Below are positions 1 through 64,000 of a DNA stretch of 64,000 nt, in pieces (within the stretch, counting starts at the first letter, position 1; every line of letters begins with the position of its first letter). The DNA is taken from contig NZ_CP121106.1 of NCBI RefSeq assembly GCF_029623755.1, positions 124,001 through 188,000 of the forward strand, read 5' to 3'. The notes beneath the pieces are model-generated. The model ran no database searches and was not told the origin of the DNA. It saw only the letters and a program-made list of their open reading frames with translations. The translations under genes and the position numbers were made by a program. The DNA comes from Altererythrobacter sp. CAU 1644. GTDB lineage: Bacteria; Pseudomonadota; Alphaproteobacteria; Sphingomonadales; Sphingomonadaceae.

Positions 1-46
1 TAGGTAGGTGACAGATAGCGCTTGCGCAAACCATGTCAACCTACTA
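1..46. promoter_or_regulatory. Candidate TetR operator at the window edge
   Basis: TAGGTAGGTGACA at 1-13 and TGTCAACCTACTA at 34-46 form a near-perfect inverted repeat with one single-base gap in each arm. The 8-base palindrome TTGCGCAA (22-29) lies close to its centre. The repeat ends 12 bases before the chosen start of the TetR gene, the usual place for an autoregulatory operator. Part of the promoter may lie outside the window. The operator role is inferred. Confidence 0.35.
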
Positions 47-58
47 GAAGGTAGAGCA

Positions 59-625
59 ATGGGCACACAAGATAAGCTCTTGAATCTTGGTGAGGCGCTG
101 ATCCGCGAGCGTGGCTTTGGCGGTTTCAGCTACGCCGATCTTGCGACCGCTGCCGGAATCAGAAAGGCCAGCGTCCATCACCACTTTCCGGCCAAGGCCG
201 ACTTCGGTCTCGCCGTGCTCGACCGCTATTCGGACCGGCTGGCAATCACCTTGGGGGATATCCTGGCGACTAGCCGCAACGGTGCGCAGGCATTGACCGC
301 GGCCATCAAGCTGTACCGCGACGCGCTCGACGGCGGCGAACGCATGTGCCTGTGCGCGGCATTGGCGGCTGACGGCAGCGTGCTGACCGAAGAGATGCGC
401 GCCATGCTGCACCGCTCGAACCGCATGACCTGCGACTGGATCGAGCAAGTCTTGGTCTCCGGGCGGCGCGATCGTTCGATTGCGGTCGCTGGCGACCCTG
501 CCGAAGAAGCCGTCTCTATCCTCGCCCAACTCCAGGGTGCGCAACTCGTCGCCAAGGCGGCGGGCGACCCGATCGTTTTCGACAAGGCCGTCTCGACGCT
601 GGCGGCACGGCTCCATCGCCACTGA
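59..625 (+). CDS. TetR/AcrR family transcriptional regulator
   Basis: The protein has 188 residues. The N-terminus carries a TetR-type helix-turn-helix: a GFGGFSYADLATAAGI helix pair followed by KASVHHHFPAKADF, the typical family signature ending at the start of helix 4. The C-terminal ligand-binding half is not specific enough to name an inducer. The ATG at 59 is preferred over a GTG at 8 because AGAAGG lies at a good distance upstream and the extra 17 residues precede the normal TetR start. The gene reads towards the MpaB-like oxygenase gene 44 bases downstream, a possible target. Regulated genes may also lie to the left of the window. Confidence 0.85.
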   Translation: MGTQDKLLNLGEALIRERGFGGFSYADLATAAGIRKASVHHHFPAKADFGLAVLDRYSDRLAITLGDILATSRNGAQALTAAIKLYRDALDGGERMCLCAALAADGSVLTEEMRAMLHRSNRMTCDWIEQVLVSGRRDRSIAVAGDPAEEAVSILAQLQGAQLVAKAAGDPIVFDKAVSTLAARLHRH

Positions 626-669
626 ACAGCCCACTGGCAAGCGGAGCCTTGCGCCCCTAGATTGCGCGC

Positions 670-1506
670 ATGGCTGATCCCATCGAAACGCTGCGCCTCA
701 AATTGGTCGAGCAGGTGCGCGGCGTGTTCAACGATGTCGAAAGCGGCCAAAAGCCGGTCCCCCCTTCCGACGAAGCGCTGTTCGAACGAAACACGCCAGT
801 CCGCATGGTCCATGCCGATATCGTCGCGATGATGGTCGGCGGCATTCGCGGATTGCTGCTGCAGATGCTCCACCCCCATGCGCTGCAAGGCGTGCTCGAT
901 CATTCGAACTTCCGCAGTGACATGCACGGGCGGCTGCGTCGCACTGCGCGATTCATCGCCGTGACGACTTTCGGGCACCGCGACGATGCGCGCGCTGCGA
1001 TCGAGCGCGTCAACCGCATCCACGCCAAGGTCGGCGGCACCTTGCCCGATGGCACCTCCTATTCCGCCACCGATCCGCGCACGTTGGCTTTCGTCCATGT
1101 CGCCGAGGCGACCAGCTTCCTCGCCGCCTATTTGCGCCACGTCCGGCCCGACATGCCCGGGTACGAGCAGGACGAGTATTATCGCCAGTTCGCGCTGGTT
1201 GCCCGCGTACTTGGGGCCGATCCGGTGCCCGAGAGCCGCAACGAAGCCGAAGCACTGTTTCGCGAATTGCGCACTGAGTTGCGCACCTCGCCCGAAGCGC
1301 GCGAGGTCGCACAATTGGTGCTGACCCAGCGGCCGGAGGGCGCGCCGCCCGCAGTCCAGGCCATGCTCGGGGCGGAGGCGGTTGCAATCCTTCCATCATT
1401 TGCCCGCTCGATGCTCGGCCTGTCGCGTCCCGGCCTTGCTGCCCTGCCAGCCCGCGCCGCTACCTGGGGCATGGGCAAGACATTGCGCTGGGCATTCCGC
1501 CAATAG
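670..1506 (+). CDS. MpaB-like oxygenase (DUF2236 family)
   Basis: This 278-residue protein matches the DUF2236/MpaB family of haem-dependent oxygenases, which includes latex-clearing protein and fungal MpaB. Visible family features are the early HADIVAMMVGG/LLLQMLHPHALQGV block (about residues 39-64), GRLRRTARFIAVTTFG (about 79-94), and the H-A-K-V-G-G...G-T-S-Y-S-A-T-DP...F-V-H stretch (about 117-143), whose histidines are haem-ligand candidates in the family. It abuts the convergent HxlR gene, sharing no bases with it. The substrate cannot be read from the sequence. The N-terminal ATG at 670 follows a purine-poor leader, so the start is moderately secure. Confidence 0.75.
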   Translation: MADPIETLRLKLVEQVRGVFNDVESGQKPVPPSDEALFERNTPVRMVHADIVAMMVGGIRGLLLQMLHPHALQGVLDHSNFRSDMHGRLRRTARFIAVTTFGHRDDARAAIERVNRIHAKVGGTLPDGTSYSATDPRTLAFVHVAEATSFLAAYLRHVRPDMPGYEQDEYYRQFALVARVLGADPVPESRNEAEALFRELRTELRTSPEAREVAQLVLTQRPEGAPPAVQAMLGAEAVAILPSFARSMLGLSRPGLAALPARAATWGMGKTLRWAFRQ

Positions 1507-2190
1507 TCAGCCGAGCTTTTCCGGCAGTTCGAAGATGTCCGCGAAGCGCAAGGCCAGCTTGCGATCGCCGCGGATGGTCAGCCTTGCCTCGCGCTCCAGC
1601 TCTTCGACCGGCACATTTGCATAGAACAAACCTGCTAGCACGGGTGCGGTCGGAACTTCGAACACGGCCTGCGCTTCATCGAGATCATCCCGCCGGATCG
1701 GGAGCGCGCCATCCTTCATTCGGGCGAGGAACGTCTCTCCGCCAATGTCAAATCCGATGCGCGCCTCTATCCCCTTGGCCTTCTCCGGATCGAACATGGT
1801 CCGCAGCGACAGCATGAAGGACACCGGCGACAGCGGCAGCAGAGGATCGTGGCCCGGCGACATGGCAGCCCAGCGGCCCAGTTCCTGCAGGACTGGCTCG
1901 GCGCGATAGCCCCATTCGGTAAGCTCATAGGCCTGGACCGGCACGGGCGAAACGAACCGACGCCGCACCAGCATGCCTGCCTCTTCGAACATGGTCAGCC
2001 GCTCGGTCAGCGTCTTGGCGCTTATTCCGGGCAGGCTGGCGCGGAGGTCGGAAAATCGCCTCGGTCCGAGCATAAGCTCGCGCACGACCAGCATGCTCCA
2101 GCGCTCGCCCAGCAATTCGAGCCCGAAAGCGGTGCCACAGGCATCGTTGTACCAGCGACCGTGAAGCTTGGTTTCTTTTTGTAACTTCAT
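1507..2190 (-). CDS. HxlR-type regulator fused to an SCP2-like domain
   Basis: Residues 1-105 are an HxlR winged helix: GRWYNDACGTAFGLELLGERW, then LRASLPGISAKTLTERL as recognition helix and a beta wing with YELTEWG. At 227 residues it is about twice the length of a plain HxlR protein. The remainder (roughly 115-227), with IGFDIGGETFLARMKDGAL and RGDRKLALRFADIF, resembles an SCP2 sterol-carrier-like fold, probably a hydrophobic ligand sensor. It diverges from the DUF1428/VOC/GST/VOC run starting at 2269. The 78-base gap between them has an AT-rich stretch just upstream of this ATG, fitting control of the divergent run in response to a lipophilic or electrophilic compound. Family call firm; ligand unknown. 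Confidence 0.82.
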   Translation of the reverse strand: MKLQKETKLHGRWYNDACGTAFGLELLGERWSMLVVRELMLGPRRFSDLRASLPGISAKTLTERLTMFEEAGMLVRRRFVSPVPVQAYELTEWGYRAEPVLQELGRWAAMSPGHDPLLPLSPVSFMLSLRTMFDPEKAKGIEARIGFDIGGETFLARMKDGALPIRRDDLDEAQAVFEVPTAPVLAGLFYANVPVEELEREARLTIRGDRKLALRFADIFELPEKLG

Positions 2191-2268
2191 TGTTGCATTA
2201 AGTAATCAAGAAGCGCATCTTTCGCAAGTTCCGAGTCGCGCGCCCCTCAACTCACTGGGAGAATAGCC

Positions 2269-2640
2269 ATGTATATAGATGGTTTCGTGATCGCAGTTCC
2301 CACCGCCAACCGGCAGAAGTTCATCGACCATGCGAAGACGGCTGACAGCGTCTTCATCGATTTCGGCGCGACCCGCGTGCTCGAATGCTGGGGTGACGAC
2401 GTACCCGAAGGTACGCAAACCGATTTCCGCAAGGCGGTGCAGGCCAAGAACGATGAGACGGTTGTGTTCAGCTGGATCGAATGGCCCGACAAGGCAACCC
2501 GCGATGCGGGAATGAAGAAGATGATGGATCCCGATTTCTCCGATCCGCGGATGGATCAGGAGAAGAACCCGATGCCGTTTGACGGGAAGCGCCTGATTTA
2601 CGGCGGCTTCGCACCGGTAACTGAACTCAAGGGAGAGTGA
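2269..2640 (+). CDS. DUF1428 family protein (YbaA-like)
   Basis: A 123-residue protein opening MYIDGFVIAVPTANRQKF, the hallmark of DUF1428, a ferredoxin-like dimeric alpha/beta barrel family of unknown function. The conserved GATRVLECWGDDVPEG and FSWIEWPDKATRD segments are present. GGGAGAA lies just before ATG 2269. It is first in a close run with VOC, GST and PhnB-like genes and probably heads one transcript. Location should be cytoplasmic because no signal or membrane segment is visible. Function unknown; the context suggests handling of small reactive molecules. Confidence 0.85.
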   Translation: MYIDGFVIAVPTANRQKFIDHAKTADSVFIDFGATRVLECWGDDVPEGTQTDFRKAVQAKNDETVVFSWIEWPDKATRDAGMKKMMDPDFSDPRMDQEKNPMPFDGKRLIYGGFAPVTELKGE

Positions 2641-2642
2641 CG

Positions 2643-3455
2643 ATGGCCAACCGGCATGGCGATTTCATCTGGTATGAACTGATGACCAGTGCGCCTGATG
2701 CGGCGCAAGAGTTCTATAGCAGGCTGATCGGGTGGACATTCACGAATAGCGACGCGACGGACACGGACTACCGGCACTTTTCGTCAGCCATCTCCGACGT
2801 CGGCGGCGTGTTGCCGCTTACCAGCGAGATGACCGATGGCGGCGCGAGGCCAGCGTGGGTCGGCTATGTCGGTGTCCAAGATGTCGATGCCAGCGTGGCT
2901 GCGATCCAGGCGGCCGGGGGCAGCCTCCATATGGAGCCTTGGGACATCCCGGGAGTGGGACGCATAGCATTTGTCGCCGATCCGCAAGGCGCGATGTTCT
3001 ATGTGATGACCCCGATCCCACCCGAAGGCCAGCCCGATGCGGAAAGCAGGAGCTTCGCCGCGATGGAGCCGATGGAGGGGCACTGCGCGTGGAACGAACT
3101 CGCTTCATCCGACCCCGCCTCCGCGAAGGCCTTCTACGGCAAGCAGTTCGGCTGGGTGCAGGATGGCGACATGGATATGGGCGACCTCGGCAAGTACGAA
3201 TTCTGGAAGGTCGGCGATGACCGCGGCCACATGATCGGCGCGGTCATGCCCCTGATGCCCGGCATGCCGATGAGCGCCTGGACATTTTACTTCCGCGTGC
3301 CCGATATCGATGCGGCGGTCGAGTATACCAAGGCCAATGGCGGGACGCCCCTGCAGGAGCCGACCGAAATTCCGGGCGGGGAATTCTCGTTCACCGGTAT
3401 CGATCCGCAAGGTGCTGGTTTCGGCCTGGTCGGGCCGCGCAAAGGGAGCGAATAG
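2643..3455 (+). CDS. Two-domain VOC (glyoxalase/bleomycin resistance) family protein
   Basis: A protein of about 270 residues with two tandem vicinal-oxygen-chelate modules. The first begins at HGDFIWYELMTSAPDAAQEF and contains GWT...VGYVGVQDVDASVAAIQAAGG. The second begins at GHCAWNELASSDPASAKAFY and contains TFYFRVPDIDAAVEYTKANGG. Each pairs a WYEL/WNEL strand with a later GxxF/GxxM strand, as expected of a metal-binding VOC site. The ATG at 2643 is preferred to an overlapping GTG at 2637 because GGGAGAG lies 6-7 bases upstream. It sits 2 bases after the DUF1428 stop and directly abuts the GST gene. Such two-module proteins are often annotated as hydroxylase- or glyoxalase-like; the reaction is unknown. 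Confidence 0.85.
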   Translation: MANRHGDFIWYELMTSAPDAAQEFYSRLIGWTFTNSDATDTDYRHFSSAISDVGGVLPLTSEMTDGGARPAWVGYVGVQDVDASVAAIQAAGGSLHMEPWDIPGVGRIAFVADPQGAMFYVMTPIPPEGQPDAESRSFAAMEPMEGHCAWNELASSDPASAKAFYGKQFGWVQDGDMDMGDLGKYEFWKVGDDRGHMIGAVMPLMPGMPMSAWTFYFRVPDIDAAVEYTKANGGTPLQEPTEIPGGEFSFTGIDPQGAGFGLVGPRKGSE

Positions 3456-4085
3456 ATGGCTGACTTCACATTCTTCACCAATCCGATGAGCCGTGGCCAG
3501 ATCGCGCGCTGGGCGTTGCACGAGGCCGGAGCGGATTACGATACCGTGCTCGTCGATTGGGCGAACAAGCCCGAAAGTCTGTTCAAGGCCAATCCCCTGG
3601 GCAAGGTCCCGACGCTCGTCCACCATCATGGCGATCACGACCATGTTGTGACCGAGGCGGCGGCGATCTGCCACTACATCGCCGAAACCAATCCAGACGC
3701 CGGGTTGCTGCCCGGTGCGCATGAGAAGGCTGACTATTTCCGTTATCTCTTCTTTGCTGCGGGGCCGGTCGAGCAGGCCGTGCTGAGCAAGGCGATGGGT
3801 TGGGAAGTACCAGCCGAACGCGCCATGACATCCGGGTTCGGCACCTACGACATGGCAATGGACACGCTCGATAAGATGCTGACCGGCCGCAATTTCGTCT
3901 GCGGCGACCGCTTCACCATGGCCGACGTCTATGTCGGCAGCCAGGTCGATTGGGGCCTGCAGTTCGGCAGCATCCCGGAGCGCGGCACTTTCACCGCCTA
4001 TGCCGAAAGGCTTCGGAGCCGCGATGGCTACAAGGAAGCCAAGGCGATCGACATGGCGCTCATCGCGGAGGCACAAAATGCCTGA
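3456..4085 (+). CDS. Glutathione S-transferase family protein
   Basis: A 209-residue cytosolic GST. The N-terminal thioredoxin-like domain has FFTNPMSRGQIARWALHEAGADYD with a serine or arginine near the expected GSH-activating position, NPLGKVPTLV (cis-proline loop) and TEAAAICHYIAE. The helical C-terminal domain has the N-capping box-like FTMADVYVG. The gene begins at the base after the VOC stop and overlaps the next gene by 8 bases, showing translational coupling. With its VOC and DUF1428 neighbours it suggests conjugation or isomerisation of an electrophile; the substrate is not apparent. Confidence 0.88.
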   Translation: MADFTFFTNPMSRGQIARWALHEAGADYDTVLVDWANKPESLFKANPLGKVPTLVHHHGDHDHVVTEAAAICHYIAETNPDAGLLPGAHEKADYFRYLFFAAGPVEQAVLSKAMGWEVPAERAMTSGFGTYDMAMDTLDKMLTGRNFVCGDRFTMADVYVGSQVDWGLQFGSIPERGTFTAYAERLRSRDGYKEAKAIDMALIAEAQNA

Positions 4086-4563
4086 GCTGGCGAAGCTCCG
4101 AACCGTCCTGTGGTATGATGGTGACGCGGAAGAAGCCGCACACTTCTATGCCGCTACTTTCCCCGATAGCTCGGTGGGAGACATCTTTCGCGCTCCTGCC
4201 GATTACCCCAGCGGCAAGAAAGGCGATGTACTGACGGTCGATTTCACCGTGCTCGGCCGCAGCTTCGGCGGACTCAACGGCGGCGATAAGTTCAAGCCGA
4301 ACGAAAGCGTCAGTTCTATGGTCGTGACCGAAGATCAGGAGGAAACCGACCGTTACTGGAACGCCATTGTCGGCAATGGCGGGCAGGAAAGCGCCTGCGG
4401 GTGGTGCAAGGACAAATGGGGTTTCAACTGGCAGATCACTCCGCGCGCACTGCTGGAGTCGCAGCAGGCGAGCGGCGATGAAGCCCGCCGCGCATTCGAA
4501 GCCATGATGGAGATCGGCAAGATCGACGTTGCGGCAATCGAGGCGGCAGTCGCAGGAAGCTAA
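4078..4563 (+). CDS. PhnB-like VOC family protein
   Basis: A 161-residue protein of the PhnB/3-demethylubiquinone-9 3-methyltransferase-like VOC family: LRTVLWYDGDAEEAAHFYAATF at the start, LTVDFTVLGRSFGGLNGG, and a late CGWCKDKWGFNWQITPRAL segment typical of the family. These proteins bind a metal or small molecule and are not true methyltransferases. The ATG at 4078 lies within the end of the GST gene (8-base overlap), and the stop overlaps the convergent DnaJ-like gene by 4 bases. It is the last gene of the 2269-4563 run. Confidence 0.85.
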   Translation: MPELAKLRTVLWYDGDAEEAAHFYAATFPDSSVGDIFRAPADYPSGKKGDVLTVDFTVLGRSFGGLNGGDKFKPNESVSSMVVTEDQEETDRYWNAIVGNGGQESACGWCKDKWGFNWQITPRALLESQQASGDEARRAFEAMMEIGKIDVAAIEAAVAGS

Positions 4564-5153
4564 CCGATCGCGCGCGACTTTCTGAGCAACTGATAGGCCT
4601 CGACCACCTTGGTCAGGCGCTTTTCGTATTTGCGATCGCCCCCGTTGCGGTCGGGGTGGTAGCGGCGGACGAGCTCGGAATAGCGCCGCCGCAACCGCCG
4701 CCGGTCGGTCTCGAGCCCCAGCCCCATCGTCTCCAGCGCGCGCGCCTCCTCGCGGCTGAAGCGCCCGTCCATCGCCATCGTCGCTTCGCGCTGGGCGCGG
4801 CTCTTGATCCCGTTGGCGCGGGCGGAAATCGCGTCGAGCGGATCGTCGAAATCAGCCCAGCGCGGCATGCCGTCGACACCAGCGGTCGGCCGGAAACTCG
4901 GGCTCTCGGTACGCCATCCTGCAGCGGGCGATTGGGCGGCCAGGATCTCATCCGCGCTCATGCCTTCGAACCAGTCGTAGCCAGCGTTGAACTCGCGCAC
5001 ATGTTCGAGGCAGAACCAGCGAAAATCGCCCGGGCCGTCAAACCCGTGTCCCATCGACCCCGGTGCCCGGAATTCGCCCGGCTCGTGGCAGGTCGGGTGT
5101 TCGCAAACCTTCTCCGAATCCTCGAACCGTCCATGGAACCGTGCCGTGCGCAT
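4560..5153 (-). CDS. J-domain (DnaJ-like) protein
   Basis: About 197 residues with an unusual order: the J domain is at the C-terminus. The tail has ALETMGLGLETDRRRLRRRYSE followed by RRYHPDRNGG, the HPD motif needed to stimulate DnaK ATPase, then KVVEAYQLLRKS. The N-terminal half holds CEHPTCHEPGEFRAP, a CxxxxC pair, and DFRWFCLEHVREFNAGYDWFEGM, a conserved region of alphaproteobacterial J proteins. A start 7 codons upstream (5174) is possible. It is divergent from the BolA gene and converges on the PhnB-like gene. Likely a specialised DnaK co-chaperone. Confidence 0.8.
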   Translation of the reverse strand: MRTARFHGRFEDSEKVCEHPTCHEPGEFRAPGSMGHGFDGPGDFRWFCLEHVREFNAGYDWFEGMSADEILAAQSPAAGWRTESPSFRPTAGVDGMPRWADFDDPLDAISARANGIKSRAQREATMAMDGRFSREEARALETMGLGLETDRRRLRRRYSELVRRYHPDRNGGDRKYEKRLTKVVEAYQLLRKSRAIG

Positions 5154-5203
5154 AGAGCTTAAAGGTGGGGACATGGCGGAAAAAAGCCAATAGGATGTTT
5201 CGC

Positions 5204-5476
5204 ATGAAAAGCGCCATCACAGAGGAAATCGAGACAATTCTGGCGGAGAATTTCTCTCCCGACCATCTCGAGGTGATCAATGACAGTTCGCACCATCGCG
5301 GCCACGCAGGCGACGATGGCAGCGGCGAATCGCACTTCACGGTGGTTATCGAAAGCGATCTTTTCGCCGGCAAGAGCAGGCTGGAACGTCAACGCATGGT
5401 GATCCGCGCGCTCGGCGATATTCCGGGCCAGCGCGTGCATGCACTCGCCATCAGGGCGCGCGCGCCGGGAGAGTGA
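5204..5476 (+). CDS. BolA family protein
   Basis: About 90 residues. ILAENFSPDHLEVINDSSHHRGHAG is followed by GESHFTVVIESDLFAGKSRLERQRMVIRAL, the class II KH-like BolA fold with the conserved S-H-F-x-V and F-x-G-K-S-R-x-x-R-x-R-x-V pattern. BolA proteins partner monothiol glutaredoxins in Fe-S trafficking and iron regulation. A longer frame opens upstream, but ATG 5204 has AGG 9 bases before it and matches the normal family start. ATG 5195 is the alternative. It may be cotranscribed with the pirin gene 1 base downstream. Confidence 0.85.
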   Translation: MKSAITEEIETILAENFSPDHLEVINDSSHHRGHAGDDGSGESHFTVVIESDLFAGKSRLERQRMVIRALGDIPGQRVHALAIRARAPGE

Positions 5477-5477
5477 C

Positions 5478-6362
5478 ATGATCGAGCAGACCATCACCCC
5501 GACCACGCACGATCTTGGCCAGTTCGAGGTGAGGCGGGCGCTGCCGAAGCGCGAGCGAACGATGGTGGGACCGTTCATCTTCGTCGATCAGTTCGGCCCG
5601 GCCCAGCTCGACATCGGCAGGGCGATGGACGTTCGCCCCCATCCCCACATCAATCTTGCGACAGTGACCTGGCTATTCGAGGGCGCGATCGATCATCGCG
5701 ATAGCTTGGGCAGCTTCTCGACCATCCGGCCAGGGCAGGTGAACCTGATGACGGCCGGCAGCGGCATCGTCCATTCGGAGCGTAGCCCGCAAGCGGAGCG
5801 CGACGCAGGACCGCGGCTCTACGGCATGCAGACCTGGCTGGCACTGCCCGACGGGCGCGAGGAAATCGATCCCGCGTTCGAGGCCGTGCAGGACCTGCCC
5901 GTGGTCGAGGACCAGTGCGCCAAGGCGATCGTCGTGATGGGCGAACTATGGGGCAAGCGCGCGGCCACGACGACCCATGCCGACACGATCTATGCCGAGA
6001 TCCTGCTCGCTGCATCGGGCGCCTTGCCGATCGAGATCAGCGCCGACGAGCGCGCGCTGATGCTGGTCGGCGGCGAGGCAAGCGTCGATGGCCAGCCGCT
6101 GGGGCTGTACGAACTGACCGTGCTGGCGCCGGGCCGCAACATGACGCTGTCCTCAGAACGGGGCGGCCGCGTCATGCTGCTGGGCGGAGAGGCATTCGCC
6201 ACCAAACGGCACGTCTGGTGGAACTTCGTTAGCTCGGATCGCGACCGGATTCGCCAGGCCCGCGAGGATTGGGAAGCCGGTCGCTTTCCCAAGGTGCCGG
6301 GCGATGAGGATGAGCGCATTCCGCTGCCCGAAGGTCAGCCCAAGACGGTCAGTTACCCCTAA
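5478..6362 (+). CDS. Pirin family protein
   Basis: A 294-residue bicupin. The N-terminal cupin has VGPFIFVDQFGPA and the metal ligands in HPHINLATVTWLFEG with GSGIVHSER, the pirin iron-site pattern (His, His, His, Glu). The C-terminal cupin has the RPGRNMTL-like APGRNMTL and VMLLGGEAF with WWNFVSSDRDRI near the end. Pirins act as redox-sensing cofactors or quercetinase-like enzymes. ATG 5478 follows GGGAGAGTGAC and lies 1 base after the BolA stop. It overlaps the convergent racemase-like gene by 4 bases. Confidence 0.9.
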   Translation: MIEQTITPTTHDLGQFEVRRALPKRERTMVGPFIFVDQFGPAQLDIGRAMDVRPHPHINLATVTWLFEGAIDHRDSLGSFSTIRPGQVNLMTAGSGIVHSERSPQAERDAGPRLYGMQTWLALPDGREEIDPAFEAVQDLPVVEDQCAKAIVVMGELWGKRAATTTHADTIYAEILLAASGALPIEISADERALMLVGGEASVDGQPLGLYELTVLAPGRNMTLSSERGGRVMLLGGEAFATKRHVWWNFVSSDRDRIRQAREDWEAGRFPKVPGDEDERIPLPEGQPKTVSYP

Positions 6363-7111
6363 ACGACCGGGCCGCCGCGCCATTGCGGCATCGCCCGATC
6401 GCCAACCGCGACGGCCACCGCCTCCCGCGCCAGCAACCGGGTTGAGTCGATCACCGGCACCGGCGAGTTCTCGTCGGTCAGGATGATAGGAATTTCGGTG
6501 CAAACCGCAGCGACCGCGTCGCAGCCCGCTGCAGCGAGATCGGACGCGGCCTGCTCGTACGCCCGCACTGCCTCATCGGTGAAGATACCCTGACAGAACT
6601 CGTCCATGATGTGATTGTGCAGACGCTGGCGCATCTCCAGTTCCGGAATGGCATAGTCGATCCCGCGCCGACCGAGCGCGCCCGGATAGACCGGCCCTTC
6701 CATCGTCCAATTGGTGCCGAGGATACCGACCTTCTTGAAGCCGAGCTGGCTCGCGTGCTCGGCTACCACTTCGCCGATATGCAGGAACGGTAGCGGCAGC
6801 GGGTCGGCCGCGAATTCGAGCGCGATATGGGCGGTGTTGTCCGGCAGGATGGCGAAGTCGGCGCCAGCGCGGGCGAGCACTTCGCAATCCTCGTGAAACA
6901 GCGCGCGCAAGCCAGCGAGGTCCATCGCATCCCACATCTCGGTCGAGTGGGCGAGCGCCCGCCCAGACATGGTCAGCGTCGGATAGCTGTGCGCTCCCAG
7001 CCGCTCGATCCCAGCGAGCAGCGCGGTGCGATAGCACAACAATGCGCCCTCCCCGCTGTGCTTGAGAATGCCGATATGGGCGGGGTTTTCCGGACTGAAA
7101 CTGCGGGTCAT
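6359..7111 (-). CDS. Aspartate/glutamate racemase family protein with altered first catalytic site
   Basis: A 250-residue member of the Asp/Glu racemase superfamily (YgeA-like): HIGILKHSGEGALLCYRTA at the N-terminus, SGRALAHSTEMW, and the second-lobe motif AVCTEIPIIL with Cys204. The first-lobe motif, normally PCNTAH, reads LPDNTAH with Asp91 in place of cysteine. Racemases of this family use two facing cysteines, though the E. coli L-Asp/Glu-specific member replaces the first with threonine. The substitution argues for a one-sided racemase, an isomerase or another lyase-like reaction. Stop codons overlap the pirin gene end. No operon partner on this strand. Confidence 0.78.
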   Translation of the reverse strand: MTRSFSPENPAHIGILKHSGEGALLCYRTALLAGIERLGAHSYPTLTMSGRALAHSTEMWDAMDLAGLRALFHEDCEVLARAGADFAILPDNTAHIALEFAADPLPLPFLHIGEVVAEHASQLGFKKVGILGTNWTMEGPVYPGALGRRGIDYAIPELEMRQRLHNHIMDEFCQGIFTDEAVRAYEQAASDLAAAGCDAVAAVCTEIPIILTDENSPVPVIDSTRLLAREAVAVAVGDRAMPQWRGGPVV

Positions 7112-7189
7112 GGATTTCCTCTCTCGTCACCCACCCATGTGGTGTGTAGCGTCTGAGCCGCAAGTGTCGCCGGCAAGGGAGATGGTTTG

Positions 7190-7996
7190 GTGCAAGGCAA
7201 GACGGTTTGGATTACGGGCGCCTCTTCGGGCATCGGGGCTGCACTGGCACGCGAATGGGCGAGCCGCGGGGCGGCGGTCATCCTGTCGGGACGCGACGAA
7301 GCGCGCCTCTCCGAAGTAGCCGCCGATTGCGCCGAGGCGCTGGTCCTGCCGTTCGATGTGCGCGACGATGCAGCCTTGGCAGAGGCGACTTCCCAGGCGC
7401 TGCAATGGAAGGGGGGCGTAGACGTGGCGGTCGCCAATGCTGGCGTGTCGCAGCGCAGCCAGGCGCTCAAGACCGACATGCAGGTCTATCGCGATATCAT
7501 CGATATCGACCTGACCGCGCAGATCGCCTTTGCACAGGGGCTGATCGGGTCGATGGTCGAACGGGGTTCAGGATCGTTCGCCTTCATCTCCTCGATCGCG
7601 GGCAAGGTCGGCGTACCGATGCGCACGGCCTATTGCGCCGCCAAGTTCGGGCTCGCCGGATACGCCGATGCCTTGCGTGCGGAGCTTTCCAACAAGGGTG
7701 TGTCGGTCCACGTGATCTATCCCGGCTCGATCGCCACCAATATCAGCCGAAACGCGCTGACAGCCGATGGCAACAAGCGCGGGCGCAGCGACAAGGTAAT
7801 CGATGAAGGCATCCCGCCCGAAGCCGCGGCCAAGACGATGGTCGATGCCATCGCTGCGGGCGAGCGCGAAATCATCGTCGCCGAGGGGATGGAACAGGCG
7901 ATGGGCGAGATGCGGCGCACGCCCGACCAGTTGTTCGACCAGGTCGCCGCCATGGTCGCGGCAGGCTATATCGAGAAGATGGAGGCCGAGGGGTGA
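7190..7996 (+). CDS. SDR family oxidoreductase
   Basis: About 268 residues, classical short-chain dehydrogenase. TGASSGIGAALAREWASRG is the TGxxxGxG nucleotide site, ANAGVS the NAG motif, SSIAGKVG carries the active-site serine, and YCAAKFG supplies Tyr-x-x-x-Lys. YPGSIATNIS follows as the usual C-terminal loop. GTG 7190 is chosen because AAGGGAG at 7175-7181 is spaced 8 bases from it; a TTG one codon upstream is possible. It overlaps the following alpha/beta hydrolase gene by 4 bases (GTGA), so the two are translationally coupled and may act in one pathway. Confidence 0.87.
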   Translation: MQGKTVWITGASSGIGAALAREWASRGAAVILSGRDEARLSEVAADCAEALVLPFDVRDDAALAEATSQALQWKGGVDVAVANAGVSQRSQALKTDMQVYRDIIDIDLTAQIAFAQGLIGSMVERGSGSFAFISSIAGKVGVPMRTAYCAAKFGLAGYADALRAELSNKGVSVHVIYPGSIATNISRNALTADGNKRGRSDKVIDEGIPPEAAAKTMVDAIAAGEREIIVAEGMEQAMGEMRRTPDQLFDQVAAMVAAGYIEKMEAEG

Positions 7997-8898
7997 GCGT
8001 GCTTACGCAGCAACGGGTCAAGCTTGCGAACGGCATTGAACTCGATGTCGTCGATGAGGGGCCACCCGACGCACCGGTCCTCATTTTCCTTCACGGTTTT
8101 CCCGAAAGCCATCGCACCTGGCGCAACCAGATCGCGCATTTCTCCGACCGGTTCCGCTGCATTGCACCCGACCAGCGCGGGTATCGCGGGTCGTCGAAAC
8201 CGCAGGAGGTCGAAGCCTACACGCCCGACAAGCTGATCGGCGACGTCTTTCTGCTCGCCGATGCACTGGGCGTCGAGAAATTCACCATCGTCGGCCACGA
8301 TTGGGGCGGCGCGATCGCCTGGGGCGTGGCCTATATGGGCATGATGAACGGGCGCGTACCGCGTGCGGTCATCGCCAACGCGCCGCACCCGGTGCTGTTT
8401 CCGAAATTGCTCTTCACCAACCGCCAGCAGCGCGAAGCGAGCCAGTATTTCCGCGACTTCCGCGATCCCGCCAACGATCCGATGATCGGCGAGCACGGCC
8501 TCGCCCCGCTGCTGATGAAGGTCTTCGAGGGTAAGGTGATGACGAAGATCGACGAGGACGAAGCTGCGGCGATGTTGCAGGATTGGTCCGATCCTGATGC
8601 CGCCTTCGGCATGCTCAACTACTATCGCGCCAGCCCGATGGAGGTGCTTCCGCTCGACGCGCCCTACGAAATTCCGGCGGACTACACACAGGTGCCTTTG
8701 CCTAGGCTCGCCATCCCGACGCTGGTGATCTGGGCAATGGCAGACGAAGCCCTGCCGCCCGAGAACCTCGACGGTCTGGAGGATGTTATCGAACAGCTTG
8801 ACCTGTTCACAGTGCCCGAATGCGGGCATTTCGTTCAGTGGGAAGCGCCCGGGGCATTCAATTCAGCGCTCGAAGATTTCCTCGACAAGACGGCCTAG
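7993..8898 (+). CDS. Epoxide-hydrolase-like alpha/beta hydrolase
   Basis: A 301-residue alpha/beta-fold enzyme. HGFPESHRTWRNQ is the oxyanion HGxP motif, and GHDWGGAIAW puts an aspartate, not serine, at the nucleophile elbow, as in soluble epoxide hydrolases and haloalkane dehalogenases. CGHFVQWEAP supplies the catalytic histidine and IWAMADEALPP the acid region. APDQRGYRGSSKP is characteristic of epoxide hydrolases. The GTG start overlaps the SDR stop (GTGA), and the 3' end overlaps the convergent DUF2332 gene by 4 bases. With the SDR upstream, opening of an epoxide and oxidation of the diol is a reasonable but unproven pairing. Confidence 0.87.
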   Translation: MSVLTQQRVKLANGIELDVVDEGPPDAPVLIFLHGFPESHRTWRNQIAHFSDRFRCIAPDQRGYRGSSKPQEVEAYTPDKLIGDVFLLADALGVEKFTIVGHDWGGAIAWGVAYMGMMNGRVPRAVIANAPHPVLFPKLLFTNRQQREASQYFRDFRDPANDPMIGEHGLAPLLMKVFEGKVMTKIDEDEAAAMLQDWSDPDAAFGMLNYYRASPMEVLPLDAPYEIPADYTQVPLPRLAIPTLVIWAMADEALPPENLDGLEDVIEQLDLFTVPECGHFVQWEAPGAFNSALEDFLDKTA

Positions 8899-9992
8899 CC
8901 CGCCAGCCAATCGATATCGGCACCATGCGCGTGCGAGCGTGCCAGCAACGTGCCCTCCTCGCCACCCGGCCAGTACCTGACCCGCAATTCGTGGCGATGA
9001 ACGGTGCGATTTGCCTCCAGCGCGACCCAGGCAAGCGGCCGCTCGGCAGTCGCGCGTGCGCCAGCAGCTTCCATCGCTGCCGTCACGCGCTCCTGCTGGT
9101 CCTCCGGCACATATTGCCAGACGATAGAGTGCATCAGCACCCGCGTCGTCCCGCTCTCCTGCGGTTTGGCGAGTTCCGCCTCGACGAAATCCGCCGCGTT
9201 GGCGCGCACGAGGTCAGGCTTGCGCTCGCTGGCAGCGACAATGGCCGCCTCCATCCGCTCGAAACGGATCGTGTGCTCGGGCCAGATATATGCCTTGAGC
9301 CGCAGCGCCTGTGCAGGGTCGGTCAGGTCAACGGGAGCCACATCGCAGCCGCGCGTCGACTGGATCTTGATGTCACGTCTGGGCGGCGGAGCGCCCCGCC
9401 AGTCCGGAGCGAAATGCATTGCCCCCGGCTCGGGCCCGACCATGACCCCGCCGAGATCGTAGTGATAGCGGTCCATCATCAGGTTGATCCCCGCACTCGA
9501 CCCGATCTCGAGGCATTCGAAGCGCGGCGGCAGGCCCTGGTCCGCCAGCCACAGCATGGCCGCGGCGAAGTTGCTCGACCGTCCGGCCTCATTGGTCTGC
9601 GGCGGGCCATCGAGCCACGATAGCAATTGCGCCTCGTGTCCGAAAATGACCTCTTCGACGATCCGCGCGTCGTCGACCGGCACGCCGCGATAGATCGGCG
9701 ATAGTTCCGGGGCATCCCCCGAGAGATGAAGCGCGTGAATACCACCAGCCACGCGCAGCGGCAGCGCGTCGGCGAGCGGCGCGCCCTGCCAGCTTCGAAT
9801 CCGTTCGATCAGCGCATTGCTGCGCTCGCCTTCGACCACAGCGAGGATGGCCGAGCAGATACGAGCCGTGATCGGGGCGCCATTGGCATCGCAATAGGCC
9901 ACCTGGTTGGTGAAAGCGGTGTGGATCGCGCCCTCGCCCTTGGTTGCCATGTCGATCAGATGATAGTCTGACTTGCCGCCCGTATCGTCCAT
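8895..9992 (-). CDS. DUF2332 domain-containing protein
   Basis: About 365 residues matching DUF2332. [24 protein letters not shown] lies near the start, [19 protein letters not shown] in the middle resembles the glycine-rich motif of methyltransferase-like folds, and [19 protein letters not shown] comes later. The family has no established reaction; the Rossmann-like motif hints at an S-adenosylmethionine- or nucleotide-binding enzyme. Two nearby ATGs exist (9998 and 9992). The second has AAAGGG at 8 bases and is preferred. It is divergent from hisG with a 44-base gap. Confidence 0.78.
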
Positions 9993-10036
9993 ATGCATTG
10001 CCCTTTCGCCGCCCGTTGCCTAAGTGCCGCGGCGCA

Positions 10037-10705
10037 ATGGAAAACAACGTCGCCAGCCCGCTGACATTCGCCATTCCCAAGGGGCGCATCCTCGATGAAG
10101 CGCTGCCGGTGATGGCGTGTGCCGGCGTCGTGCCCGAAGCGGCGTTCCACGACAAGAGCAACCGTTCGCTCAGCTTTGACACTACCCGCGAAGACATGCG
10201 GCTGATCCGCGTCCGCGCCTTCGATGTGGCCACTTTCGTCGCGCATGGCGCAGCGCAGATCGGCATCGTCGGGTCTGACGTGATCGAGGAATTCGATTAT
10301 GCCGATCTTTACGCGCCGATCGATCTCGAGTTTGGGCGGTGCCGCCTCTCGGTCGCCATGATGAAAGGCGATGCAGGGACAGAAGGCAATGCGAGCCACC
10401 TGCGCGTCGCGACCAAATACCCCAATCTCACCCGCCGCCACTTCGAGCGGCAGGGCATCCAGGCCGAATGCGTCAAGCTCAATGGCGCGATGGAACTGGC
10501 ACCTTCGCTGGGGCTGGCGCGGCGGATCGTCGATCTTGTCGAGAGCGGGCGCACACTGAAGGAGAATGGACTCGTAGAGACCGAAACCATCCTCGAGATT
10601 TCCGCGCGCCTGATCGTCAACCGTGCCGCGCTCAAGACCGATCCGCGCGTCGGCGAACTGGTTTCGGCCTTTCGCGCCGTAGCCGAGTCACGCGAGGCGG
10701 CCTGA
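10037..10705 (+). CDS. hisG: ATP phosphoribosyltransferase catalytic subunit, short form
   Basis: HisG makes phosphoribosyl-ATP from ATP and PRPP, the first step of histidine synthesis. The 222-residue protein has [35 protein letters not shown] and [29 protein letters not shown], the conserved PRPP-binding region. It lacks the C-terminal regulatory domain of long-form enzymes, so activity should need a HisZ partner, which is not in this window. ATG 10037 gives the family N-terminus; a longer upstream frame overlaps the divergent gene and is rejected. It overlaps hisD by 1 base. Confidence 0.96.
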
Positions 10706-11994
10706 TGCAGCAGCTTTCGACCAGCGATCAGAATTTCACGGCCCAGTTCCGCAAGCTCGTCAATGCGCGGCGCGAAAGCGATGCGGACGTAGCGCTGCAA
10801 GTCACTGATATTTTGCGCGAAGTTCGCGCCCGAGGCGACGCGGCGCTCGAAGAATATTCGATGCGCTACGATGGGCATGCGCTGACGATCGATGATGATT
10901 GGGTGATCACGCCCGAACGATGCAAGGATGCCTACGACGGTCTCGATAGCGAACTGCGCGGCGCACTCGAACTCGCCGCCGATCGTATTCGCGCCTACCA
11001 CGAGGCCCAATTGCCGCCCGATCGGGATTTCACCGATGCTGCCGGCGTTCGCCAGGGCGCGATCTGGCGTCCTGTCGACGCGGCGGGCCTCTATGTTCCG
11101 GGCGGTCGGGCCGCGTATCCTTCCTCGCTGCTGATGAATGCGATCCCCGCCAAGGTCGCCGGTGTCGAACGTCTGGTGGTCACCACTCCGACGCCCAAGG
11201 GCGAAAGCAATCCGCTCGTGCTCGCCGCGGCGCACATCGCTGGGATCGACGAGATCTGGCGGGTCGGGGGCGCCCAAGCGGTGGCCGCCCTCGCCTATGG
11301 CACCGACCGGATCGAAAAGGTCGACGTCATCACCGGCCCCGGCAATGCCTGGGTCGCCGAGGCCAAGCGCCAGCTTTACGGCGTCGTCGGCATCGACATG
11401 GTTGCCGGGCCGAGCGAGATCCTGGTTATTGCCGATAAGGACAACAATCCCGAGTGGATCGCCGCCGACCTGCTCAGCCAGGCAGAGCACGACCCGACTT
11501 CGCAATCGATCCTGATCACCGACGATGCGACGTTTGGCGCGCTGGTGGAGGATTGCATCGACCTGCAGTTGGCGACACTTGCCACCTCAAAGACCGCCAA
11601 GGCGAGCTGGGATGAACACGGCGCCATCATCGTCGTCGGCAGTCTCGATGAAGCTCCCGCTCTCGCCAACGAGCTGGCCGCCGAACATGTGGAACTGGCG
11701 GTGGCAGATCCCGAGCCACTGCTGAAGGCGATCCGCCATGCGGGCAGTGTCTTCCTCGGCCGGATGACGCCAGAGGCGGTGGGCGACTATGTCGCGGGGC
11801 CCAACCATGTCCTGCCGACAGGGCGCCGTGCGCGCTTCGCCAGCGGGCTCTCGGTGCTCGATTTCATGAAGCGCACCAGTTTCATCTCGCTGGACGAGGC
11901 GGCGCTAGGCGCTATAGGGCCAGCCGCTGTGGCACTGGCGCATGCCGAAGGGCTGCCCGCGCATGCCAAATCCGTAGAATTGAGATTGAAATGA
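10705..11994 (+). CDS. hisD: Histidinol dehydrogenase
   Basis: HisD carries out the last two oxidations of histidine synthesis, histidinol to histidine, with NAD and zinc. The 429-residue length is normal. The signature runs from DVITGPGNAWVAEAKRQLYG through GIDMVAGPSEIL, followed by AADLLSQAEHDP with zinc-ligand residues and GPNHVLPTGRRARFASGLSV. The ATG at 10705 shares its A with the hisG stop (TGATG), and the stop overlaps nusB by 4 bases (ATGA), so the block is clearly one operon. Confidence 0.97.
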   Translation: MQQLSTSDQNFTAQFRKLVNARRESDADVALQVTDILREVRARGDAALEEYSMRYDGHALTIDDDWVITPERCKDAYDGLDSELRGALELAADRIRAYHEAQLPPDRDFTDAAGVRQGAIWRPVDAAGLYVPGGRAAYPSSLLMNAIPAKVAGVERLVVTTPTPKGESNPLVLAAAHIAGIDEIWRVGGAQAVAALAYGTDRIEKVDVITGPGNAWVAEAKRQLYGVVGIDMVAGPSEILVIADKDNNPEWIAADLLSQAEHDPTSQSILITDDATFGALVEDCIDLQLATLATSKTAKASWDEHGAIIVVGSLDEAPALANELAAEHVELAVADPEPLLKAIRHAGSVFLGRMTPEAVGDYVAGPNHVLPTGRRARFASGLSVLDFMKRTSFISLDEAALGAIGPAAVALAHAEGLPAHAKSVELRLK

Positions 11995-12443
11995 CATCCG
12001 CCCCCCGTTCCCAGGCCCGTTCCGCTGCGCGCCTCGCCGCCGTACAGGCACTCTACCAGCAGCAGATGGAGGGCACCGCCCTCGCCCGCTTGCTCAACGA
12101 ATTCCACCAGCATCGCCTCGGCATGGAGATCGATGACGAGCAGTACGCCGAGGCAGAAGTCGATTTCTTCGACGATGTCGTGGCCGGGGTCGATGCTCGC
12201 CGCGACGAGATCGACGCCCTGCTGGGCGGCAAGCTGGCGGAAGGTTGGACGCTGGTCCGGCTTGACAAGACCATGCTCCAGATCCTGCGCTGCGGGACCT
12301 ACGAACTGCTCGCCCGGGCCGATGTCCCGTCGGCGGCGGCAATCAATGAGTATGTCGATGTCGCCAAGGCCTTCTTCGACGACCGCGAGGCGAAATTCGT
12401 CAACGGCATCCTCGATGCCGTGGCCAAGGATGCGCGCAACTGA
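11991..12443 (+). CDS. nusB: Transcription antitermination factor NusB
   Basis: A 150-residue all-helical NusB. SAARLAAVQALYQQQMEG is the N-terminal arginine-rich RNA-binding helix, and ILRCGTYELLARADVPSAAAINEYVDVAKAF with FVNGILDAVAKDAR is the C-terminal signature. It works with NusE (S10) at boxA elements in rRNA antitermination. The ATGA overlap with hisD and the overlap with thiL show translational coupling. The his-nusB-thiL order is common in sphingomonads. Confidence 0.95.
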   Translation: MTSAPRSQARSAARLAAVQALYQQQMEGTALARLLNEFHQHRLGMEIDDEQYAEAEVDFFDDVVAGVDARRDEIDALLGGKLAEGWTLVRLDKTMLQILRCGTYELLARADVPSAAAINEYVDVAKAFFDDREAKFVNGILDAVAKDARN

Positions 12444-13309
12444 GCGGCGAGCTCGATTTTATCGCGCGATTGCGCGACCTGCCGCTCCATTCCGGGGCGC
12501 GCAACCTCGAAGACGACTGCGCGATCCTCGAATTCGGCAGCGAAACGCTGGTCATCACGCATGACATGATAGCCGAGGGCACGCATTGGCGGCCCGGACA
12601 GGACATGGCGGACGTGGCGTGGAAGCTGGTCGCGGTGAACCTGTCGGACCTCGCAGCCAAGGGCGCGGAGCCCGTCGGCGTGTTGCTTGGACATAGCCTC
12701 GGCGACGAGGACGATCGCTTCCTCGCCGGACTGCGCGATGTGCTCGAAACATATGGTGTCGCCCTCCTCGGTGGCGACACGATCCGATCACAGGGTTCGC
12801 GCACCATCGGCCTGACCGCGATCGGCCGAGCCACACACACGCCCGTGCCCTCGCGGGCTGGCGCGCAAGCAGGCGATGCCGTGTTTGTTACGGGCGTACT
12901 TGGATCTGCGATGATGGGTTTCGAGGCCCTGCGAGATGGCACCGGTGAGGACAGCACCGCCTATCGCCGCCCGCGCCCTTTGCTCGACGAAGGGATCGCC
13001 CTGGCACCTGTCGCCACCGCGATGATGGACGTCTCGGACGGCTTGTTGCTCGATGCTTCCCGGCTTGCTGCCGCCAGCTCTCTGACCCTCGACCTGCTAC
13101 GTGATCGGATTCCGGTTGCCGACGCAACGCGGCGCGATGAGTGCATCCGCTGGGGCGATGATTACCAGCTCCTCTTCACGGCACCTCCCGGCGCGGATCT
13201 ACCCGTCCCGGCGGTGCGGATCGGGACCGCGCGAGGCCGGGGCGACGCCCCCCTGCTGCTCGATGGGAGCCCCCCCGATCAGGGCGGCAAGCTGGGCTAC
13301 GAGCACTAA
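12440..13309 (+). CDS. thiL: Thiamine-monophosphate kinase, apparent CTG start
   Basis: ThiL phosphorylates thiamine monophosphate to the diphosphate cofactor. About 289 residues, with GARNLEDDCAILEFG (Mg/ATP-binding aspartates), THDMIAEGTHW, NLSDLAAKGAEP, GGDTIRSQG and MDVSDGLLLDASRL, all ThiL motifs. The in-frame TTG at 12470 would remove the conserved N-terminal stretch that reads SGELDFIARLRDLP, comparable to GEFSLIARYF in E. coli ThiL. No ATG, GTG or TTG serves that stretch, but CTG 12440 does. It has AAGGA (12426-12430) nine bases upstream and overlaps the nusB TGA. A sequencing change from an ancestral ATGA overlap is an alternative. Function firm, start moderately so. Confidence 0.9.
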   Translation: MSGELDFIARLRDLPLHSGARNLEDDCAILEFGSETLVITHDMIAEGTHWRPGQDMADVAWKLVAVNLSDLAAKGAEPVGVLLGHSLGDEDDRFLAGLRDVLETYGVALLGGDTIRSQGSRTIGLTAIGRATHTPVPSRAGAQAGDAVFVTGVLGSAMMGFEALRDGTGEDSTAYRRPRPLLDEGIALAPVATAMMDVSDGLLLDASRLAAASSLTLDLLRDRIPVADATRRDECIRWGDDYQLLFTAPPGADLPVPAVRIGTARGRGDAPLLLDGSPPDQGGKLGYEH

Positions 13310-13358
13310 ACTGAACGGCAAATCCGGTGGATGGGCCCAAATCTGGCTGTTTCGCCCC

Positions 13359-13386
13359 TTGTCAGCCCCTCTCCATCGCTTATAGC
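13359..13386 (+). promoter_or_regulatory. Candidate sigma-70 promoter for hppA
   Basis: TTGTCA (13359-13364) and TATAGC (13381-13386) are separated by 16 bases and lie about 60-90 bases upstream of the hppA start, in the 138-base gap after thiL. The spacing and hexamers fit a housekeeping promoter. No transcript start was mapped, so this is a pattern call. Confidence 0.4.
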
Positions 13387-13399
13387 CACCCGCACACAA

Positions 13400-13415
13400 C
13401 TCCGCGATCGCGGAG
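13400..13415. repeat. Perfect 16-base palindrome in the hppA leader
   Basis: CTCCGCGATCGCGGAG is its own reverse complement. It falls just downstream of the candidate -10 box and before the Shine-Dalgarno GAGAGGGG. It may act as an operator, or fold as a hairpin in the leader mRNA. Its GC-rich core could also be chance in a genome rich in CGATCG words. Confidence 0.5.
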
Positions 13416-13447
13416 CGTGTTTCCACGCATTTGAGAGGGGATTTTTC

Positions 13448-15598
13448 GTGGACCTTATACTCATTTCAATTGGGTTGGGACTGTTGGCCATCGTCTACGG
13501 CTTCGTCACCAGCCGCCAGGTTCTCGGCGCCAGCGCCGGGAACGAGAAGATGCAGGAGATTGCCGGAGCCATCCAGGAGGGTGCGAAGGCCTATCTCAAC
13601 CGTCAATATACCACCATCGGCATGGTCGGCGTCGTCGTCGCCGTGCTGGTCGGGTATTTCCTCGGGCCAATCTCGGCCACGGGCTTCCTCATCGGTGCGA
13701 TCCTGTCGGGCGTCGCTGGCTATATCGGGATGAATATCTCGGTCCGCTCGAACGTCCGTACTGCTGCCGCCGCGCAGGAAGGCCTGCAGCAGGGCCTGAC
13801 GCTGGCGTTCCGCGCCGGCGCCATCACCGGCCTGCTCGTCGCCGGTCTTGCCCTGCTGGCGATCGCCGTCTTCTTCTATGTCCTGATCGGACCGATGACG
13901 CTCGAGCCGAACAGCCGCACGGTTATCGACGCGCTCGTCGCGCTCGCTTTCGGTGCCTCGCTGATCTCGATCTTCGCGCGTCTGGGCGGCGGGATCTTCA
14001 CCAAGGCCGCCGACGTCGGTGCCGACCTCGTCGGCAAGGTTGAGGCTGGCATCCCCGAAGACGATCCGCGCAACCCGGCCGTGATCGCGGACAATGTGGG
14101 CGACAACGTCGGCGACTGCGCCGGCATGGCTGCCGACCTGTTCGAGACCTATGTCGTCACCGTCGGCGCCACCATGGTGCTGACCGCGCTGCTGCTGACC
14201 TCGGCCGGAGACCTTCTCCTTCCGCTGATGGCGCTGCCGCTGCTGATCGGTGGTGCGTGTATCGTGACCTCCATCATCGGCACCTACTTCGTCCGGCTGG
14301 GAGGTGGCACCAATGTCATGGGCGCGATGTACAAGGGTTTCCTGGTCTCGGCTGTCCTCGCGATCCCGCTGATCTGGTACGTTGCCAGCTACGCGCTCGG
14401 TTCGGTCGGCACGGACATGAATACCGTCCTCAACGCCGGAACCGGCATGGTCGAGTTCACCGGCATGGACCTGTTCTGGTGCGCGATGCTGGGTCTTGCC
14501 ATCACCGGCCTGATCATCTGGATTACAGAGTACTACACCGGCACGGGATACCGTCCGGTCCGCTCGATCGCCAAGGCTTCGGAAACGGGCCACGGCACCA
14601 ACGTGATCCAGGGCCTGGCCGTGTCGCTTGAATCGACCGCGCTGCCCACCATCGTGATCGTCGGCGGTATCATCATCGCCTACCAGCTCGCTGGCCTGAT
14701 GGGCATCGCCTATGGCGCCACTGCCATGCTGGCTCTGGCGGGCATGGTCGTCGCTCTCGACGCCTATGGTCCGGTGACCGACAATGCCGGCGGCATCGCC
14801 GAAATGGCCGGTCTCGACGACAGCGTGCGTGAGAAGACCGACCTGCTCGATGCAGTCGGCAACACCACCAAGGCCGTGACCAAGGGCTATGCCATCGGTT
14901 CGGCGGGCCTCGGCGCGCTGGTACTGTTCGCCGCCTTCACAACCGACCTGCGGGTGTTCTTCCCGGGGCTGACCGACGGCGATCTTGCCAATGGCGAAGT
15001 CTCGTTCAGTCTCGAGAACCCCTATGTCATCGTTGGCCTGCTGCTCGGCGCCCTGCTCCCGTACCTGTTCGGTGCGATGGGCATGACCGCCGTGGGCCGT
15101 GCCGCGGGTGACGTGGTGAAGGACGTGCGCGAGCAGTTCGCTGCTGATCCGGGCATCATGGCCGGGACCAGCCGTCCCAACTACGCCAAGACGGTCGACC
15201 TGGTGACCAAGGCAGCGATCAAGGAAATGATCGTTCCCTCGCTGCTGCCGGTGCTGGCACCGATCGTGGTCTACTTCGTGATCAGCGCGATCGCGGGTCA
15301 GGACAATGGCTTCGCGGCTTTGGGCGCCTTGCTCCTCGGCGTGATCGTCGGTGGTCTCTTCGTTGCTATCTCGATGACCGCAGGTGGCGGCGCATGGGAT
15401 AACGCGAAGAAGTACATCGAGGACGGCAACCACGGCGGCAAGGGCTCGGAAGCCCACAAGGCTGCCGTGACCGGCGACACCGTGGGCGATCCCTACAAGG
15501 ACACCGCGGGCCCGGCCGTGAACCCGATGATCAAGATCACCAACATCGTTGCGCTGCTGCTGCTTGCCGCGCTTGCGGGCGGCCACGCCGCGATGTGA
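13448..15598 (+). CDS. hppA: Membrane-bound proton-translocating pyrophosphatase, K+-independent type
   Basis: A 716-residue integral membrane pump with many hydrophobic segments that hydrolyses pyrophosphate and exports protons. The substrate loop has [20 protein letters not shown] and [20 protein letters not shown], and a later acidic block has [37 protein letters not shown] carries lysine where K+-dependent enzymes have alanine (GNTTAA), so K+ independence and H+ transport are expected from published mutagenesis of the family. GTG 13448 is chosen: it follows GAGAGGGG and gives the family start [12 protein letters not shown], whereas a longer upstream frame has a non-family N-terminus. A terminator follows the stop. 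Confidence 0.97.
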
Positions 15599-15627
15599 TC
15601 GCAGAATACTCGGCAACGGGATTGGAG

Positions 15628-15660
15628 AACCCCGTCCGGAGCGATCCGGGCGGGGTTTTC
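15628..15660 (+). terminator. Rho-independent terminator after hppA
   Basis: AACCCCG (15628-15634) pairs with CGGGGTT (15651-15657), with additional TCCGGA/TCCGG pairing inside, followed by a short T run (GTTTTC). It lies 30 bases after the hppA stop. Confidence 0.85.
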
Positions 15661-15771
15661 TCATTCATGGTTAACGCCGGGCTTCGGCCGTGTTGAACAT
15701 TCCTTAGCCTGCCGCTGCTAACCCGCAGCATTGTGCGATCCTGCACATTGTGACGAGGGTTAACGACAAGC

Positions 15772-16956
15772 ATGGCGACAGCGCCGCTCGACATCTACGA
15801 AACAACGCCCGCGCAGGAGCTCTATGAGACGAGTCCGGCGCAGGAAATCGTGATCCGTGCCGCGGGGATGCACTTCCTGCCGCGTGCGGAACTGTCGCGC
15901 GCCGGTTTTGTCGCCCAATGGGATTCGCTCGTGGAAGATGCGAGCGAGCCGAACCCCTTCTTCGAGCCATGGTACCTCTTGCCCTCGCTTGCGGCGCTCG
16001 ACCCGCATGAAGAGGTTTCGGTCGCAGCCTTCTACGCAAGGGGGCGACTGGTCGGGCTGCTACCGCTTGCCCTGGCCGCCGACTACTACCGCTATCCGCT
16101 CCCGCATGCTGCAGCCTGGCTCCACGCCAACAGTTTCTGCGGCGCTCCGCTGATCGCCAAGGGATGGGAGCGGCAGTTCTGGCAGGCCCTGCTGGCGGCT
16201 TTCGATCGCGATCCCTGCGGCGCCATGTTCCTGCACTTGCCGCAGCTCCCGTCGGAAAGCGTGGTGGTCGAGGCGCTGCGCGCGATATTGACGGAGGAAG
16301 GACGCGCCGGCGGAACAGTCCGTGTCGAAGAACGTGCGCTGCTCTCGTCAGATCTATCGGCGGAGAACTACTTCGCCGCGGCCATGCCCAACAAAAAGCG
16401 CAAGGAACTGCGGCGCCAGGCCAAGCGACTTGGCGAGGAAGGCGAACTCGAATTCGCGCGGCAGATCGATGCGCGGGACATCACCGAATGGACTGCGGAA
16501 TTCCTCGTGCTCGAACAGGCCGGATGGAAGGGGGGCGAAGGGTCCGCCCTGGCCGATGGTGATGCGACATGCGCGCTGTTCCGCGATGCCATTGCAGGCG
16601 CTGCCGATGCCGGAAGGCTCGAGCGGCTGACCCTCCGTCTCGACGGCAAGCCGATCGCTATGCTCGCCAACTTCATTGCAGCCCCCGGGGCCTTCAGTTT
16701 CAAGACCGCCTTCGACGAGCGTTACTCGCGTTATTCCCCAGGGGTGCTGTTGCAAAAGGAAAACCTCGCACTGCTCGATCGGACCGACATCGATTGGTGC
16801 GACAGCTGCGCCGCCGAGGGCCATCCGATGATCGAGCGCATCTGGCGCGACAAGCGGCGCATGATCAGCCTCAATGTTGCGATTGGCGGCAGCGTGCGCC
16901 GCTCAATCTTCCGCCAACTTCTCCGCATCGAGACCAGAGACAAGGCCATCCGATGA
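15772..16956 (+). CDS. GNAT-fold (CelD/BcsL-like) acyltransferase
   Basis: A 394-residue protein with the two-lobed acetyltransferase layout of the CelD/BcsL and FemAB-like group. N-terminal lobe: AGFVAQWDSLVEDASEPNPFFEPWYLLPSL and RGRLVGLLPLALAADY. C-terminal lobe: MPNKKRKELRRQAKRL followed by FLVLEQAGWKGGEGSAL, DGKPIAMLANFIA and KTAFDERYSRYSPGVLLQ, a recognisable family pattern. Residues 10-24 hold two copies of YET-x-PAQE (YETTPAQE, YETSPAQE), an odd tandem repeat. Likely cytoplasmic, transferring an acyl group to a polysaccharide or amino-sugar precursor. The stop overlaps the next gene's ATG (ATGA). Confidence 0.8.
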   Translation: MATAPLDIYETTPAQELYETSPAQEIVIRAAGMHFLPRAELSRAGFVAQWDSLVEDASEPNPFFEPWYLLPSLAALDPHEEVSVAAFYARGRLVGLLPLALAADYYRYPLPHAAAWLHANSFCGAPLIAKGWERQFWQALLAAFDRDPCGAMFLHLPQLPSESVVVEALRAILTEEGRAGGTVRVEERALLSSDLSAENYFAAAMPNKKRKELRRQAKRLGEEGELEFARQIDARDITEWTAEFLVLEQAGWKGGEGSALADGDATCALFRDAIAGAADAGRLERLTLRLDGKPIAMLANFIAAPGAFSFKTAFDERYSRYSPGVLLQKENLALLDRTDIDWCDSCAAEGHPMIERIWRDKRRMISLNVAIGGSVRRSIFRQLLRIETRDKAIR

Positions 16957-17834
16957 ACGCCCCCACGAGAATCGATCAGACCGGCACCCCCTATACGCCC
17001 GTGTTCGACCAGTCATCGCGCGCGGTGTTCGCCGCCAACTACCCCGAGACGCCGCACATCCTGCGCCACAACCTGGGCAAGCACGCGCTGCTCACGCTCG
17101 ACGCGCTTGCCGAACTGGCAGAGCAGCTTCCCGCCAGCGCCATCGAATATAACCGCGGTGACCTGCCCATCGGGGTGGACGGCAAGCCGGGGGCGACGGG
17201 TCTTTCGATCGGTGAGACCATTCGCGAGATCGCGCGCGCCAACAGTTGGGCGGTGCTCAAGAATATTGAGCAGGTTGCCGAATACCGTACTCTGCTGCTC
17301 GGCCTGCTGGCCGAGATCAAGCCTGAGATCGAAGCGAGAACCGGGGCCATGCTGCGGCCGCAGGGCTTCATCTTCATATCCAGCCCCAACGCGGTCACAC
17401 CCTATCACTTCGACCCTGAGCACAATATCCTGCTACAGCTCAAGGGCTCCAAGGTGATGACGCAATTCCCGGCGGGCGATCCCGCCTATGCGCCCGACGA
17501 GGTTCACGAGACCTATCACTCAGGCGGCGCGCGCGAACTCACCTGGAACGACGGACTTGCCGCGGGCGGAATGGAATTCCCGCTCGCACCCGGCGATGCC
17601 CTGTTCGTGCCGGTGATGGCGCCGCACTTCGTCCGGGTTGGTCCGGAGAGTTCGATCTCGCTGTCGATCACGTGGCGGAGCGACTGGAGCTTCGCCGAAG
17701 CCGACGCGCGCGGTTTCAACCGCTTGCTCCGCCGCGCGGGATTCTCACCCACCGCGCCGGGTCGCTGGCCGCATACGAACCGCGCCAAGGCCTATGGTTA
17801 TCGCGCGCTGCGCAAGCTCGGCCTCGTAGGCTGA
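16953..17834 (+). CDS. JmjC/cupin-like 2-oxoglutarate/Fe(II) oxygenase-type protein
   Basis: A 293-residue protein. TPYHFDPEHNILLQLKGSK provides the His-x-Asp pair of a JmjC/cupin_8 iron site, and VPVMAPHFVRVG provides the distal histidine, so the facial triad appears complete. RGDLPIGVDGKPG and an IREI helix precede it. Such proteins are protein hydroxylases or uncharacterised oxygenases. The ATG at 16953 overlaps the acyltransferase stop by four bases, which implies coupled expression. A longer frame extends upstream inside the acyltransferase gene and is rejected. Target unknown. Confidence 0.78.
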   Translation: MNAPTRIDQTGTPYTPVFDQSSRAVFAANYPETPHILRHNLGKHALLTLDALAELAEQLPASAIEYNRGDLPIGVDGKPGATGLSIGETIREIARANSWAVLKNIEQVAEYRTLLLGLLAEIKPEIEARTGAMLRPQGFIFISSPNAVTPYHFDPEHNILLQLKGSKVMTQFPAGDPAYAPDEVHETYHSGGARELTWNDGLAAGGMEFPLAPGDALFVPVMAPHFVRVGPESSISLSITWRSDWSFAEADARGFNRLLRRAGFSPTAPGRWPHTNRAKAYGYRALRKLGLVG

Positions 17835-17892
17835 ACGGCAGCATCGCACGTCTTGATTGACGTTCGCGTAAACTGTCAGCAAAGCGCTGGGC

Positions 17893-18807
17893 ATGAGCGA
17901 CATGCCAACCGATCCGCAAAGTCTCGTCGATGCCCTCGTCAGGCTGCTGACAGTGCGTAAGCAGGACGAACACTCCTTTTCCGGCATGCCGCAAAGGGGC
18001 GGAGTGGGCCGGGTTTTCGGCGGCCAGGTGATCGCCCAGGCGCTACAAGCGGCGCAGGCCACGGTCGAGGATGGCAAGCAGGCTCACTCGCTCCATGCCT
18101 ATTTCCTGCGTGGGGGCAAGGAAGGCCCACCGATCCATTACCGGGTCGAGGCGGATTTCGACGGGCGCAGCTTCGCCAACCGGCGCGTGGTTGCCAGCCA
18201 GGAGGATGAGGACGGCACGAGCAGACCAATCCTCAACCTCACCGCGAGCTTTCAGCTCCCCGAAAGCGGACTTGAGCATGGCGAGGCAGACATGCCCGAC
18301 GTTCCGCCGCCCGAGGATCTTCCCCCGGACATGGAACTGCGCCGCGAATATGTCGCGAAAGCCGGGATCAGCGGCACGGCCCGCGACCTGATGCTACGAC
18401 CGCGCCCGATCGACATGCGCACCAGCGACAAGCTGCACTGGATGAATGCAGAACCGCGCGAACCCCGCGCGCATAGCTGGTTCAAGACCGTGGCTCCGCT
18501 GCCCGACGATCCGGCGCTCCACCGTGCCGTCATCTCCTACGCCAGCGACTACACGCTGCTCGGCACCAGTGCCCTGCCGCACGGGCTAAGCTGGATGCGC
18601 GGCGAACTGGTCGGCGCAAGCCTCGACCACGCGATCTGGTTTCACCGCGAGGCTCGCGCCGATGAATGGCTGCTCTACGCTACCGAGTCACCGTGGTCGG
18701 GCGGCGGACGCGGCTACAATCGCGGCCACATCTTCAATCGCAGCGGCGAACTGGTCGCCAGCGTCGCGCAGGAAGGGATGATGCGCAAACGGGTCAAACC
18801 GCGCTAG
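17893..18807 (+). CDS. tesB: Acyl-CoA thioesterase II
   Basis: A 304-residue double-hotdog thioesterase that hydrolyses acyl-CoA to free fatty acid and CoA. The N-terminal hotdog has GVGRVFGGQVIAQALQAAQ and SLHAYFLRGGK. The C-terminal hotdog has YASDYTLLGTSALPHG, LVGASLDHAIWFHRE (catalytic Asp region), EWLLYATESPWSGGGRGYNRG and the terminal Q-E-G-M-M-R segment typical of TesB. Start ATG 17893 follows a weak Shine-Dalgarno sequence. It stands alone downstream of the cupin gene, about 58 bases away. Confidence 0.93.
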   Translation: MSDMPTDPQSLVDALVRLLTVRKQDEHSFSGMPQRGGVGRVFGGQVIAQALQAAQATVEDGKQAHSLHAYFLRGGKEGPPIHYRVEADFDGRSFANRRVVASQEDEDGTSRPILNLTASFQLPESGLEHGEADMPDVPPPEDLPPDMELRREYVAKAGISGTARDLMLRPRPIDMRTSDKLHWMNAEPREPRAHSWFKTVAPLPDDPALHRAVISYASDYTLLGTSALPHGLSWMRGELVGASLDHAIWFHREARADEWLLYATESPWSGGGRGYNRGHIFNRSGELVASVAQEGMMRKRVKPR

Positions 18808-18835
18808 CCGCTCACCACCCCACCTGTGGCTGCCG

Positions 18836-19651
18836 TTAGTGCGCCAGGAGGATGGGGAGCTTGGGGTCGGTCAGGACCCGCCGTGTCACGCCTCCCAGCA
18901 GCATCTCAGCCAAGCGCGAATGCCCGTAGGCACCCATCACCATGTAGGCGCATTTGCGCGTCTCGGCTGCCTCGAACAGCGTCTCGGCAATGGTTTCGGC
19001 GCCACGCGGGATATCGATCATCTCGGCCTCAATGCCATGCCGGCTGAGGTACTCAGCTCCGCTGACCGGGGGGACATCGTATCTCTCCCGCTCGCGCTCC
19101 TCGCTGACGGTGACCAGATAGACCGAGTTGGCCCGCTTGAGCAGCGGCACCGCGGCGCGTAACGCGATGCAGGCTTCGGTCGAGCCGTTCCACGCGACCA
19201 TCGCCGGCCCGGCCACGTCGAGCCGCCTGGCTTTCTGCGGAACCACCAGCACCGGAGTACGCGCATGCGTCGTCAGTTCGCCGACCAGGCGCGAGGCGCG
19301 CTCCTGGCTCTCGTTCGCTCCATGCGCGCCAACCACGATTACGTCGCTGATGGCCGAGGCTTCGAGCAGCAGGTGCGCGGCATTGCCATAGCGCACATCC
19401 CATTCCCATGAGACATCCTCATTGGCGAGATCGGCCTCGAGCTTGGCGCGGAGTTCCTCGGCAGCCTCCTTCATGACCGGAATAACGGCCGTGAGAGCCG
19501 TCCCATACATATCGCCGGGTGCGAAGGTCTCGTAGCTGACCGACTGCTGGCACAAGACATGGCCGTCGAAGGCGCGTGCGAGGTCCAGCGCCGCCTGGAC
19601 GCGAGCCTCCAGCCCGTTGTCATCACCGATGTGCAGAAGGATGGATTTCAT
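18836..19651 (-). CDS. Tandem universal stress protein (UspA family)
   Basis: A 271-residue protein with two Usp domains. The first starts MKSILLHIGDDNGLEARVQ and contains DVIVVGAHGAN...RLVGELTTHARTPVLVVP. The second has PAMVAWNGSTEACIALRAA and ends GAYGHSRLAEMLLGGVTRRVL, close to the ATP-binding G-x2-G-x9-G pattern. Double-domain Usp proteins respond to respiratory or stationary stress. Seventy bases upstream of the ATG is a perfect FNR-type box (19721-19734), pointing to induction under low oxygen. Monocistronic by position. Confidence 0.92.
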   Translation of the reverse strand: MKSILLHIGDDNGLEARVQAALDLARAFDGHVLCQQSVSYETFAPGDMYGTALTAVIPVMKEAAEELRAKLEADLANEDVSWEWDVRYGNAAHLLLEASAISDVIVVGAHGANESQERASRLVGELTTHARTPVLVVPQKARRLDVAGPAMVAWNGSTEACIALRAAVPLLKRANSVYLVTVSEERERERYDVPPVSGAEYLSRHGIEAEMIDIPRGAETIAETLFEAAETRKCAYMVMGAYGHSRLAEMLLGGVTRRVLTDPKLPILLAH

Positions 19652-19720
19652 GGCGCTCTCCCTAGTGTCGAATCGCCTCGATCAGGCTTCCAGAGGCTAG
19701 CTCGACCCTTCATGGAGTCA

Positions 19721-19734
19721 TTGATCTCCATCAA
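19721..19734. promoter_or_regulatory. Perfect FNR/FixK-type binding site
   Basis: TTGATCTCCATCAA matches the FNR/Anr/FnrL consensus TTGAT-N4-ATCAA at every specified base. It ends 70 bases upstream of the universal stress protein ATG, consistent with an activator site near -40 of a promoter close to the gene. Usp genes are known members of FNR-like regulons in several proteobacteria. No FNR gene is in the window. Confidence 0.7.
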
Positions 19735-19994
19735 TTTTGAAGCTTCCGCGCCGGACGAGAGAGCAACCGCGACCTTCTTTCGCGACGAGCCCTCGCCCCT
19801 TGTCGCAGTGGGGAGAATGATCCGGAGCAATTTTCTTTTGCTGCGGAGCGACTTAATCGATCGGTTTTGCTAAGCGTCCTGCGGCGCCGGGCAACGACTC
19901 GCGACCGGGATCGCAGCGCATCATGGGACAACAGCGCGCGCGACGACTTGAGCCAGATCACCGGGGGAGCGGATTCGGCGCCCGGGGCTGCTCT

Positions 19995-20011
19995 CCCTTG
20001 TCGAACAAGGG
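19995..20011 (+). promoter_or_regulatory. Inverted repeat overlapping the Shine-Dalgarno of the NTF2-like gene
   Basis: CCCTTGT (19995-20001) and ACAAGGG (20005-20011) are perfect complements around a CGA loop. The right arm contains AAGGG, the ribosome binding site of the gene starting at 20019. In mRNA the hairpin would hide that site; on DNA it could equally be a small operator. Confidence 0.5.
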
Positions 20012-20018
20012 GACTCTT

Positions 20019-20480
20019 ATGAAACTCGTATCCAAACTCGCCGTGGTGGCCGCTGCTGCGCTCATCGCGACACCTGCCAGTGCGCAAAGCTGGTCCAAGG
20101 AACAGGCCGAAGTCTGGGCCTGGATCACCGACGCATGGGCGACCCATGCCGATCCCGGAACCTGGGCGGACGTGCTCGACAAGGACGGCTACGGCATGAA
20201 CGGAAACTATCCGGTTCCGACTTCGCAGGCCGAGATGTCGCGCGGTGCGGCGAAATTCGGGGCGGAAGGCAAGGTGCTCCACCACCGGCTCGATCCGCTC
20301 GCGATCACTGTCAGCGGCGACACGGCAATCGCCTATTACTATGCCGGCATCACCGAAGAGAACTTCAAGGGCGAGCGCGAGAACAACACCGACCGCTGCG
20401 CCGATGTGCTGGTGAAACGCGGAGGCGCCTGGCGCTTTCTCGGCTGGCACTGCGTCACGCTCGAAAACGGCGACGACTGA
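20019..20480 (+). CDS. Secreted NTF2-like (SnoaL/DUF4440-type) protein
   Basis: A 153-residue protein. MKLVSKLAVVAAAALIATPASAQS is a clear Sec signal peptide with an AxA cleavage site after residue 22 or 23. The mature part, with WAWITDAWATHADPGTWADVL, LDPLAITVSGDTAIAYYYAG and LVKRGGAWRFLGWHCV, follows the NTF2/SnoaL alpha+beta pattern seen in DUF4440 proteins. Two cysteines (in TDRCADV and GWHCV) could form a disulfide in the periplasm. The ATG at 20019 is set by the signal peptide. A hairpin overlaps its ribosome binding site and a strong terminator follows. Function unknown. Confidence 0.82.
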   Translation: MKLVSKLAVVAAAALIATPASAQSWSKEQAEVWAWITDAWATHADPGTWADVLDKDGYGMNGNYPVPTSQAEMSRGAAKFGAEGKVLHHRLDPLAITVSGDTAIAYYYAGITEENFKGERENNTDRCADVLVKRGGAWRFLGWHCVTLENGDD

Positions 20481-20500
20481 GCGCGTAATAGCGAAGCAAG

Positions 20501-20537
20501 GGGGGCGTCGGCAGGTCCGGCGCCCCCTTCTTCATTT
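20501..20537 (+). terminator. Rho-independent terminator after the NTF2-like gene
   Basis: GGGGGCG (20501-20507) pairs with CGCCCCC (20521-20527), extended inward by CGG/CCG pairing, and is followed by a T-rich TTCTTCATTT tract. It starts 20 bases past the stop at 20480. Confidence 0.85.
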
Positions 20538-20792
20538 CCGGTACGCACGCACGGCGCACCGGGCTCCGCGATTTCCGACGCCCATCCGCTCCATCGCGCA
20601 TCGCGCCTGCGCCCGCTTCCTTCGCACCTGCAAAATAAAGCAAGCCAAGCGCGACAATTCCCGCTATGGGCGCCCGCAAAGGCGCTCGCGATGCTACAGA
20701 TCGCCCGCCCCCGATCCGCGCCGCAAGGGCGCATACCTCTAATTCCTCTCCTTCCGCGCCGCTCCCGGCGCCGCTATCCAACGCGAGTTTGC

Positions 20793-22598
20793 ATGTCCTT
20801 CGAAACCCTCCCGCCGATCCTCGGCGATGCCCTGGCCGAACGCGGCTATGAAGCCCCCACCCCGGTCCAGGCCGCCGTCATCGCGCCCGACGCCAAGGGC
20901 CGCGACCTCGTCGTCTCGGCACAGACCGGCAGCGGCAAGACCGTCGCCTTCGGCCTGGCGCTGGCCGACGAGCTGCTCGGCGAGATTCGCGGTACGCCGC
21001 TGACCGAAAAGCCGCTGGTCCTCGTGATCGCCCCGACCCGTGAACTGGCGCTACAGGTCAGCCGCGAGCTCGGCTGGCTCTATGCCAAGGCGGGCATCGG
21101 GATCGCCACCTGCGTTGGCGGGATGGACCCGAGCAAAGAACGCCGCGCCCTGCGCGCCGGCCCGGCCATCGTGGTCGGGACCCCCGGGCGCCTGCGCGAC
21201 CATCTCGAGCGCGGCGCGCTCGACCTGTCGGGCCTGGTCGGCGTGGTGCTCGACGAGGCCGACGAGATGCTCGACATGGGCTTCCGCGACGATCTCGAGG
21301 AAATCCTCGACGCCGCGCCGGAGCAGCGCCGCACGCTGCTGTTTTCCGCCACCATGCCGCGCGCGATCGTGCGGCTGGCCGAGCGCTACCAGAGCAACGC
21401 GCTGCGTCTCAGCCTTGTCGGCGAAGACCGCGGACACGGCGACATCTCCTACCAGGCGATCACCGTTGCGCCCTCGGAAATCGAGAATGCAGTGGTCAAC
21501 CTGCTCCGCTTCCACGAGGCCGAAACCGCAATCTGCTTCTGCGCCACGCGCGAGAGCGTCCGGCGGCTTCATGCGACGCTGCAAAACCGCGGTTTCGGCG
21601 TGGTCGCGCTGTCGGGCGAGCACTCACAGTCGGAGCGCAACCAGGCGCTGCAGGCGATGCGCGACCGCCGCGCCCGCGTTTGCGTCGCCACCGATGTCGC
21701 CGCGCGCGGGATCGATCTGCCCACGCTCAGCCTCGTGATCCATGTCGAGATTCCGCGCGATGCCGAAACGCTCCAGCACCGCTCAGGCCGCACCGGGCGC
21801 GCGGGCAAGAAAGGCACCGCCGCGATCGTGGTGCCGTACAACCGCCGCAAGCGCGTCGAAAGCATGCTGCGCGGCGCCGGTATCGATGCGCAATGGATGG
21901 ATGCCCCCTCGCCCGAGGCGATCCGCAAGAAGGACCATGCGCGGCTGATGGACAAGCTGACCGCTCCGGCGGAGTATGAGGACGATGATCGCGCGATCGC
22001 CGCCGAACTGATGGAGCGGCTCGCCCCCGAAGACATCGCTGCCGCGCTGGTCCAGGCTCATCGCGCCAAGCTGCCGAGCCCGGAGGAACTGCTCGCCAAC
22101 ACCCCCGAAGCGCGCGAGCGCGCCAAGGCCGACCGCCACCGCCCCGGTTTCGAGGACGTGGTGTGGTTCAAGATCGGCGTCGGCCGCCGCCAGAACGCGG
22201 AACCGCGCTGGCTGCTCCCGCTGCTCTGCCGCCGCGGGCACATCACCCGCAACGAGATCGGCGCGATCCGCATCGGCCAGCACGAAAGCTGGGTCCAGAT
22301 CCCGCGCGCCATCGCGCCCAAGTTCGCCGACGCGCTCCAGCGGACTGCTTCGAGCGACGACGAGCAGGACGCGATCAGAATCGAGGAATCGGCCGAAGGT
22401 CCGCGCATGGAAGCGCGCGAAAACCGCAAGCACGGCGGCGAGAAGGTCCACGCCAAGCCGTTCCGCAAGGGACCGGGCGGCGGCAAGCCGCGCGCGCCGT
22501 TCAAGCGCGACAACAAGGATGGCCCCAAGCCCGGCAAGAAGTTCGCCGGCAAGCCCCAGGTGAAGGGGAAGTTCAAGGGCAAGCCGAAGCGAGGGTAG
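20793..22598 (+). CDS. DEAD-box ATP-dependent RNA helicase with DbpA-like RNA-binding domain
   Basis: A 601-residue helicase. The Q motif region is PTPVQAAVI, Walker A AQTGSGKT (residues 43-50), then PTRELALQ, TPGRLRDHL, the DEAD box in VVLDEADEMLDMGF, SATMP, and motif VI HRSGRTGRAGKKG. A C-terminal segment (about 455-525: WFKIGVGRRQNAEPRWLLPL ... RIGQHESWVQIP) resembles the DbpA/CsdA RNA-binding domain. A basic K/G/R/P-rich tail follows. This architecture is typical of DeaD/CsdA proteins acting in ribosome assembly and cold adaptation. ATG 20793 gives the family start; an upstream in-frame extension is arginine-rich and unlike the family. Confidence 0.93.
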   Translation: MSFETLPPILGDALAERGYEAPTPVQAAVIAPDAKGRDLVVSAQTGSGKTVAFGLALADELLGEIRGTPLTEKPLVLVIAPTRELALQVSRELGWLYAKAGIGIATCVGGMDPSKERRALRAGPAIVVGTPGRLRDHLERGALDLSGLVGVVLDEADEMLDMGFRDDLEEILDAAPEQRRTLLFSATMPRAIVRLAERYQSNALRLSLVGEDRGHGDISYQAITVAPSEIENAVVNLLRFHEAETAICFCATRESVRRLHATLQNRGFGVVALSGEHSQSERNQALQAMRDRRARVCVATDVAARGIDLPTLSLVIHVEIPRDAETLQHRSGRTGRAGKKGTAAIVVPYNRRKRVESMLRGAGIDAQWMDAPSPEAIRKKDHARLMDKLTAPAEYEDDDRAIAAELMERLAPEDIAAALVQAHRAKLPSPEELLANTPEARERAKADRHRPGFEDVVWFKIGVGRRQNAEPRWLLPLLCRRGHITRNEIGAIRIGQHESWVQIPRAIAPKFADALQRTASSDDEQDAIRIEESAEGPRMEARENRKHGGEKVHAKPFRKGPGGGKPRAPFKRDNKDGPKPGKKFAGKPQVKGKFKGKPKRG

Positions 22599-22668
22599 CG
22601 CCCCCGCCCCCTCATGAGGCGCGTGTGGATGGAACACGGAACGCGCTTTCGAAAAATGTGACCTTCCG

Positions 22669-23166
22669 TCACGCGGCGTATTCCTTTGCCGGCTCGCGCA
22701 CCCGCCCGAGCAGGGCAAGAACCGCGGAATTGTCAGGTTTTCGGCGCACTCCGGCATAGCGCCCACCGCGCAGGATAACCTGCCAGATACCGGTGTCGAC
22801 GCGCCAGTGGAGCTCAGCAAGTGTGACTTTCCGATGCGGCCTCAGCGCTACCCGCGCCGCCCACTGTGCCGCGAGCCAGCGCTGCTCGCCCGCCTTGGTC
22901 CCGAGCCGCGCCATCGCGACGTCCCACGCGGCGCAGAACCCCTCCGCCCCCGGCCGCTCGCGCAGGCGATAGGCGCTTTCCCGCGCCATGCCGACCGCCC
23001 GCGCCGCGGCCCCGACCGAGCGCGTTTCGGCCAGATGCCCGATGAATTCGGCCTGCCTGAGCGGCGTCCAGCCATCGGCGCGAATACGCACGGGGACGGC
23101 ATGAAAGGCCGGAACATGTTTGGCGGGGGTGCGGGGTTGTGTGGTGCGCGGGAGATGATGCTTCAT
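22669..23166 (-). CDS. Hypothetical protein with a helix-turn-helix-like segment
   Basis: A 165-residue protein of a type often seen in sphingomonads but without a named function. GWTPLRQAEFIGHLAETRSVGAAARAVGMARESAYRLR (residues about 32-69) looks like a resolvase/transposase-style helix-turn-helix, and the rest is Trp- and Arg-rich (AEQRWLAAQW-like, LHWRVDTGIWQVILRGGRYAG). It could be a small DNA-binding regulator. No signal peptide or membrane segment is visible. It converges on the helicase gene with a 70-base gap. Confidence 0.6.
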   Translation of the reverse strand: MKHHLPRTTQPRTPAKHVPAFHAVPVRIRADGWTPLRQAEFIGHLAETRSVGAAARAVGMARESAYRLRERPGAEGFCAAWDVAMARLGTKAGEQRWLAAQWAARVALRPHRKVTLAELHWRVDTGIWQVILRGGRYAGVRRKPDNSAVLALLGRVREPAKEYAA

Positions 23167-23275
23167 CCGGCAGGATAAGGCACGGATGGGGGCTTGTAGG
23201 AAAGGCGCGAGGGGGGGGTGCCTTGTCGGCCAGCCGACCGCGCTCTAGGCTTCGCCCCACACTACGGGGGGAAAC

Positions 23276-23701
23276 ATGGCACAGCTTGGCATTACCATCG
23301 GTCGCATTCTGCTGGGGCTCTATTTCCTGCTGCCCGGGCTGATGAAGGTGGCCGCTCCAGCGCAGACCGTCGCCTATATGGAAGCCAATGGCATTGCATT
23401 CGCGATGCCATTGATGTGGTTCGCCGCCATTGTGAACATCGTCGGCGGACTGCTGCTGATCACGGGGCGCCATGTGCGCCTCGTCGCCTATGGCTTTGTG
23501 CTCTACGTCCTGATCGTCAACTTCACGCTGCACGACTTCTGGACCATGGAAGAAGCCAGGGTCGAGCGCGAGACGCAGAACTTCTTCAAGAACCTCGGTA
23601 TTCTGGCGGGTCTGCTCGTACTGGCCGGAGCGTCCTTCGCGCGAGCGCTGTCGCCTAGCGGCTGGTGGCGGAGCGACGGGGCGGTGGCGGGGGTAGGCTG
23701 A
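23276..23701 (+). CDS. DoxX family membrane protein
   Basis: A 141-residue inner-membrane protein with four hydrophobic segments. GRILLGLYFLLPGLMKVAAP is the DoxX signature helix; AMPLMWFAAIVNIVGGLLLITG, AYGFVLYVLIVNFTLHDFW and LGILAGLLVLAGASFA follow. DoxX-type proteins are linked to quinone or thiol redox functions, but most members, including this short one, are uncharacterised. The ATG has GGGGGGAAAC upstream. The stop is followed by a lower-GC spacer leading to the frameshifted cassette. Confidence 0.85.
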   Translation: MAQLGITIGRILLGLYFLLPGLMKVAAPAQTVAYMEANGIAFAMPLMWFAAIVNIVGGLLLITGRHVRLVAYGFVLYVLIVNFTLHDFWTMEEARVERETQNFFKNLGILAGLLVLAGASFARALSPSGWWRSDGAVAGVG

Positions 23702-23819
23702 CAAAGGTTCGAGATTTCTTCATTCCCGCACAAGCAGCGGGTTGAAACGGATGTTATCGGAGAGGAGTCTGGCAAATTTTCCGTGGTGATGCTATTGCCC
23801 ACTCGATGGTCGCCAAGAG

Positions 23820-23832
23820 AACCTAGTTGGTT
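23820..23832 (+). repeat. Left 13-base direct repeat flanking an AT-richer cassette
   Basis: AACCTAGTTGGTT occurs here and again at 24821-24833, exactly 1001 bases apart. The two copies bracket one frameshifted gene whose base composition differs from its neighbours. The ends (AACC...GGTT) are weakly palindromic. Confidence 0.65.
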
Positions 23833-23858
23833 GGATTTCGATCTTGGAGGCCCTCCAT

Positions 23859-24802
23859 ATGCGTATTGCCAAAGCTGCGGCGGCCGCGGCCCTCTTCACG
23901 TCAGCACTCGCGGTTTCAGCAGCGCCCCCCGAGGGTAAGGGTAAACCTGGAGGGGGCGAAGAACCTGTCGTCGAGGCCCCAACCACAGTCTTTATTGCTT
24001 CCTCTCGCAAGGGCCCGCCTTCGCTGGTAGTCGCTGGCGCTGATGGTTCTGCAACTCAAAAGATTTACGATTTTGCCAATCATGCGGCGTATTTGCACGA
24101 CGCGGTATTGATCTCAGATGGCCACGGCAGGGCATTAATCACGGATCGAGCTGCCAATCCACTTCCGCTTGTTGCTGTCGACTTCTGGTTCAACTCAGAT
24201 GGTGTCGTGACAAATTCAGAGTCGACATTCCTTGTTGATCGCCCTGATTGGGGCTGTGAAGCGCTCTCGTCCGACGGAAGTCGAGCAATTATGCGCCGCA
24301 TAATGTGGGGACAATCATAGAGATCGATATTGCCTCTGGTGCGTCGACACCGATTTGGAGTTTTGACAATACGGAGAGTCTCACAAGTTGTGACTATCAG
24401 TCCGATGACCCCTTGAACGGCGTGATCCACGCTGTCGCCGTGAATGATGGATGGTACAGAATCGACAAGGTCGATATCGCTGCCCAGTCGGTTACAACCC
24501 TCGTGAACGCGCAACCTCGGGAACTCAGGGCGATAGCGACGCATTATTCCGGTTCCAGCCTCGCGATTGCCGCCATTTCGACACCAGACACAATACTTGT
24601 TGGTCCGAGTTTTGCCGACGCTGCCGCGAACAATCCCGTGGTCACAAATGGCACGAATCCTGACTTGTACTGCGACGGCAGCAGCATGATCCTGCGAGGC
24701 CAGAGCAAAAACAGGAGAGTGCTGCAGGTGTACGACCTAAACAGTGGTCAACTGGATAATTACGGCAGCGGTGACGCGACCAGCGCCAAGACACTATGCT
24801 AG
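23859..24802 (+). pseudogene. Frameshifted secreted beta-propeller-like protein
   Basis: Two adjacent frames make one interrupted protein of about 310 residues. The first (23859-24320) begins MRIAKAAAAAALFTSALAVSAAP, a signal peptide, and continues TTVFIASSRKGPPSLVVAGAD. The second (from about 24305 to 24802, one base back) continues GTIIEIDIASGASTPIWSFD, with repeated strand patterns like a TolB or WD40-type propeller. The switch falls in the run TGGGG at 24306-24310. Restoring one G would join the frames, so this is either a recent inactivating deletion or a homopolymer sequencing error. The region is clearly less GC-rich than its surroundings and lies between 13-base direct repeats, suggesting acquisition. 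Function unknown. Confidence 0.7.
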
Positions 24803-24820
24803 CAAACTGAAACACGGACA

Positions 24821-24833
24821 AACCTAGTTGGTT
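24821..24833 (+). repeat. Right 13-base direct repeat flanking an AT-richer cassette
   Basis: Second copy of AACCTAGTTGGTT, 19 bases after the end of the frameshifted gene. It pairs with 23820-23832. No terminal inverted repeats were found just inside the copies, so a classical insertion sequence is unlikely. Confidence 0.65.
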
Positions 24834-24912
24834 TATTGGCCTATTTGACCAGCCCAATCTCCAACGGCACTTCGTCGGCACGCGATTGAGTCGATAGCGG
24901 ACTTATCAGCCC

Positions 24913-26880
24913 TCACCCACCCGCGTGGTAGAAATCGTAGATCGTCCGCGCGACCGTTTCGCTGACCCCGGGCGCGCGTTGCAAATCCTCCAGCGAGGCG
25001 GCGCGCACCTTGCTCGCCGTGCCGAAATGCAGCAGCAGCGCGCGCTTTCGCGCCGGGCCGATGCCGGGGATCTCGTCGAGCGGTGACGCCTGGATCGCGC
25101 GGCTGCGCTTGGCCCGATGCGCGCCGATGGCATAGCGGTGCACCTCGTCGCGCAGGTTCTGGAGGTAAAACAGCAGCGGCGAGTTGGTCGGCAGCGTCTT
25201 CTCGCGCCCGTCGGGGAAGTGGAACACCTCGCGCCCCTCGCGCCCGTGATGCGGCCCCTTGGCAATCGCGATCAGCGGGACGTCCTCGATCCCCATTTCC
25301 TCCAGCGTATCGCGCACCGACGACATTTGCCCCTTGCCGCCGTCGATCAGCACGAGATCGGGCCAGTTGTCGTGATGCGTGCCCTTGTCGGAAGGCGCAG
25401 CGTCATCGTCGCGTTCGGTCTCGGCCAGCTTGCGGAAGCGCCGCCGCATCACCTCGCGCATCATGCCGAAGTCATCATTGGTCTGCGCTTCGCGGATGTC
25501 GAACTTGCGGTACTGGTTCTTGAGGAAGCCCTCCGGCCCGGCGACCACGATCGCACCCACCGCCTTCGCGCCCTGGATATGGCTGTTGTCATAGACCTCG
25601 ATCCGCTCGGGCGGCGCGTCGAGCTCGAGGAATTCGGCCAGTTCGCGCTGGATCTTCGCCTTGGTGCCGCTTTCGGCCATGCGCCGCTCGAGCGCCTCGG
25701 TCGCGTTGCGGCTGGCCTGCTCCATCAGCTTGCGCCGCTCGCCGCGCTGCGGGACCGAGAGCGTGACCTTGCGACCGGCCAGCTCCGTCAAGGCCTGCTC
25801 GATCAGTTCGGCTTCGGGCAGCGCGCGGTCGACCAGTACGGTCGGCGGCGGCGGCACTTCCTCGTAGAATTGCAGCAGCACGTCGGACAGCACCTCGTCC
25901 TCCTCCACCCCCTTGGTGTGGGTGGGGAAGAAGGCGCGGTGGCCCCAGTTCTGCCCGCCGCGGATGAAGAAGGCCTGGATGCCGACCTGCCCACCCTTGG
26001 CCGCGAGCGCGAAGACATCGGCATCGCCCACGCCTTGCGCATTGATCGCCTGGCTGCCCTGGATGAAGGTCGCCGCGCGCAGCCGGTCGCGCAGGATTGC
26101 GGCGGTTTCGAAGTCGAGGCTCTCGGCAGCTTGCGCCATTTGCCGCTCGAGATCCTGCTGCACCGCGGAGGACTTGCCCGAGAGGAAGTCCTTCGCCTGG
26201 CGGGTCAGTTCGGCATAGTCCTCCCGGCTGATCCGGTCGACACAGGGGGCCGAGCAGCGCTTGATCTGGTAGAGCAGGCAGGGCCGGTCACGGCGGCTGA
26301 AAAAGCTGTCGGTACAGGATCTTAGCAGGAACAGTTTCTGCAGCGCGTTAATCGTGGTGTTGACGCTGCCCGCGCTGGCGAAGGGGCCGTAATAGTTCCC
26401 CTTCGCGCGGCGCGCGCCGCGATGCTTCATGATGCGCGGGAAGTCGTGCCCCTCGCGCAGCAGGATGAAGGGGAAGCTCTTGTCGTCGCGCAGGTGGACG
26501 TTGAACGGCGGGCGGAAGCGCTTGACCAGCTGCGCCTCGAGCAGCAGCGCCTCGGCCTCCGAGTTGGTGGTGACGATCTCCATCGCGCGGCACTGGCTGA
26601 CCATGCGCTGGAGGCGCCCAGAGAGCTGCTTGACCTGGGTGTAGTTCGCCACCCGCGCCTTGAGGCTGCGCGCCTTGCCGACATAGAGCACGTCGCCGCG
26701 TGCATCGAGCATGCGGTAGACGCCGGGAACCGGCTTGAGCGTCTTTACCGTCTCGCGGATCGCCTTCACCCCCGCCTCGAGATCGGGCTGCGCCGAGGCA
26801 ACCGTGTAAGTCGCCCGCTCCTCGTGGAAACGTTCGGCACCTCTCGGGTCGTGGGGGGATCCTGCCGGGGTTCGCGCCAT
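24913..26880 (-). CDS. uvrC: Excinuclease ABC subunit C
   Basis: A 655-residue UvrC, the nuclease that makes both incisions in nucleotide excision repair. GVYRMLDARGDVLYVGKARSLKARVANYT is the N-terminal GIY-YIG nuclease. AQAAESLDFETAAILRDRL is the UvrB-interacting UVR motif. ERIEVYDNSHIQGAKAVGAIVV carries the RNase H-like C-terminal nuclease, with PDLVLIDGGKGQMS, and the end has the helix-hairpin-helix pair DEIPGIGPARKRALLLHFG and LQRAPGVSETVA. The N-terminus is some 40 residues longer than E. coli UvrC, so a later start is possible. Divergent from the permease gene. Confidence 0.96.
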   Translation of the reverse strand: MARTPAGSPHDPRGAERFHEERATYTVASAQPDLEAGVKAIRETVKTLKPVPGVYRMLDARGDVLYVGKARSLKARVANYTQVKQLSGRLQRMVSQCRAMEIVTTNSEAEALLLEAQLVKRFRPPFNVHLRDDKSFPFILLREGHDFPRIMKHRGARRAKGNYYGPFASAGSVNTTINALQKLFLLRSCTDSFFSRRDRPCLLYQIKRCSAPCVDRISREDYAELTRQAKDFLSGKSSAVQQDLERQMAQAAESLDFETAAILRDRLRAATFIQGSQAINAQGVGDADVFALAAKGGQVGIQAFFIRGGQNWGHRAFFPTHTKGVEEDEVLSDVLLQFYEEVPPPPTVLVDRALPEAELIEQALTELAGRKVTLSVPQRGERRKLMEQASRNATEALERRMAESGTKAKIQRELAEFLELDAPPERIEVYDNSHIQGAKAVGAIVVAGPEGFLKNQYRKFDIREAQTNDDFGMMREVMRRRFRKLAETERDDDAAPSDKGTHHDNWPDLVLIDGGKGQMSSVRDTLEEMGIEDVPLIAIAKGPHHGREGREVFHFPDGREKTLPTNSPLLFYLQNLRDEVHRYAIGAHRAKRSRAIQASPLDEIPGIGPARKRALLLHFGTASKVRAASLEDLQRAPGVSETVARTIYDFYHAGG

Positions 26881-26968
26881 TCACGGCAGATAGGCTGCGA
26901 GATCAAAAGACTCAATTGCTTGCACCCCGTGGCCATTGCGGGCAGCTAGTCACTGAACGGGGGAATCC

Positions 26969-28246
26969 ATGAACGAAAAGCTGGCACCGCCACGCACAGT
27001 CGGTGTGGTTGGAACTTCATTGCTCCAGATCAACGGTATGATCGGGTCGGGGATTTTCGCCCTGCCCGCGGTTCTTGTCGCCGCCGTCGGCAGTTTCGCG
27101 CCGATGATGATGGTGTTCGGCTTCGCGCTGATATTGCCGCTTGGGTTCGTTTTCGCATGGCTGGCGACGCGGTTCGACAGTTCGGGCGGACCGGTGCTCT
27201 ATGGCAAGTCAGCGTTCGGCAGTTTTGCGGGCTTCCAGGCCGGATGGGGACGCTATGCATCGGGTCTGGTCGCGCTTGCCGCCAACACCCATGTCATGGT
27301 CAGCTATTTTGCGGCGCTCTTCCCGGTGCTCGAAGAAGGGACGATCGGGGCCATCACGGTCTTTGCGACGATCGTGGGGCTGACGGTCATCAACGCGCTC
27401 GGCATGCGAAAATCGGTCAATGCGCTGGGACTGATGACAGTCCTCAAGCTCGCGCCATTGGGCATTCTCGTGCTTGCCGCGATATTCGGCAGCTACGATG
27501 CTCCGGCGATCGTACTGCCGCAATTCAGCGAGACGGAAACGGTGATCCTGCTGATGTTTTACGCCTTCATCGGGTTTGAGGGCGTAACCGTTCCGGCAGG
27601 CGAGATGAAAAACCCCAAACGCGATTTGCCGCGGGTTCTGATCGCAACGCTGGCTGGCGTGACCGTGATCTACGTCGCGGTCATCTGGGCCTATATGACG
27701 ATCGCCACCGAACCGACGGGGAACACCAACGCACTTGCGGGGGCCGCCGAGATCGCCTTGGGCCAGTTTGGCGCGGTGATGATCGTGCTGGCGGCCGGTT
27801 TCTCGATCATGGCCAACAATTTCGCGAGCGTGATTGTCGTCCCCCGGATGGCGTTTGGCATGGCAGAGCAGCAAATGCTCCCTGAATGGTTCGCACGGAT
27901 CAATCCGCGCTTTCTTACGCCCGCGAACTCGATACTGTTCTATGGCCTGTTTGCAGCCGTGCTGAGCCTGACAGGCGGCTTTGCGGCTTTGGCGGCAGCA
28001 AGCACGCTGACGCGCCTGCTCACCTATGTGATCAGTGCCGCTGCGCTGCCGATGCTTGAACACCGCGAAGGCCGGATCAATCCGCTGCATCTGGTCATGG
28101 TGCTGCTGGCGCTGGCTTCATCGATCTGGATCGGCACGCATGCGGATAGCGAGGCGTGGACCACATTTGGGGGGTTGCTGCTGGTGGGAACTGCGCTGTA
28201 TTTCGCCGCGCGGCGCGGGATCGAGAGAACGCCGGAAATGCCCTAA
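26969..28246 (+). CDS. APC family amino acid permease
   Basis: A 425-residue membrane transporter with about 12 predicted hydrophobic helices. VVGTSLLQINGMIGSGIFALPA is the unwound TM1 substrate/ion site typical of the amino acid-polyamine-organocation superfamily. ILLMFYAFIGFEGVTVPAGEMKNPKRDLPRVL is the TM6 region with the conserved E-x-x-NP-x-R-x-x-P loop. The exact substrate cannot be stated. GGGGGAATCC precedes ATG 26969. The following flavoprotein gene starts 3 bases after its stop, so cotranscription is likely. Confidence 0.9.
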   Translation: MNEKLAPPRTVGVVGTSLLQINGMIGSGIFALPAVLVAAVGSFAPMMMVFGFALILPLGFVFAWLATRFDSSGGPVLYGKSAFGSFAGFQAGWGRYASGLVALAANTHVMVSYFAALFPVLEEGTIGAITVFATIVGLTVINALGMRKSVNALGLMTVLKLAPLGILVLAAIFGSYDAPAIVLPQFSETETVILLMFYAFIGFEGVTVPAGEMKNPKRDLPRVLIATLAGVTVIYVAVIWAYMTIATEPTGNTNALAGAAEIALGQFGAVMIVLAAGFSIMANNFASVIVVPRMAFGMAEQQMLPEWFARINPRFLTPANSILFYGLFAAVLSLTGGFAALAAASTLTRLLTYVISAAALPMLEHREGRINPLHLVMVLLALASSIWIGTHADSEAWTTFGGLLLVGTALYFAARRGIERTPEMP

Positions 28247-28249
28247 CCT

Positions 28250-29425
28250 GTGACTGAACCTTACGACGCGATAATCCTAGGCGCAGGCGCCGCCGGCCTG
28301 ATGGGCGCGGCGCGCGCCGGGCAGCGCGGCAAACGTGTGCTGGTGCTCGAGAAAAGCGAGAAGCCCGGCAAGAAAATCCTGATTTCGGGCGGCGGGCGCT
28401 GCAACTTCACCAATATCCACGCCGGTCCGGCAAACTACATCTCGGCCAATCCGCATTTCGCCAAGAGCGCGCTGGCACGCTACACCCCGCGCGATTTCCT
28501 CGAACTGGTCGAAGGCTACGGCATCGCCTGGCACGAAAAGACGCTCGGCCAATTGTTCTGCGATGGCTCCGCCCAGCAAATCACGGACATGCTGCTGGCC
28601 GAATGCGCCCAAGGCGCTGTGGAAGTGCGCTGCAATGCCGATGTGACCGCCGTCGAACATGATGCGGGCCGCTTTGCAGTCATGGCAAGCGGCCAGCCCA
28701 TTATCGCCACCAGTCTCGTGATCGCCACCGGCGGGCCTTCCATCCCGAAGATGGGCGCGACCGGATACGCCTATGAGCTGGCGCGCCAGTTCGGCCTTAA
28801 GGTGGTCGAGCCGCGCCCCGCTCTCGTCCCGCTGACGCTGGGCGGCGAGGAAGTGCTGTTCCGCGAGATCTCGGGCGTTTCCGCACCCGTCATCGCGACC
28901 GCGAACAAGACCAGTTTCGCCGAGGCGGCGCTGTTCACCCATCGCGGGCTGTCCGGCCCGGCGATCCTGCAGGTCAGCAGCTACTGGCGCCCCGGCGACC
29001 CGGTCGAGATCGATTTCCTGCCCGATGGCGGTGAGGGCTGGCTGCTCGAAAAGAAGCGCGAAAATCCGCGCGCGACGCTCAAATCGCTGCTGCGCGAGGC
29101 TCTGCCGGACCGCTTGGCGGACATTCTTGTCGAAAAGATCGGCCTCGAAACCGAACTGGGCAACGCGCCCGACAAGGCCCTGCGTGCCGCCGAACAGCGC
29201 CTGTCGCGCTGGAGCTTCCACCCCAATGGCAGCGAGGGCTTCGCCAAGGCCGAGGTGACGATGGGCGGCATCTCGACCGCCGAACTCAGTTCCAAGACCA
29301 TGGAATCGAAGCGAATTCCCGGCCTCTACGCGATCGGTGAGGCGGTCGACGTAACCGGCTGGCTGGGCGGCTATAACTTCCAGTGGGCATGGGCGAGCGG
29401 TGTGGCTGCAGGCGACGCGCTCTAG
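28250..29425 (+). CDS. FAD-dependent oxidoreductase of the HI0933/YhiN family
   Basis: A 391-residue flavoprotein. YDAIILGAGAAGLMGAARAGQRG is the FAD-binding Rossmann motif, and KSEKPGKKILISGGGRCNFTN is diagnostic of the HI0933-like (YhiN) family. LVIATGGPSIPKMGATG and the C-terminal GLYAIGEAVDVTGWLGGYNFQWAWASG complete the FAD fold. The family is annotated as aminoacetone oxidase-like or BaiN-like flavoproteins, but most have no proven substrate. The GTG start lies 3 bases after the permease stop. Confidence 0.9.
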   Translation: MTEPYDAIILGAGAAGLMGAARAGQRGKRVLVLEKSEKPGKKILISGGGRCNFTNIHAGPANYISANPHFAKSALARYTPRDFLELVEGYGIAWHEKTLGQLFCDGSAQQITDMLLAECAQGAVEVRCNADVTAVEHDAGRFAVMASGQPIIATSLVIATGGPSIPKMGATGYAYELARQFGLKVVEPRPALVPLTLGGEEVLFREISGVSAPVIATANKTSFAEAALFTHRGLSGPAILQVSSYWRPGDPVEIDFLPDGGEGWLLEKKRENPRATLKSLLREALPDRLADILVEKIGLETELGNAPDKALRAAEQRLSRWSFHPNGSEGFAKAEVTMGGISTAELSSKTMESKRIPGLYAIGEAVDVTGWLGGYNFQWAWASGVAAGDAL

Positions 29426-29613
29426 CCGCCATCGGCCCAGCCCGCCACGCACCCTGCCCTAGGGTCACTCCTTGCCGCTCGCGGTAAGTTGTGCAGTGCA
29501 ACGAAATTCTGCTAGCCCTTCGCAATCGCACCCGAAAACGGGGCGATCGGAGGATGTTTGCAGGAGAGTACTGCCTCGCTCGCTTAGCGGGACGGCCGTG
29601 CGGAAAGGAACAC

Positions 29614-31380
29614 ATGCGCCAACTGCAGGGCATGGACGCCAGCTTCGTTGCGATGGAAACGCGCAACTCGCCGATGCACATCGGCTCGATCCTGATCTAC
29701 AATCCCGAGACCGCGCCCGGCAGTTTCGTCCGCTTCAAGGACATCCTCAATTTCTTCGAGAGCCGCATGCAGCTCTCCAAGACGATCCGACAGCGGCTGG
29801 TGCGCGTCCCCTTCGATCTCGATTATCCCTACTGGATCGAAGACCCCGATTTCGACCTGGAATATCACATCCGGCATATCTCGCTGCCCAAGCCCGGCGA
29901 CTGGCGGCAGCTCTGCATCCAGGCCGCGCGCATCTTTGCCCGTCCGCTCGATCTCAACCGCCCGCCGTGGGAATTCACCGTCGTCGAAGGGCTCGACAAT
30001 ATTCCCGGTGTGGCCAAGGGCAGCTTTGCCATGGTCACCAAGGTGCACCACGCGGCAATCGACGGGATGAGCGGGATCGACCTGATGGAGGCGACGCATA
30101 CGCTCAAGCCCGACGATCCGCCCCCGCCCGGCCCCGACAAGTGGAAGCCGGAAAGGATCCCCAATCCGGTCGAATTGCTGGGCAAGAGCTATTTCAACGC
30201 GGTCACCAACCCACTCAAGCAGCTCGAAGTCGCGGCCAAGGCGGCGCCCGGGCTCGCCAAGACGATCAAGGGGCTGATCTCGAAGGAGTTCAACCTCTCC
30301 GGCGAAATGGTCGCCCCCAAGACGCGCTTCAACAAGGTGGTTTCCCCGCATCGCGTGGTCGAGGGCCGCAGCTTCAAGCTTGACGACATCAAGGCGATCC
30401 GGGCGCTGGTTCCTGGCTGCAAGGTCAACGATGTCTTCCTCGCCATCGTCGGTGGCTCGATGCGCAAATACCTGCTGGCGAAGAAGGACCTGCCCAAGAA
30501 GACCCTCACCGCGATGGCGCCGATCTCGGTCCGTTCGGGCGAGGAGAAGGGCGACATGGGCAACCAGGTCGCGGCCATGATCGCGCCGCTCGGCACGCAT
30601 ATCGACGATCCGGCCGAACGGCTTGCATATGTCCATTCGCGCACAACCAATTCCAAGGCGATGACCGACGCGCTGGGCGCGCGCAACATGACCGAGATCA
30701 GCAAGGTCAGCCCCGCGCTGTTCATGGCGCTGGGTGCGCAGCTCTACACTCGCCTCGGACTTGCCAATCGCGGCGTCGGACCGGTGTTCTCGACCGTGGT
30801 CACCAACGTCCCCGGCCCGCCGATCCCGATCTATTCGACCGGCGCCCGGCTAGAGAGCATGATGGGGCTGCTGTGCCTGACCGACGGGCTCGGCCTCGGC
30901 CATGTCGTGCAGAGTTATTGCGACGAGGCGACGATCAGCTTCACCGCCTGCCGCGAACTGCTGCCAGATCCGGATTTCTACATCGAGTGCATCGAGGAAA
31001 GCTTCGCGGAACTGCTGGCTGCGGCGAAGGCGCTCGACGGCAAGGCTCCGGCCAAGCCGAAGGCCAAACCGGCAGCCAAGAAGAAGGCGGCCTCCAAGCC
31101 CAAGGCCAAGGCTCCAGCCAAGAAGGCTGCGACCGCGAAGGCGAAGGCGCCAGCCAAGAAGGCGGCGGCGACCAAAGCCAAGACCGCCACCAAACCTAAG
31201 ACCGCAGCGAAGCCCAAGACTACCGCGAAGGCCAAGGCACCGGCAAAACCGGCACCGAAGCCCAGGGGCAAGCCGACGCCCAAGCCCAAGGCGGTAGCAA
31301 AGCCGAAATCCGCGGCGAAACCGAAGGCCGCGAAGAAACCTGCCGCCAAACCGAAGAAAATAGCCAAGAAAACAACCTAG
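29614..31380 (+). CDS. Wax ester synthase/diacylglycerol acyltransferase with a histone H1-like tail
   Basis: A 588-residue WS/DGAT. MRQLQGMDASFVAMETRNSPMHIG is the family start and VHHAAIDGMSG (His145, His146, Asp150, Gly151) is the HHxxxDG active site. STVVTNVPGPPIPIY is the conserved C-terminal-domain motif. The acyltransferase body ends near residue 476. Residues 477-588 (31042-31377) are almost entirely Lys, Ala, Pro and Thr (KAPAKPKAKP-type repeats), like histone H1 or PHA-granule proteins of the PhaF type. The enzyme makes triacylglycerol or wax esters at the membrane or lipid droplet. ATG 29614 follows AAGGAACAC and gives the family N-terminus, preferred over 29491. A lipase gene follows within 11 bases. 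Confidence 0.93.
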   Translation: MRQLQGMDASFVAMETRNSPMHIGSILIYNPETAPGSFVRFKDILNFFESRMQLSKTIRQRLVRVPFDLDYPYWIEDPDFDLEYHIRHISLPKPGDWRQLCIQAARIFARPLDLNRPPWEFTVVEGLDNIPGVAKGSFAMVTKVHHAAIDGMSGIDLMEATHTLKPDDPPPPGPDKWKPERIPNPVELLGKSYFNAVTNPLKQLEVAAKAAPGLAKTIKGLISKEFNLSGEMVAPKTRFNKVVSPHRVVEGRSFKLDDIKAIRALVPGCKVNDVFLAIVGGSMRKYLLAKKDLPKKTLTAMAPISVRSGEEKGDMGNQVAAMIAPLGTHIDDPAERLAYVHSRTTNSKAMTDALGARNMTEISKVSPALFMALGAQLYTRLGLANRGVGPVFSTVVTNVPGPPIPIYSTGARLESMMGLLCLTDGLGLGHVVQSYCDEATISFTACRELLPDPDFYIECIEESFAELLAAAKALDGKAPAKPKAKPAAKKKAASKPKAKAPAKKAATAKAKAPAKKAAATKAKTATKPKTAAKPKTTAKAKAPAKPAPKPRGKPTPKPKAVAKPKSAAKPKAAKKPAAKPKKIAKKTT

Positions 31381-31390
31381 GGGAGCACTT

Positions 31391-32200
31391 GTGGCCAGCA
31401 TTGCCATGCCGAAAAGCGAACTCGAACTCGAACACGACCTCAGCCCCCGGCCTCCGAGCCGCTTCTGGACCCTGTGCGAGGGGCGAGCGCTGTTCGAACT
31501 CGGGTCATTCTACCTGGCGCGACCCCTGCTGTCGCAACTGCCCAAGGGTGACGGCCACACGGTCAAGGTCCTTCCGGGCTTCATGGCGACAAACAATTCG
31601 ACCGTCCCGATGCGCAACCTGCTGCGCGACCTCGGCTATGACGCGCATGGCTGGGACAGCGGGCGCAATGTGCGGGTCGACAATGCCCTGCTCCATCGCC
31701 TCGAAACCCAGCTGATGCGGCTGAATGACGACAGCGGGCGGAAGGTGTCGCTGATCGGCTGGAGCCTCGGCGGCGTGCTGGCGCGCGAACTGGCCAAGCT
31801 GCACCCCGACCGCGTGCGGCTGGTGATCTCGCTCGGCAGCCCGATCTCGGATGATCGCAAGCATACCAATGCGGCGCGCCTGTTCGAATTCTTCAACGGC
31901 AAGGAGCCCGAACCGATGCGCGGCGGGCGCTTCCAGGGTCTCGACGTCGCCCCGCCGGTGCCGACCACCTCGATCCTGACCAAGACCGATGGAGTGGTTC
32001 ACTGGCGCGGATCGGTCCAGAAGCCGAGCAAGTCGCCGACCGAGAACATCGAGGTCTATGCCAGCCATTGCGGGCTCGGCGTGAACCCCTCGGTGATGAT
32101 CGCCATCGCCGACCGGCTGGCGCAGGCCGAGAACGTATGGATGCCGTTCGAACCGTCGATCGCGCAGAAGTGGATGTTCCCGACCACCGGCTACGCCTGA
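31391..32200 (+). CDS. Alpha/beta hydrolase, lipase-like
   Basis: About 269 residues. VSLIGWSLGGVLARELAKLHPDRV carries the nucleophile elbow G-W-S-L-G-G, TKTDGVVHW the likely aspartate and SHCGLG the likely histidine, a complete Ser-Asp-His triad. VLPGFMATNNSTVPMRNLL lies where the oxyanion loop is expected. GGGGAG precedes GTG 31391; ATG 31406 is an alternative. Its place directly behind WS/DGAT suggests turnover of storage lipid or supply of acyl groups to it, which is inference. Confidence 0.85.
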   Translation: MASIAMPKSELELEHDLSPRPPSRFWTLCEGRALFELGSFYLARPLLSQLPKGDGHTVKVLPGFMATNNSTVPMRNLLRDLGYDAHGWDSGRNVRVDNALLHRLETQLMRLNDDSGRKVSLIGWSLGGVLARELAKLHPDRVRLVISLGSPISDDRKHTNAARLFEFFNGKEPEPMRGGRFQGLDVAPPVPTTSILTKTDGVVHWRGSVQKPSKSPTENIEVYASHCGLGVNPSVMIAIADRLAQAENVWMPFEPSIAQKWMFPTTGYA

Positions 32201-32220
32201 GCGTAGCCGGGCGGCGTGCG

Positions 32221-34995
32221 TCAGAACATCTTGCGCAGGTCGATGCCGATATAACGGCCCGTCGGGTCGATCAGCGCCGGTTGGTAGCTGAGCGGCACCT
32301 CGCCGTTCTCGTCGGTCACGCGGCGCCGCGCATCGAACACATTGTCGGCACGGAACGAAACGCGGAAGTTCTTGAGGAATCCCTCGTCCTGCTTCAGCAG
32401 GCGGCCGAGGTCGAAGAAGACGCGCAGGTCGACGGTGGCCAGGTCACCGAAAGTCAGGTCGCTCGCGCCAGGAGCATCGCCGCCATCGATGGTCTCCTTG
32501 CCTGTATAGCGCGCGGATAGTCGCATCCCCTTGCCATTGCGGAAGATGCCGGCCTCGAGCGAGGTCTTGTGCCGCGGTATTCCGCCCCCGCCTTCACCGG
32601 CGAGAACATCCAGCACCGGCAGTCCGTCGGCGATGAGGATGGTGCTGTCGAGTTCGATCGTGTGGGTCAGGTTGACGAAATATCGTCCGCGACCGTCGCG
32701 TCCGAAGCCGCCGGGACCACCGGGGCCTCCTCCGGGCCCACGCCGGCCGCGCGGGGATTCTGGCCCGCCCGCCTGCCCTTCGGCGTCTCCGCGCCGTCCC
32801 TGCCCCATTCTAGAGGGGTCGAAGCTGCAGATGCGCTCGCGGAATTGCGCGATCCGGTCGCGGTCGATCGTGCCGTCTTCGCTGCGCATCCGTTCGAGCA
32901 TCCGCGCGGCACGCTCGGGATCGAAGTCGGGGAAGCTGGCCGAGAGATCCTCGCCGCGCGCCGCCGCTTCGGCGAATTGCACCAGCACCTCGAGGCCATC
33001 CTCGGCGCAGACGCGCTCGCGGAACCGCATGAAGGCGGCGCGCCGCTCGGGATTGGGCGGGCCATCGCCGCCACCGAACCGGCGGCGGCCCTCGCGCGGC
33101 GGGGTGTCCGACGGGCGGTCACCCGCCTCCGGCCGTCCGGCACCGAAATTGCCGCGGGTCGACAGGCCGAACACCAGCCGTTCCGACCGGGTCCGGGCGA
33201 AGGTCACCGGCCGTCGGTCGAGCGAGACCAGCTGCCCCGCCCCGTCCCGCACGACACGATCGGGAAATGCCGCCTCGATCTCGTCGGTCAGCGCCGGGAA
33301 GTTGCGGGTGACGTTGGAGGAGCGGTTGCGAATATATTCGGCGGAGAACCGCGTATCCTTCCAGAACGGCAGTTCCCAGTTGGCGCTGAACTTCCAGTCG
33401 CGCTGCTGCTCCGCCAGCAGGTCGGGATTGCCGCCAGATAGCACCGTCGCCAGCACCGTCTCGCCGCGCGTGAAATCGAAAATCGGCACGTTGAAGCTCT
33501 GCACCTGCGGCGCGCCCAGATTGGTCAGCGAAGGTGCCTCGTCGGCCATGATGTAGGTCGCGGTGAGCGTCAGATCGCTGGTCACGCCCCAGGTCAGCCC
33601 CGCGCTCCAGTCGTAGAGCGTGCCGAAATCGGATAGGTCTTCGAAGCCCGCGCCCAGGTTGAGGCTCAGATCGCCGAGCGCCCCCCAAGCGCCGCCGCGC
33701 TCGGCGATCGGCACGGTGATGTTGGTCCCCGCATCCAGCCGCCGCCGGGTCAGGTCGGTGTCGAGCGCGGTGCGGGTGTCGCTGCTCGTAATGTTCTTCC
33801 AGTCGAGGCCGACATCGAAGGAGGTGCTGACTTCTCCGGCCGGCAGGATGATGGGGCGCCCGACCAGCGTCGCCTTGCTTTCGCCCGTGATTGTCCTGCC
33901 GCGAGCGACATCGAAGCCCGCATCCGCGCCCCGCGGCAGCGCGCCATCGAGCGCCAGCGTCCCGGCCAGCGCGGCATCGCGCAACGCGGTCGTGTCGAAC
34001 CGCCGGTCTATTTCGGTCTCGCTCTCGGTATAAATCGCATCGAAGGTTGTAGTCAGATCGAAGTCGCCCAACCGGCGATTCATCGACCCCGATGCCGAAA
34101 TCTTGTCGGAAGAAGTACGGCGTTCGAGCGGATCGTCCACGCCGAAGGTCCGAAACGCCTCCGCCCCGCCAGCATCGACCAGCATCACCGAATTGAGGCC
34201 CGAGAGACTGCGCGCCTGCTCGCGCTCGTAGGAGGCATTGAGGCTGAGCGAAGTACCGCTTTCGATCAGCGCCTTGGCCCAGTTGGCGGTCAGTTCCGCG
34301 GTGAGACCATCGGCGACGAGGCTGCGATAATCCGCCGGATCGGGATCGCCCGCGACATCGGGCAGCGATCCGGGGGTCTGGATCACCCCGCGCTCGGCCT
34401 CGGTCAGCAGCGAGGTATCCTGGATCTCGGCATTGATGTTGAGCCGCGCGCCATCGTTGATCGTCAGCAGCGTCGCTTCCTGCTCGGTCACGAAATAGCC
34501 GCCGCGCGACGGCCCTTCGAATTCAAGCTCGATCTCGCGGCTGGAATAGTTCTCCTTGAGGATCATGTTGACCACGCGGCGATCGGGCGGGAAGCCGAAC
34601 CGCTGCGCCACCTCCTCCGGCAGCACTTCGACCTTGGCGATCGCCTCGGGCGGATAGCTGCGCAGTTCGCGGAAGCTGCCGATCCTGATCCCGTTGACGA
34701 GAAAGACCGGCTGGCCGCCTCCACGCCCGCGCGACGACCCGGTTTGCGGCGCAATCGCCTCGAGCAGTTCGGTGACCGAGGTGGCACCGACCGCCTCGAT
34801 ATCGGCCGCATTCAGTTCGAGGACCGGCGCCTGTTCGACATCGAGCTGCCCGCGCAGGCGCTCACCCGTGACCACGATTGAGCCCTGGATGGCGCCCTCA
34901 TCCCCGCGTTCGGCCGGCACCTGCTGCGCGCGCAACGGGAGCGAGAAAGTGGCTACGAACGCGCATCCGAGCATGAGCGATTGGCGAATGGTCAT
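32221..34995 (-). CDS. TonB-dependent receptor with a large charged/Gly-rich insert
   Basis: A 924-residue outer-membrane receptor. MTIRQSLMLGCAFVATFSLPLRAQQ is a signal peptide. The plug domain has NGIRIGSFRELRSYPPEAIAKVEVLPEEVAQRFGFPPDRRVVNMI, and the barrel ends in SYQPALIDPTGRYIGIDLRKMF with a terminal Phe. About residues 618-768 interrupt the barrel with Arg/Asp/Glu-rich sequence (FMRFRERVCAEDGLEVLVQF, QFRERICSFDPSRMGQGRRG) and a Gly-rich run (GPGGGPGGPGGFGRDGRGRY). The two RFRERVC/QFRERIC segments look like a duplicated unit with one cysteine each. The insert should face a loop or the exterior. Cargo unknown. Convergent with the lipase gene. Confidence 0.87.
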   Translation of the reverse strand: MTIRQSLMLGCAFVATFSLPLRAQQVPAERGDEGAIQGSIVVTGERLRGQLDVEQAPVLELNAADIEAVGATSVTELLEAIAPQTGSSRGRGGGQPVFLVNGIRIGSFRELRSYPPEAIAKVEVLPEEVAQRFGFPPDRRVVNMILKENYSSREIELEFEGPSRGGYFVTEQEATLLTINDGARLNINAEIQDTSLLTEAERGVIQTPGSLPDVAGDPDPADYRSLVADGLTAELTANWAKALIESGTSLSLNASYEREQARSLSGLNSVMLVDAGGAEAFRTFGVDDPLERRTSSDKISASGSMNRRLGDFDLTTTFDAIYTESETEIDRRFDTTALRDAALAGTLALDGALPRGADAGFDVARGRTITGESKATLVGRPIILPAGEVSTSFDVGLDWKNITSSDTRTALDTDLTRRRLDAGTNITVPIAERGGAWGALGDLSLNLGAGFEDLSDFGTLYDWSAGLTWGVTSDLTLTATYIMADEAPSLTNLGAPQVQSFNVPIFDFTRGETVLATVLSGGNPDLLAEQQRDWKFSANWELPFWKDTRFSAEYIRNRSSNVTRNFPALTDEIEAAFPDRVVRDGAGQLVSLDRRPVTFARTRSERLVFGLSTRGNFGAGRPEAGDRPSDTPPREGRRRFGGGDGPPNPERRAAFMRFRERVCAEDGLEVLVQFAEAAARGEDLSASFPDFDPERAARMLERMRSEDGTIDRDRIAQFRERICSFDPSRMGQGRRGDAEGQAGGPESPRGRRGPGGGPGGPGGFGRDGRGRYFVNLTHTIELDSTILIADGLPVLDVLAGEGGGGIPRHKTSLEAGIFRNGKGMRLSARYTGKETIDGGDAPGASDLTFGDLATVDLRVFFDLGRLLKQDEGFLKNFRVSFRADNVFDARRRVTDENGEVPLSYQPALIDPTGRYIGIDLRKMF

Positions 34996-35189
34996 ATCCG
35001 CCGCCCCTTCACGAATTCGCCGCGCACGACAAGCTCTTGGAATGTATCGGTTTGCACCAGTTTCATGATTGTCAGCTATTCGCCCGATTGGCCGTTGATG
35101 GGTGCTGAACGCTCAAGGCTTCCCTTTTCTCCTCCGCGCAGCTAAAGGGCGCGGCCAGAAATGCACTGCAACACAGGTTAAGGACGTAC

Positions 35190-35435
35190 ATGGCCAAAGA
35201 AGAACTCCTCGAAATGCGCGGCAAGGTGGTGGAATTGCTGCCCAACGCGATGTTCCGGGTGGAGCTCGAAAACGGCCACGAGGTGCTTGGCCACACCGCC
35301 GGCAAGATGCGCAAGAACCGCATCCGCGTGCTGGTCGGTGACGAGGTACTGTGCGAATTGACGCCCTACGACCTCACCAAGGCGCGTATTACCTATCGCT
35401 TCATGCCCGGCCGGGGCGGTCCCGGCCCGCAATAA
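35190..35435 (+). CDS. infA: Translation initiation factor IF-1
   Basis: An 81-residue S1-like OB-fold protein. [52 protein letters not shown] is the standard IF-1 sequence, and [15 protein letters not shown] follows. The C-terminal PGRGGPGPQ tail makes it slightly longer than the 72-residue E. coli protein. IF-1 binds the 30S A site during initiation. AGGACGTAC precedes the ATG. It begins the infA-maf-RNase-yacG-tRNA block. Confidence 0.97.
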
Positions 35436-35450
35436 GCGCGCCGCTCTACC

Positions 35451-36035
35451 ATGAGCGCGCCCCCATCCGCCAAACGCCTGGTGCTGGCATCGGCCAGCCC
35501 TCGTCGGCGCGAGCTTCTCGCGCGGCTTGGTGTCGAGCCCGCCGCCGTCACCCCCGCCCATATTGACGAGACCCCGCTCAAGGGGGAATTGCCGCGCGAC
35601 TATGCCATCCGGATGGCGCGAGAGAAGGCCGAGGCAGCCGAGAGCGAAGATCATGTGCTGGCAGGTGATACGGTCGTCGCCGCCGGCCGCCGGATCCTGC
35701 CCAAGGCCGAGGACGAGGCGACGGCGCGCAAGTGCCTCGAACTTCTTTCCGGACGCCGTCACCGCGTCTTGTCGGCCATCGCCCTGCGTGCGCCCGACGG
35801 CAAGCTGCGCGAGAAACTGAGCGAGACCACGGTCCGCTTCAAACGCCTTTCTGTCGAGGAGATCGACGCCTACATCGCCAGCGGCGAATGGCATGGCAAG
35901 GCTGGCGGCTACGCTATCCAGGGCGCTGCGGAGGGACTGATCGCCTGGATCGAGGGCAGCCATTCGGGCGTCGTGGGCCTGCCACTCTTTGAAACGCGGG
36001 CGCTGCTGAAAGCGGCAGGGTTCGACCTTGGCTGA
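35451..36035 (+). CDS. maf: Maf family nucleoside triphosphate pyrophosphatase
   Basis: A 194-residue Maf/YceF-type protein that hydrolyses non-canonical or excess NTPs to NMP and PPi. RLVLASASPRRRELLARLG is the N-terminal signature, DETPLKGELPRDYAIRMAREKA follows, then VLAGDTVVAAGRRILPKAEDEATARKCLELLSGRRHRVLS and the C-terminal GGYAIQGAAEGLIAWIEGSHSGVVGLPLFET. Its stop overlaps the RNase-like gene by 8 bases, so the two are coupled. Confidence 0.94.
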   Translation: MSAPPSAKRLVLASASPRRRELLARLGVEPAAVTPAHIDETPLKGELPRDYAIRMAREKAEAAESEDHVLAGDTVVAAGRRILPKAEDEATARKCLELLSGRRHRVLSAIALRAPDGKLREKLSETTVRFKRLSVEEIDAYIASGEWHGKAGGYAIQGAAEGLIAWIEGSHSGVVGLPLFETRALLKAAGFDLG

Positions 36036-36984
36036 GTCGCTGGTCGAGCGCGGGATCGGCGAAGATCGCGCGATACTGGTGGAAGGCGACAAGGTGCTCG
36101 CGACCCGGATGCGCTGGCCTGGTGAGCCCTCTGCCGGTCAGAGGGTCAAGGCTCGGCTCACCCATCGTTCCAAAGGCTCGAACCGGGCCATCGGGCTGAC
36201 GGAGAGCGGGCTCGAAATCCTGCTCGACCGGGTGCCGGTTTCGGCAAGCGAGGGATCGCAGGTCGACGTCATGCTGACACGCGCTCCGATAGCCGAGCGC
36301 GGTCGATTGAAGCGCGCGCAGGGGCGCATTGCGGCTGGGGATGCCGAAACGGGCGAACGCGACGTCTTTGCCGAAGCACGCGAGGTTCGCCGATTCCCGG
36401 CAGGACTGTGGGAAGAGGTGTGGGATGCTGCATCTTCAGGTGAAGTTGCTTTTGCGGGCGGATCGCTGCTGCTGAGCGTAACACCCGCAATGACGCTGAT
36501 CGATATCGACGGCGACATTGCGCCGCGCGAGTTGGCGTTGGCTGCGATTCCCGCGCTCGCCGCGTCGCTGCGGCAATTCGATCTCGGCGGCTCCATCGGG
36601 ATCGATTTCCCCACCATCGAAGCCAAGGCGGAGCGCAAGGCGATCGATGCCGCGCTCGATAGCGCGCTCGCCGATTGGCCGCACGAGCGCACCGCGATGA
36701 ACGGCTTCGGTTTCGTGCAGATCGTCGCGCGGCTCGAGGGGCCATCGCTGCTCCACCGCTTTGCCACCAGCCGCGTCGGCACCTGCGCGCGGATGGCATT
36801 ACGGCGCGCGGAGACGGTCGCCGAACCCGGTGCCCTGCTGCTGACCGTGCATCCGGCCGTCAAGGCCAAGCTCAAGCCGGAGTGGATCGAAGAGCTCGCC
36901 CGCCGAACCGGGCGCGAGGTGCGGATAGAGGCCGATCCCGGCCTTGCACTCGAAGCCGGTTTCGCGCAGGCGGTGCCGTTATGA
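36028..36984 (+). CDS. Short RNase E/G-like protein
   Basis: A 318-residue protein that sits where sphingomonads carry an RNase E/G relative. DRAILVEGDKVLATRMRW and KARLTHRSKGSNRAIGLTESGLEILLDR recall the S1-containing N-terminus, and GSIGIDFPTIEAKAERKAIDAAL matches the region with the first catalytic aspartate (IDF) of RNase E. RTAMNGFGFVQIVAR aligns with the following FGLxEMxR motif. No CPxC zinc-link motif or C-terminal scaffold is present, and the second catalytic aspartate is not obvious, so nuclease activity is uncertain. TTG start overlaps maf by 8 bases; the stop overlaps yacG (ATGA). Confidence 0.75.
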   Translation: MAESLVERGIGEDRAILVEGDKVLATRMRWPGEPSAGQRVKARLTHRSKGSNRAIGLTESGLEILLDRVPVSASEGSQVDVMLTRAPIAERGRLKRAQGRIAAGDAETGERDVFAEAREVRRFPAGLWEEVWDAASSGEVAFAGGSLLLSVTPAMTLIDIDGDIAPRELALAAIPALAASLRQFDLGGSIGIDFPTIEAKAERKAIDAALDSALADWPHERTAMNGFGFVQIVARLEGPSLLHRFATSRVGTCARMALRRAETVAEPGALLLTVHPAVKAKLKPEWIEELARRTGREVRIEADPGLALEAGFAQAVPL

Positions 36985-37166
36985 CGACGACCAAGCCCTG
37001 CCCCATTTGCAAGAAACCGCGCAGCGCGGAACACGCGCCGTTTTGCTCGACCCGCTGCAAGGATCGCGATCTCGCGCGCTGGTTCGGCGATGGCTATGCG
37101 GTACCGGGTCGGCCAGCGTCTCCAGAAGAAATTGCAGGCAAGGTCGTGCGCGAGGAGCGCGACTGA
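36981..37166 (+). CDS. yacG: DNA gyrase inhibitor YacG, small zinc protein
   Basis: A 61-residue protein with the YacG/DUF329 zinc site: CPIC at residues 7-10 and FCSTRCKDRDLARWFG providing the second Cys-x3-Cys pair. YacG binds GyrB and inhibits gyrase in E. coli. The ATG at 36981 overlaps the stop of the RNase-like gene by four bases. It is short and lies inside a longer unrelated reading frame, but the motif and the maf-RNase-yacG order support it. Confidence 0.92.
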   Translation: MTTTKPCPICKKPRSAEHAPFCSTRCKDRDLARWFGDGYAVPGRPASPEEIAGKVVREERD

Positions 37167-37254
37167 TTTACCCCCTTGCCAAGCGTCCGCTGCTTCGCCA
37201 TAGGGCGCCCTCCAGCGGCTCGCCGATCCCCACGGGATCGCACGCAGAGTGTTC

Positions 37255-37330
37255 GCCTCGGTAGCTCAGTTGGTAGAGCATGCGACTGAAAATCGCAGTG
37301 TCGGTGGTTCGAATCCGCCCCGAGGCACCA
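37255..37330 (+). tRNA. tRNA-Phe (GAA)
   Basis: A 76-base cloverleaf. The acceptor stem GCCTCGG pairs with CCGAGGC, the D arm is GCTCAGTTGGTAGAGC, and the anticodon stem TGCGA/TCGCA holds loop CTGAAAA with anticodon GAA. The T arm is GGTGGTTCGAATCCGCC, and ACCA is encoded at the 3' end. It lies 88 bases after yacG and could be read from the same transcript. Confidence 0.97.
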
Positions 37331-37341
37331 CCCTCTTCAAT

Positions 37342-37755
37342 CTAGTCCCGCAGATGCCCTGCCAGGGCCGAGAGGTCGTAACCTGCCGCGCTCGCGCGAC
37401 CCAGCCGCTCGTCCACCGACAGACCCTGCGGGTTCGACAATGTTTCCATCGTGATGCACCGCGTGCCGGTCCGGCAATAGGCGAGCAGCGGCCCGTCGGT
37501 CTCGCGGCGAACGGCGCTGAACTGTTCGAGCGCGGCCTGGGGAAACTGTCCGCCGGAAACCGGCACATGATGGAAGGCAAGCCCGGCCGCTTCCGCCGCT
37601 GCCCGCATGGTGGCGGTATCGGGCTGTCCCGGCTCCTCGCCATCGGGGCGGTTGCACATGATCGCGACATAGCCCGCATCGGCAAGTGACTGCATGTCCT
37701 CAGGCCGGATCTGCGGGGCGACTGCGAAATTGCTGTCGACTTGGCGAATATCCAT
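37342..37755 (-). CDS. TIGR01244/DUF442 family sulfurtransferase-like phosphatase fold protein
   Basis: A 137-residue protein. FAVAPQIRPEDMQSLADAGYVAIMCNRPDGEEPGQP is the DUF442 (Blh N-terminal-like) start, and LAYCRTGTRCITM carries the Cys-x5-Arg active loop of the rhodanese/dual-specificity phosphatase-like fold. In Blh-type enzymes this domain is fused to, or encoded beside, the persulfide dioxygenase and handles sulfane sulfur transfer. It is the last gene of a four-gene minus-strand operon. ATG 37755 gives the family N-terminus MDIRQ; a longer upstream frame within the neighbour is rejected. Confidence 0.85.
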   Translation of the reverse strand: MDIRQVDSNFAVAPQIRPEDMQSLADAGYVAIMCNRPDGEEPGQPDTATMRAAAEAAGLAFHHVPVSGGQFPQAALEQFSAVRRETDGPLLAYCRTGTRCITMETLSNPQGLSVDERLGRASAAGYDLSALAGHLRD

Positions 37756-37760
37756 GAATT

Positions 37761-38174
37761 TCAACTTTCTATGAGACGCACCAGGCCCATCCCGGCGAGC
37801 ATGGAGAAGATAAATATCGCGGCCGCGCTGGGTTCGATCACCAGTGCCGCGATACCCGGGCCCGGACACAGGCCCGCGACGCCCCAGCCCATTCCGAACA
37901 GCGCGGCGCCGCCGATCAGCCGGGGTTCGAGGTCCACCCGTTCGGGGAGCGAGAATTTCTCGGCAAAGAAGGGGTGCGCCATGCCTTTCTGGAAGCGCCA
38001 GACGATCGCCATGACGATCACTGCCCCGCCCATCACGAATGCCAGCGTGGGATCCCAATCACCGAACAGGTCGAGGAAGCCCCGCACCCGCGCGGGATTG
38101 GTCATTCCGCCAAGCGCGAGCCCCGCTCCGAACACGGTGCCCGACAGCAGCGGCGGTGCGATGCGGCGGATCAT
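37761..38174 (-). CDS. DUF6691/YeeE-YedE half transporter
   Basis: A 137-residue membrane protein, about half of a full YeeE/Tsu[37 protein letters not shown] is the N-terminal helix-reentrant loop motif, and [19 protein letters not shown] the second conserved Cys-containing loop. With the YeeE half encoded just upstream, a split thiosulfate or sulfur-compound transporter is likely. The start overlaps the neighbour's stop (ATGA), so the halves are coupled. Confidence 0.87.
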
Positions 38175-38617
38175 TGCAGCACCTCGAAGCCCAGCGCGTT
38201 CATTGCGGCGACCGTCGCAATGCCGGCGGCCATGAAGGTGGCGGTGGCGACGAGCGAGCGGCGTGACAGGCGGCTCACTCCGCACACGCCATGTCCGCTG
38301 GTGCAGCCGCTCCCCATGCGCGTGCCGATGCCGACCAGCAATCCGGCAATGGCCAGCGGAACGGGAGTCGCGAAGCTGGCCTCAAGTCCGCCCGAGAGCC
38401 AGGCGACGATCAGTGCCCCCAACGGCAAGCCGATGATGAAGGCCCAGGCGCCGTCGCGCGAGATGCCGCTGTCGCTGATGCCGAAGGCGCGCGCCGCGAT
38501 GCCGGAGACCCCGGCAATCCTCCCCGCACCCAGCAGCATAAGCGCCGCCGCCAAGCCGATCAGGACGCCGCCGGCAAGGCCAGCGAGCGGTTCGGCATCA
38601 GGATAGCCGGGCAGCAT
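38171..38617 (-). CDS. YeeE/YedE (TsuA-like) half transporter
   Basis: A 148-residue membrane protein with [27 protein letters not shown] and [26 protein letters not shown], the latter being the family's conserved double-cysteine reentrant loop. TsuA moves thiosulfate into E. coli. Here the two halves are separate genes, as in BigR-type operons of Agrobacterium and Xylella. It starts within the stop of the persulfide dioxygenase gene (TGATG). Confidence 0.9.
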
Positions 38618-39549
38618 CAGATCGCATCCACCGGCAATTTGAGATAACGCACACCATTCTCCTCCGGTTCGGGCAAATGGCCCGCACGCATATTGACCTG
38701 GACCGATGGCAGGATCAGCTTGGGCATGTCCAGCGTGGCGTCACGCGCCTCGCGCATCGTCACGAACTCGTCCTCGCTGATCCCATCGTGGGCATGGATA
38801 TTGCCCTCTCGCTCTGCCGCGACGGTGGTCTCCCACACGTAGTGGTTGCGCCCCTGCGGCAGGTAGTCGTGGCACATGAACAGCCGCGTCTCGTCCGGCA
38901 GCGTCAAGATGCGCCGGAGCGAGCGGAACAACTGCCGGGCGTCCCCGCCGGGAAAATCCGCTCGCGCCGTGCCATAATCGGGCATGAACATCGTATCGCC
39001 GACAAAGGCCGCGTCTCCGATCACGTAAGCGATGCAGGCTGGGGTATGTCCCGGCACATGGAGGACCGTGACCGGCAGCGCGCCAAGCTCGAAGGTATCG
39101 CCATCGGCAAACAGCAGGTCGAAATCCGAGCCGTCGCGCTGAAACTCGGTCCCAGCGTTGAAAACCTTGCCGAACACCTCCTGCACGGTGGTGATATGCT
39201 CACCAATCGCGATCTTTCCGCCGAGCCTTTGCTGCAGATAGGGCGCGGCCGAAAGATGATCGGCATGGGCGTGCGTTTCGAGGAGGTATTTCACCTCGAG
39301 GCCGTGCTCGGTCACATATTCGATCACCGCATCTGCCGAAGTGAACGCGGTCCGCCCTGAACTGGCATCGAAATCGAGCACCGGATCGACGACAGCGGCT
39401 TGCTTCGTGGCGGGATCATGGACGACATAGCTGACGGTGTTGGTGGCCGTATCGAAGAACGCCTCCACTTCTGGTCGCAGGCTCTCGTCGGCGAGCGCGC
39501 GTGCGGCCTGCGCCCTTGCTGCCTCGATCGCGCTGTCCGAACCGCTCAT
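38617..39549 (-). CDS. Blh-type persulfide dioxygenase (metallo-beta-lactamase fold)
   Basis: A 310-residue enzyme. [13 protein letters not shown] is the HxHxDH metal motif, [36 protein letters not shown] has the later histidine and bridging aspartate, and [18 protein letters not shown] is the persulfide dioxygenase (ETHE1/Blh) signature. It oxidises glutathione persulfide to sulfite. AAGGAG lies eight bases upstream of ATG 39549, preferred over a start 15 codons further out. It leads an operon with two YeeE/YedE halves and a DUF442 protein. No BigR-type ArsR gene is visible beside it. Confidence 0.93.
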
Positions 39550-39687
39550 GGAAATGCTCCTTTGCAATCTGTATTTTAGGGCCGTCGCCAGCATTTGCTA
39601 GCCGGGGAAGCCGGAACTACGCATTGAGCAGCATCAAGGCTTCCACGCCAACCGGTCCAAGCGAGCCGCCCCACGAGACCGCCGGGA

Positions 39688-40755
39688 TCAGTGGACGGTC
39701 AGTGCCACGACGCTGGTCAGCACACGGCGCATGAAATCGACCTGCCCCTTGGCGCCGGTCTTGGAATAGATCTTCTTCGAGTAATTGCGCGCGGTTTCGA
39801 TGGTCAGGCCGTGTTTCTCCGCCGCTTCGGCGATAGACAGGCCCTGCGCGATCGACCACGCGAAGCGCGCCTCGCTCTGCGTGAGGTTGAAGACATCCAC
39901 CAGTTGCTGGCAGCGGTCGGCCGAGGAGCTTTCTTCGCCGCGGAAATAGACCACCGCCACCGCCTTGCTGTCGCCCGAGAGCGCTTCGACCCGGACGGGA
40001 GAGACCAGCACGTCGATCCACGGATCCTGGCTGAGATTGATGGCGCGCGGCCGCGCCTGGGGATCGGCGGCAAACTCCTTCGTCAGTTCCATCAGTTGCC
40101 GGTCGATTGCGGGAGAGGAAGGCGTCAGGCGATCGTAGGCACCCCGACGCAACACGCCCGAGCGGCTCATAAACCTGTCGGCCTGCTCATCGTGATCGAC
40201 AATCCGCGCCTGGCGGTCGATCGAGATCCAGCCGAAATCGATGTGGCTGACCGCGCCGGCGCTCATCGAGGCGCGCGCCCGCTCACGTTCGAGCCGCGCC
40301 AACACTCGCAAGGCGACACGCAGATGCGGAACAAGCGCGCTCATCAGGTTTGCCACAGACGTCGGTACGGGTTCGCCGTTCGCCAGCAGCAGCCACGCTT
40401 CGAGACCGCTGGCCTCGTGCATTCTCACCATGCGCAGGTGCCGATTTTCTGTCATCAGCAGATCCGGGGCATCCAGCCCGGCCAGTTCATCGGGCGAATA
40501 GACCCTGCCCTCGCGCATCTCGCCCAACCGGCTGTCTCGCCCGAACAGATGCTGCACCGGCGGCGGCCGCTCACCAGGCGCCACCGCCAGCATCGTGGTG
40601 GGCGGACCCTCTGGGGCACGCACAATCAATCCGGCTAGCTCGCATTCGGTAACAGCCCGCAATCGCTCAAGAAAGGTGCGCCACATCGGCTGCTCGAAGA
40701 CACCATCGTGGAGCGGCACGAGCAGCTCGGTCTCACCAAGGTTGGGAACACGCAT
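39688..40755 (-). CDS. LuxR-type transcriptional regulator
   Basis: A 355-residue protein with an N-terminal sensory region of no recognised family and a C-terminal LuxR helix-turn-helix. [58 protein letters not shown] is the GerE/LuxR pattern with the usual T-x-x-E-A start. Residues about 165-250 ([22 protein letters not shown]) resemble a PAS-like module. It lies between the persulfide operon and cysD, and an 18-base palindrome lies 15-32 bases upstream of its start. Sulfur control is a positional inference. Confidence 0.85.
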
Positions 40756-40769
40756 GGCATGCTACATAT

Positions 40770-40787
40770 ACCTCCCATATGGGAGGT
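40770..40787. promoter_or_regulatory. Perfect 18-base palindrome between the LuxR-type gene and cysD
   Basis: ACCTCCCATATGGGAGGT is a perfect 18-base inverted repeat. It lies 15 bases from the LuxR-type start on one side and 52 bases from the cysD start on the other, within an 83-base divergent gap. LuxR-family dimers bind comparable 18-20-base palindromes, so autoregulation together with control of cysD is a clear hypothesis. Confidence 0.65.
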
Positions 40788-40838
40788 TCAAGCCACCTCG
40801 CATCATCTATGCATCGCCGCTCTGCAAGGCGAGGCATC

Positions 40839-41759
40839 ATGACCGTACACACTCCCCTGACCCACCTTCAGCGGCTCGAAGCCGAGGCGATCCACATCAT
40901 CCGCGAAGTGGTGGCCGAGGCGGACAAGCCGGTGATGCTCTATTCGGTGGGCAAGGATAGCGCGGTGATGCTGCATCTTGCCCGCAAGGCATTCTACCCT
41001 GCTCCCCCTCCCTTCCCGCTGCTGCATGTCGACACGACGTGGAAGTTCCAGGCGATGTACGAACTCCGCGATCGCATGGCGCAGGAAAGCGGCATGGAAC
41101 TGCTGGTCTATCAGAACCCCGAAGCGGAGGAGCGCGGCATCAACCCGTTCGATCACGGCCCGCTTCACACCGACATGTGGAAGACGGAGGGGCTCAAGCA
41201 GGCGCTCGACAAATGGGGCTTTGACGCGGCCTTCGGCGGTGCACGGCGCGATGAGGAAAAGAGCCGCGCCAAGGAACGGATCTTCTCGTTCCGCACCGCC
41301 AGCCATGGCTGGGACCCGAAGAACCAGCGCCCCGAGCTGTGGAACCTCTACAACGCGCGCAAGAATCGGGGCGAGAGCATCCGCGTCTTCCCGATCAGCA
41401 ACTGGACCGAGCTCGACGTGTGGCAATACATCCAGCTCGAGGACATTCCGATCGTCCCGCTCTACTTCGCCGAAAAGCGCCCGACCTTCGAATATGAGGG
41501 CGGTCTGTTCATGGCCGACGACATCGAGCGACTGGAGAAGGTCATGGGCCATCGCCCCGAGATCACCGAGCGATCGATCCGCTTCCGCACGCTCGGCTGC
41601 TTCCCGCTGACGGGCGCGGTCGAGAGCGAGGCCTCCACCTTGAGCGAGGTGATCCAGGAAACGCTGCTCACCACCACTTCCGAACGGCAGGGGCGCGTGA
41701 TCGACAAGGATGCCGGCGGTGCGGGAATGGAGAAGAAGAAGCAGGAGGGCTATTTCTGA
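40839..41759 (+). CDS. cysD: Sulfate adenylyltransferase subunit 2
   Basis: A 306-residue PP-loop ATP sulfurylase small subunit that makes APS from sulfate and ATP with Cys[22 protein letters not shown] is the SxGKDS PP-loop, [17 protein letters not shown] follows, and [22 protein letters not shown] and [13 protein letters not shown] are diagnostic. The ATG at 40839 gives [20 protein letters not shown], the family start; a longer frame reaching into the palindrome region is rejected. The stop overlaps the cysNC ATG by one base (TGATGG). Confidence 0.96.
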
Positions 41760-43684
41760 TGGCTCAGGAAAGCACCACCGACGCAATTTACCGGACCGAA
41801 GCCCTCATTGCCGAGGACATCGACGCTTATCTCGACCAGCACCAGCACAAGACGATGCTGCGGTTCATCACTTGCGGCAGCGTCGATGACGGCAAGTCGA
41901 CGCTGATCGGTCGCCTGCTCTATGACAGCAAGATGATCTTCGAAGACCAGCTTGCCGCGCTCGAGAGAGACAGCAAGCGGGTCGGCACGCAGGGGCAGGA
42001 AATCGATTTCGCCCTGCTGGTTGATGGCCTCGCCGCCGAGCGCGAACAGGGCATCACCATCGACGTCGCCTATCGCTTCTTCAATACCGAGAAACGCAAG
42101 TTCATCGTCGCCGACTGCCCCGGCCACGAACAATATACCCGCAACATGGTGACCGGCGCCTCGACCGCCGATCTCGCGGTGATTCTGGTCGATGCGCGCA
42201 AGGGCGTACTCGTCCAGACCCGGCGGCACAGCTACATCTGCCACCTCCTCGGCATCAGGAATATCGTGCTGGCGGTGAACAAGATGGACCTGGTCGATTA
42301 CGACAAGGCGACCTTCGACAAGATCGTCAGCGATTATCGCGAGTTCGCCAGCGAGATCGGGATAGAGAGCTTTACCGCCATCCCGATCTCGGGCTTTCGT
42401 GGCGACAATATCACCGCCTCACCATCTGCCAACACTCCGTGGTATTCAGGGCCCAGCCTCGTCGACCATCTCGAAAGCGTCGAGGTGCGCTCGGCTGTCG
42501 ATCGCGACAAGCCGTTCCGAATGCCGGTGCAGTGGGTCAATCGCCCCGACCTCGACTTCCGCGGCTTTGCCGGGCTGATCGCGGGTGGCGAAGTGCGTCC
42601 GGGCGACCCGATCCGGGTCCTTCCCTCGGGCAAGACCAGCACGATCGAGAGGATCGTAACCTTCGACGGCGACCTCGATGAAGCCGGAGCGGGTCAATCG
42701 GTCACATTGACGCTGGCAGACGAAATCGACTGTTCGCGCGGCAATGTGATCGCCGCCGCCGACGCCCCGCCGCAGGTAGCCGACCAGTTCGAGGCGACCA
42801 TCGTGTGGATGTCCGACGATGCGCTGCATGTCGGGCGCAGCTACTGGCTCAAGCTGGCGACCCAGACTGTCTCTGCCACGGTGCGCGAGCCGAAATACGA
42901 GATCGACATCAACAGCCTCGAACGACTTGCCGCCAAGACGCTCGAGCTGAACGAAATCGGCGTGGCGGAGGTCCACACTGACAAGCCGCTAGTGTTCGAA
43001 CCCTATGTCGACAGCCGCACGCTCGGCGGTTTTATCCTGGTCGACAAGATCACCAATGCGACCGTTGCGGCGGGCATGCTCAATTTCTCGCTGCGCCGCT
43101 CGCAGAACATCCATTGGCAGCCGACCGATATCACCCGCGAGCATCATGCCTCGATGAAGAACCAAACCCCGCGCGTGCTGTGGTTCACCGGCCTTTCGGG
43201 ATCGGGCAAGTCGACCATCGCCAACGAGGTGGAGAAGAAGCTGGCGCTGATGAACCGGCACACCTTCCTGCTCGACGGCGACAACGTGCGCCACGGGCTC
43301 AACAAGGATCTCGGCTTCACCGAAGCCGACCGGATCGAGAACATCCGCCGCATCGGCGAAGTCGCCAAGCTGATGACTGACGCCGGCCTGATCGTGCTGA
43401 CAGCCTTCATCAGCCCGTTCCGCGCCGAGCGGCAGATGGTTCGCGACATGCTGGCCGAGCATGAGTTCATCGAGATTTTCGTCGACACGCCGCTCGAAGT
43501 CGCGGAAGAACGCGACGTGAAGGGCCTCTACAAGAAGGCGCGCGAAGGAAAGCTCAAGAATTTCACCGGGATCGACAGCCCCTATGAAGCTCCGGAAAAC
43601 CCCGACATCGTGGTCAACACCGTCGCGATGACACCAGAAGAAGCCGCCGACTATATCATCCGACAAATCCTGCCGCTGAAGTGA
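41759..43684 (+). CDS. cysNC: Bifunctional sulfate adenylyltransferase subunit 1/adenylylsulfate kinase
   Basis: A 641-residue fusion. The CysN part is an EF-Tu-like GTPase: GSVDDGKST (residues 40-48), [12 protein letters not shown] and NKMD, driving APS synthesis with CysD. From about residue 470 the CysC part begins, with [21 protein letters not shown] (P-loop), [16 protein letters not shown] and [16 protein letters not shown], giving PAPS from APS. The fused form is common in alphaproteobacteria. It is coupled to cysD by overlapping stop and start and is followed by cysQ after 10 bases. Confidence 0.97.
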
Positions 43685-43694
43685 GCGAACGAGT

Positions 43695-44429
43695 ATGACC
43701 GACGCCGAACTTGCCGCTCATCTTGCCGAAACGGCCGGTCGCATCCTGCTCGATGTGAGAGGCTCGGCCATGTTCGAAGGCAAGGCGCTGGGCAATGCGG
43801 GCGACCAGACTGCCAACCAGTTTCTGGTCCATGCCTTGCGCGCGCAAAGGCCCGATGACGGGCTGCTGTCGGAAGAGAGCAAGGACACGAGGGAGCGCCT
43901 TGCCAAGGAGCGCGTGTGGATCATCGACCCGGTCGACGGCACCCGCGAATATGGCGAGGCGCGGACCGACTGGGCCGTCCACGTCGGCTTGGCGATCGGC
44001 GGCGAGGCTGCCGTCGGTGCGGTCGCGCTGCCCGGCTGCAATGCCATCCTGCGTACCGACCGCCCCCAAGCGATGCCGCCCGCTCCGGATCGGCTCCGGA
44101 TGGTCGTCAGCCGCACGCGACCAGCGGCAGAAGCGGTTGCCGTGTCGCAGGCCTTGGGGGCCGAACTCGTCGAGATGGGCAGCGCCGGGGCCAAGGCCAT
44201 GGCGGTGATCCGCGGCGAGGCGGATATCTACCTCCATTCCGGTGGGCAGCATGAATGGGACAGCTGTGCGCCGGTGGCCGTGGCCAGGGCACATGGCCTG
44301 CACTGTTCCAGGATCGACGGGTCGTCGCTGGTCTACAACCAGAGCGACACTTTCGTCCCCGACCTGCTGATCTGTCGCCGCGAGCACGCCGAGCGGGTGT
44401 TGGCGGAAGTAGCCAAGCTGACCCCATAG
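43695..44429 (+). CDS. cysQ: 3'(2'),5'-bisphosphate nucleotidase
   Basis: A 244-residue inositol-monophosphatase-family enzyme that recycles the PAP left after PAPS use. LSEESKD supplies one metal ligand, WIIDPVDGTREYGEARTDWAVHVGLA is the D-P-x-D-G-T metal motif, and HEWDSCAPVAVARAHG is the C-terminal W-D-x-x-A motif. Its place directly after cysNC supports the PAP role over inositol phosphate. It ends the sulfate activation operon. Confidence 0.92.
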   Translation: MTDAELAAHLAETAGRILLDVRGSAMFEGKALGNAGDQTANQFLVHALRAQRPDDGLLSEESKDTRERLAKERVWIIDPVDGTREYGEARTDWAVHVGLAIGGEAAVGAVALPGCNAILRTDRPQAMPPAPDRLRMVVSRTRPAAEAVAVSQALGAELVEMGSAGAKAMAVIRGEADIYLHSGGQHEWDSCAPVAVARAHGLHCSRIDGSSLVYNQSDTFVPDLLICRREHAERVLAEVAKLTP

Positions 44430-44463
44430 CAGCTCCCGCGCGGTAATGGCAGGCAAATGGCGG

Positions 44464-44492
44464 TGATGGATTGCCGATGGATTGCCGATGAT
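44464..44492 (+). promoter_or_regulatory. Direct-repeat operator candidate upstream of the first TonB receptor of the Slam locus
   Basis: TGATGGATTGCCGATGG is followed at once by a second ATTGCCGATG, so TTGCC recurs at 44471-44475 and 44482-44486, 11 bases apart. It lies 49-77 bases before the receptor ATG at 44541. A near match (TGATGGCTTGCCGATG then TTTGCC) occurs at 52209-52234 beside the lipoprotein gene. OmpR/PhoB-type winged helices typically bind direct repeats with this 10-11-base period, and two such regulators are encoded next door. Confidence 0.55.
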
Positions 44493-44501
44493 CGTTGAAA
44501 T

Positions 44502-44514
44502 TCATTGAGAATGA
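44502..44514. promoter_or_regulatory. Weak Fur-like inverted repeat before the TonB receptor
   Basis: TCATTGAGAATGA is an inverted repeat (TCATT/AATGA around GAG) 26 bases before the receptor start, in an AT-rich stretch. It resembles part of a Fur box but covers only one unit and could also be chance. If real, it would point to iron or haem as cargo. Confidence 0.3.
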
Positions 44515-44540
44515 GGGCCATAGCAGGGTAATTCTTAGGT

Positions 44541-46595
44541 ATGGGCAAGGACCATGCCGCAACGATCCTGACGGGGCTTCTGGCCGCTTGCGGCGCAAGC
44601 GCGGCGCTCGCCCAGGAAGACACCTCTCCATCCTCGGAACCGATCATCGTCACCGGGGAACGGTGGCAGCGAACGCTCGCCGAAACCGCATCCAGTGTAT
44701 CGGTCACATCGGCCGAAGACCTCGCGCGCCAGCCCGATACCGACCGGCTCGACCAACTGCTCGACGCAACGCCCAACATCACGATCGGTTCGGGAGGTCT
44801 CGGGCCCGCGATCCGAGGTCTCGACACGACCGGGGTGTTGAACAACCTCCCTGCATTTCTCGGCGGCAACCGCCCACGGACCACGGTGACGGTGGACGGC
44901 CGCGCGATCACCTATGGGGAATTCGTGTTCGGAACCCAGCCGCTGTGGGACGTTGAGCGCGTCGAAGTGTTCCGCAGCCCGCAGACGACGACCCAGGGGC
45001 GCAATTCGATTGCCGGGGCGATCTTCCTCGAAACCCGCTCGCCCGAGTTCGACTGGGGCGGTGCCGCTCGGCTGATCGGCGGGAATTACGACACCCGCCA
45101 GGCGTCCGCCATGGCAACAGGCCCGCTGATCTCGGAACAGCTGGCCTTGCGTGTCGTTGCCGACCACCGTCGCAGCCGCCCGTCCAGCGAACTCACCACG
45201 CCCGATGTCGACATCGATCCCAATCGCGACAAATACGACCAGTTGCGCCTCAAGCTGCTGGCCCTGCCCGATGCCCTCCCCGGGTTGCGGCTCGAGACCT
45301 CGTACTGGATTGCAAGATCGCAGGCCCCGCAAACCGAAGGCGTCCGCATCCCTTTTCGCGAGCGACGCGATCCGCGCGCGCGTTACGGCATATTCCGGGC
45401 CGAGTCTGAGTCGGGGACCTTGCGGGCCTCCTGGGACATTTCCGCCGAGACAACCCTGCATTCGACCCTGACGGCAGGTGGCTCGACCTTGCAGCGCTTC
45501 GCCCCGTCCGGCTTCGGTGAAACGCTCACCAAGGCGCGTGATCGATCAGGCGAGTTGATCCTCAATCACGCTGCAGAGGGTTGGAAGGCCGTCGCCGGAG
45601 TCAGCGCATCGCGCAGCCGCATGCGGCAGACCATCGACCTCTCCTCCACGCCGTTCGGTGTGGGCGATTTCCGTGACCGGCAGGACAGCTTCGGCCTGTT
45701 CGGTGAGGGCGAAGCACAAATCGGCGAGCGTCTGTCCCTGATAGTCGGCGCGCGGTATCAAAGCGATCGCCAGGTCAGAAGCGGAACCCTGGGCCGCGTC
45801 GGCTCTCTCCAGGTGCTCGATTTCGATCGGACCTTCGAGTTCTTCCTGCCCAAGTTCTCGCTGTCCTTCGCATCCTCGCCCGATCTGACGCTGGGCATTC
45901 TCGTGCAGAAGGCGGCCAATCCCGGCGGCATCACGCTCACGCCGCCAAGCGGCCTCGATGCTTTCGAGGAAGAATCCCTGTGGGATTTCGAGCTCTTTGC
46001 CCGCGGTCGATTGGCTGACGGAAGGCTGCGCTATGCGGCCAATCTGTTTCGCTACGAGATGAAGGATGCGCAGCGTTCGGTGACCTTCGGCGTTCTCACC
46101 CCCGCCGGGCCGGTTTTCCTGTCGGAGATCGGCAATGCCCCGCGCGCATGGAGCCACGGAGCGGAGCTCGAACTACAATGGCAGGCAAGCAACCGGCTGA
46201 GCGTGAATGCCGGCCTGGGCTTGCTCGACACCCGCCTGACCCGGACGCCCAGCAGCGAAGATCCCTTGCTCGACAAGCAATTCCAGCGCTCGCCTCACTT
46301 CACGGCCTCGCTGGGCGTGGATTGGCGCCCTGCCCCCTCGCTCGCCATCGACCTCGGCTACCGCCACCGGACGGGCTACTACAGCGACGACGTCAACTCC
46401 CCCGAACTGAGGGTGGGATCGGCCAGCGTGTTCGACGCCCGGGTCAGTTGGGAGCGCGGGTCAACGCGGATCTTCGGATTCGTCCGCAATATGTTCGACA
46501 ATTTCTACCTGGTGGCCCGCTTCTCCGGACCCGATCCGCTCGCTACGGCGGGCGATCCCCGCGAATACGGCATCGGGATCGAGGCAAGGATATAG
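44541..46595 (+). CDS. TonB-dependent receptor of the Slam locus (first)
   Basis: A 684-residue outer-membrane receptor. TILTGLLAACGASAALAQ is a signal peptide ending AxA. The plug has EPIIVTGERWQRTLAETASSVSVTSAEDL (TonB-box-like IIVTGE) and DVERVEVFRSPQTTTQGRNSIAGAIFLET, a plug signature. The barrel ends GDPREYGIGIEARI, with terminal Ile where Phe is more usual. No cargo-specific motif is evident. The CadC-like regulator gene starts 2 bases after its stop, and a direct-repeat candidate lies upstream, so receptor and regulator probably share a transcript. Confidence 0.9.
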   Translation: MGKDHAATILTGLLAACGASAALAQEDTSPSSEPIIVTGERWQRTLAETASSVSVTSAEDLARQPDTDRLDQLLDATPNITIGSGGLGPAIRGLDTTGVLNNLPAFLGGNRPRTTVTVDGRAITYGEFVFGTQPLWDVERVEVFRSPQTTTQGRNSIAGAIFLETRSPEFDWGGAARLIGGNYDTRQASAMATGPLISEQLALRVVADHRRSRPSSELTTPDVDIDPNRDKYDQLRLKLLALPDALPGLRLETSYWIARSQAPQTEGVRIPFRERRDPRARYGIFRAESESGTLRASWDISAETTLHSTLTAGGSTLQRFAPSGFGETLTKARDRSGELILNHAAEGWKAVAGVSASRSRMRQTIDLSSTPFGVGDFRDRQDSFGLFGEGEAQIGERLSLIVGARYQSDRQVRSGTLGRVGSLQVLDFDRTFEFFLPKFSLSFASSPDLTLGILVQKAANPGGITLTPPSGLDAFEEESLWDFELFARGRLADGRLRYAANLFRYEMKDAQRSVTFGVLTPAGPVFLSEIGNAPRAWSHGAELELQWQASNRLSVNAGLGLLDTRLTRTPSSEDPLLDKQFQRSPHFTASLGVDWRPAPSLAIDLGYRHRTGYYSDDVNSPELRVGSASVFDARVSWERGSTRIFGFVRNMFDNFYLVARFSGPDPLATAGDPREYGIGIEARI

Positions 46596-46597
46596 CG

Positions 46598-48175
46598 ATG
46601 TCCGGCGACGTTGAATTCGGCCAGGATCCAGCTTCGCCGGCGCCAAGGCCGGGAAATGGCAAGGCCGACATCCATGAGACGCACGATCTGGCCAAGCGGC
46701 CTGACATTACGATCGGGGATACGCTGATCCGGCCATCCTTGCGGTTGATCGCAGGTCCGAACTCGAGTGTCAGCGTCGAACCGCGCGTGATGCAGGTCCT
46801 GCTCGCCCTGTACGATGCAGATGGAAAGGTCCTGAACCGCGAAGACCTGCTCGAACAATGCTGGGCCGGTGTGGTCGTGGGCGACGACGCTATCAACCGC
46901 GCGATCGCAGAGCTGCGCCGTGCCGTCCGAGAAACGAACGCCGATCTCGCGATCGAAACCATTTCTCGCGTCGGTTACCGGCTCGCCGCAAACACGATCC
47001 CCGACGCTTTGGACAGCAAATCGCGTCCTATCCGCGGTTTCGACATCGACCGACGCAATTACGTGCTCGGCGGAGCCGTCGCCGCCGTTGCGCTGGCCGG
47101 CGGCACGGTAGCGATATCGGGTTACCGGGAGAAGGCAGCTGTCGACCAATTGATCGAACGCGGCAAGATCCTCCAAGGATCGGGTGCGCCGGACGGCCGG
47201 GAGCGCGCCTTTGCCCTGTTTTCTGCTGCCGTCGAGCGCGCACCGAAACGTGCCGAGGCCTGGGGATGGCTCTCGACCGTCGCGCCGAATTACCAGCATT
47301 CGCGGTCGGCGGCGCTTCGCGCGCTCGATCTTGATCCCAAAGAACCCAATGCACGTGTCGTTCTTGCTTGGCAGAAGCTCGATCTCGAAGACTGGACCGT
47401 GTGGGAAGATTCCCTGCTCGAAGTGCTGGATGATGCCCCCGAGAATGCGCTCGCGCTCGGGTTCATCACGCTGTTCTACCAGGGGATGGGGCGGTGCAAG
47501 CTCTCGCTCCAAATGAATGAGCGCTCCCTTGCAGCCGAACCATTCAATCCCGGATTTCACATGCGGCGAGCGTTGAAGCACTGGATTTTCGGTCGGTTGG
47601 CCGAGGCCGACAAGGTCGCCGACAAGTCGATGCATTTGTGGCCGCGCAATCCCTTTACCTGGAATGCGCGCATGGTGATCTATGCCTTCACCGACCGGGC
47701 TCCGGCCGCGCTCACCCTGCTTGAGGATGAGGCCAGTCGGCCAAAGAAGCTGACACAACCGAATATCGAATCCTGGCGTGCGGCGCTTCGCGCCATTGAT
47801 AGCCGAAGCCGCAGCGAAATCGACAATGCGGTCAAGGTCTGCACGGCAGCCGCCCCTCTCGCTCCGGGTCTCGCGGCGAACGCGATCATGTTCTTCTCCC
47901 ATCTCGGAGAACTCGACTCGGCGTACCGCGTCGCCGAAGGGCTTTTCGAAGGCAAAGGCAATGTGGTCCAGCAAACTCGCGGAGTCGGCATCAGGGACAT
48001 CTACTCGGCCACCGGCTGGGGGCGCACGCAGTTCGTCTTCATCCCTGCAACCAACGCGTTCCGCGACGACGAACGATTTCCGGGGCTCTGCCGCCGGCTG
48101 GGGCTGGAAGCCTATTGGCGCAAGCGCGGCGCATGGCCGGACGAATTCGTGCGCGGAGCGCTTGTCAGTGCCTGA
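46598..48175 (+). CDS. Membrane-anchored winged-helix (CadC-like) regulator with TPR-like domain, copy 1
   Basis: A 525-residue protein. Residues 37-130 form an OmpR/PhoB-type winged helix with no receiver domain: SVEPRVMQVLLALYDADGKVLNREDLL then VVVGDDAINRAIAELRRAV and ISRVGYRLA. Residues about 154-175 (RNYVLGGAVAAVALAGGTVAISGY) are one membrane helix. The rest, outside the cytoplasm if ToxR/CadC-like, is helical with TPR-type periodicity. AAGGA lies 7 bases before ATG 46598, 2 bases after the receptor stop; a longer upstream frame inside the receptor is rejected. The next gene is a close paralogue. Confidence 0.85.
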   Translation: MSGDVEFGQDPASPAPRPGNGKADIHETHDLAKRPDITIGDTLIRPSLRLIAGPNSSVSVEPRVMQVLLALYDADGKVLNREDLLEQCWAGVVVGDDAINRAIAELRRAVRETNADLAIETISRVGYRLAANTIPDALDSKSRPIRGFDIDRRNYVLGGAVAAVALAGGTVAISGYREKAAVDQLIERGKILQGSGAPDGRERAFALFSAAVERAPKRAEAWGWLSTVAPNYQHSRSAALRALDLDPKEPNARVVLAWQKLDLEDWTVWEDSLLEVLDDAPENALALGFITLFYQGMGRCKLSLQMNERSLAAEPFNPGFHMRRALKHWIFGRLAEADKVADKSMHLWPRNPFTWNARMVIYAFTDRAPAALTLLEDEASRPKKLTQPNIESWRAALRAIDSRSRSEIDNAVKVCTAAAPLAPGLAANAIMFFSHLGELDSAYRVAEGLFEGKGNVVQQTRGVGIRDIYSATGWGRTQFVFIPATNAFRDDERFPGLCRRLGLEAYWRKRGAWPDEFVRGALVSA

Positions 48176-48223
48176 CCATACCGTCCGACTGCGGCGCGCA
48201 ATCGTGATTGCAGGAAAAACCCT

Positions 48224-49795
48224 ATGCTTCTAATGCCATGGCTCTCGCCGCGAGATTCTCGCCGGGAGACAAGCGACGGACGAACCTGCGTGAACGAATC
48301 ACTGGATCTGGCACGACGTGCCGACATCACGATCGGCAACGCTCTCGTCCAGCCATCGCTCCGCCTGATCACGGGCCCAGAATCGGAAGCCACCGTCGAA
48401 CCCCGCGTGATGCAGGTGCTCCTGGCCTTGCACGACGCCGAGGGGCGCGTGCTGAGCCGCGAGGACTTGCTCGAGATTTGCTGGCCTGGCGTGATCGTCG
48501 GTGACGATGCCATCAACCGGACCATCGCCGAAATTCGCCGGGTCGCCCGCGATACCGGTGCCGTGATCGTGATCGAGACCATCCCTCGGGTGGGTTATCG
48601 CCTCGCCTCACAGGAAGATGCGGCGGGCAAGGTCGGCAAGAGCGCCAAGGTGCGCGGACCCGCCTTGCCTCGGCGAAAGCTTGTTATCGGAGGACTGGCG
48701 ACAGCAGCCGCCATCGCGGGCGGTGGATATGGGCTGCTCCACTATCGCCGCGGAACGGCAATCGACGAATTGATCGAACGGGGCCGATTGGTCCAGGCGT
48801 CCGGGCGTCCCGACAGCAGGACGCAGGCTCAAGAAATCTTTCGCCAGGCCATTGCGATGGATCCGGAACGAGCCGATGCATGGGGTTGGCTGGCACGCGT
48901 TCTTGGTGACGATGCCGCAGCGCGCGAGGCGGCGCTCCATGCCATCGAGATCGATCCGCGCGAAGCCAACGCCCGGGTAGTGCTGATCAGCCAACGCAAG
49001 GACCTTCATTCCTGGACCGAATGGGAAGACGAACTTCTCGAAGTCCTGAAAGATGCACCGGACAACACTGCCGCACAGCGATCACTGTCTTTCTTCTACC
49101 AGGGGATGGGTCGCTGCAAGGATTCCTGGAGTGTCCAGGAGCAGACCCTCAAGCTCGAGCCGTTCAATCCCGCGAGCCATAACACGAGCGCCCTGAAACA
49201 CTGGATCTTCGGCAAGAACGGTGAGGCAGACAAAATTGCCGATCAGGCGCTTCGCCTGTGGCCACGCCATCCTTTGCTCTGGAACGCCCGGATGGTCATT
49301 TATGCGTTCACGAACCGGGCGCCTGCGGGGCTCGCGCTGCTCGACGACGTGCCCAATCGGCCGGCAAACCTGACTTCTGCCAGCATCGATTCCTGGCGCG
49401 CCGCCCTGGGGGCGATCGCCACGCGCTCCTCCCCCGATATCGCCCGCGCCTTGGAAGTCTGCACCGCGCAAGCCAAGCTCGCGCCAGGGCTGGCGGCTAA
49501 CGCAATCATGGCCTTCGCCTATCTGGGAGAGGTGGACGCGTCCTACCAGGTCGCTGAGGGCCTGTTCGAAGGGCGCGGGGCCGTCGTCCAGAAATCGCAC
49601 GGCAAGGGTATCGGCGATCTCTATTCGACCGCAGGCTGGGGGCGAACCCAAGTCATCTTCACACCCGCCGCCGTCGCCTTTCGCGAGGACGGGAGATTTT
49701 CCGATTTCTCCGAACGGCTGGGGCTGACGGCCTATTGGCGCGAGCGCGGAATCTGGCCGGATCCCTTCGTCAGGGGATCGCTCCGCACCAGCTGA
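48224..49795 (+). CDS. Membrane-anchored winged-helix (CadC-like) regulator with TPR-like domain, copy 2
   Basis: A 523-residue paralogue of the preceding gene, matching along its length: TVEPRVMQVLLALHDAEGRVLSREDLL, VIVGDDAINRTIAEIRRVA and IPRVGYRLA in the winged helix, KLVIGGLATAAAIAGGGYGLLHY as membrane helix, and shared blocks such as FFYQGMGRCK, LKHWIFGK and NARMVIYAFTNRAPAGLALL. Tandem duplication is clear. AGGA precedes ATG 48224 by 8 bases; a GTG at 48290 would remove 22 poorly conserved residues. It converges on the Slam-like gene with an 8-base gap. Confidence 0.85.
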   Translation: MLLMPWLSPRDSRRETSDGRTCVNESLDLARRADITIGNALVQPSLRLITGPESEATVEPRVMQVLLALHDAEGRVLSREDLLEICWPGVIVGDDAINRTIAEIRRVARDTGAVIVIETIPRVGYRLASQEDAAGKVGKSAKVRGPALPRRKLVIGGLATAAAIAGGGYGLLHYRRGTAIDELIERGRLVQASGRPDSRTQAQEIFRQAIAMDPERADAWGWLARVLGDDAAAREAALHAIEIDPREANARVVLISQRKDLHSWTEWEDELLEVLKDAPDNTAAQRSLSFFYQGMGRCKDSWSVQEQTLKLEPFNPASHNTSALKHWIFGKNGEADKIADQALRLWPRHPLLWNARMVIYAFTNRAPAGLALLDDVPNRPANLTSASIDSWRAALGAIATRSSPDIARALEVCTAQAKLAPGLAANAIMAFAYLGEVDASYQVAEGLFEGRGAVVQKSHGKGIGDLYSTAGWGRTQVIFTPAAVAFREDGRFSDFSERLGLTAYWRERGIWPDPFVRGSLRTS

Positions 49796-49803
49796 TGGTC
49801 GAT

Positions 49804-51129
49804 CTAGAAGGCCCGCGTCAGGCCAATCTCACCGCGCCACCTGTCGTAGCGATAGATTTCGATCGGGCTGGTGTTTTTCTCCCAGGTTAGCCGGAGCTGC
49901 GGCGCCCACCCCTTCCATTCGAACGTGCGCAATGTCGTTCCGACGGAAAGGCGGTAGAAGTCGTCCACCCGTCGCTTGGGATAGATTGCCAGCCGCTTGT
50001 CCGCCTCGAGATGCTGGTATGATGCGGATGCAAACAGCGTCGTTCGCCCGAACTCGCGCCAACCGGTGACCGATAATTGCCCGCTGGCAGTCGAATAGGC
50101 CGGATCGCGCGCCATCTGCCGCGCCGCACCAAGCGTAAGATTGATGCCCGAGCGGCTGCTCAAGGCCCGCTCGTAGCTCGCGAACCCCGATATTCCATGC
50201 GCATCCTGAAGGTCGTTGATACGGTAATTCGTGCGCGCATAGCCCGCCCCGGCCCGCAGGTGTGAACGCCGGTCCAGCGGACGCTGCCATTGCAGGTTCG
50301 CATCCAGCGCGTCGTAGAAGCGCTCCCCGCCGAACCACCGCCTTTGCCCCCCAGCGAGGAGGCTGGCCCGCCCTCCCCCGAGCGCAAATTCGGGGCCGAT
50401 CGAGGCGATAGCCAGCAGATCGTTGAAGTCGCCGCGACGGTAGAAATCACCCGATAGGCCGGCGCGAGTGATCAGCGAGGTAAGCTGCGAAAGCGGCTTG
50501 CGATAATAGACCTCCCCGCGCAGCGACAGGCCGACGCCCGAGGACTGGCGCGCCGCATCCTCTAGGTCGAAGTCACCAATCACCGTACCCAACGTGTCCG
50601 ATCGCGTCGCGCGGTTGACGTTACTATCGGGAGCGATGGCGACCTGCACGCTCGCGCCGAAGGGCTTGCGTTCGCGCAGCGCAGCCGAAAACCGGTCGAC
50701 GAGGCGCGCCACCTCAGGTGGCAGCCCGCCGGCCTGCGCCTCGCGCAGGGTCCGCCGCGAAGCCTCGATTTGCCCCATTTCGGCCTGCACCCGCGCAAGC
50801 TCCAGCCTGGCCCTCTGTGCACCGGGATCCTCGTCAATGATCGATCGCAGCAAGCTGCCCGCCCGGTCCCAGCGGTGATCGCGCATCGCCAGCATCGCGA
50901 GGCGGAAACGCGCCTCGTTTCGGACCGGTAAGTTGGGATCCTGGAGCAATGCCTCGAGGATCTGCACGGCAAGCGCCTCTTCCTTGTTGGCGAGCGCCCT
51001 TGCTGCAAATTCCAGCATCTGTTCCCCCGTCGCCTCGATCTCGGCCCGCGTTCCGACCGGCAAGGTTTCGCCTGCGGGCGCACGTTCGGTCGATGGCTGG
51101 GCAAGCGCCACAAGCGCGACCAGCAACAC
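49804..51129 (-). CDS. Slam-like surface lipoprotein assembly modifier (DUF560 type)
   Basis: About 441 residues in two parts. Residues about 30-155 are helical with TPR features (EALAVQILEALLQDPNLPVRNEARFRLAML, LARVQAEMGQIEASRRTLREA). From about 160 on, FGASVQVAIAPDSNVNRATRSDT begins a beta barrel of alternating strands ending YDRWRGEIGLTRAF with terminal Phe. This N-terminal TPR plus barrel, with the NxN-type entry strand, is the Slam layout; Slam moves lipoproteins to the cell surface. It starts at GTG 51129, one codon past the lipoprotein stop and in the same frame, with AAGGA in the lipoprotein end. The N-terminus lacks basic residues but reads as a short signal. Alternative: another TPR-barrel exporter. 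Confidence 0.75.
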   Translation of the reverse strand: MLLVALVALAQPSTERAPAGETLPVGTRAEIEATGEQMLEFAARALANKEEALAVQILEALLQDPNLPVRNEARFRLAMLAMRDHRWDRAGSLLRSIIDEDPGAQRARLELARVQAEMGQIEASRRTLREAQAGGLPPEVARLVDRFSAALRERKPFGASVQVAIAPDSNVNRATRSDTLGTVIGDFDLEDAARQSSGVGLSLRGEVYYRKPLSQLTSLITRAGLSGDFYRRGDFNDLLAIASIGPEFALGGGRASLLAGGQRRWFGGERFYDALDANLQWQRPLDRRSHLRAGAGYARTNYRINDLQDAHGISGFASYERALSSRSGINLTLGAARQMARDPAYSTASGQLSVTGWREFGRTTLFASASYQHLEADKRLAIYPKRRVDDFYRLSVGTTLRTFEWKGWAPQLRLTWEKNTSPIEIYRYDRWRGEIGLTRAF

Positions 51130-51132
51130 GGC

Positions 51133-52149
51133 TCAGTCCTTCTTGCCGATCCAGACGCCGGTCATCGTTCCCTGCGTGCCGTCCCGGGTAAACGGGGCCG
51201 AAAACCGACCGATCACTTCCTGTGCATTGGGTCCGGTCAGGCTGCCGTCGAACCACGATGCGTCGAGGAGTACGCCATCCTTGCTGAACTTGCCGGAGTA
51301 ATTCGCGCTGCCAACGGAATAGACCGTCTGCGCGAAATCATAGACCCCGTAATCATAGTCGAGATCGGTGTACCAGCCGTTGGTGTAGAGAAACGGATTC
51401 ATGCTGCCCGAAAGCGTGCCGGAGCCAAAATCGAAGGCCAGTTTAACCGTGCCGGAGATTTCGAATGCATCCACCGGCGTCTCACCAAAGATTTCGGCCC
51501 GGTAGGTCGCGGTCCCGCTCCTAGGAATCGCATCAGCAGCAGGTTGATAGCCGTAAACGAACCAGCCGTAGATCTTGGTATGGGTACCGTCGGCGTTGCC
51601 TTCGGATTTGTACCACCTCCCGTAGTGCGAGTAGGTGTAGGGATAGCGTTCGCGAAACGGCACCGGCATCCATACCGAACCCACGGTTTCTCCGTTTGAG
51701 GAGATGCGGTGGAAGGTAGAGCTCGCTATCTGGCCTGCCGATCCGTTCAAGCCGAGATCGGTCAGTTCTCCCGCTTCCCCGGTTGGCAGCTTGATCTTGT
51801 AGATCTGGCGGGCTTCATCGAAATCCAGCTGGATGGTCGCGCCTTGCTCGCTCGGCACCGACTTGATGAATTTCGCGAGATCCTTGCTACCTGAGACATT
51901 GCTCTCGCTCGACAGCGTGTCAGTCTCATAAACCGTGTAGGCGACCGTCTGCGCATTCGTCCCGATAGTGAGAGTCTCGGGCTTGATCACCTGGGCCGGC
52001 GTCGGCGTAGGGGTCGGAGCCGGCGCAGGACTGGGTGGCGGAGGGGGGAGCGGCGTCGAATTTGGACTCGCCCCCCCTCCTCCGCCGCATCCTGCAAGCG
52101 CGAGCAGCAGCACCAGTGTGGCGCTGGCGACGGTAATGGATTCCCTCAT
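51133..52149 (-). CDS. Surface lipoprotein with TbpB-like barrel, presumed Slam substrate
   Basis: A 338-residue lipoprotein. MRESITVASATLVLLLALAGC ends in an LAGC lipobox with Cys21, followed by GGGGG and a Pro-rich linker. The C-terminus has FDFGSGTLSGSMNPFL, YSGKFSKDGVLLDASWFDGSLTGPNAQEVIGRFSAPF and TMTGVWIGKKD, the small beta-barrel pattern (G-x-F-x-G-P-x-A-x-E) of TbpB/HpuA-like Slam substrates. GGAGGG precedes ATG 52149; an in-frame ATG 20 codons upstream would displace the signal peptide and is rejected. The Slam-like gene follows after TGA and one codon. Ligand unknown. Confidence 0.85.
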   Translation of the reverse strand: MRESITVASATLVLLLALAGCGGGGGASPNSTPLPPPPPSPAPAPTPTPTPAQVIKPETLTIGTNAQTVAYTVYETDTLSSESNVSGSKDLAKFIKSVPSEQGATIQLDFDEARQIYKIKLPTGEAGELTDLGLNGSAGQIASSTFHRISSNGETVGSVWMPVPFRERYPYTYSHYGRWYKSEGNADGTHTKIYGWFVYGYQPAADAIPRSGTATYRAEIFGETPVDAFEISGTVKLAFDFGSGTLSGSMNPFLYTNGWYTDLDYDYGVYDFAQTVYSVGSANYSGKFSKDGVLLDASWFDGSLTGPNAQEVIGRFSAPFTRDGTQGTMTGVWIGKKD

Positions 52150-52477
52150 GCAACCCTCCGCATTGATTTGGTGATTGCGAAGCTGGCACTGCACCTCCCT
52201 CCGATCCATGATGGCTTGCCGATGTTTGCCTGATCTGAGGTAATCGATTGCTTAGGACCGAGGCGTGCAGGTCGCGCCCCCTTCGATCAACCGAAGCTGA
52301 GCTGACCGGGGCTCGCGATAGTGGAATTAAGGCTCTTGCGAGGAATCGCCGGGCACAATCTTCACCCTTCGAGCTTGGACTGAGCAGAACCGTCTGTATG
52401 ATCCGTACCCGCAGCCGGCGAATGTCCCCCGACTTCCGCCGGCTTGATTGTGCGAATGGAAGGAATAGTCGAGCCAG
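52150..52477. other. Divergent intergenic region between the surface lipoprotein and second TonB receptor
   Basis: This 328-base gap holds no convincing gene. The direct-repeat candidate operator lies at 52209-52234, nearer the lipoprotein. The right half, up to the receptor start at 52478, is GC-rich with no clear promoter hexamers or terminators. Both flanking genes read outward, so their promoters must lie here. Confidence 0.6.
52209..52234 (+). promoter_or_regulatory. Direct-repeat operator candidate upstream of the lipoprotein-Slam pair
   Basis: TGATGGCTTGCCGATG followed by TTTGCCTGAT gives TTGCC at 52216-52220 and 52226-52230, 10 bases apart. Aligned with 44464-44492 it differs by two substitutions and small gaps. 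It is 60-85 bases from the lipoprotein ATG (on the opposite strand) and about 245 bases from the second receptor ATG. The shared motif suggests coordinated control of the locus. Confidence 0.55.
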
Positions 52478-54511
52478 ATGTTGAAACGCGTATCGCCGAT
52501 GATCGTGGCAGGGACGATGGCCAACGCCCTGCTGCCGCGACCGGCCCTGGCTCAAGATGGTGATGAGGATGGCGAACCGACGCGGGTGATCGTCGTTACC
52601 GGCGAAGGGCTTGGAGAAACCCCGGCCTCGCCCGCCTATGACACCCAGACCATCGATCGCGAGCAATTGCTATCCGCACCATCGGGCAGGATCGAAGACG
52701 CGCTCACCTCGGTCGCGGGGTTCCAGCAGTTCCGCCGTTCGGACAGCCGCTCGGCCAACCCGTCGGCGCAAGGGGCCACACTGCGCGCGCTGGGCGGTAA
52801 TGCCACGAGCCGCGCGCTTGTCCTGCTCGACGGCGTACCGATGACCGATCCATTTTTCGGTTATGTTCCCTTCTCGGCGCTTGCGGCCGAACGGCTCGCG
52901 CATGTGCGCGTGACCCGCGGCGGTGGTTCCGGACCGTTTGGTGCCGGCGCCCTGGCCGGGACCATCGAGTTGACGAGCGCCGATGGCGCAACGTTGGGCA
53001 ATTTCAGTGGCATGCTCGTCGCGAATGATCGCGGCGATACCGAAGCGAGCGCGACCCTTTCTTCACAACTCGGCACGGGCTTCGGTTCGGTGTCGGGCCG
53101 CTGGGATCGCGGCAAGGGATTCTGGACGACGCCGGCCTCCGATCGCGTTCCGGCCAGCGCACGGGCAAGCTTCGACGGCTACTCGGTCCAGGTGCGCGGC
53201 GTCGCCCCGCTGACCGAGATGATCGAATTGCAGGCACGCGGCCTCGTCTACCGCGAGGAACGCACTCTGCGTTTTGACGGCGCCGAAAGCAGCATGGAGG
53301 GTCAGGACGCGAGCCTGCGAGTGGTAGGCCGAGGCGAGTGGCAGTTCGACCTGCTTGGCTACGTCCAGGCGCGCAACTTCACCAATGTCGTGATTTCCTC
53401 GACCCGCTTCGTACCCGTGCTCGATCAGCGCAATACGCCCGCCACAGGCCTTGGCGGGAAATTCGAACTTCGTCCCCCGACCGGCCGGCGCAACGTGCTG
53501 CGGCTGGGGATCGACTACCGCAAGTCCGATGGCGAGCTCTTCGAAATCGCCCAGAGCGCCTTTTCCGGCGCGGTCACCGCCAGACGAAACGCGGGCGGGA
53601 CGAATACGGACCTTGGCATCTTTGCCGAGAACGACCTCACCCTGGGTGCCATCACCCTGACGGCGGGCGCCCGGGTCGATCGATTCACCATTCGGGACGG
53701 ATTCTTCATCGAGCGAAATGGTGCGGGCTTGCTAGTCGACAACCAGACCTATCCCGACCGGTCAGGCTGGGAAGCCTCATTCCGCGGTGGCGCGCTCTAC
53801 CGAGTGAACGATGCGCTTAGCTTGCGCGCCGCAGCCTATAGCGGCCTTCGTCTTCCCACCCTGAACGAGCTCTACCGTCCCTTCGTCGTTTTCCCGATCG
53901 TCACCCAGGCGAACGCTGCGCTCGACAACGAACGTCTCGAAGGGTTCGAAGCGGGGATCGACTGGGCGCCTGCGGACGCCATCTCACTTGCGCTGACCGC
54001 CTTCGACAACCGGGTGAAGAACGCGATTGCCAATGTCACGATCGGCCCGAACCTGCGCCAGCGGCGCAATATCGACGCGATCCATTCGCGGGGTATCGAA
54101 GCAAGCGCGGCGCTGAAGTTCGGCGCGGTTAGCCTGGACGGCGCCATCGCCTTTACCGATGCCGAAGCGGAGGGTTCGGGACCTGCCGCCGCGCTCGACG
54201 CGAACCGCCCCTCGCAAACTCCGAAGTGGGTTGCGGGAACTACGCTGGCCTATCGACCGGCGGACGATTGGCTGTTCTCGACGACGCTGCGGCATGTCGG
54301 TGCGCAGTTCGAGGACGACCTGGAAACCAATGTACTGCCAGCCGCAACCACGCTTGACGCCTTTGCCCAAATCCCGGTCCTCGATGGCATCAGGTTGATT
54401 TTGCGCGGGGAAAACCTGACCGATGAAACCATTGTGACGCGCAACCAGGGCGGTTCGATCGACCTTGGCACGCCTCGAACGCTTTGGGCCGGGTTCAAGG
54501 TCGGCCTCTAG
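52478..54511 (+). CDS. TonB-dependent receptor of the Slam locus (second)
   Basis: A 677-residue outer-membrane receptor. MLKRVSPMIVAGTMANALLPRPALAQ is a signal peptide, and RVIVVTGEGLGETPASPAYDTQTI a TonB-box region. Plug features include ATLRALGGNATSRALVLLDGVPMTDPFFGYVPF and HVRVTRGGGSGPFGAGALAGTIEL. YSGLRLPTLNELYRPF, NERLEGFEAGIDW and a C-terminal GENLTDETIV with LWAGFKVGL follow BtuB/CirA-like receptors. It shows no close resemblance to the first receptor beyond the fold. Its 328-base upstream gap is shared with the lipoprotein gene, suggesting that it could import what the lipoprotein captures. Confidence 0.92.
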   Translation: MLKRVSPMIVAGTMANALLPRPALAQDGDEDGEPTRVIVVTGEGLGETPASPAYDTQTIDREQLLSAPSGRIEDALTSVAGFQQFRRSDSRSANPSAQGATLRALGGNATSRALVLLDGVPMTDPFFGYVPFSALAAERLAHVRVTRGGGSGPFGAGALAGTIELTSADGATLGNFSGMLVANDRGDTEASATLSSQLGTGFGSVSGRWDRGKGFWTTPASDRVPASARASFDGYSVQVRGVAPLTEMIELQARGLVYREERTLRFDGAESSMEGQDASLRVVGRGEWQFDLLGYVQARNFTNVVISSTRFVPVLDQRNTPATGLGGKFELRPPTGRRNVLRLGIDYRKSDGELFEIAQSAFSGAVTARRNAGGTNTDLGIFAENDLTLGAITLTAGARVDRFTIRDGFFIERNGAGLLVDNQTYPDRSGWEASFRGGALYRVNDALSLRAAAYSGLRLPTLNELYRPFVVFPIVTQANAALDNERLEGFEAGIDWAPADAISLALTAFDNRVKNAIANVTIGPNLRQRRNIDAIHSRGIEASAALKFGAVSLDGAIAFTDAEAEGSGPAAALDANRPSQTPKWVAGTTLAYRPADDWLFSTTLRHVGAQFEDDLETNVLPAATTLDAFAQIPVLDGIRLILRGENLTDETIVTRNQGGSIDLGTPRTLWAGFKVGL

Positions 54512-54649
54512 TCGAGATGGCCGCGTCGTTGGATAGTGCAATCCGGACGCCGCTCGCTGCTCAGCACCAGCATCACCTGACCAATTAGACAAGTGGACCG
54601 ACCCCGACCCGCGCCGTAACAATCGCTGGCAGGCAAACGGGAACGGAAG

Positions 54650-55414
54650 ATGGACAATCTATTTGGCCTCGAAGGCAAGGTCGCGGTGGTCACCGGCGCG
54701 GGGCGAGGTATCGGAGAAGGCATTGCCACCCTGTTGGCCGAGGCCGGCGCGGATGTTGTGTGTGCAGCGCGCAGCACCGACCAGATCGAACGTACGGCAA
54801 AGGCAATCAACGGAGCGAACTCGGGCGGAAGGGCGATATTCCAGCAAACCGACGTTTCGAGCGACACTGACATGGAAGCGCTCGCGCAGCGGGCGATCGA
54901 CGAATTCGGCCGGCTTGATATCTGGGTGAACAATGCTGGGGGTTCGCTGGTATCTGCCCCCCTGACCCAACTACCCGTCGAAGAGTGGGAGAAAACCCTC
55001 GCGGTAAACCTCGGCTCGGTCTTCTACAGCGTCAGAGCGGCGGTGAAACGCATGACGAGCGGCGGTGCGATCGTGAACATCTCGTCGCTGGCCGGGCAGG
55101 ATCCGTTCCCCGGCAGCGGCCATTACAGCGCGGCCAAGGCCGGAGTGATCATGCTCACCAAGACGCTCGCGCTCGAGCTGGGGGAGCAAGGCATCAGGGT
55201 GAATGCGATCTTGCCTGGCTTCGTCCCGACCGACACGGTGAAACAGGCGCTATCGATGAAGGATGAGGATTTCGGTCCCTTGCTCGAGCAGCTCAACCTG
55301 CCCGCGGGCCGGCTAGGCACGCCCCAGGACATCGCGGCCTGCGTCCTTTATCTCGTAAGCCCGGCCAGCGAGTGGATGACCGGGCAGTCCATCAGGCTTG
55401 CCGGCACGGTCTAG
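54650..55414 (+). CDS. SDR family oxidoreductase (first of the catabolic cluster)
   Basis: A 254-residue classical SDR. VAVVTGAGRGIGEGIATLLAEAGADVVCAARS is the NAD(P) site, VNNAGGS the NAG motif, and VNISSLAGQDPFPGSGHYSAAKAG the Ser-Tyr-Lys active site. LPGFVPTDTVKQAL and DIAACVLYLVSPASEWMTGQSI complete a FabG-like C-terminus. An Arg within the coenzyme loop (CAARS) makes NADP use plausible. A GST gene and another SDR gene follow on the same strand after 50 bases and then immediately, forming a likely operon. Substrate not identifiable. Confidence 0.9.
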   Translation: MDNLFGLEGKVAVVTGAGRGIGEGIATLLAEAGADVVCAARSTDQIERTAKAINGANSGGRAIFQQTDVSSDTDMEALAQRAIDEFGRLDIWVNNAGGSLVSAPLTQLPVEEWEKTLAVNLGSVFYSVRAAVKRMTSGGAIVNISSLAGQDPFPGSGHYSAAKAGVIMLTKTLALELGEQGIRVNAILPGFVPTDTVKQALSMKDEDFGPLLEQLNLPAGRLGTPQDIAACVLYLVSPASEWMTGQSIRLAGTV

Positions 55415-55464
55415 GCAACAATTCGCGTGCTTCCCACGGCCGCCATCTTGAAAGGAGAAACGCG

Positions 55465-56109
55465 ATGAAGCTCCATTCCAGTCTCGGACCCAATCCGCGC
55501 CTCGTGCGCATGTTCCTGGTCGAGAAGGGTATCGAGGAAGGGACGGGTTTCGAGCGGGTCCATTACGACATCATCACGGGCGAGAACCGCCAGAGCGCGG
55601 ACTACGTCGCCAAGAATCCGCTCGGGACCATGCCTGCCCTCGAACTCGACGACGGGACCGTGCTGACCGAGAGTTGGCCGATTTGCGAATATCTGGAAGA
55701 GTTGCACCCGGAGCCAAACCTGTTCGGAAAGACGCCGCTGGAGCGCGCCGAGGTCCGCAAGTGGGTCCGTCTGTTCGATCAGGAGGTCGTGGTGCCGATG
55801 ACGATGGGCTTTCGCGCCGGGGCAGGACGGCCCATGTTCGAACCGCGCATGGCCGTTGTCAGCGCCGAGGCCGGTGCCGAACTATCGGCCATGTCGGACG
55901 ACAAATGGCGCTATTTCGACAGCGTGCTGGGCGACAGCAATCACCTCGCCTTGGGGCGGTTCACCTTCGCTGACCTGATCATGTTCGCTTTCGCCAATTT
56001 CGGCTTCACGGTCGGGTGGAAGCTCCCCGAAGGGACCGACAATCTCGCGCGTTTCGTTGCCACTCATAACGAGCGCGACAGCGCAGCGATCTGGCAACAG
56101 GCCGAATAG
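55465..56109 (+). CDS. Glutathione S-transferase family protein
   Basis: A 214-residue GST. KLHSSLGPNPRLVRMFLVEKGIEE is the thioredoxin-like start with Ser at the usual activating position, NPLGTMPALELDDGTVLTESWPICEYLEE the cis-Pro and GSH-glutamyl contact region, and GRFTFADLIMFAFANFG the C-terminal N-capping box. AAAGGAG precedes ATG 55465, which fixes the start over a longer frame. The stop overlaps the next SDR's GTG by one base. In the catabolic cluster it could remove glutathione from, or add it to, an intermediate; no etherase-specific motif was recognised. Confidence 0.9.
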   Translation: MKLHSSLGPNPRLVRMFLVEKGIEEGTGFERVHYDIITGENRQSADYVAKNPLGTMPALELDDGTVLTESWPICEYLEELHPEPNLFGKTPLERAEVRKWVRLFDQEVVVPMTMGFRAGAGRPMFEPRMAVVSAEAGAELSAMSDDKWRYFDSVLGDSNHLALGRFTFADLIMFAFANFGFTVGWKLPEGTDNLARFVATHNERDSAAIWQQAE

Positions 56110-56876
56110 TGCCGGATCTCACCGGCAAGGTGGCCATCGTCACCGGCTGCGCCAGCGGGATCGGCGCTGCCACGGTGCGGCGGCTGGTGGCCGACGGAGC
56201 GCAGGTTCTCGGGACCGATATCGACGCCCAAGGTGGTGCCGCGCTCTGCCAGGAAATCGGCACGCGGTTTGCCCAGCAGGACGTCAGCGACGAGCAGCGC
56301 TGGGACGAGGTCGTCGCGGAGGCGGTCGAAGCCTTCGGTAGGCTCGATATCCTCGTCAACAATGCGGGGAAAGTGTCGGGCCGTTCGATCGGAGACGTCG
56401 ACATGGCGGCCTGGTCGCAGGTGATCGGGGTCAACCTTACCGGCACGATGATGGGTTGCCGCGCGGCGATACGCGCGATGACGAAGAACCCCGGCGGTGC
56501 CAGCGGCGCGATCGTCAATATCGCCTCGACCACGGCAATCACCCCCTTGCCGACCGATGTCGGCTATTCCGCCAGCAAGGCGGGCGTGCGCGCGCTGACC
56601 AAGTCGGTAGCCACCTGGTGCGCGCAGCAAGGTAACGCGATCCGCTGCAACACCGTGATCCCGGGCGCAACCGATACGGGCATCCTCGCCGAGGCGGAAA
56701 AGGCAACGCCGGGCCTCAAGCAGGTAGTTGCGGCGACCTCGCCTTTGAAAAGACTCGCCGATCCGGCCGAGACCGCCGCCGCGATCGCTTTCCTTGCGTC
56801 AGACGAATGCCCCTACATGACCGGGGCCGACATGCTGGTCGATGGCGGGATGATGTCGCTGCATCCCGGGTTCTAG
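56109..56876 (+). CDS. SDR family oxidoreductase (second of the catabolic cluster)
   Basis: A 255-residue classical SDR: KVAIVTGCASGIGAATVRRLVADGAQVLGTDID (Asp after the second strand, suggesting NAD preference), VNNAGKVSG, IVNIASTTAITPLPTDVGYSASKAG with the Ser-Tyr-Lys set, and CNTVIPGATDTGIL. The C-terminus has the AIAFLASDECPYMTGADMLVDGG motif. GTG 56109 shares its first base with the GST stop, so the pair is coupled. It converges on the MFS gene, 9 bases away. Confidence 0.9.
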   Translation: MPDLTGKVAIVTGCASGIGAATVRRLVADGAQVLGTDIDAQGGAALCQEIGTRFAQQDVSDEQRWDEVVAEAVEAFGRLDILVNNAGKVSGRSIGDVDMAAWSQVIGVNLTGTMMGCRAAIRAMTKNPGGASGAIVNIASTTAITPLPTDVGYSASKAGVRALTKSVATWCAQQGNAIRCNTVIPGATDTGILAEAEKATPGLKQVVAATSPLKRLADPAETAAAIAFLASDECPYMTGADMLVDGGMMSLHPGF

Positions 56877-56885
56877 CGCACACTG

Positions 56886-58199
56886 CTAGGCGCGACCCAT
56901 GCGCTCCAGATAGCCGCTGCTGCGCATCTGCGCCGCGGTCCAGGCAAACACCCCCATCGCCAGCACACCTGAGACGAGACAAACGGCGAAGACCGAAATG
57001 GTCAGCGAATAGTCGCCCTGGCTCGGCTGCAGCCAGTCGCTGACCCAGCCGATCACCGCGAGGCCGAGCGCCTGCCCCACCAGATTGTTGAAGAACAAGG
57101 CGATGGCGACGGCGAAGCCCCTTTGCGATGGCTCGACGGTGTTCTGGATACCCGAAAGGATCGGCGCCTGGCTCGCAACATAGATGCCGTAGGCGAGCGC
57201 AAAGAAGCCGAGGAAGACCCAGAACTGGTCCGAGGCAAGGCTCGCCGCCAGCGGCACGCAACAAAGCAGGCTGACGAGGCCGGGTAGCCACGCCCGCCAG
57301 CGCTCGTCGCGCCGGGTCAGCCAGTCGGTCAGGAAGCCGCCCAGCACCGGGCCGGGAATGCCGCCCAGCAGGAATGCCAGCCCGAGATAGACCGCGACGT
57401 CGCCGGTCGAGACGTCGAAATTCCGCATCATCACTGCGGCCATCCAGAACGCCAGCGCATATCCGATCATGATCTGCACCGCCCAGCCGATCGCGATGCC
57501 GAAAAACACGCGGTTGGTCAGCAACGACGCGGCGGTATCGCGCAGCGGCATCTGCTCGATGCGAGAACCGACCGGCGCATAGCGTCCACGCCGCGGTTCG
57601 ATCACCGTGAAGTAGAGCAAGGCACCGATGAATACGCCCGGCAGGCCCATCAGCACGAAGGCCATGCGCCACCCGTATTCCTGGGCCAGCAGGCCGCCCG
57701 CCATCAACCCGGTCACCGTGCCAAGCGTTGCGCCCCAGGTGAGGAACCCCATCGCCCTGGCAAGTTCCTCACGTTTGAAATAGTCGGCGATCAGCGATTG
57801 CGACGCCGGACCGCTGCAGCCCTCGCCCACCCCGACCCCGGTGCGTGCAAGGAAGAGCGAGAAGAAGCCCACCGCCGCGCCGCACAGCGCAGTCATCACG
57901 CTCCAGAAACTGATCGCGCCGGCGATAATGTTCTTGCGGATCGAACGATCGGCCAGCCGTGCGGCGGGAAAGCCGATCAGGACGTAGGTGGCGGTAAAGG
58001 CCAGCCCGCCCAGCAGGCCAAGCTCGAAGTCGCTGAAGGAAAACTCCGCCTTGATGTCTTCGAGCAGGATCGAGAACACCAGCCGGTCGGCGACGCTGAA
58101 CAGGCTGGTAAGCGTGAGCAGGCCGAGCACGTACCAGCGATAGCGCCCGGCGGGCGCACAGTCCCGATCAGGCTGGGTCTCAGTGATGGGGTCTGGCAT
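56886..58199 (-). CDS. MFS transporter
   Basis: A 437-residue inner-membrane transporter with about 12 helices. RLVFSILLEDIKAEFSFSDFELGLLGGLAFTATYVLIGFPAARLADRSIRKNII holds the loop 2-3 signature G-x-x-x-D-R-x-x-R-K, and LARTGVGVGEGCSGPASQSLIADYF is the conserved motif after TM4. The family resembles the sphingolipid/spinster and hexuronate-like MFS groups found near aromatic or steroid catabolic genes. ATG 58199 gives MPDPITETQ; it overlaps the SDR stop region by 20 bases, so the two are coupled. Substrate unknown. Confidence 0.9.
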   Translation of the reverse strand: MPDPITETQPDRDCAPAGRYRWYVLGLLTLTSLFSVADRLVFSILLEDIKAEFSFSDFELGLLGGLAFTATYVLIGFPAARLADRSIRKNIIAGAISFWSVMTALCGAAVGFFSLFLARTGVGVGEGCSGPASQSLIADYFKREELARAMGFLTWGATLGTVTGLMAGGLLAQEYGWRMAFVLMGLPGVFIGALLYFTVIEPRRGRYAPVGSRIEQMPLRDTAASLLTNRVFFGIAIGWAVQIMIGYALAFWMAAVMMRNFDVSTGDVAVYLGLAFLLGGIPGPVLGGFLTDWLTRRDERWRAWLPGLVSLLCCVPLAASLASDQFWVFLGFFALAYGIYVASQAPILSGIQNTVEPSQRGFAVAIALFFNNLVGQALGLAVIGWVSDWLQPSQGDYSLTISVFAVCLVSGVLAMGVFAWTAAQMRSSGYLERMGRA

Positions 58200-58947
58200 C
58201 GAGGCCGTTATCGACCGGGATGACGATCCCATTGATGAAACGCGAATCGTCGCTGGCGAGGTACAGCATCGCATTGGCGACATCGCGCGGCGCGCCGAGC
58301 GAATCCGCCGGTAGCGGGCCGTCGGGGATTTCCATCAGTTCCTCGCCCGCACGCCCGCTGATGTCACGCACCATCGGCGTTTCAATGCCCCCGGGCGCGA
58401 TCGCATTGCAGCGGATCCCATAGCCCTGGTCCTGGCAGTGCATGGCAATCGAGCGGGTCATCGCGCGGATGCCGCCCTTGGCCGCGGTATAGGCAACGAT
58501 ATTGCCATAGCCCATCAGCGCCGCGGTCGAGGCCATGTTGATGATCGAGGCACCGCCGCCCCCTCGGCCCTTCATCAGCGGAATGCCGTATTTGCAGCCG
58601 AAGAAGGTGCCCATGACATGGATGTCGAGATGCAGGCGAAAATTGTCGGCCGAACATTCCTCGACGTTCTCGAAGATGACATTGCCGGCATTGTTGACGA
58701 GGATGTCTAGACCGCCGTGGCGCTCTTCGATGGCCTTGTAGACTTCCTTCCACTGGCTTTCGCTGGTGACGTCGAGCGCCATCGCATCTCCACCAACCGC
58801 GTCGGCGACCTTGTGCGCCTGCTCGACTTCGCGGTCGGTCACGATGACCCGCGCACCCTCGGCGGCAAGCAGTTCGCAGTCAGCCTTGCCCAGACCCATC
58901 GCGCCCCCTGTGACCAGCGCGATCTTGCCTTCGACCCTTCCGCCCAT
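58180..58947 (-). CDS. SDR family oxidoreductase (third of the catabolic cluster)
   Basis: A 255-residue classical SDR. KIALVTGGAMGLGKADCELLAAEGARVIVTDRE shows an Asp before the strand end, typical of NAD use. VNNAGNVIFENVEEC, NMASTAALMGYGNIVAYTAAKGG (Ser/Tyr/Lys) and CNAIAPGGIETPMV follow, ending DSRFINGIVIPVDNG. ATG 58947 has GGGAGA upstream; a start 8 codons earlier is possible. It is divergent from the Rieske oxygenase gene at 59113 and overlaps the MFS gene, so control from the same 165-base gap is likely. Confidence 0.9.
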   Translation of the reverse strand: MGGRVEGKIALVTGGAMGLGKADCELLAAEGARVIVTDREVEQAHKVADAVGGDAMALDVTSESQWKEVYKAIEERHGGLDILVNNAGNVIFENVEECSADNFRLHLDIHVMGTFFGCKYGIPLMKGRGGGGASIINMASTAALMGYGNIVAYTAAKGGIRAMTRSIAMHCQDQGYGIRCNAIAPGGIETPMVRDISGRAGEELMEIPDGPLPADSLGAPRDVANAMLYLASDDSRFINGIVIPVDNGLDARPHH

Positions 58948-59112
58948 AGATGTCTCCCGTTCTCTCTCCACCTATCAGACTATCGGCCATCGGCGGCTTC
59001 ACCACTGTCGAAAGCGATGAGAGCTTGGCGTGGCCAACCCCGCGGCGATGCACGAAAATGTCAGTCGCCAAGCACGCCTGCGGGTTTAGCTTGCGGAACA
59101 GGGAGAGGTGCA

Positions 59113-60414
59113 ATGCTGGAACCGGCTGAGGTCGAAAGGATCAAGGCCCTGATGGAATGGGAAGCCGGGCGCGATGCACCGCCCGAGGGATTCCCCACGC
59201 TGCCCGACATGCCTGCGGCGCGCTACACCAGCCCCGAATACTACGCGCTCGAGCAGGAGCACATCTTCCGTAAGAGCTGGCTGTTCGCGGGGCATCTCGA
59301 CGAAATACCCGAGCCGGGATGCTACATGCGCTGGCACAACGCGGGCGACCCGATCGTGATCGTGCATGGCATGGATGGCGTGGTGCGCGCCTTCTACAAC
59401 ACGTGCCGACATCGCGGTGCACCCGTCGTGACCGAAGATCGGGGCAAGTCGAGCCGACTGATGTGCGGCTATCACAACTGGACCTACAAGACCGACGGAA
59501 CCCTGGTGGGGGTGCCCGAGCGACAGGATTTCCCACCCGATTTCGACATGAGCTGCCGCGGACTGCTGCCAGTCCGGTGCGATATGTTCGGCAAGGTCAT
59601 TTTCGTCAATTTCGATCCCGATGCGCCGAGCCTGCTCGATTGGCTGGGGCCGATCGCGCGGGAATGGGATGAATTCGCCTTCGATCGCATCCGGCTCGCG
59701 GCGCGCCATTCGTTCGAACTCAACTGCAACTGGAAAGTCGCGATGGAGGCTAACATGGAGGTCTACCATGTGCCCTTCATCCATCCGACCACCGTTGCGC
59801 CGCTGGTAGACAGCAAGCGCAACCTCAACACCATGTATCCGGGCGGTCATGCGCGCATGATCGCGCCGCCTCCACGCCAGACGGACCGCGAACATGTTCG
59901 TGCCATCGACAGCCCGCCGGAATGGCAGCAGATCGAAACCGTCGGCGAACTGGGGCGCAGTTGCACGCAAAGCTACACGCTGTTTCCCAACTGGGTCTCG
60001 CCGCTGTCGAACTACTTCGTGCCGCCGCTGGTATTCTGGCCGACATCGCTCACCACCACCCGGCTCGAACTCGTCACCATGGCGCTCGATTGGGGCGACG
60101 GCCCCGCGCCGGACCTGTGGACCGTGCCCGAAGATAGCCAGCCGAACGGGCGGCAGATGAGCCCGATCATCCTCGAGGACACGCAATTCGGCGAGGCAAT
60201 CCAGCAGTCGATGCAAAGCGCTGCCTTCCGGAGCGTCCCGCTTTCGTACCAGGAGGCGCGCATCTACAGCTTCCACCAGGCCTGCGACCGGATGATCGGA
60301 ATCGACAATGTGCCCGAAGAATTGCGCATCGAGCAGGTGATCGGAGAGGACTGGGTCTGGCCCAACGATCCGCGCACCAGGCAGATGCTGGAAGAGCGGC
60401 AAGCCGCCGAATGA
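59113..60414 (+). CDS. Rieske non-haem iron oxygenase, large subunit (first)
   Basis: A 433-residue aromatic-ring or O-demethylating oxygenase subunit. CRHRG (Cys98, His100) and CGYHNW (Cys118, His121) bind the 2Fe-2S Rieske cluster. NWKVAMEANMEVYHVPFIHP is the catalytic helix, with His219 and His224 as iron ligands and Glu216 nearby. GGGAGAGGTGCA precedes ATG 59113; a long upstream extension overlaps the divergent SDR leader and is rejected. No ferredoxin, reductase or small-subunit gene is nearby, so electrons must come from elsewhere. Substrate unknown. Confidence 0.92.
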   Translation: MLEPAEVERIKALMEWEAGRDAPPEGFPTLPDMPAARYTSPEYYALEQEHIFRKSWLFAGHLDEIPEPGCYMRWHNAGDPIVIVHGMDGVVRAFYNTCRHRGAPVVTEDRGKSSRLMCGYHNWTYKTDGTLVGVPERQDFPPDFDMSCRGLLPVRCDMFGKVIFVNFDPDAPSLLDWLGPIAREWDEFAFDRIRLAARHSFELNCNWKVAMEANMEVYHVPFIHPTTVAPLVDSKRNLNTMYPGGHARMIAPPPRQTDREHVRAIDSPPEWQQIETVGELGRSCTQSYTLFPNWVSPLSNYFVPPLVFWPTSLTTTRLELVTMALDWGDGPAPDLWTVPEDSQPNGRQMSPIILEDTQFGEAIQQSMQSAAFRSVPLSYQEARIYSFHQACDRMIGIDNVPEELRIEQVIGEDWVWPNDPRTRQMLEERQAAE

Positions 60415-60597
60415 CGTTACGGCCCGCAGCGTCTGTGGCCAATATGTCGCATGGCCGCGAACCGCCTAGCGCTTTTGCTAGATGAGTGCCGAGGGGCCTC
60501 ACCATAACATTGCACGATGGCCTGGGATTGTCTTCCCCGGCCTAAGGGACGACCGGCACGGGAGAGCAACGACCGGCCGCTTTGGGAGAGAGCGACT

Positions 60598-63183
60598 ATG
60601 ACCAAGATTGACACCCGGAATCCATCTGGCGGCCTGTTCGGTCGAACACGGTCTATTCTCATGGGAGGCGGCGCGGTCGCTGCCCTTGCCCTTACTCCGG
60701 GCACGGCATTCGCCCAGGATGCAGACGAAGCCGCGGAGGAAGATGTCAACGAATTGCCGGTGATCCTGGTCACCGCCCGCAAGCAGGTCGAAACGCTGCA
60801 GGAAGTCCCGGTAACGATCACCAGCGTGGGTGGCGAGCTGCTCGACAAATACAATGTCGACCAAGTGGCGGACGTGGTCAACCGCGTGCCGACGCTCAAC
60901 GTCCAGGTCGGCGGTTCAGGTTCAGGCGGCCAGCTTTCCCTTCGCGGCGTGGGCTCGTCAAATATCTCCGCAGCGTTCGATTCGGCCGTCGCTTTCGACT
61001 TCGACGGAGTCGTGGTGTCCTCGATGCGTCTCGTCCAGGCAGGCTTCTTCGATACCCAGCAGATCGACGTGCTCAAGGGCCCGCAGTCGCTGTTTTTCGG
61101 CAAGAGTGCATCGGCTGGCGTGTTTTCGATCAAGTCGGCCAATCCCACGCCGACCTGGGAAATCGGGGGCAAGGCGTCCTACGAATTCGAGGAAAAGGGA
61201 TACACCATCCAGGGCTATATCTCGGGCCCCATTTCCGACACCGTCGGCATCCGGGTCGCGGCGCAGTACAACGACATCAAGGATTACGTGGAACTTCAGG
61301 ACGGCACGCCGACGGCACACGGCGATTCGCGTGGCATGAAGAATTTCGTCGGTCGCGTCACGCTGGCGTGGGAGCCGGATGATCGTTTCACCGGTAATTT
61401 CAAGCTGCAGTATGTCCGCAACGAGAATGACGGCGCGATCCAGCACTCGGACCTGTTCTGCGGCGCAAACGGAATTGCTGACCCGATCGTCTTGTTTGGC
61501 AATCCCGGAGCTGGTGCTCCATCGCCCGTTGCAATTCCTGCGGGATATGACTGCAACGCCTTTGACGGCAAATACTTCCTCCCCGATGCCGCACCGGCGC
61601 TGTCCGGCGGGGTGCCAACGCCGTCGAAAGCGGCTGGGCGCAATGGGGTTCCCTTTGGGGAAACCGACGTGCTCTTTGGGCGACTGCAGTTCGACTTCGA
61701 TGCAACGGATTACCTGACGCTGACCTCGGTCACCGGCTATCTCGATATGGATGCCGTCGATTTCGACATCTACTCCTATGGCGGGATAGGTCCGGCATTT
61801 TCGCCGCTGCCTGCCCCTTCGCCGCCATTCCCCGCGGGTTCGCAGCTTCCGATCACGCTCTTGCCTTTCCCGGCGCTCAACGCCACGAATGGCCCGGGCG
61901 TGCCCTTCGGTGTCGGCGGAAGCGATCCGCGCAATACTCTGCAGCAGGTAAGCCAGGAACTGCGCCTCGCGTCAGACTTCGACGGGGCGATCAACTTCAT
62001 GTTCGGTGGCTTCTACGAATGGCGCAAGTTCGTGTTCGATACCGCGCAGCAGGCGGTGAACTTCTCGTTCATCATTCCCGATCCGGTCACCGGCTTTACC
62101 TATGACTGGGACAAGGTCCACACGACCAAGACGGAAGCCTACTCGCTCTTCGGTAGCGTCGTAATTGACCTGTCGGATCAGCTCGAACTTTCGGGTGGCC
62201 TGCGCTGGACGGACGAGACCAAGACCCAGACCATCTCAATTCCGTACATGCATGCGATCCCTACAGGTTCGGGCTTCGCGCCGAGCGGATTCTTTTCGGG
62301 ACCGATCAATTTCAGCGACAGCAACTGGTCCCCTGAAGTGACCTTGAAATATCAGGCGACCGATGACGTGAACATCTTCGCCTCCTTCAAGACCGGGTTC
62401 AAATCCGGTGGCATCGATAACTCGGCCCTTCCATCCAACTCCCTGCTCGATTTCGGCAGTCCCGATCCGGCCGTCCGCGAGGCTGCTGCAAATGGCCTGA
62501 TCTACCAATCGGAAACAGCGATCGGCGGCGAGATTGGTGTGAAGTCGCAGTTCAACGACCGCACCCTGACGCTCAACGCAACGGCGTACTACTATGTCTT
62601 CGATGACCTGCAGGTGCAGAACTTCGACGCTGTGAACATCCAGTTCATCACCCAGAATGCCGGGGAAGTGACGACCAAGGGCGTGGATCTCGGCTGGAAC
62701 TGGATCACGCCGGCCGATGGCTTGAGCCTTTCGGGTAACATCGCCTGGCTCGACGCGAAATTCACGGACACGTTTCTGGTCGGCGGTACTATCGACCTCG
62801 ACGGACGTGACGTCGCCAGGGCGCCAACTTGGTCCGGCAACCTTGCCTTCGATTGGGGTATTCCCGTCGGAAATACCATGGAGATGGGGCTGAGTGGCAA
62901 CGCTGCCTACTCGGATAGCTATCACACGAACAATGGCCTCGTTACGTTCATCCAGGATAGCTATGTGACGTTTGACGGATCCGTTTCGATCGGCGACGCG
63001 GATGGCAAGTGGAAGCTGGCGCTGGTCGGCGTAAACCTGACCGACGAGATCTTCGTCACTTCGGCTGGTGGTCGACCGTTCCTTCCCGGACCAACCGATG
63101 TCGGCGTGATCCCTGGGGATGACATCATCATCTCGCAGAACCGCGGCCGCCAGGTCTATGTCGAGGCGAGCTTCAAGTTCTAG
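60598..63183 (+). CDS. TonB-dependent receptor of the catabolic cluster
   Basis: An 861-residue outer-membrane receptor. GGGAVAALALTPGTAFAQ ends a signal peptide, VILVTARKQVETLQEVPVTITSV is the TonB-box and plug start, LSLRGVGSSNISAAFDSAVAFDFDGV and VLKGPQSLFFGKSASAGVFSIKSANP are plug signatures, and RGRQVYVEASFKF ends with Phe. It belongs to the large sphingomonad receptor type linked to aromatic, terpenoid or steroid uptake genes. GGGAGAGAG precedes ATG 60598; an inverted repeat CTAGC-N6-GCTAG lies at 60466-60481. Flanked by two Rieske oxygenases, so it likely imports their substrate. Confidence 0.92.
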   Translation: MTKIDTRNPSGGLFGRTRSILMGGGAVAALALTPGTAFAQDADEAAEEDVNELPVILVTARKQVETLQEVPVTITSVGGELLDKYNVDQVADVVNRVPTLNVQVGGSGSGGQLSLRGVGSSNISAAFDSAVAFDFDGVVVSSMRLVQAGFFDTQQIDVLKGPQSLFFGKSASAGVFSIKSANPTPTWEIGGKASYEFEEKGYTIQGYISGPISDTVGIRVAAQYNDIKDYVELQDGTPTAHGDSRGMKNFVGRVTLAWEPDDRFTGNFKLQYVRNENDGAIQHSDLFCGANGIADPIVLFGNPGAGAPSPVAIPAGYDCNAFDGKYFLPDAAPALSGGVPTPSKAAGRNGVPFGETDVLFGRLQFDFDATDYLTLTSVTGYLDMDAVDFDIYSYGGIGPAFSPLPAPSPPFPAGSQLPITLLPFPALNATNGPGVPFGVGGSDPRNTLQQVSQELRLASDFDGAINFMFGGFYEWRKFVFDTAQQAVNFSFIIPDPVTGFTYDWDKVHTTKTEAYSLFGSVVIDLSDQLELSGGLRWTDETKTQTISIPYMHAIPTGSGFAPSGFFSGPINFSDSNWSPEVTLKYQATDDVNIFASFKTGFKSGGIDNSALPSNSLLDFGSPDPAVREAAANGLIYQSETAIGGEIGVKSQFNDRTLTLNATAYYYVFDDLQVQNFDAVNIQFITQNAGEVTTKGVDLGWNWITPADGLSLSGNIAWLDAKFTDTFLVGGTIDLDGRDVARAPTWSGNLAFDWGIPVGNTMEMGLSGNAAYSDSYHTNNGLVTFIQDSYVTFDGSVSIGDADGKWKLALVGVNLTDEIFVTSAGGRPFLPGPTDVGVIPGDDIIISQNRGRQVYVEASFKF

Positions 63184-63212
63184 GCTTACAGATCTCACTG
63201 GGGGGTGAGAGG

Positions 63213-63247
63213 TACGGGCGGGCCGCAAGGTCCGCCCGTATCGATTT
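63213..63247 (+). terminator. Rho-independent terminator after the TonB receptor
   Basis: TACGGGCGG (63213-63221) pairs with CCGCCCGTA (63232-63240) around a 10-base loop, followed by TCGATTT. It lies 30 bases past the receptor stop and separates it from the second Rieske gene, which therefore probably has its own promoter. Confidence 0.75.
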
Positions 63248-63354
63248 GAGCTCCGGCACTTGTTTGGCGAGCCTATCCAAAAGTGAGCATTGCCGCGGCG
63301 CGCCGCACGCAACATCATGCAGCACGCAAACAGAAACGCGCGAGGGAACAGACG

Positions 63355-64000
63355 ATGTCACGACAGCAATTGATCGACATGACGCGGTCGCTGGTGGCGC
63401 ATGGCGAAGCGGGCACGATGGAACTGGCGGACGACGTCGTTCGGATTCCAGCCTCGAGCTACACTGACGAGGCGCTGTTCGAGCGCGAGAAGAAGCAGAT
63501 CTTCCGCCGCCTTCCGCTGATGGTCGCGCCCTCGTGCGAGCTACCAAACCCGGGCGATTACAAGGCGATGGACATCTGCGGTGTCCCGCTGCTGCTCACC
63601 CGGCAGAAGGACGGCAGCGTCGGCGCCTTCCTCAACATGTGCAAGCATCGCGGGAACCCCGTCGCCGCGGGCACGGGCAATGCCACGCGCCTCATGTGCG
63701 GCTATCATGGCTGGACCTACAAGAACGATGGCACGCTCGTCGGGGTTGCGAGCCCGCAGGATTTCGGCGCGGTCGACAAGGCCGCCCTGTGCCTGACGCG
63801 CTTCCCGGTCTACGAGAACGCGGGGCTGATCTGGGCCACGCTGGATCCGCAATCGACGCTCGACATCGCCGATTACCTGTGCGGCTACGACGATCTGCTC
63901 AAGGCCTTTGGCTTCGAGAGCTGGCACCTGTTCAGCCAGCGCACCCTGTCAGGCCCGAACTGGAAGACGGCCTACGACGGCTATCTCGATTTTTACCATC
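63355..64000 (+). CDS. Rieske non-haem iron oxygenase, large subunit (second), truncated by the window end
   Basis: The first 215 codons of a second oxygenase. MSRQQLIDMTRSLVAHGEAG is followed by CKHRG (Cys96, His98) and CGYHGW (Cys115, His118), the Rieske cluster, and GPNWKTAYDGYLDFYH opens the catalytic helix, where the sequence stops. It differs clearly from the first oxygenase in its N-terminus (longer, with a PASSYTDEALFEREKKQIF lead-in), so the two are not simple duplicates. GAGGGAACAGACG precedes ATG 63355. The 3' part lies beyond 64000. Confidence 0.9.
   Translation, partial: MSRQQLIDMTRSLVAHGEAGTMELADDVVRIPASSYTDEALFEREKKQIFRRLPLMVAPSCELPNPGDYKAMDICGVPLLLTRQKDGSVGAFLNMCKHRGNPVAAGTGNATRLMCGYHGWTYKNDGTLVGVASPQDFGAVDKAALCLTRFPVYENAGLIWATLDPQSTLDIADYLCGYDDLLKAFGFESWHLFSQRTLSGPNWKTAYDGYLDFYH

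Follow-up and report, generated by a model that had tools for sequence, protein, structure and literature searches.

Four genes of a sphingomonad locus, encoding a TonB-dependent receptor (TBDR1), a ToxR-like regulator, a Slam and a TbpB-type lipoprotein, recur together in related genomes and apparently form a self-regulated, mobile cassette. The display system belongs to a known class, and the dedicated regulator and its DNA switch look new. The locus lies in the window, the 64,000-nucleotide stretch of Altererythrobacter sp. CAU 1644 (NZ_CP121106.1, positions 124,001–188,000) that was analysed and to which all coordinates below refer. An earlier note on this DNA had described a Slam-type lipoprotein locus with two TonB receptors and tandem regulators in a sphingomonad-type host. 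The locus as observed and the type of host were both confirmed, and the module is narrower than that note held, comprising four gene families. The features are as follows.

44461..44491, + strand: predicted operator array of tandem 11-bp repeats from the repeat scan, in which TGCCGATG is present exactly at 44472 and 44483 and in degenerate form at 44461
44541..46595, + strand: TBDR1, TonB-dependent receptor of 684 residues, plug (Pfam Plug, 1.4e-15) and barrel (3.3e-29)
46598..48175, + strand: RegA, regulator of 525 residues with winged helix (Trans_reg_C, 1.3e-11), predicted twin-arginine membrane helix (arginine pair at 47051–47056; structure model, conserved pair) and TPR region
48224..49795, + strand: RegB, paralogue of RegA (Trans_reg_C, 1.8e-9; arginine pair at 48671–48676)
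49804..51129, − strand: Slam/T11SS outer-membrane protein of 441 residues, GTG start
51133..52149, − strand: candidate surface lipoprotein of 338 residues, lipobox Cys21, handle and C-terminal barrel of TbpB type (fold comparison; homologues with PF01298)
52217..52224, + strand: predicted operator half-site, an exact TGCCGATG with degenerate neighbours (repeat scan; polarity)
52478..54511, + strand: TBDR2, core TonB-dependent receptor adjoining the cassette (genus-wide distribution, neighbourhoods)

Composition of the cassette

Comparison of gene neighbourhoods identified the regulator, TBDR1, Slam and the lipoprotein as the only families present in at least five of 22 related loci. The regulator is found at all 22, a TonB-dependent receptor at 21 (one of the TBDR1 family, adjoining the regulator, at 20), Slam at 18 and the lipoprotein at 17. 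These counts include L140, a near copy of L022 that was kept in the Slam tree and excluded from the operator counts; L136–L139, which duplicate L028, L039, L025 and L093, were excluded from all three. At each of the 20 loci containing both genes, the coordinates place the regulator gene directly against the 3′ end of TBDR1. When 347 genomes were searched for the regulator, 13 of the 17 best-ranked loci had TBDR1 and 10 had Slam, whereas the remaining 37 loci had neither. Three of the 22 loci (L144, L147 and L149) have the regulator and TBDR1 with Slam absent within the DNA stretch read. The comparison revealed no recurrent haem, iron or siderophore gene across the 22 loci.

TBDR1 is a core member of the cassette. 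In Pfam it matches plug and barrel only, plus one barrel model under its cut-off. FecR-type signalling was considered and rejected, as no STN signalling domain was matched. Among receptors of solved structure, Cir and FyuA are nearest to it, and TBDR1 is not among the matches of the TbpA-type model TIGR01776 (cut-off 468.8 bits).

The Slam, a single copy in the genome, scores 56.9 bits against SlipAM (PF04575; cut-off 22) and its N-terminal TPR region 35.6 bits against TPR_19 (cut-off 25), which bears out the family assigned in the earlier note; the Slam-specific TPR model PF24575 stays under its cut-off (22.2 versus 35.2 bits). In a tree of 92 Slam proteins, the 19 from regulator-bearing loci form a single clade (99/89; none of 500 shuffles as low), with the bootstrap unsettled (0.983), long branches for L012, L017, L016 and L145, and the short Slam of L100 left out. 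This clade is apparently new.

By sequence, the lipoprotein has an N-terminal lipobox (LALAGC, Cys21); by fold comparison, it has a handle and an eight-stranded barrel of the TbpB/HpuA type, with a more variable N-terminal part. The proposed likeness to TbpB and HpuA is supported for the fold. The lipoprotein's own scores stay below every curated cut-off (PF01298, 19.7 versus 26 bits; NF041636, 39.5 versus 80 bits), and PF01298 is carried by homologues such as P0036. Cargo frames are 319–394 residues long in 12 of 14 cases at regulator loci, compared to 566–1028 residues in 54 of 64 at other Slam loci (79 of 80 loci used; L045 yielded no Slam frame).

Regulators with a conserved twin arginine

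Both regulators have an OmpR-type N-terminal winged helix above the cut-off (44.8 and 38 versus 26.2 bits) and a single hydrophobic stretch by hydropathy, which is a long helix in the structure model; membrane topology itself is a prediction. These results agree with the earlier description of CadC/ToxR-like membrane-anchored proteins, and the word "dedicated" used there is backed by the gene neighbourhood, the Slam tree and the DNA sites. The tandem arrangement is not supported as a trait of the system: 20 of the 22 loci have one copy, the window two in tandem and L083 two that lie apart. RegA and RegB are 57% identical, which gives the appearance of a local duplication, and RegB is probably a tandem duplicate that arose in place.

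The arginine pair is nearly invariant. Among 135 regulator homologues, R154 is present in 133 and R155 in all 135, with no lysine substituted; among 34 representatives below 60% identity, the figures are 33 and 34, and these are the only columns between 131 and 223 that are at least 97% conserved. The pair opens a weakly hydrophobic helix in 119 of 120 database homologues. Mean hydropathy of this helix is 1.79, which is near that of FecR (1.2) and below that of E. coli CadC (2.63). The strict twin-arginine motif gave 57 matches among 66; two of them (L156 and L177) fall within the winged-helix domain, so that 55 remain. The genome has a TatC gene. As judged from sequence, the position of the pair before the helix, as in E. 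coli FecR, suggests insertion by Tat, and its combination with weak hydrophobicity makes FecR-like insertion probable. A Pfam search found no FecR domain (PF04773) in RegA or RegB up to an E-value of 0.1. The near-invariant twin arginine in such a regulator appears to be new; among the open-licence papers listed for these topics, none linked Tat to ToxR/CadC-type regulators and none described a regulator of a sphingomonad Slam.

Tandem repeats as predicted operators

Cassette promoters at 16 of 21 loci carry TGCCGATGA repeated in tandem every 11 bp, located before TBDR1 and before the lipoprotein and Slam genes; at the other five (L083, L097, L144, L147 and L152) no operator was found with up to three mismatches. 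A first motif scan with single word pairs was barely above background (12 loci, versus 9–10 in six shuffles), and the signal is clear only as a tandem repeat, at period 11 alone and with fixed polarity. As the consensus was derived from the same loci, the weight is carried by this period and polarity control, the mismatch counts and the whole-genome scan. The non-coding DNA of the cassettes (44,134 bp) has 14 sites with at most two mismatches; 394,605 bp elsewhere have none.

The array stands 69 bp ahead of the TBDR1 start codon and is the sole exact match to TGCCGATGNNNTGCCGATG across the 3.24-Mb genome. Of the 17 genomic sites with at most two mismatches, this one alone is at the promoters of the locus, and a one-mismatch site at window position 28036 lies inside open frames. 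The window's lipoprotein is preceded by the half-site only, not by a full repeat pair; it lies on the opposite strand, 68 bp ahead of the ATG, matching related loci. At L145, the site precedes a second lipoprotein frame. Seven of 41 regulator loci that lack TBDR1 have a site with at most four mismatches near the regulator. The repeats in cassette promoters are apparently new, and we infer that the regulator is the protein that binds them.

Proposed working and alternatives

We favor, with moderate confidence, a capture-and-uptake cassette in which a Slam-displayed lipoprotein feeds TBDR1 and a ToxR-like twin-arginine regulator switches both through the 11-bp repeats. The C-terminal barrel of the lipoprotein would target it to Slam, which would pass it across the outer membrane while the lipid anchor is retained outside. 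The variable N-terminal part may then capture a ligand and deliver it to TBDR1, which would import it with the help of TonB; the most likely ligand, although weakly supported, is haem or an iron carrier. The regulator would act as a one-component transcription factor, with a cytoplasmic winged helix, a flexible linker, a weakly hydrophobic membrane helix that is probably inserted by Tat through the twin arginine at its opening, as in FecR, and a periplasmic TPR sensor. By binding the repeats before TBDR1 and before the lipoprotein-Slam operon, it could switch both. A broader proposal stands at about an even chance: that these sphingomonad factors with winged helix, twin-arginine helix and TPR are Tat-inserted, which would make them, next to FecR, a second and unrelated kind of Tat-inserted regulator at TonB-receptor loci, and that tandem 11-bp operators give them direct control over a separate, monophyletic subtype of Slam, uniting surface display and ligand uptake in one self-regulated mobile cassette.

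The twin arginine could instead be a topology signal under the positive-inside rule, in an ordinary Sec/SRP-inserted relative of ToxR and CadC with no role for Tat, a reading that we take seriously while leaning against it. Basic residues commonly precede membrane helices. In five of seven remoter winged-helix regulators with other sensor domains (L184–L189, a second weak control), an arginine pair is near the helix, so the pair alone is no proof of Tat; six of the seven lack the strict motif. The motif also occurs in five of 30 loci recovered with the FecR model, a control that is weak because many of the frames picked there are clearly not FecR. A mere charge requirement is harder to reconcile with a pair that is never replaced by lysine and persists among divergent representatives, or with the low hydropathy of the helix relative to E. 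coli CadC.

It is unlikely, in our estimate, that the lipoprotein serves as an adhesin, a shield or some other surface factor, co-regulated with an independent receptor, without feeding TBDR1. Adhesins as well as haemophores are among the T11SS cargo described in a 2025 survey (PMC12282271), and the three loci with TBDR1 and regulator but no nearby Slam would fit such independence. Against it, TBDR1, lipoprotein and Slam recur jointly with no further shared gene, predicted operator sites precede TBDR1 as well as the lipoprotein and Slam genes, and Slam cargo described in print often acts together with a TonB receptor, which 120 of 185 Slam gene clusters contained (PMC5449769). We give still less credence to the reading that both receptors serve the lipoprotein and that TBDR2 is its further partner in uptake. 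TBDR2 is divergent from the lipoprotein gene, with 329 bp between starts, and a 72% identical TBDR2 is likewise beside the cassette of Tsuneonella rigui (L039/L137). However, no close TBDR2 was found at the remaining cassette loci. Of the 37 genomes examined in the genus, with the window's own counted, 35 have TBDR2 but only five any Slam match (four above cut-off); in the genus of G298, all 11 genomes have TBDR2. At 18 of 20 congeneric loci, it has a different conserved neighbourhood of FMO-like, acyl-CoA dehydrogenase and thiolase genes. TBDR2 was therefore rejected as a cassette member, and of the two receptors that the earlier note placed in the module only TBDR1 is retained. The TbpA-type model TIGR01776 gives TBDR2 22.4 bits, under the cut-off. 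When 17 window proteins were searched in 20 TBDR2 neighbourhoods, only TBDR2 itself was matched. Insertion of the cassette between cysQ and TBDR2 (an empty site) is unsupported, as the two are far apart on shared contigs, e.g. in G002 and G012.

Relation to known systems

Few single-span Tat membrane proteins are known. Tat insertion of the regulator would extend them to DNA-binding transcription factors, and would mean that such insertion arose twice for regulators at TonB-receptor loci. The cassette regulators resemble FecR, the Tat-dependent regulator of the FecA receptor, in their predicted layout of cytoplasmic domain, internal twin-arginine helix and periplasmic domain, and in an adjoining TonB receptor gene. 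They differ in lacking a FecR domain match, in a DNA-binding domain that replaces the sigma-factor partner, and in a receptor without STN. From ToxR/CadC-type regulators they are set apart by the near-invariant twin arginine, the low-hydropathy helix, the TPR sensor, the tandem 11-bp operator and the tie to a Slam-TBDR cassette.

Environmental bacteria have many Slam/T11SS (TXISS) proteins. Receptor, cargo, regulator and a recognizable DNA switch together offer a route to the inducing ligand, and hence the function, of one environmental subtype. As in the TbpB-TbpA and HpuA-HpuB systems with Slam, a lipoprotein of TbpB/HpuA fold, a TonB receptor and a Slam are encoded together; in contrast to them, there is no sign of a host-protein ligand, TBDR1 does not match the TbpA-type model, and its closest solved structures are those of Cir and FyuA. 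The Slam itself is not new, as Sphingomonadaceae Slams are in print as subcluster 1C (mBio 2021; PMC8406197). The earlier view that Slams are known mainly from Neisseria, Moraxella and Acinetobacter is not supported. According to the 2025 survey, the experimentally verified Slam/T11SS proteins all come from animal-associated cluster 1 (PMC12282271). Subcluster 1C and the "Sphingomonas surface protein" listed as T11SS cargo (PMC12282271) share with the cassette the PF04575 family, an adjoining barrel-bearing lipoprotein, environmental sphingomonad hosts and a nearby TonB receptor. The cassette differs in its short cargo, fixed TBDR1 family, dedicated regulator and operator. Several relatives already bear the NCBI name "surface lipoprotein assembly modifier".

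Composition of the cassette

The cassette consists of a TonB-dependent receptor (TBDR1), a RegA/RegB-family regulator (a winged helix with a predicted membrane anchor and a probably periplasmic TPR domain), a Slam and a lipoprotein. A second receptor (TBDR2) lies beside it.

44461..44491, repeat array
44541..46595, TBDR1
49804..51129, Slam (PF04575), the outer-membrane protein that would display the neighbouring lipoprotein
51133..52149, lipoprotein, the probable Slam cargo
52478..54511, TBDR2

A Slam-profile search of named genomes yielded 80 loci, 11 of which contain a homologue of the regulator; nine of these 11 have a full-length TBDR1 homologue, L026 lacks one and L083 gives a partial match. 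A separate regulator-profile search gave matches in 37 of 347 genomes of the order. Among the 54 loci read from this search, all outside the window's genome, 13 of the 17 best-ranked have a TBDR1-family gene and the remaining 37 have none; 10 of the 13 also carry a Slam. Pooling both searches with the window and locus L013 gives 22 loci, in which the regulator is always present (22/22), a TonB-dependent receptor of one cluster is found in 21 (TBDR1 family in 20 by a stricter test), Slam in 18 (19 counting L145) and the lipoprotein in 17. The next most frequent gene family occurs in just four loci; thus, a compact cassette sits in variable surroundings. The 3' end of TBDR1 abuts the regulator gene, co-directionally or tail to tail, in 20/20 loci holding both, a count that includes L140, a near copy of L022. 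Cargo frames at regulator-bearing loci have 319–394 residues in 12 of 14 cases (504 and 506 in the remaining two); at other Slam loci they have 566–1028 residues in 54/64 and 301–376 in 10/64.

Three cassettes contain an extra PD40 β-propeller protein (L013:11810, L024:6711 and L141:9258), located between the regulator or receptor and the lipoprotein. The assignment is by Pfam on the L013 copy, and the protein looks secreted by eye. At L027:6896-9929, three lipoprotein-like frames in a row precede the Slam.

Slam subtype and relation to described systems

A maximum-likelihood tree of 92 Slams places the 19 from regulator-bearing loci together on one side of a single branch (support 99/89), which recurs in 98% of 200 bootstrap trees, although the bootstrap is not fully settled and L145 sits on a long branch. 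None of 500 label shuffles was as low as observed (shuffle mean 17.4 changes). Eleven of the 19 came from the Slam-only search; the remaining eight comprise those of the window, L013 and six regulator-search loci. The set was therefore partly selected by the trait itself, and the independent part of the evidence is that the six regulator-search loci fall in the same clade. Judged from the tree, the Slams of regulator-bearing loci are a Slam subtype.

In congener G004, the PF04575 match (L012:9403-16000) has a TonB receptor and a gene of the FecR family (PF04773, matched at G004:C2:484540) nearby, a regulatory setting different from that of the cassette; in the tree it sits on a very long branch. 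Next to the Slam of congener G019 (L014:6528-14742) are an 849-residue lipoprotein-like frame, which matches the window lipoprotein twice, and a protein that by eye has a TIR-domain-like start.

The Slam display system proposed in the earlier note is confirmed and is of a known kind. Its occurrence in a free-living sphingomonad is no surprise since such Slams are already in print. Subcluster 1C is described as "largely from environmentally isolated Sphingomonadaceae" (mBio 2021 survey, PMC8406197), and a 2025 survey (PMC12282271) names a cargo "Sphingomonas surface protein", with Pro/Thr repeats and several barrels. Slams of free-living bacteria had been found before by Hooda 2017 (PMC5449769), where 120 of 185 Slam clusters included a TonB receptor. 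The word "regulator" does not occur in the main texts of PMC8406197 and PMC12282271; the neighbours of marine cluster 3 in the latter include transcription factors (DicA, a cold shock protein). The novelty is the cassette composition, the regulator type and the operator, set on a known display system, and the interest of the locus comes from the regulator and operator rather than from Slam.

Putative operator repeats

A promoter-region scan for spaced word pairs pointed to direct repeats. The element, TGCCGATGA, repeats with an 11-bp period, which is that of PhoB/OmpR-type winged helices; its consensus, built from 16 loci with one site per locus, is ATgnTtTGCCGATGaTTTGCCGATGat. With mismatches scored over 18 positions, the cassette non-coding DNA of 21 loci (44,134 bp) contains 14 sites at ≤2 mismatches and 19 at ≤3, compared to 0 and 4, respectively, in the rest of the same loci (394,605 bp). 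The 69 other Slam loci (1,311,634 bp) contain five sites at ≤3, one of them within the 56,337 bp that make up the promoters of Slam and lipoprotein genes. Sites are present in 16/21 cassette loci at ≤3 mismatches and 17/21 at ≤4; the scan found none in L083, L097, L144 and L152. Shuffled cores (200) gave a mean of 0.055 sites and a maximum of 4, versus the 14 real ones, and periods of 9–23 other than 11 gave none at ≤2 mismatches, except one at period 22.

Sites lie on the same strand as TBDR1 (6/6) and the regulator (6/6), and opposite to the lipoprotein (7/7) and Slam (2/2). The window array is 69 bp upstream of TBDR1, and the 3.24-Mb genome contains no second exact copy of its 16 fixed bases. 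The window lipoprotein has one exact half-site 68 bp upstream, with degenerate neighbours.

Similar arrays near same-family regulator genes elsewhere (e.g. L158, L159, L160 and L187) tie the element to this regulator family. Those at L187:7073-7115, L158:8004-8045 and L160:7911-7963 lie near other winged-helix regulator genes with no Slam or TBDR1 nearby, so the regulator-operator pair probably extends beyond the Slam cassette.

Proposed function

The TPR domain of the regulator, predicted to be periplasmic, probably senses a ligand or envelope state, and its winged helix would bind the repeats, setting expression of TBDR1 and of lipoprotein-Slam. Slam would put the lipoprotein on display to feed TBDR1. 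By sequence, TBDR1 is closest among solved receptors to Cir (colicin I receptor) and FyuA (pesticin receptor), which makes us lean towards an iron carrier as ligand, but across the 22 pooled loci no recurring cassette gene is one for iron or haem.

TBDR2

The earlier note placed two TonB receptors in the module. TBDR1 belongs there, but TBDR2 is ruled out as a conserved member by its genus-wide presence and different conserved neighbourhood. It is found in 35/37 genomes of the genus (own included), in 11/11 examined from the genus of G298 and in 49/61 overall, and of the 20 congeneric loci read (L213-L232), 18 have it next to a conserved block of genes for an FMO-like monooxygenase, a MoCF-domain protein, an acyl-CoA dehydrogenase and a thiolase. 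These genes hint at a lipid- or steroid-like substrate. TBDR2 is adjacent to the cassette in the window and in Tsuneonella rigui (L039/L137), which may reflect two separate recruitments.

On the 3' side of TBDR2, window positions 54650-63183 hold a catabolic-looking cluster with short-chain dehydrogenases, an MFS transporter, a further TonB receptor at 60517 and, by eye, an oxygenase-like frame near 59100.
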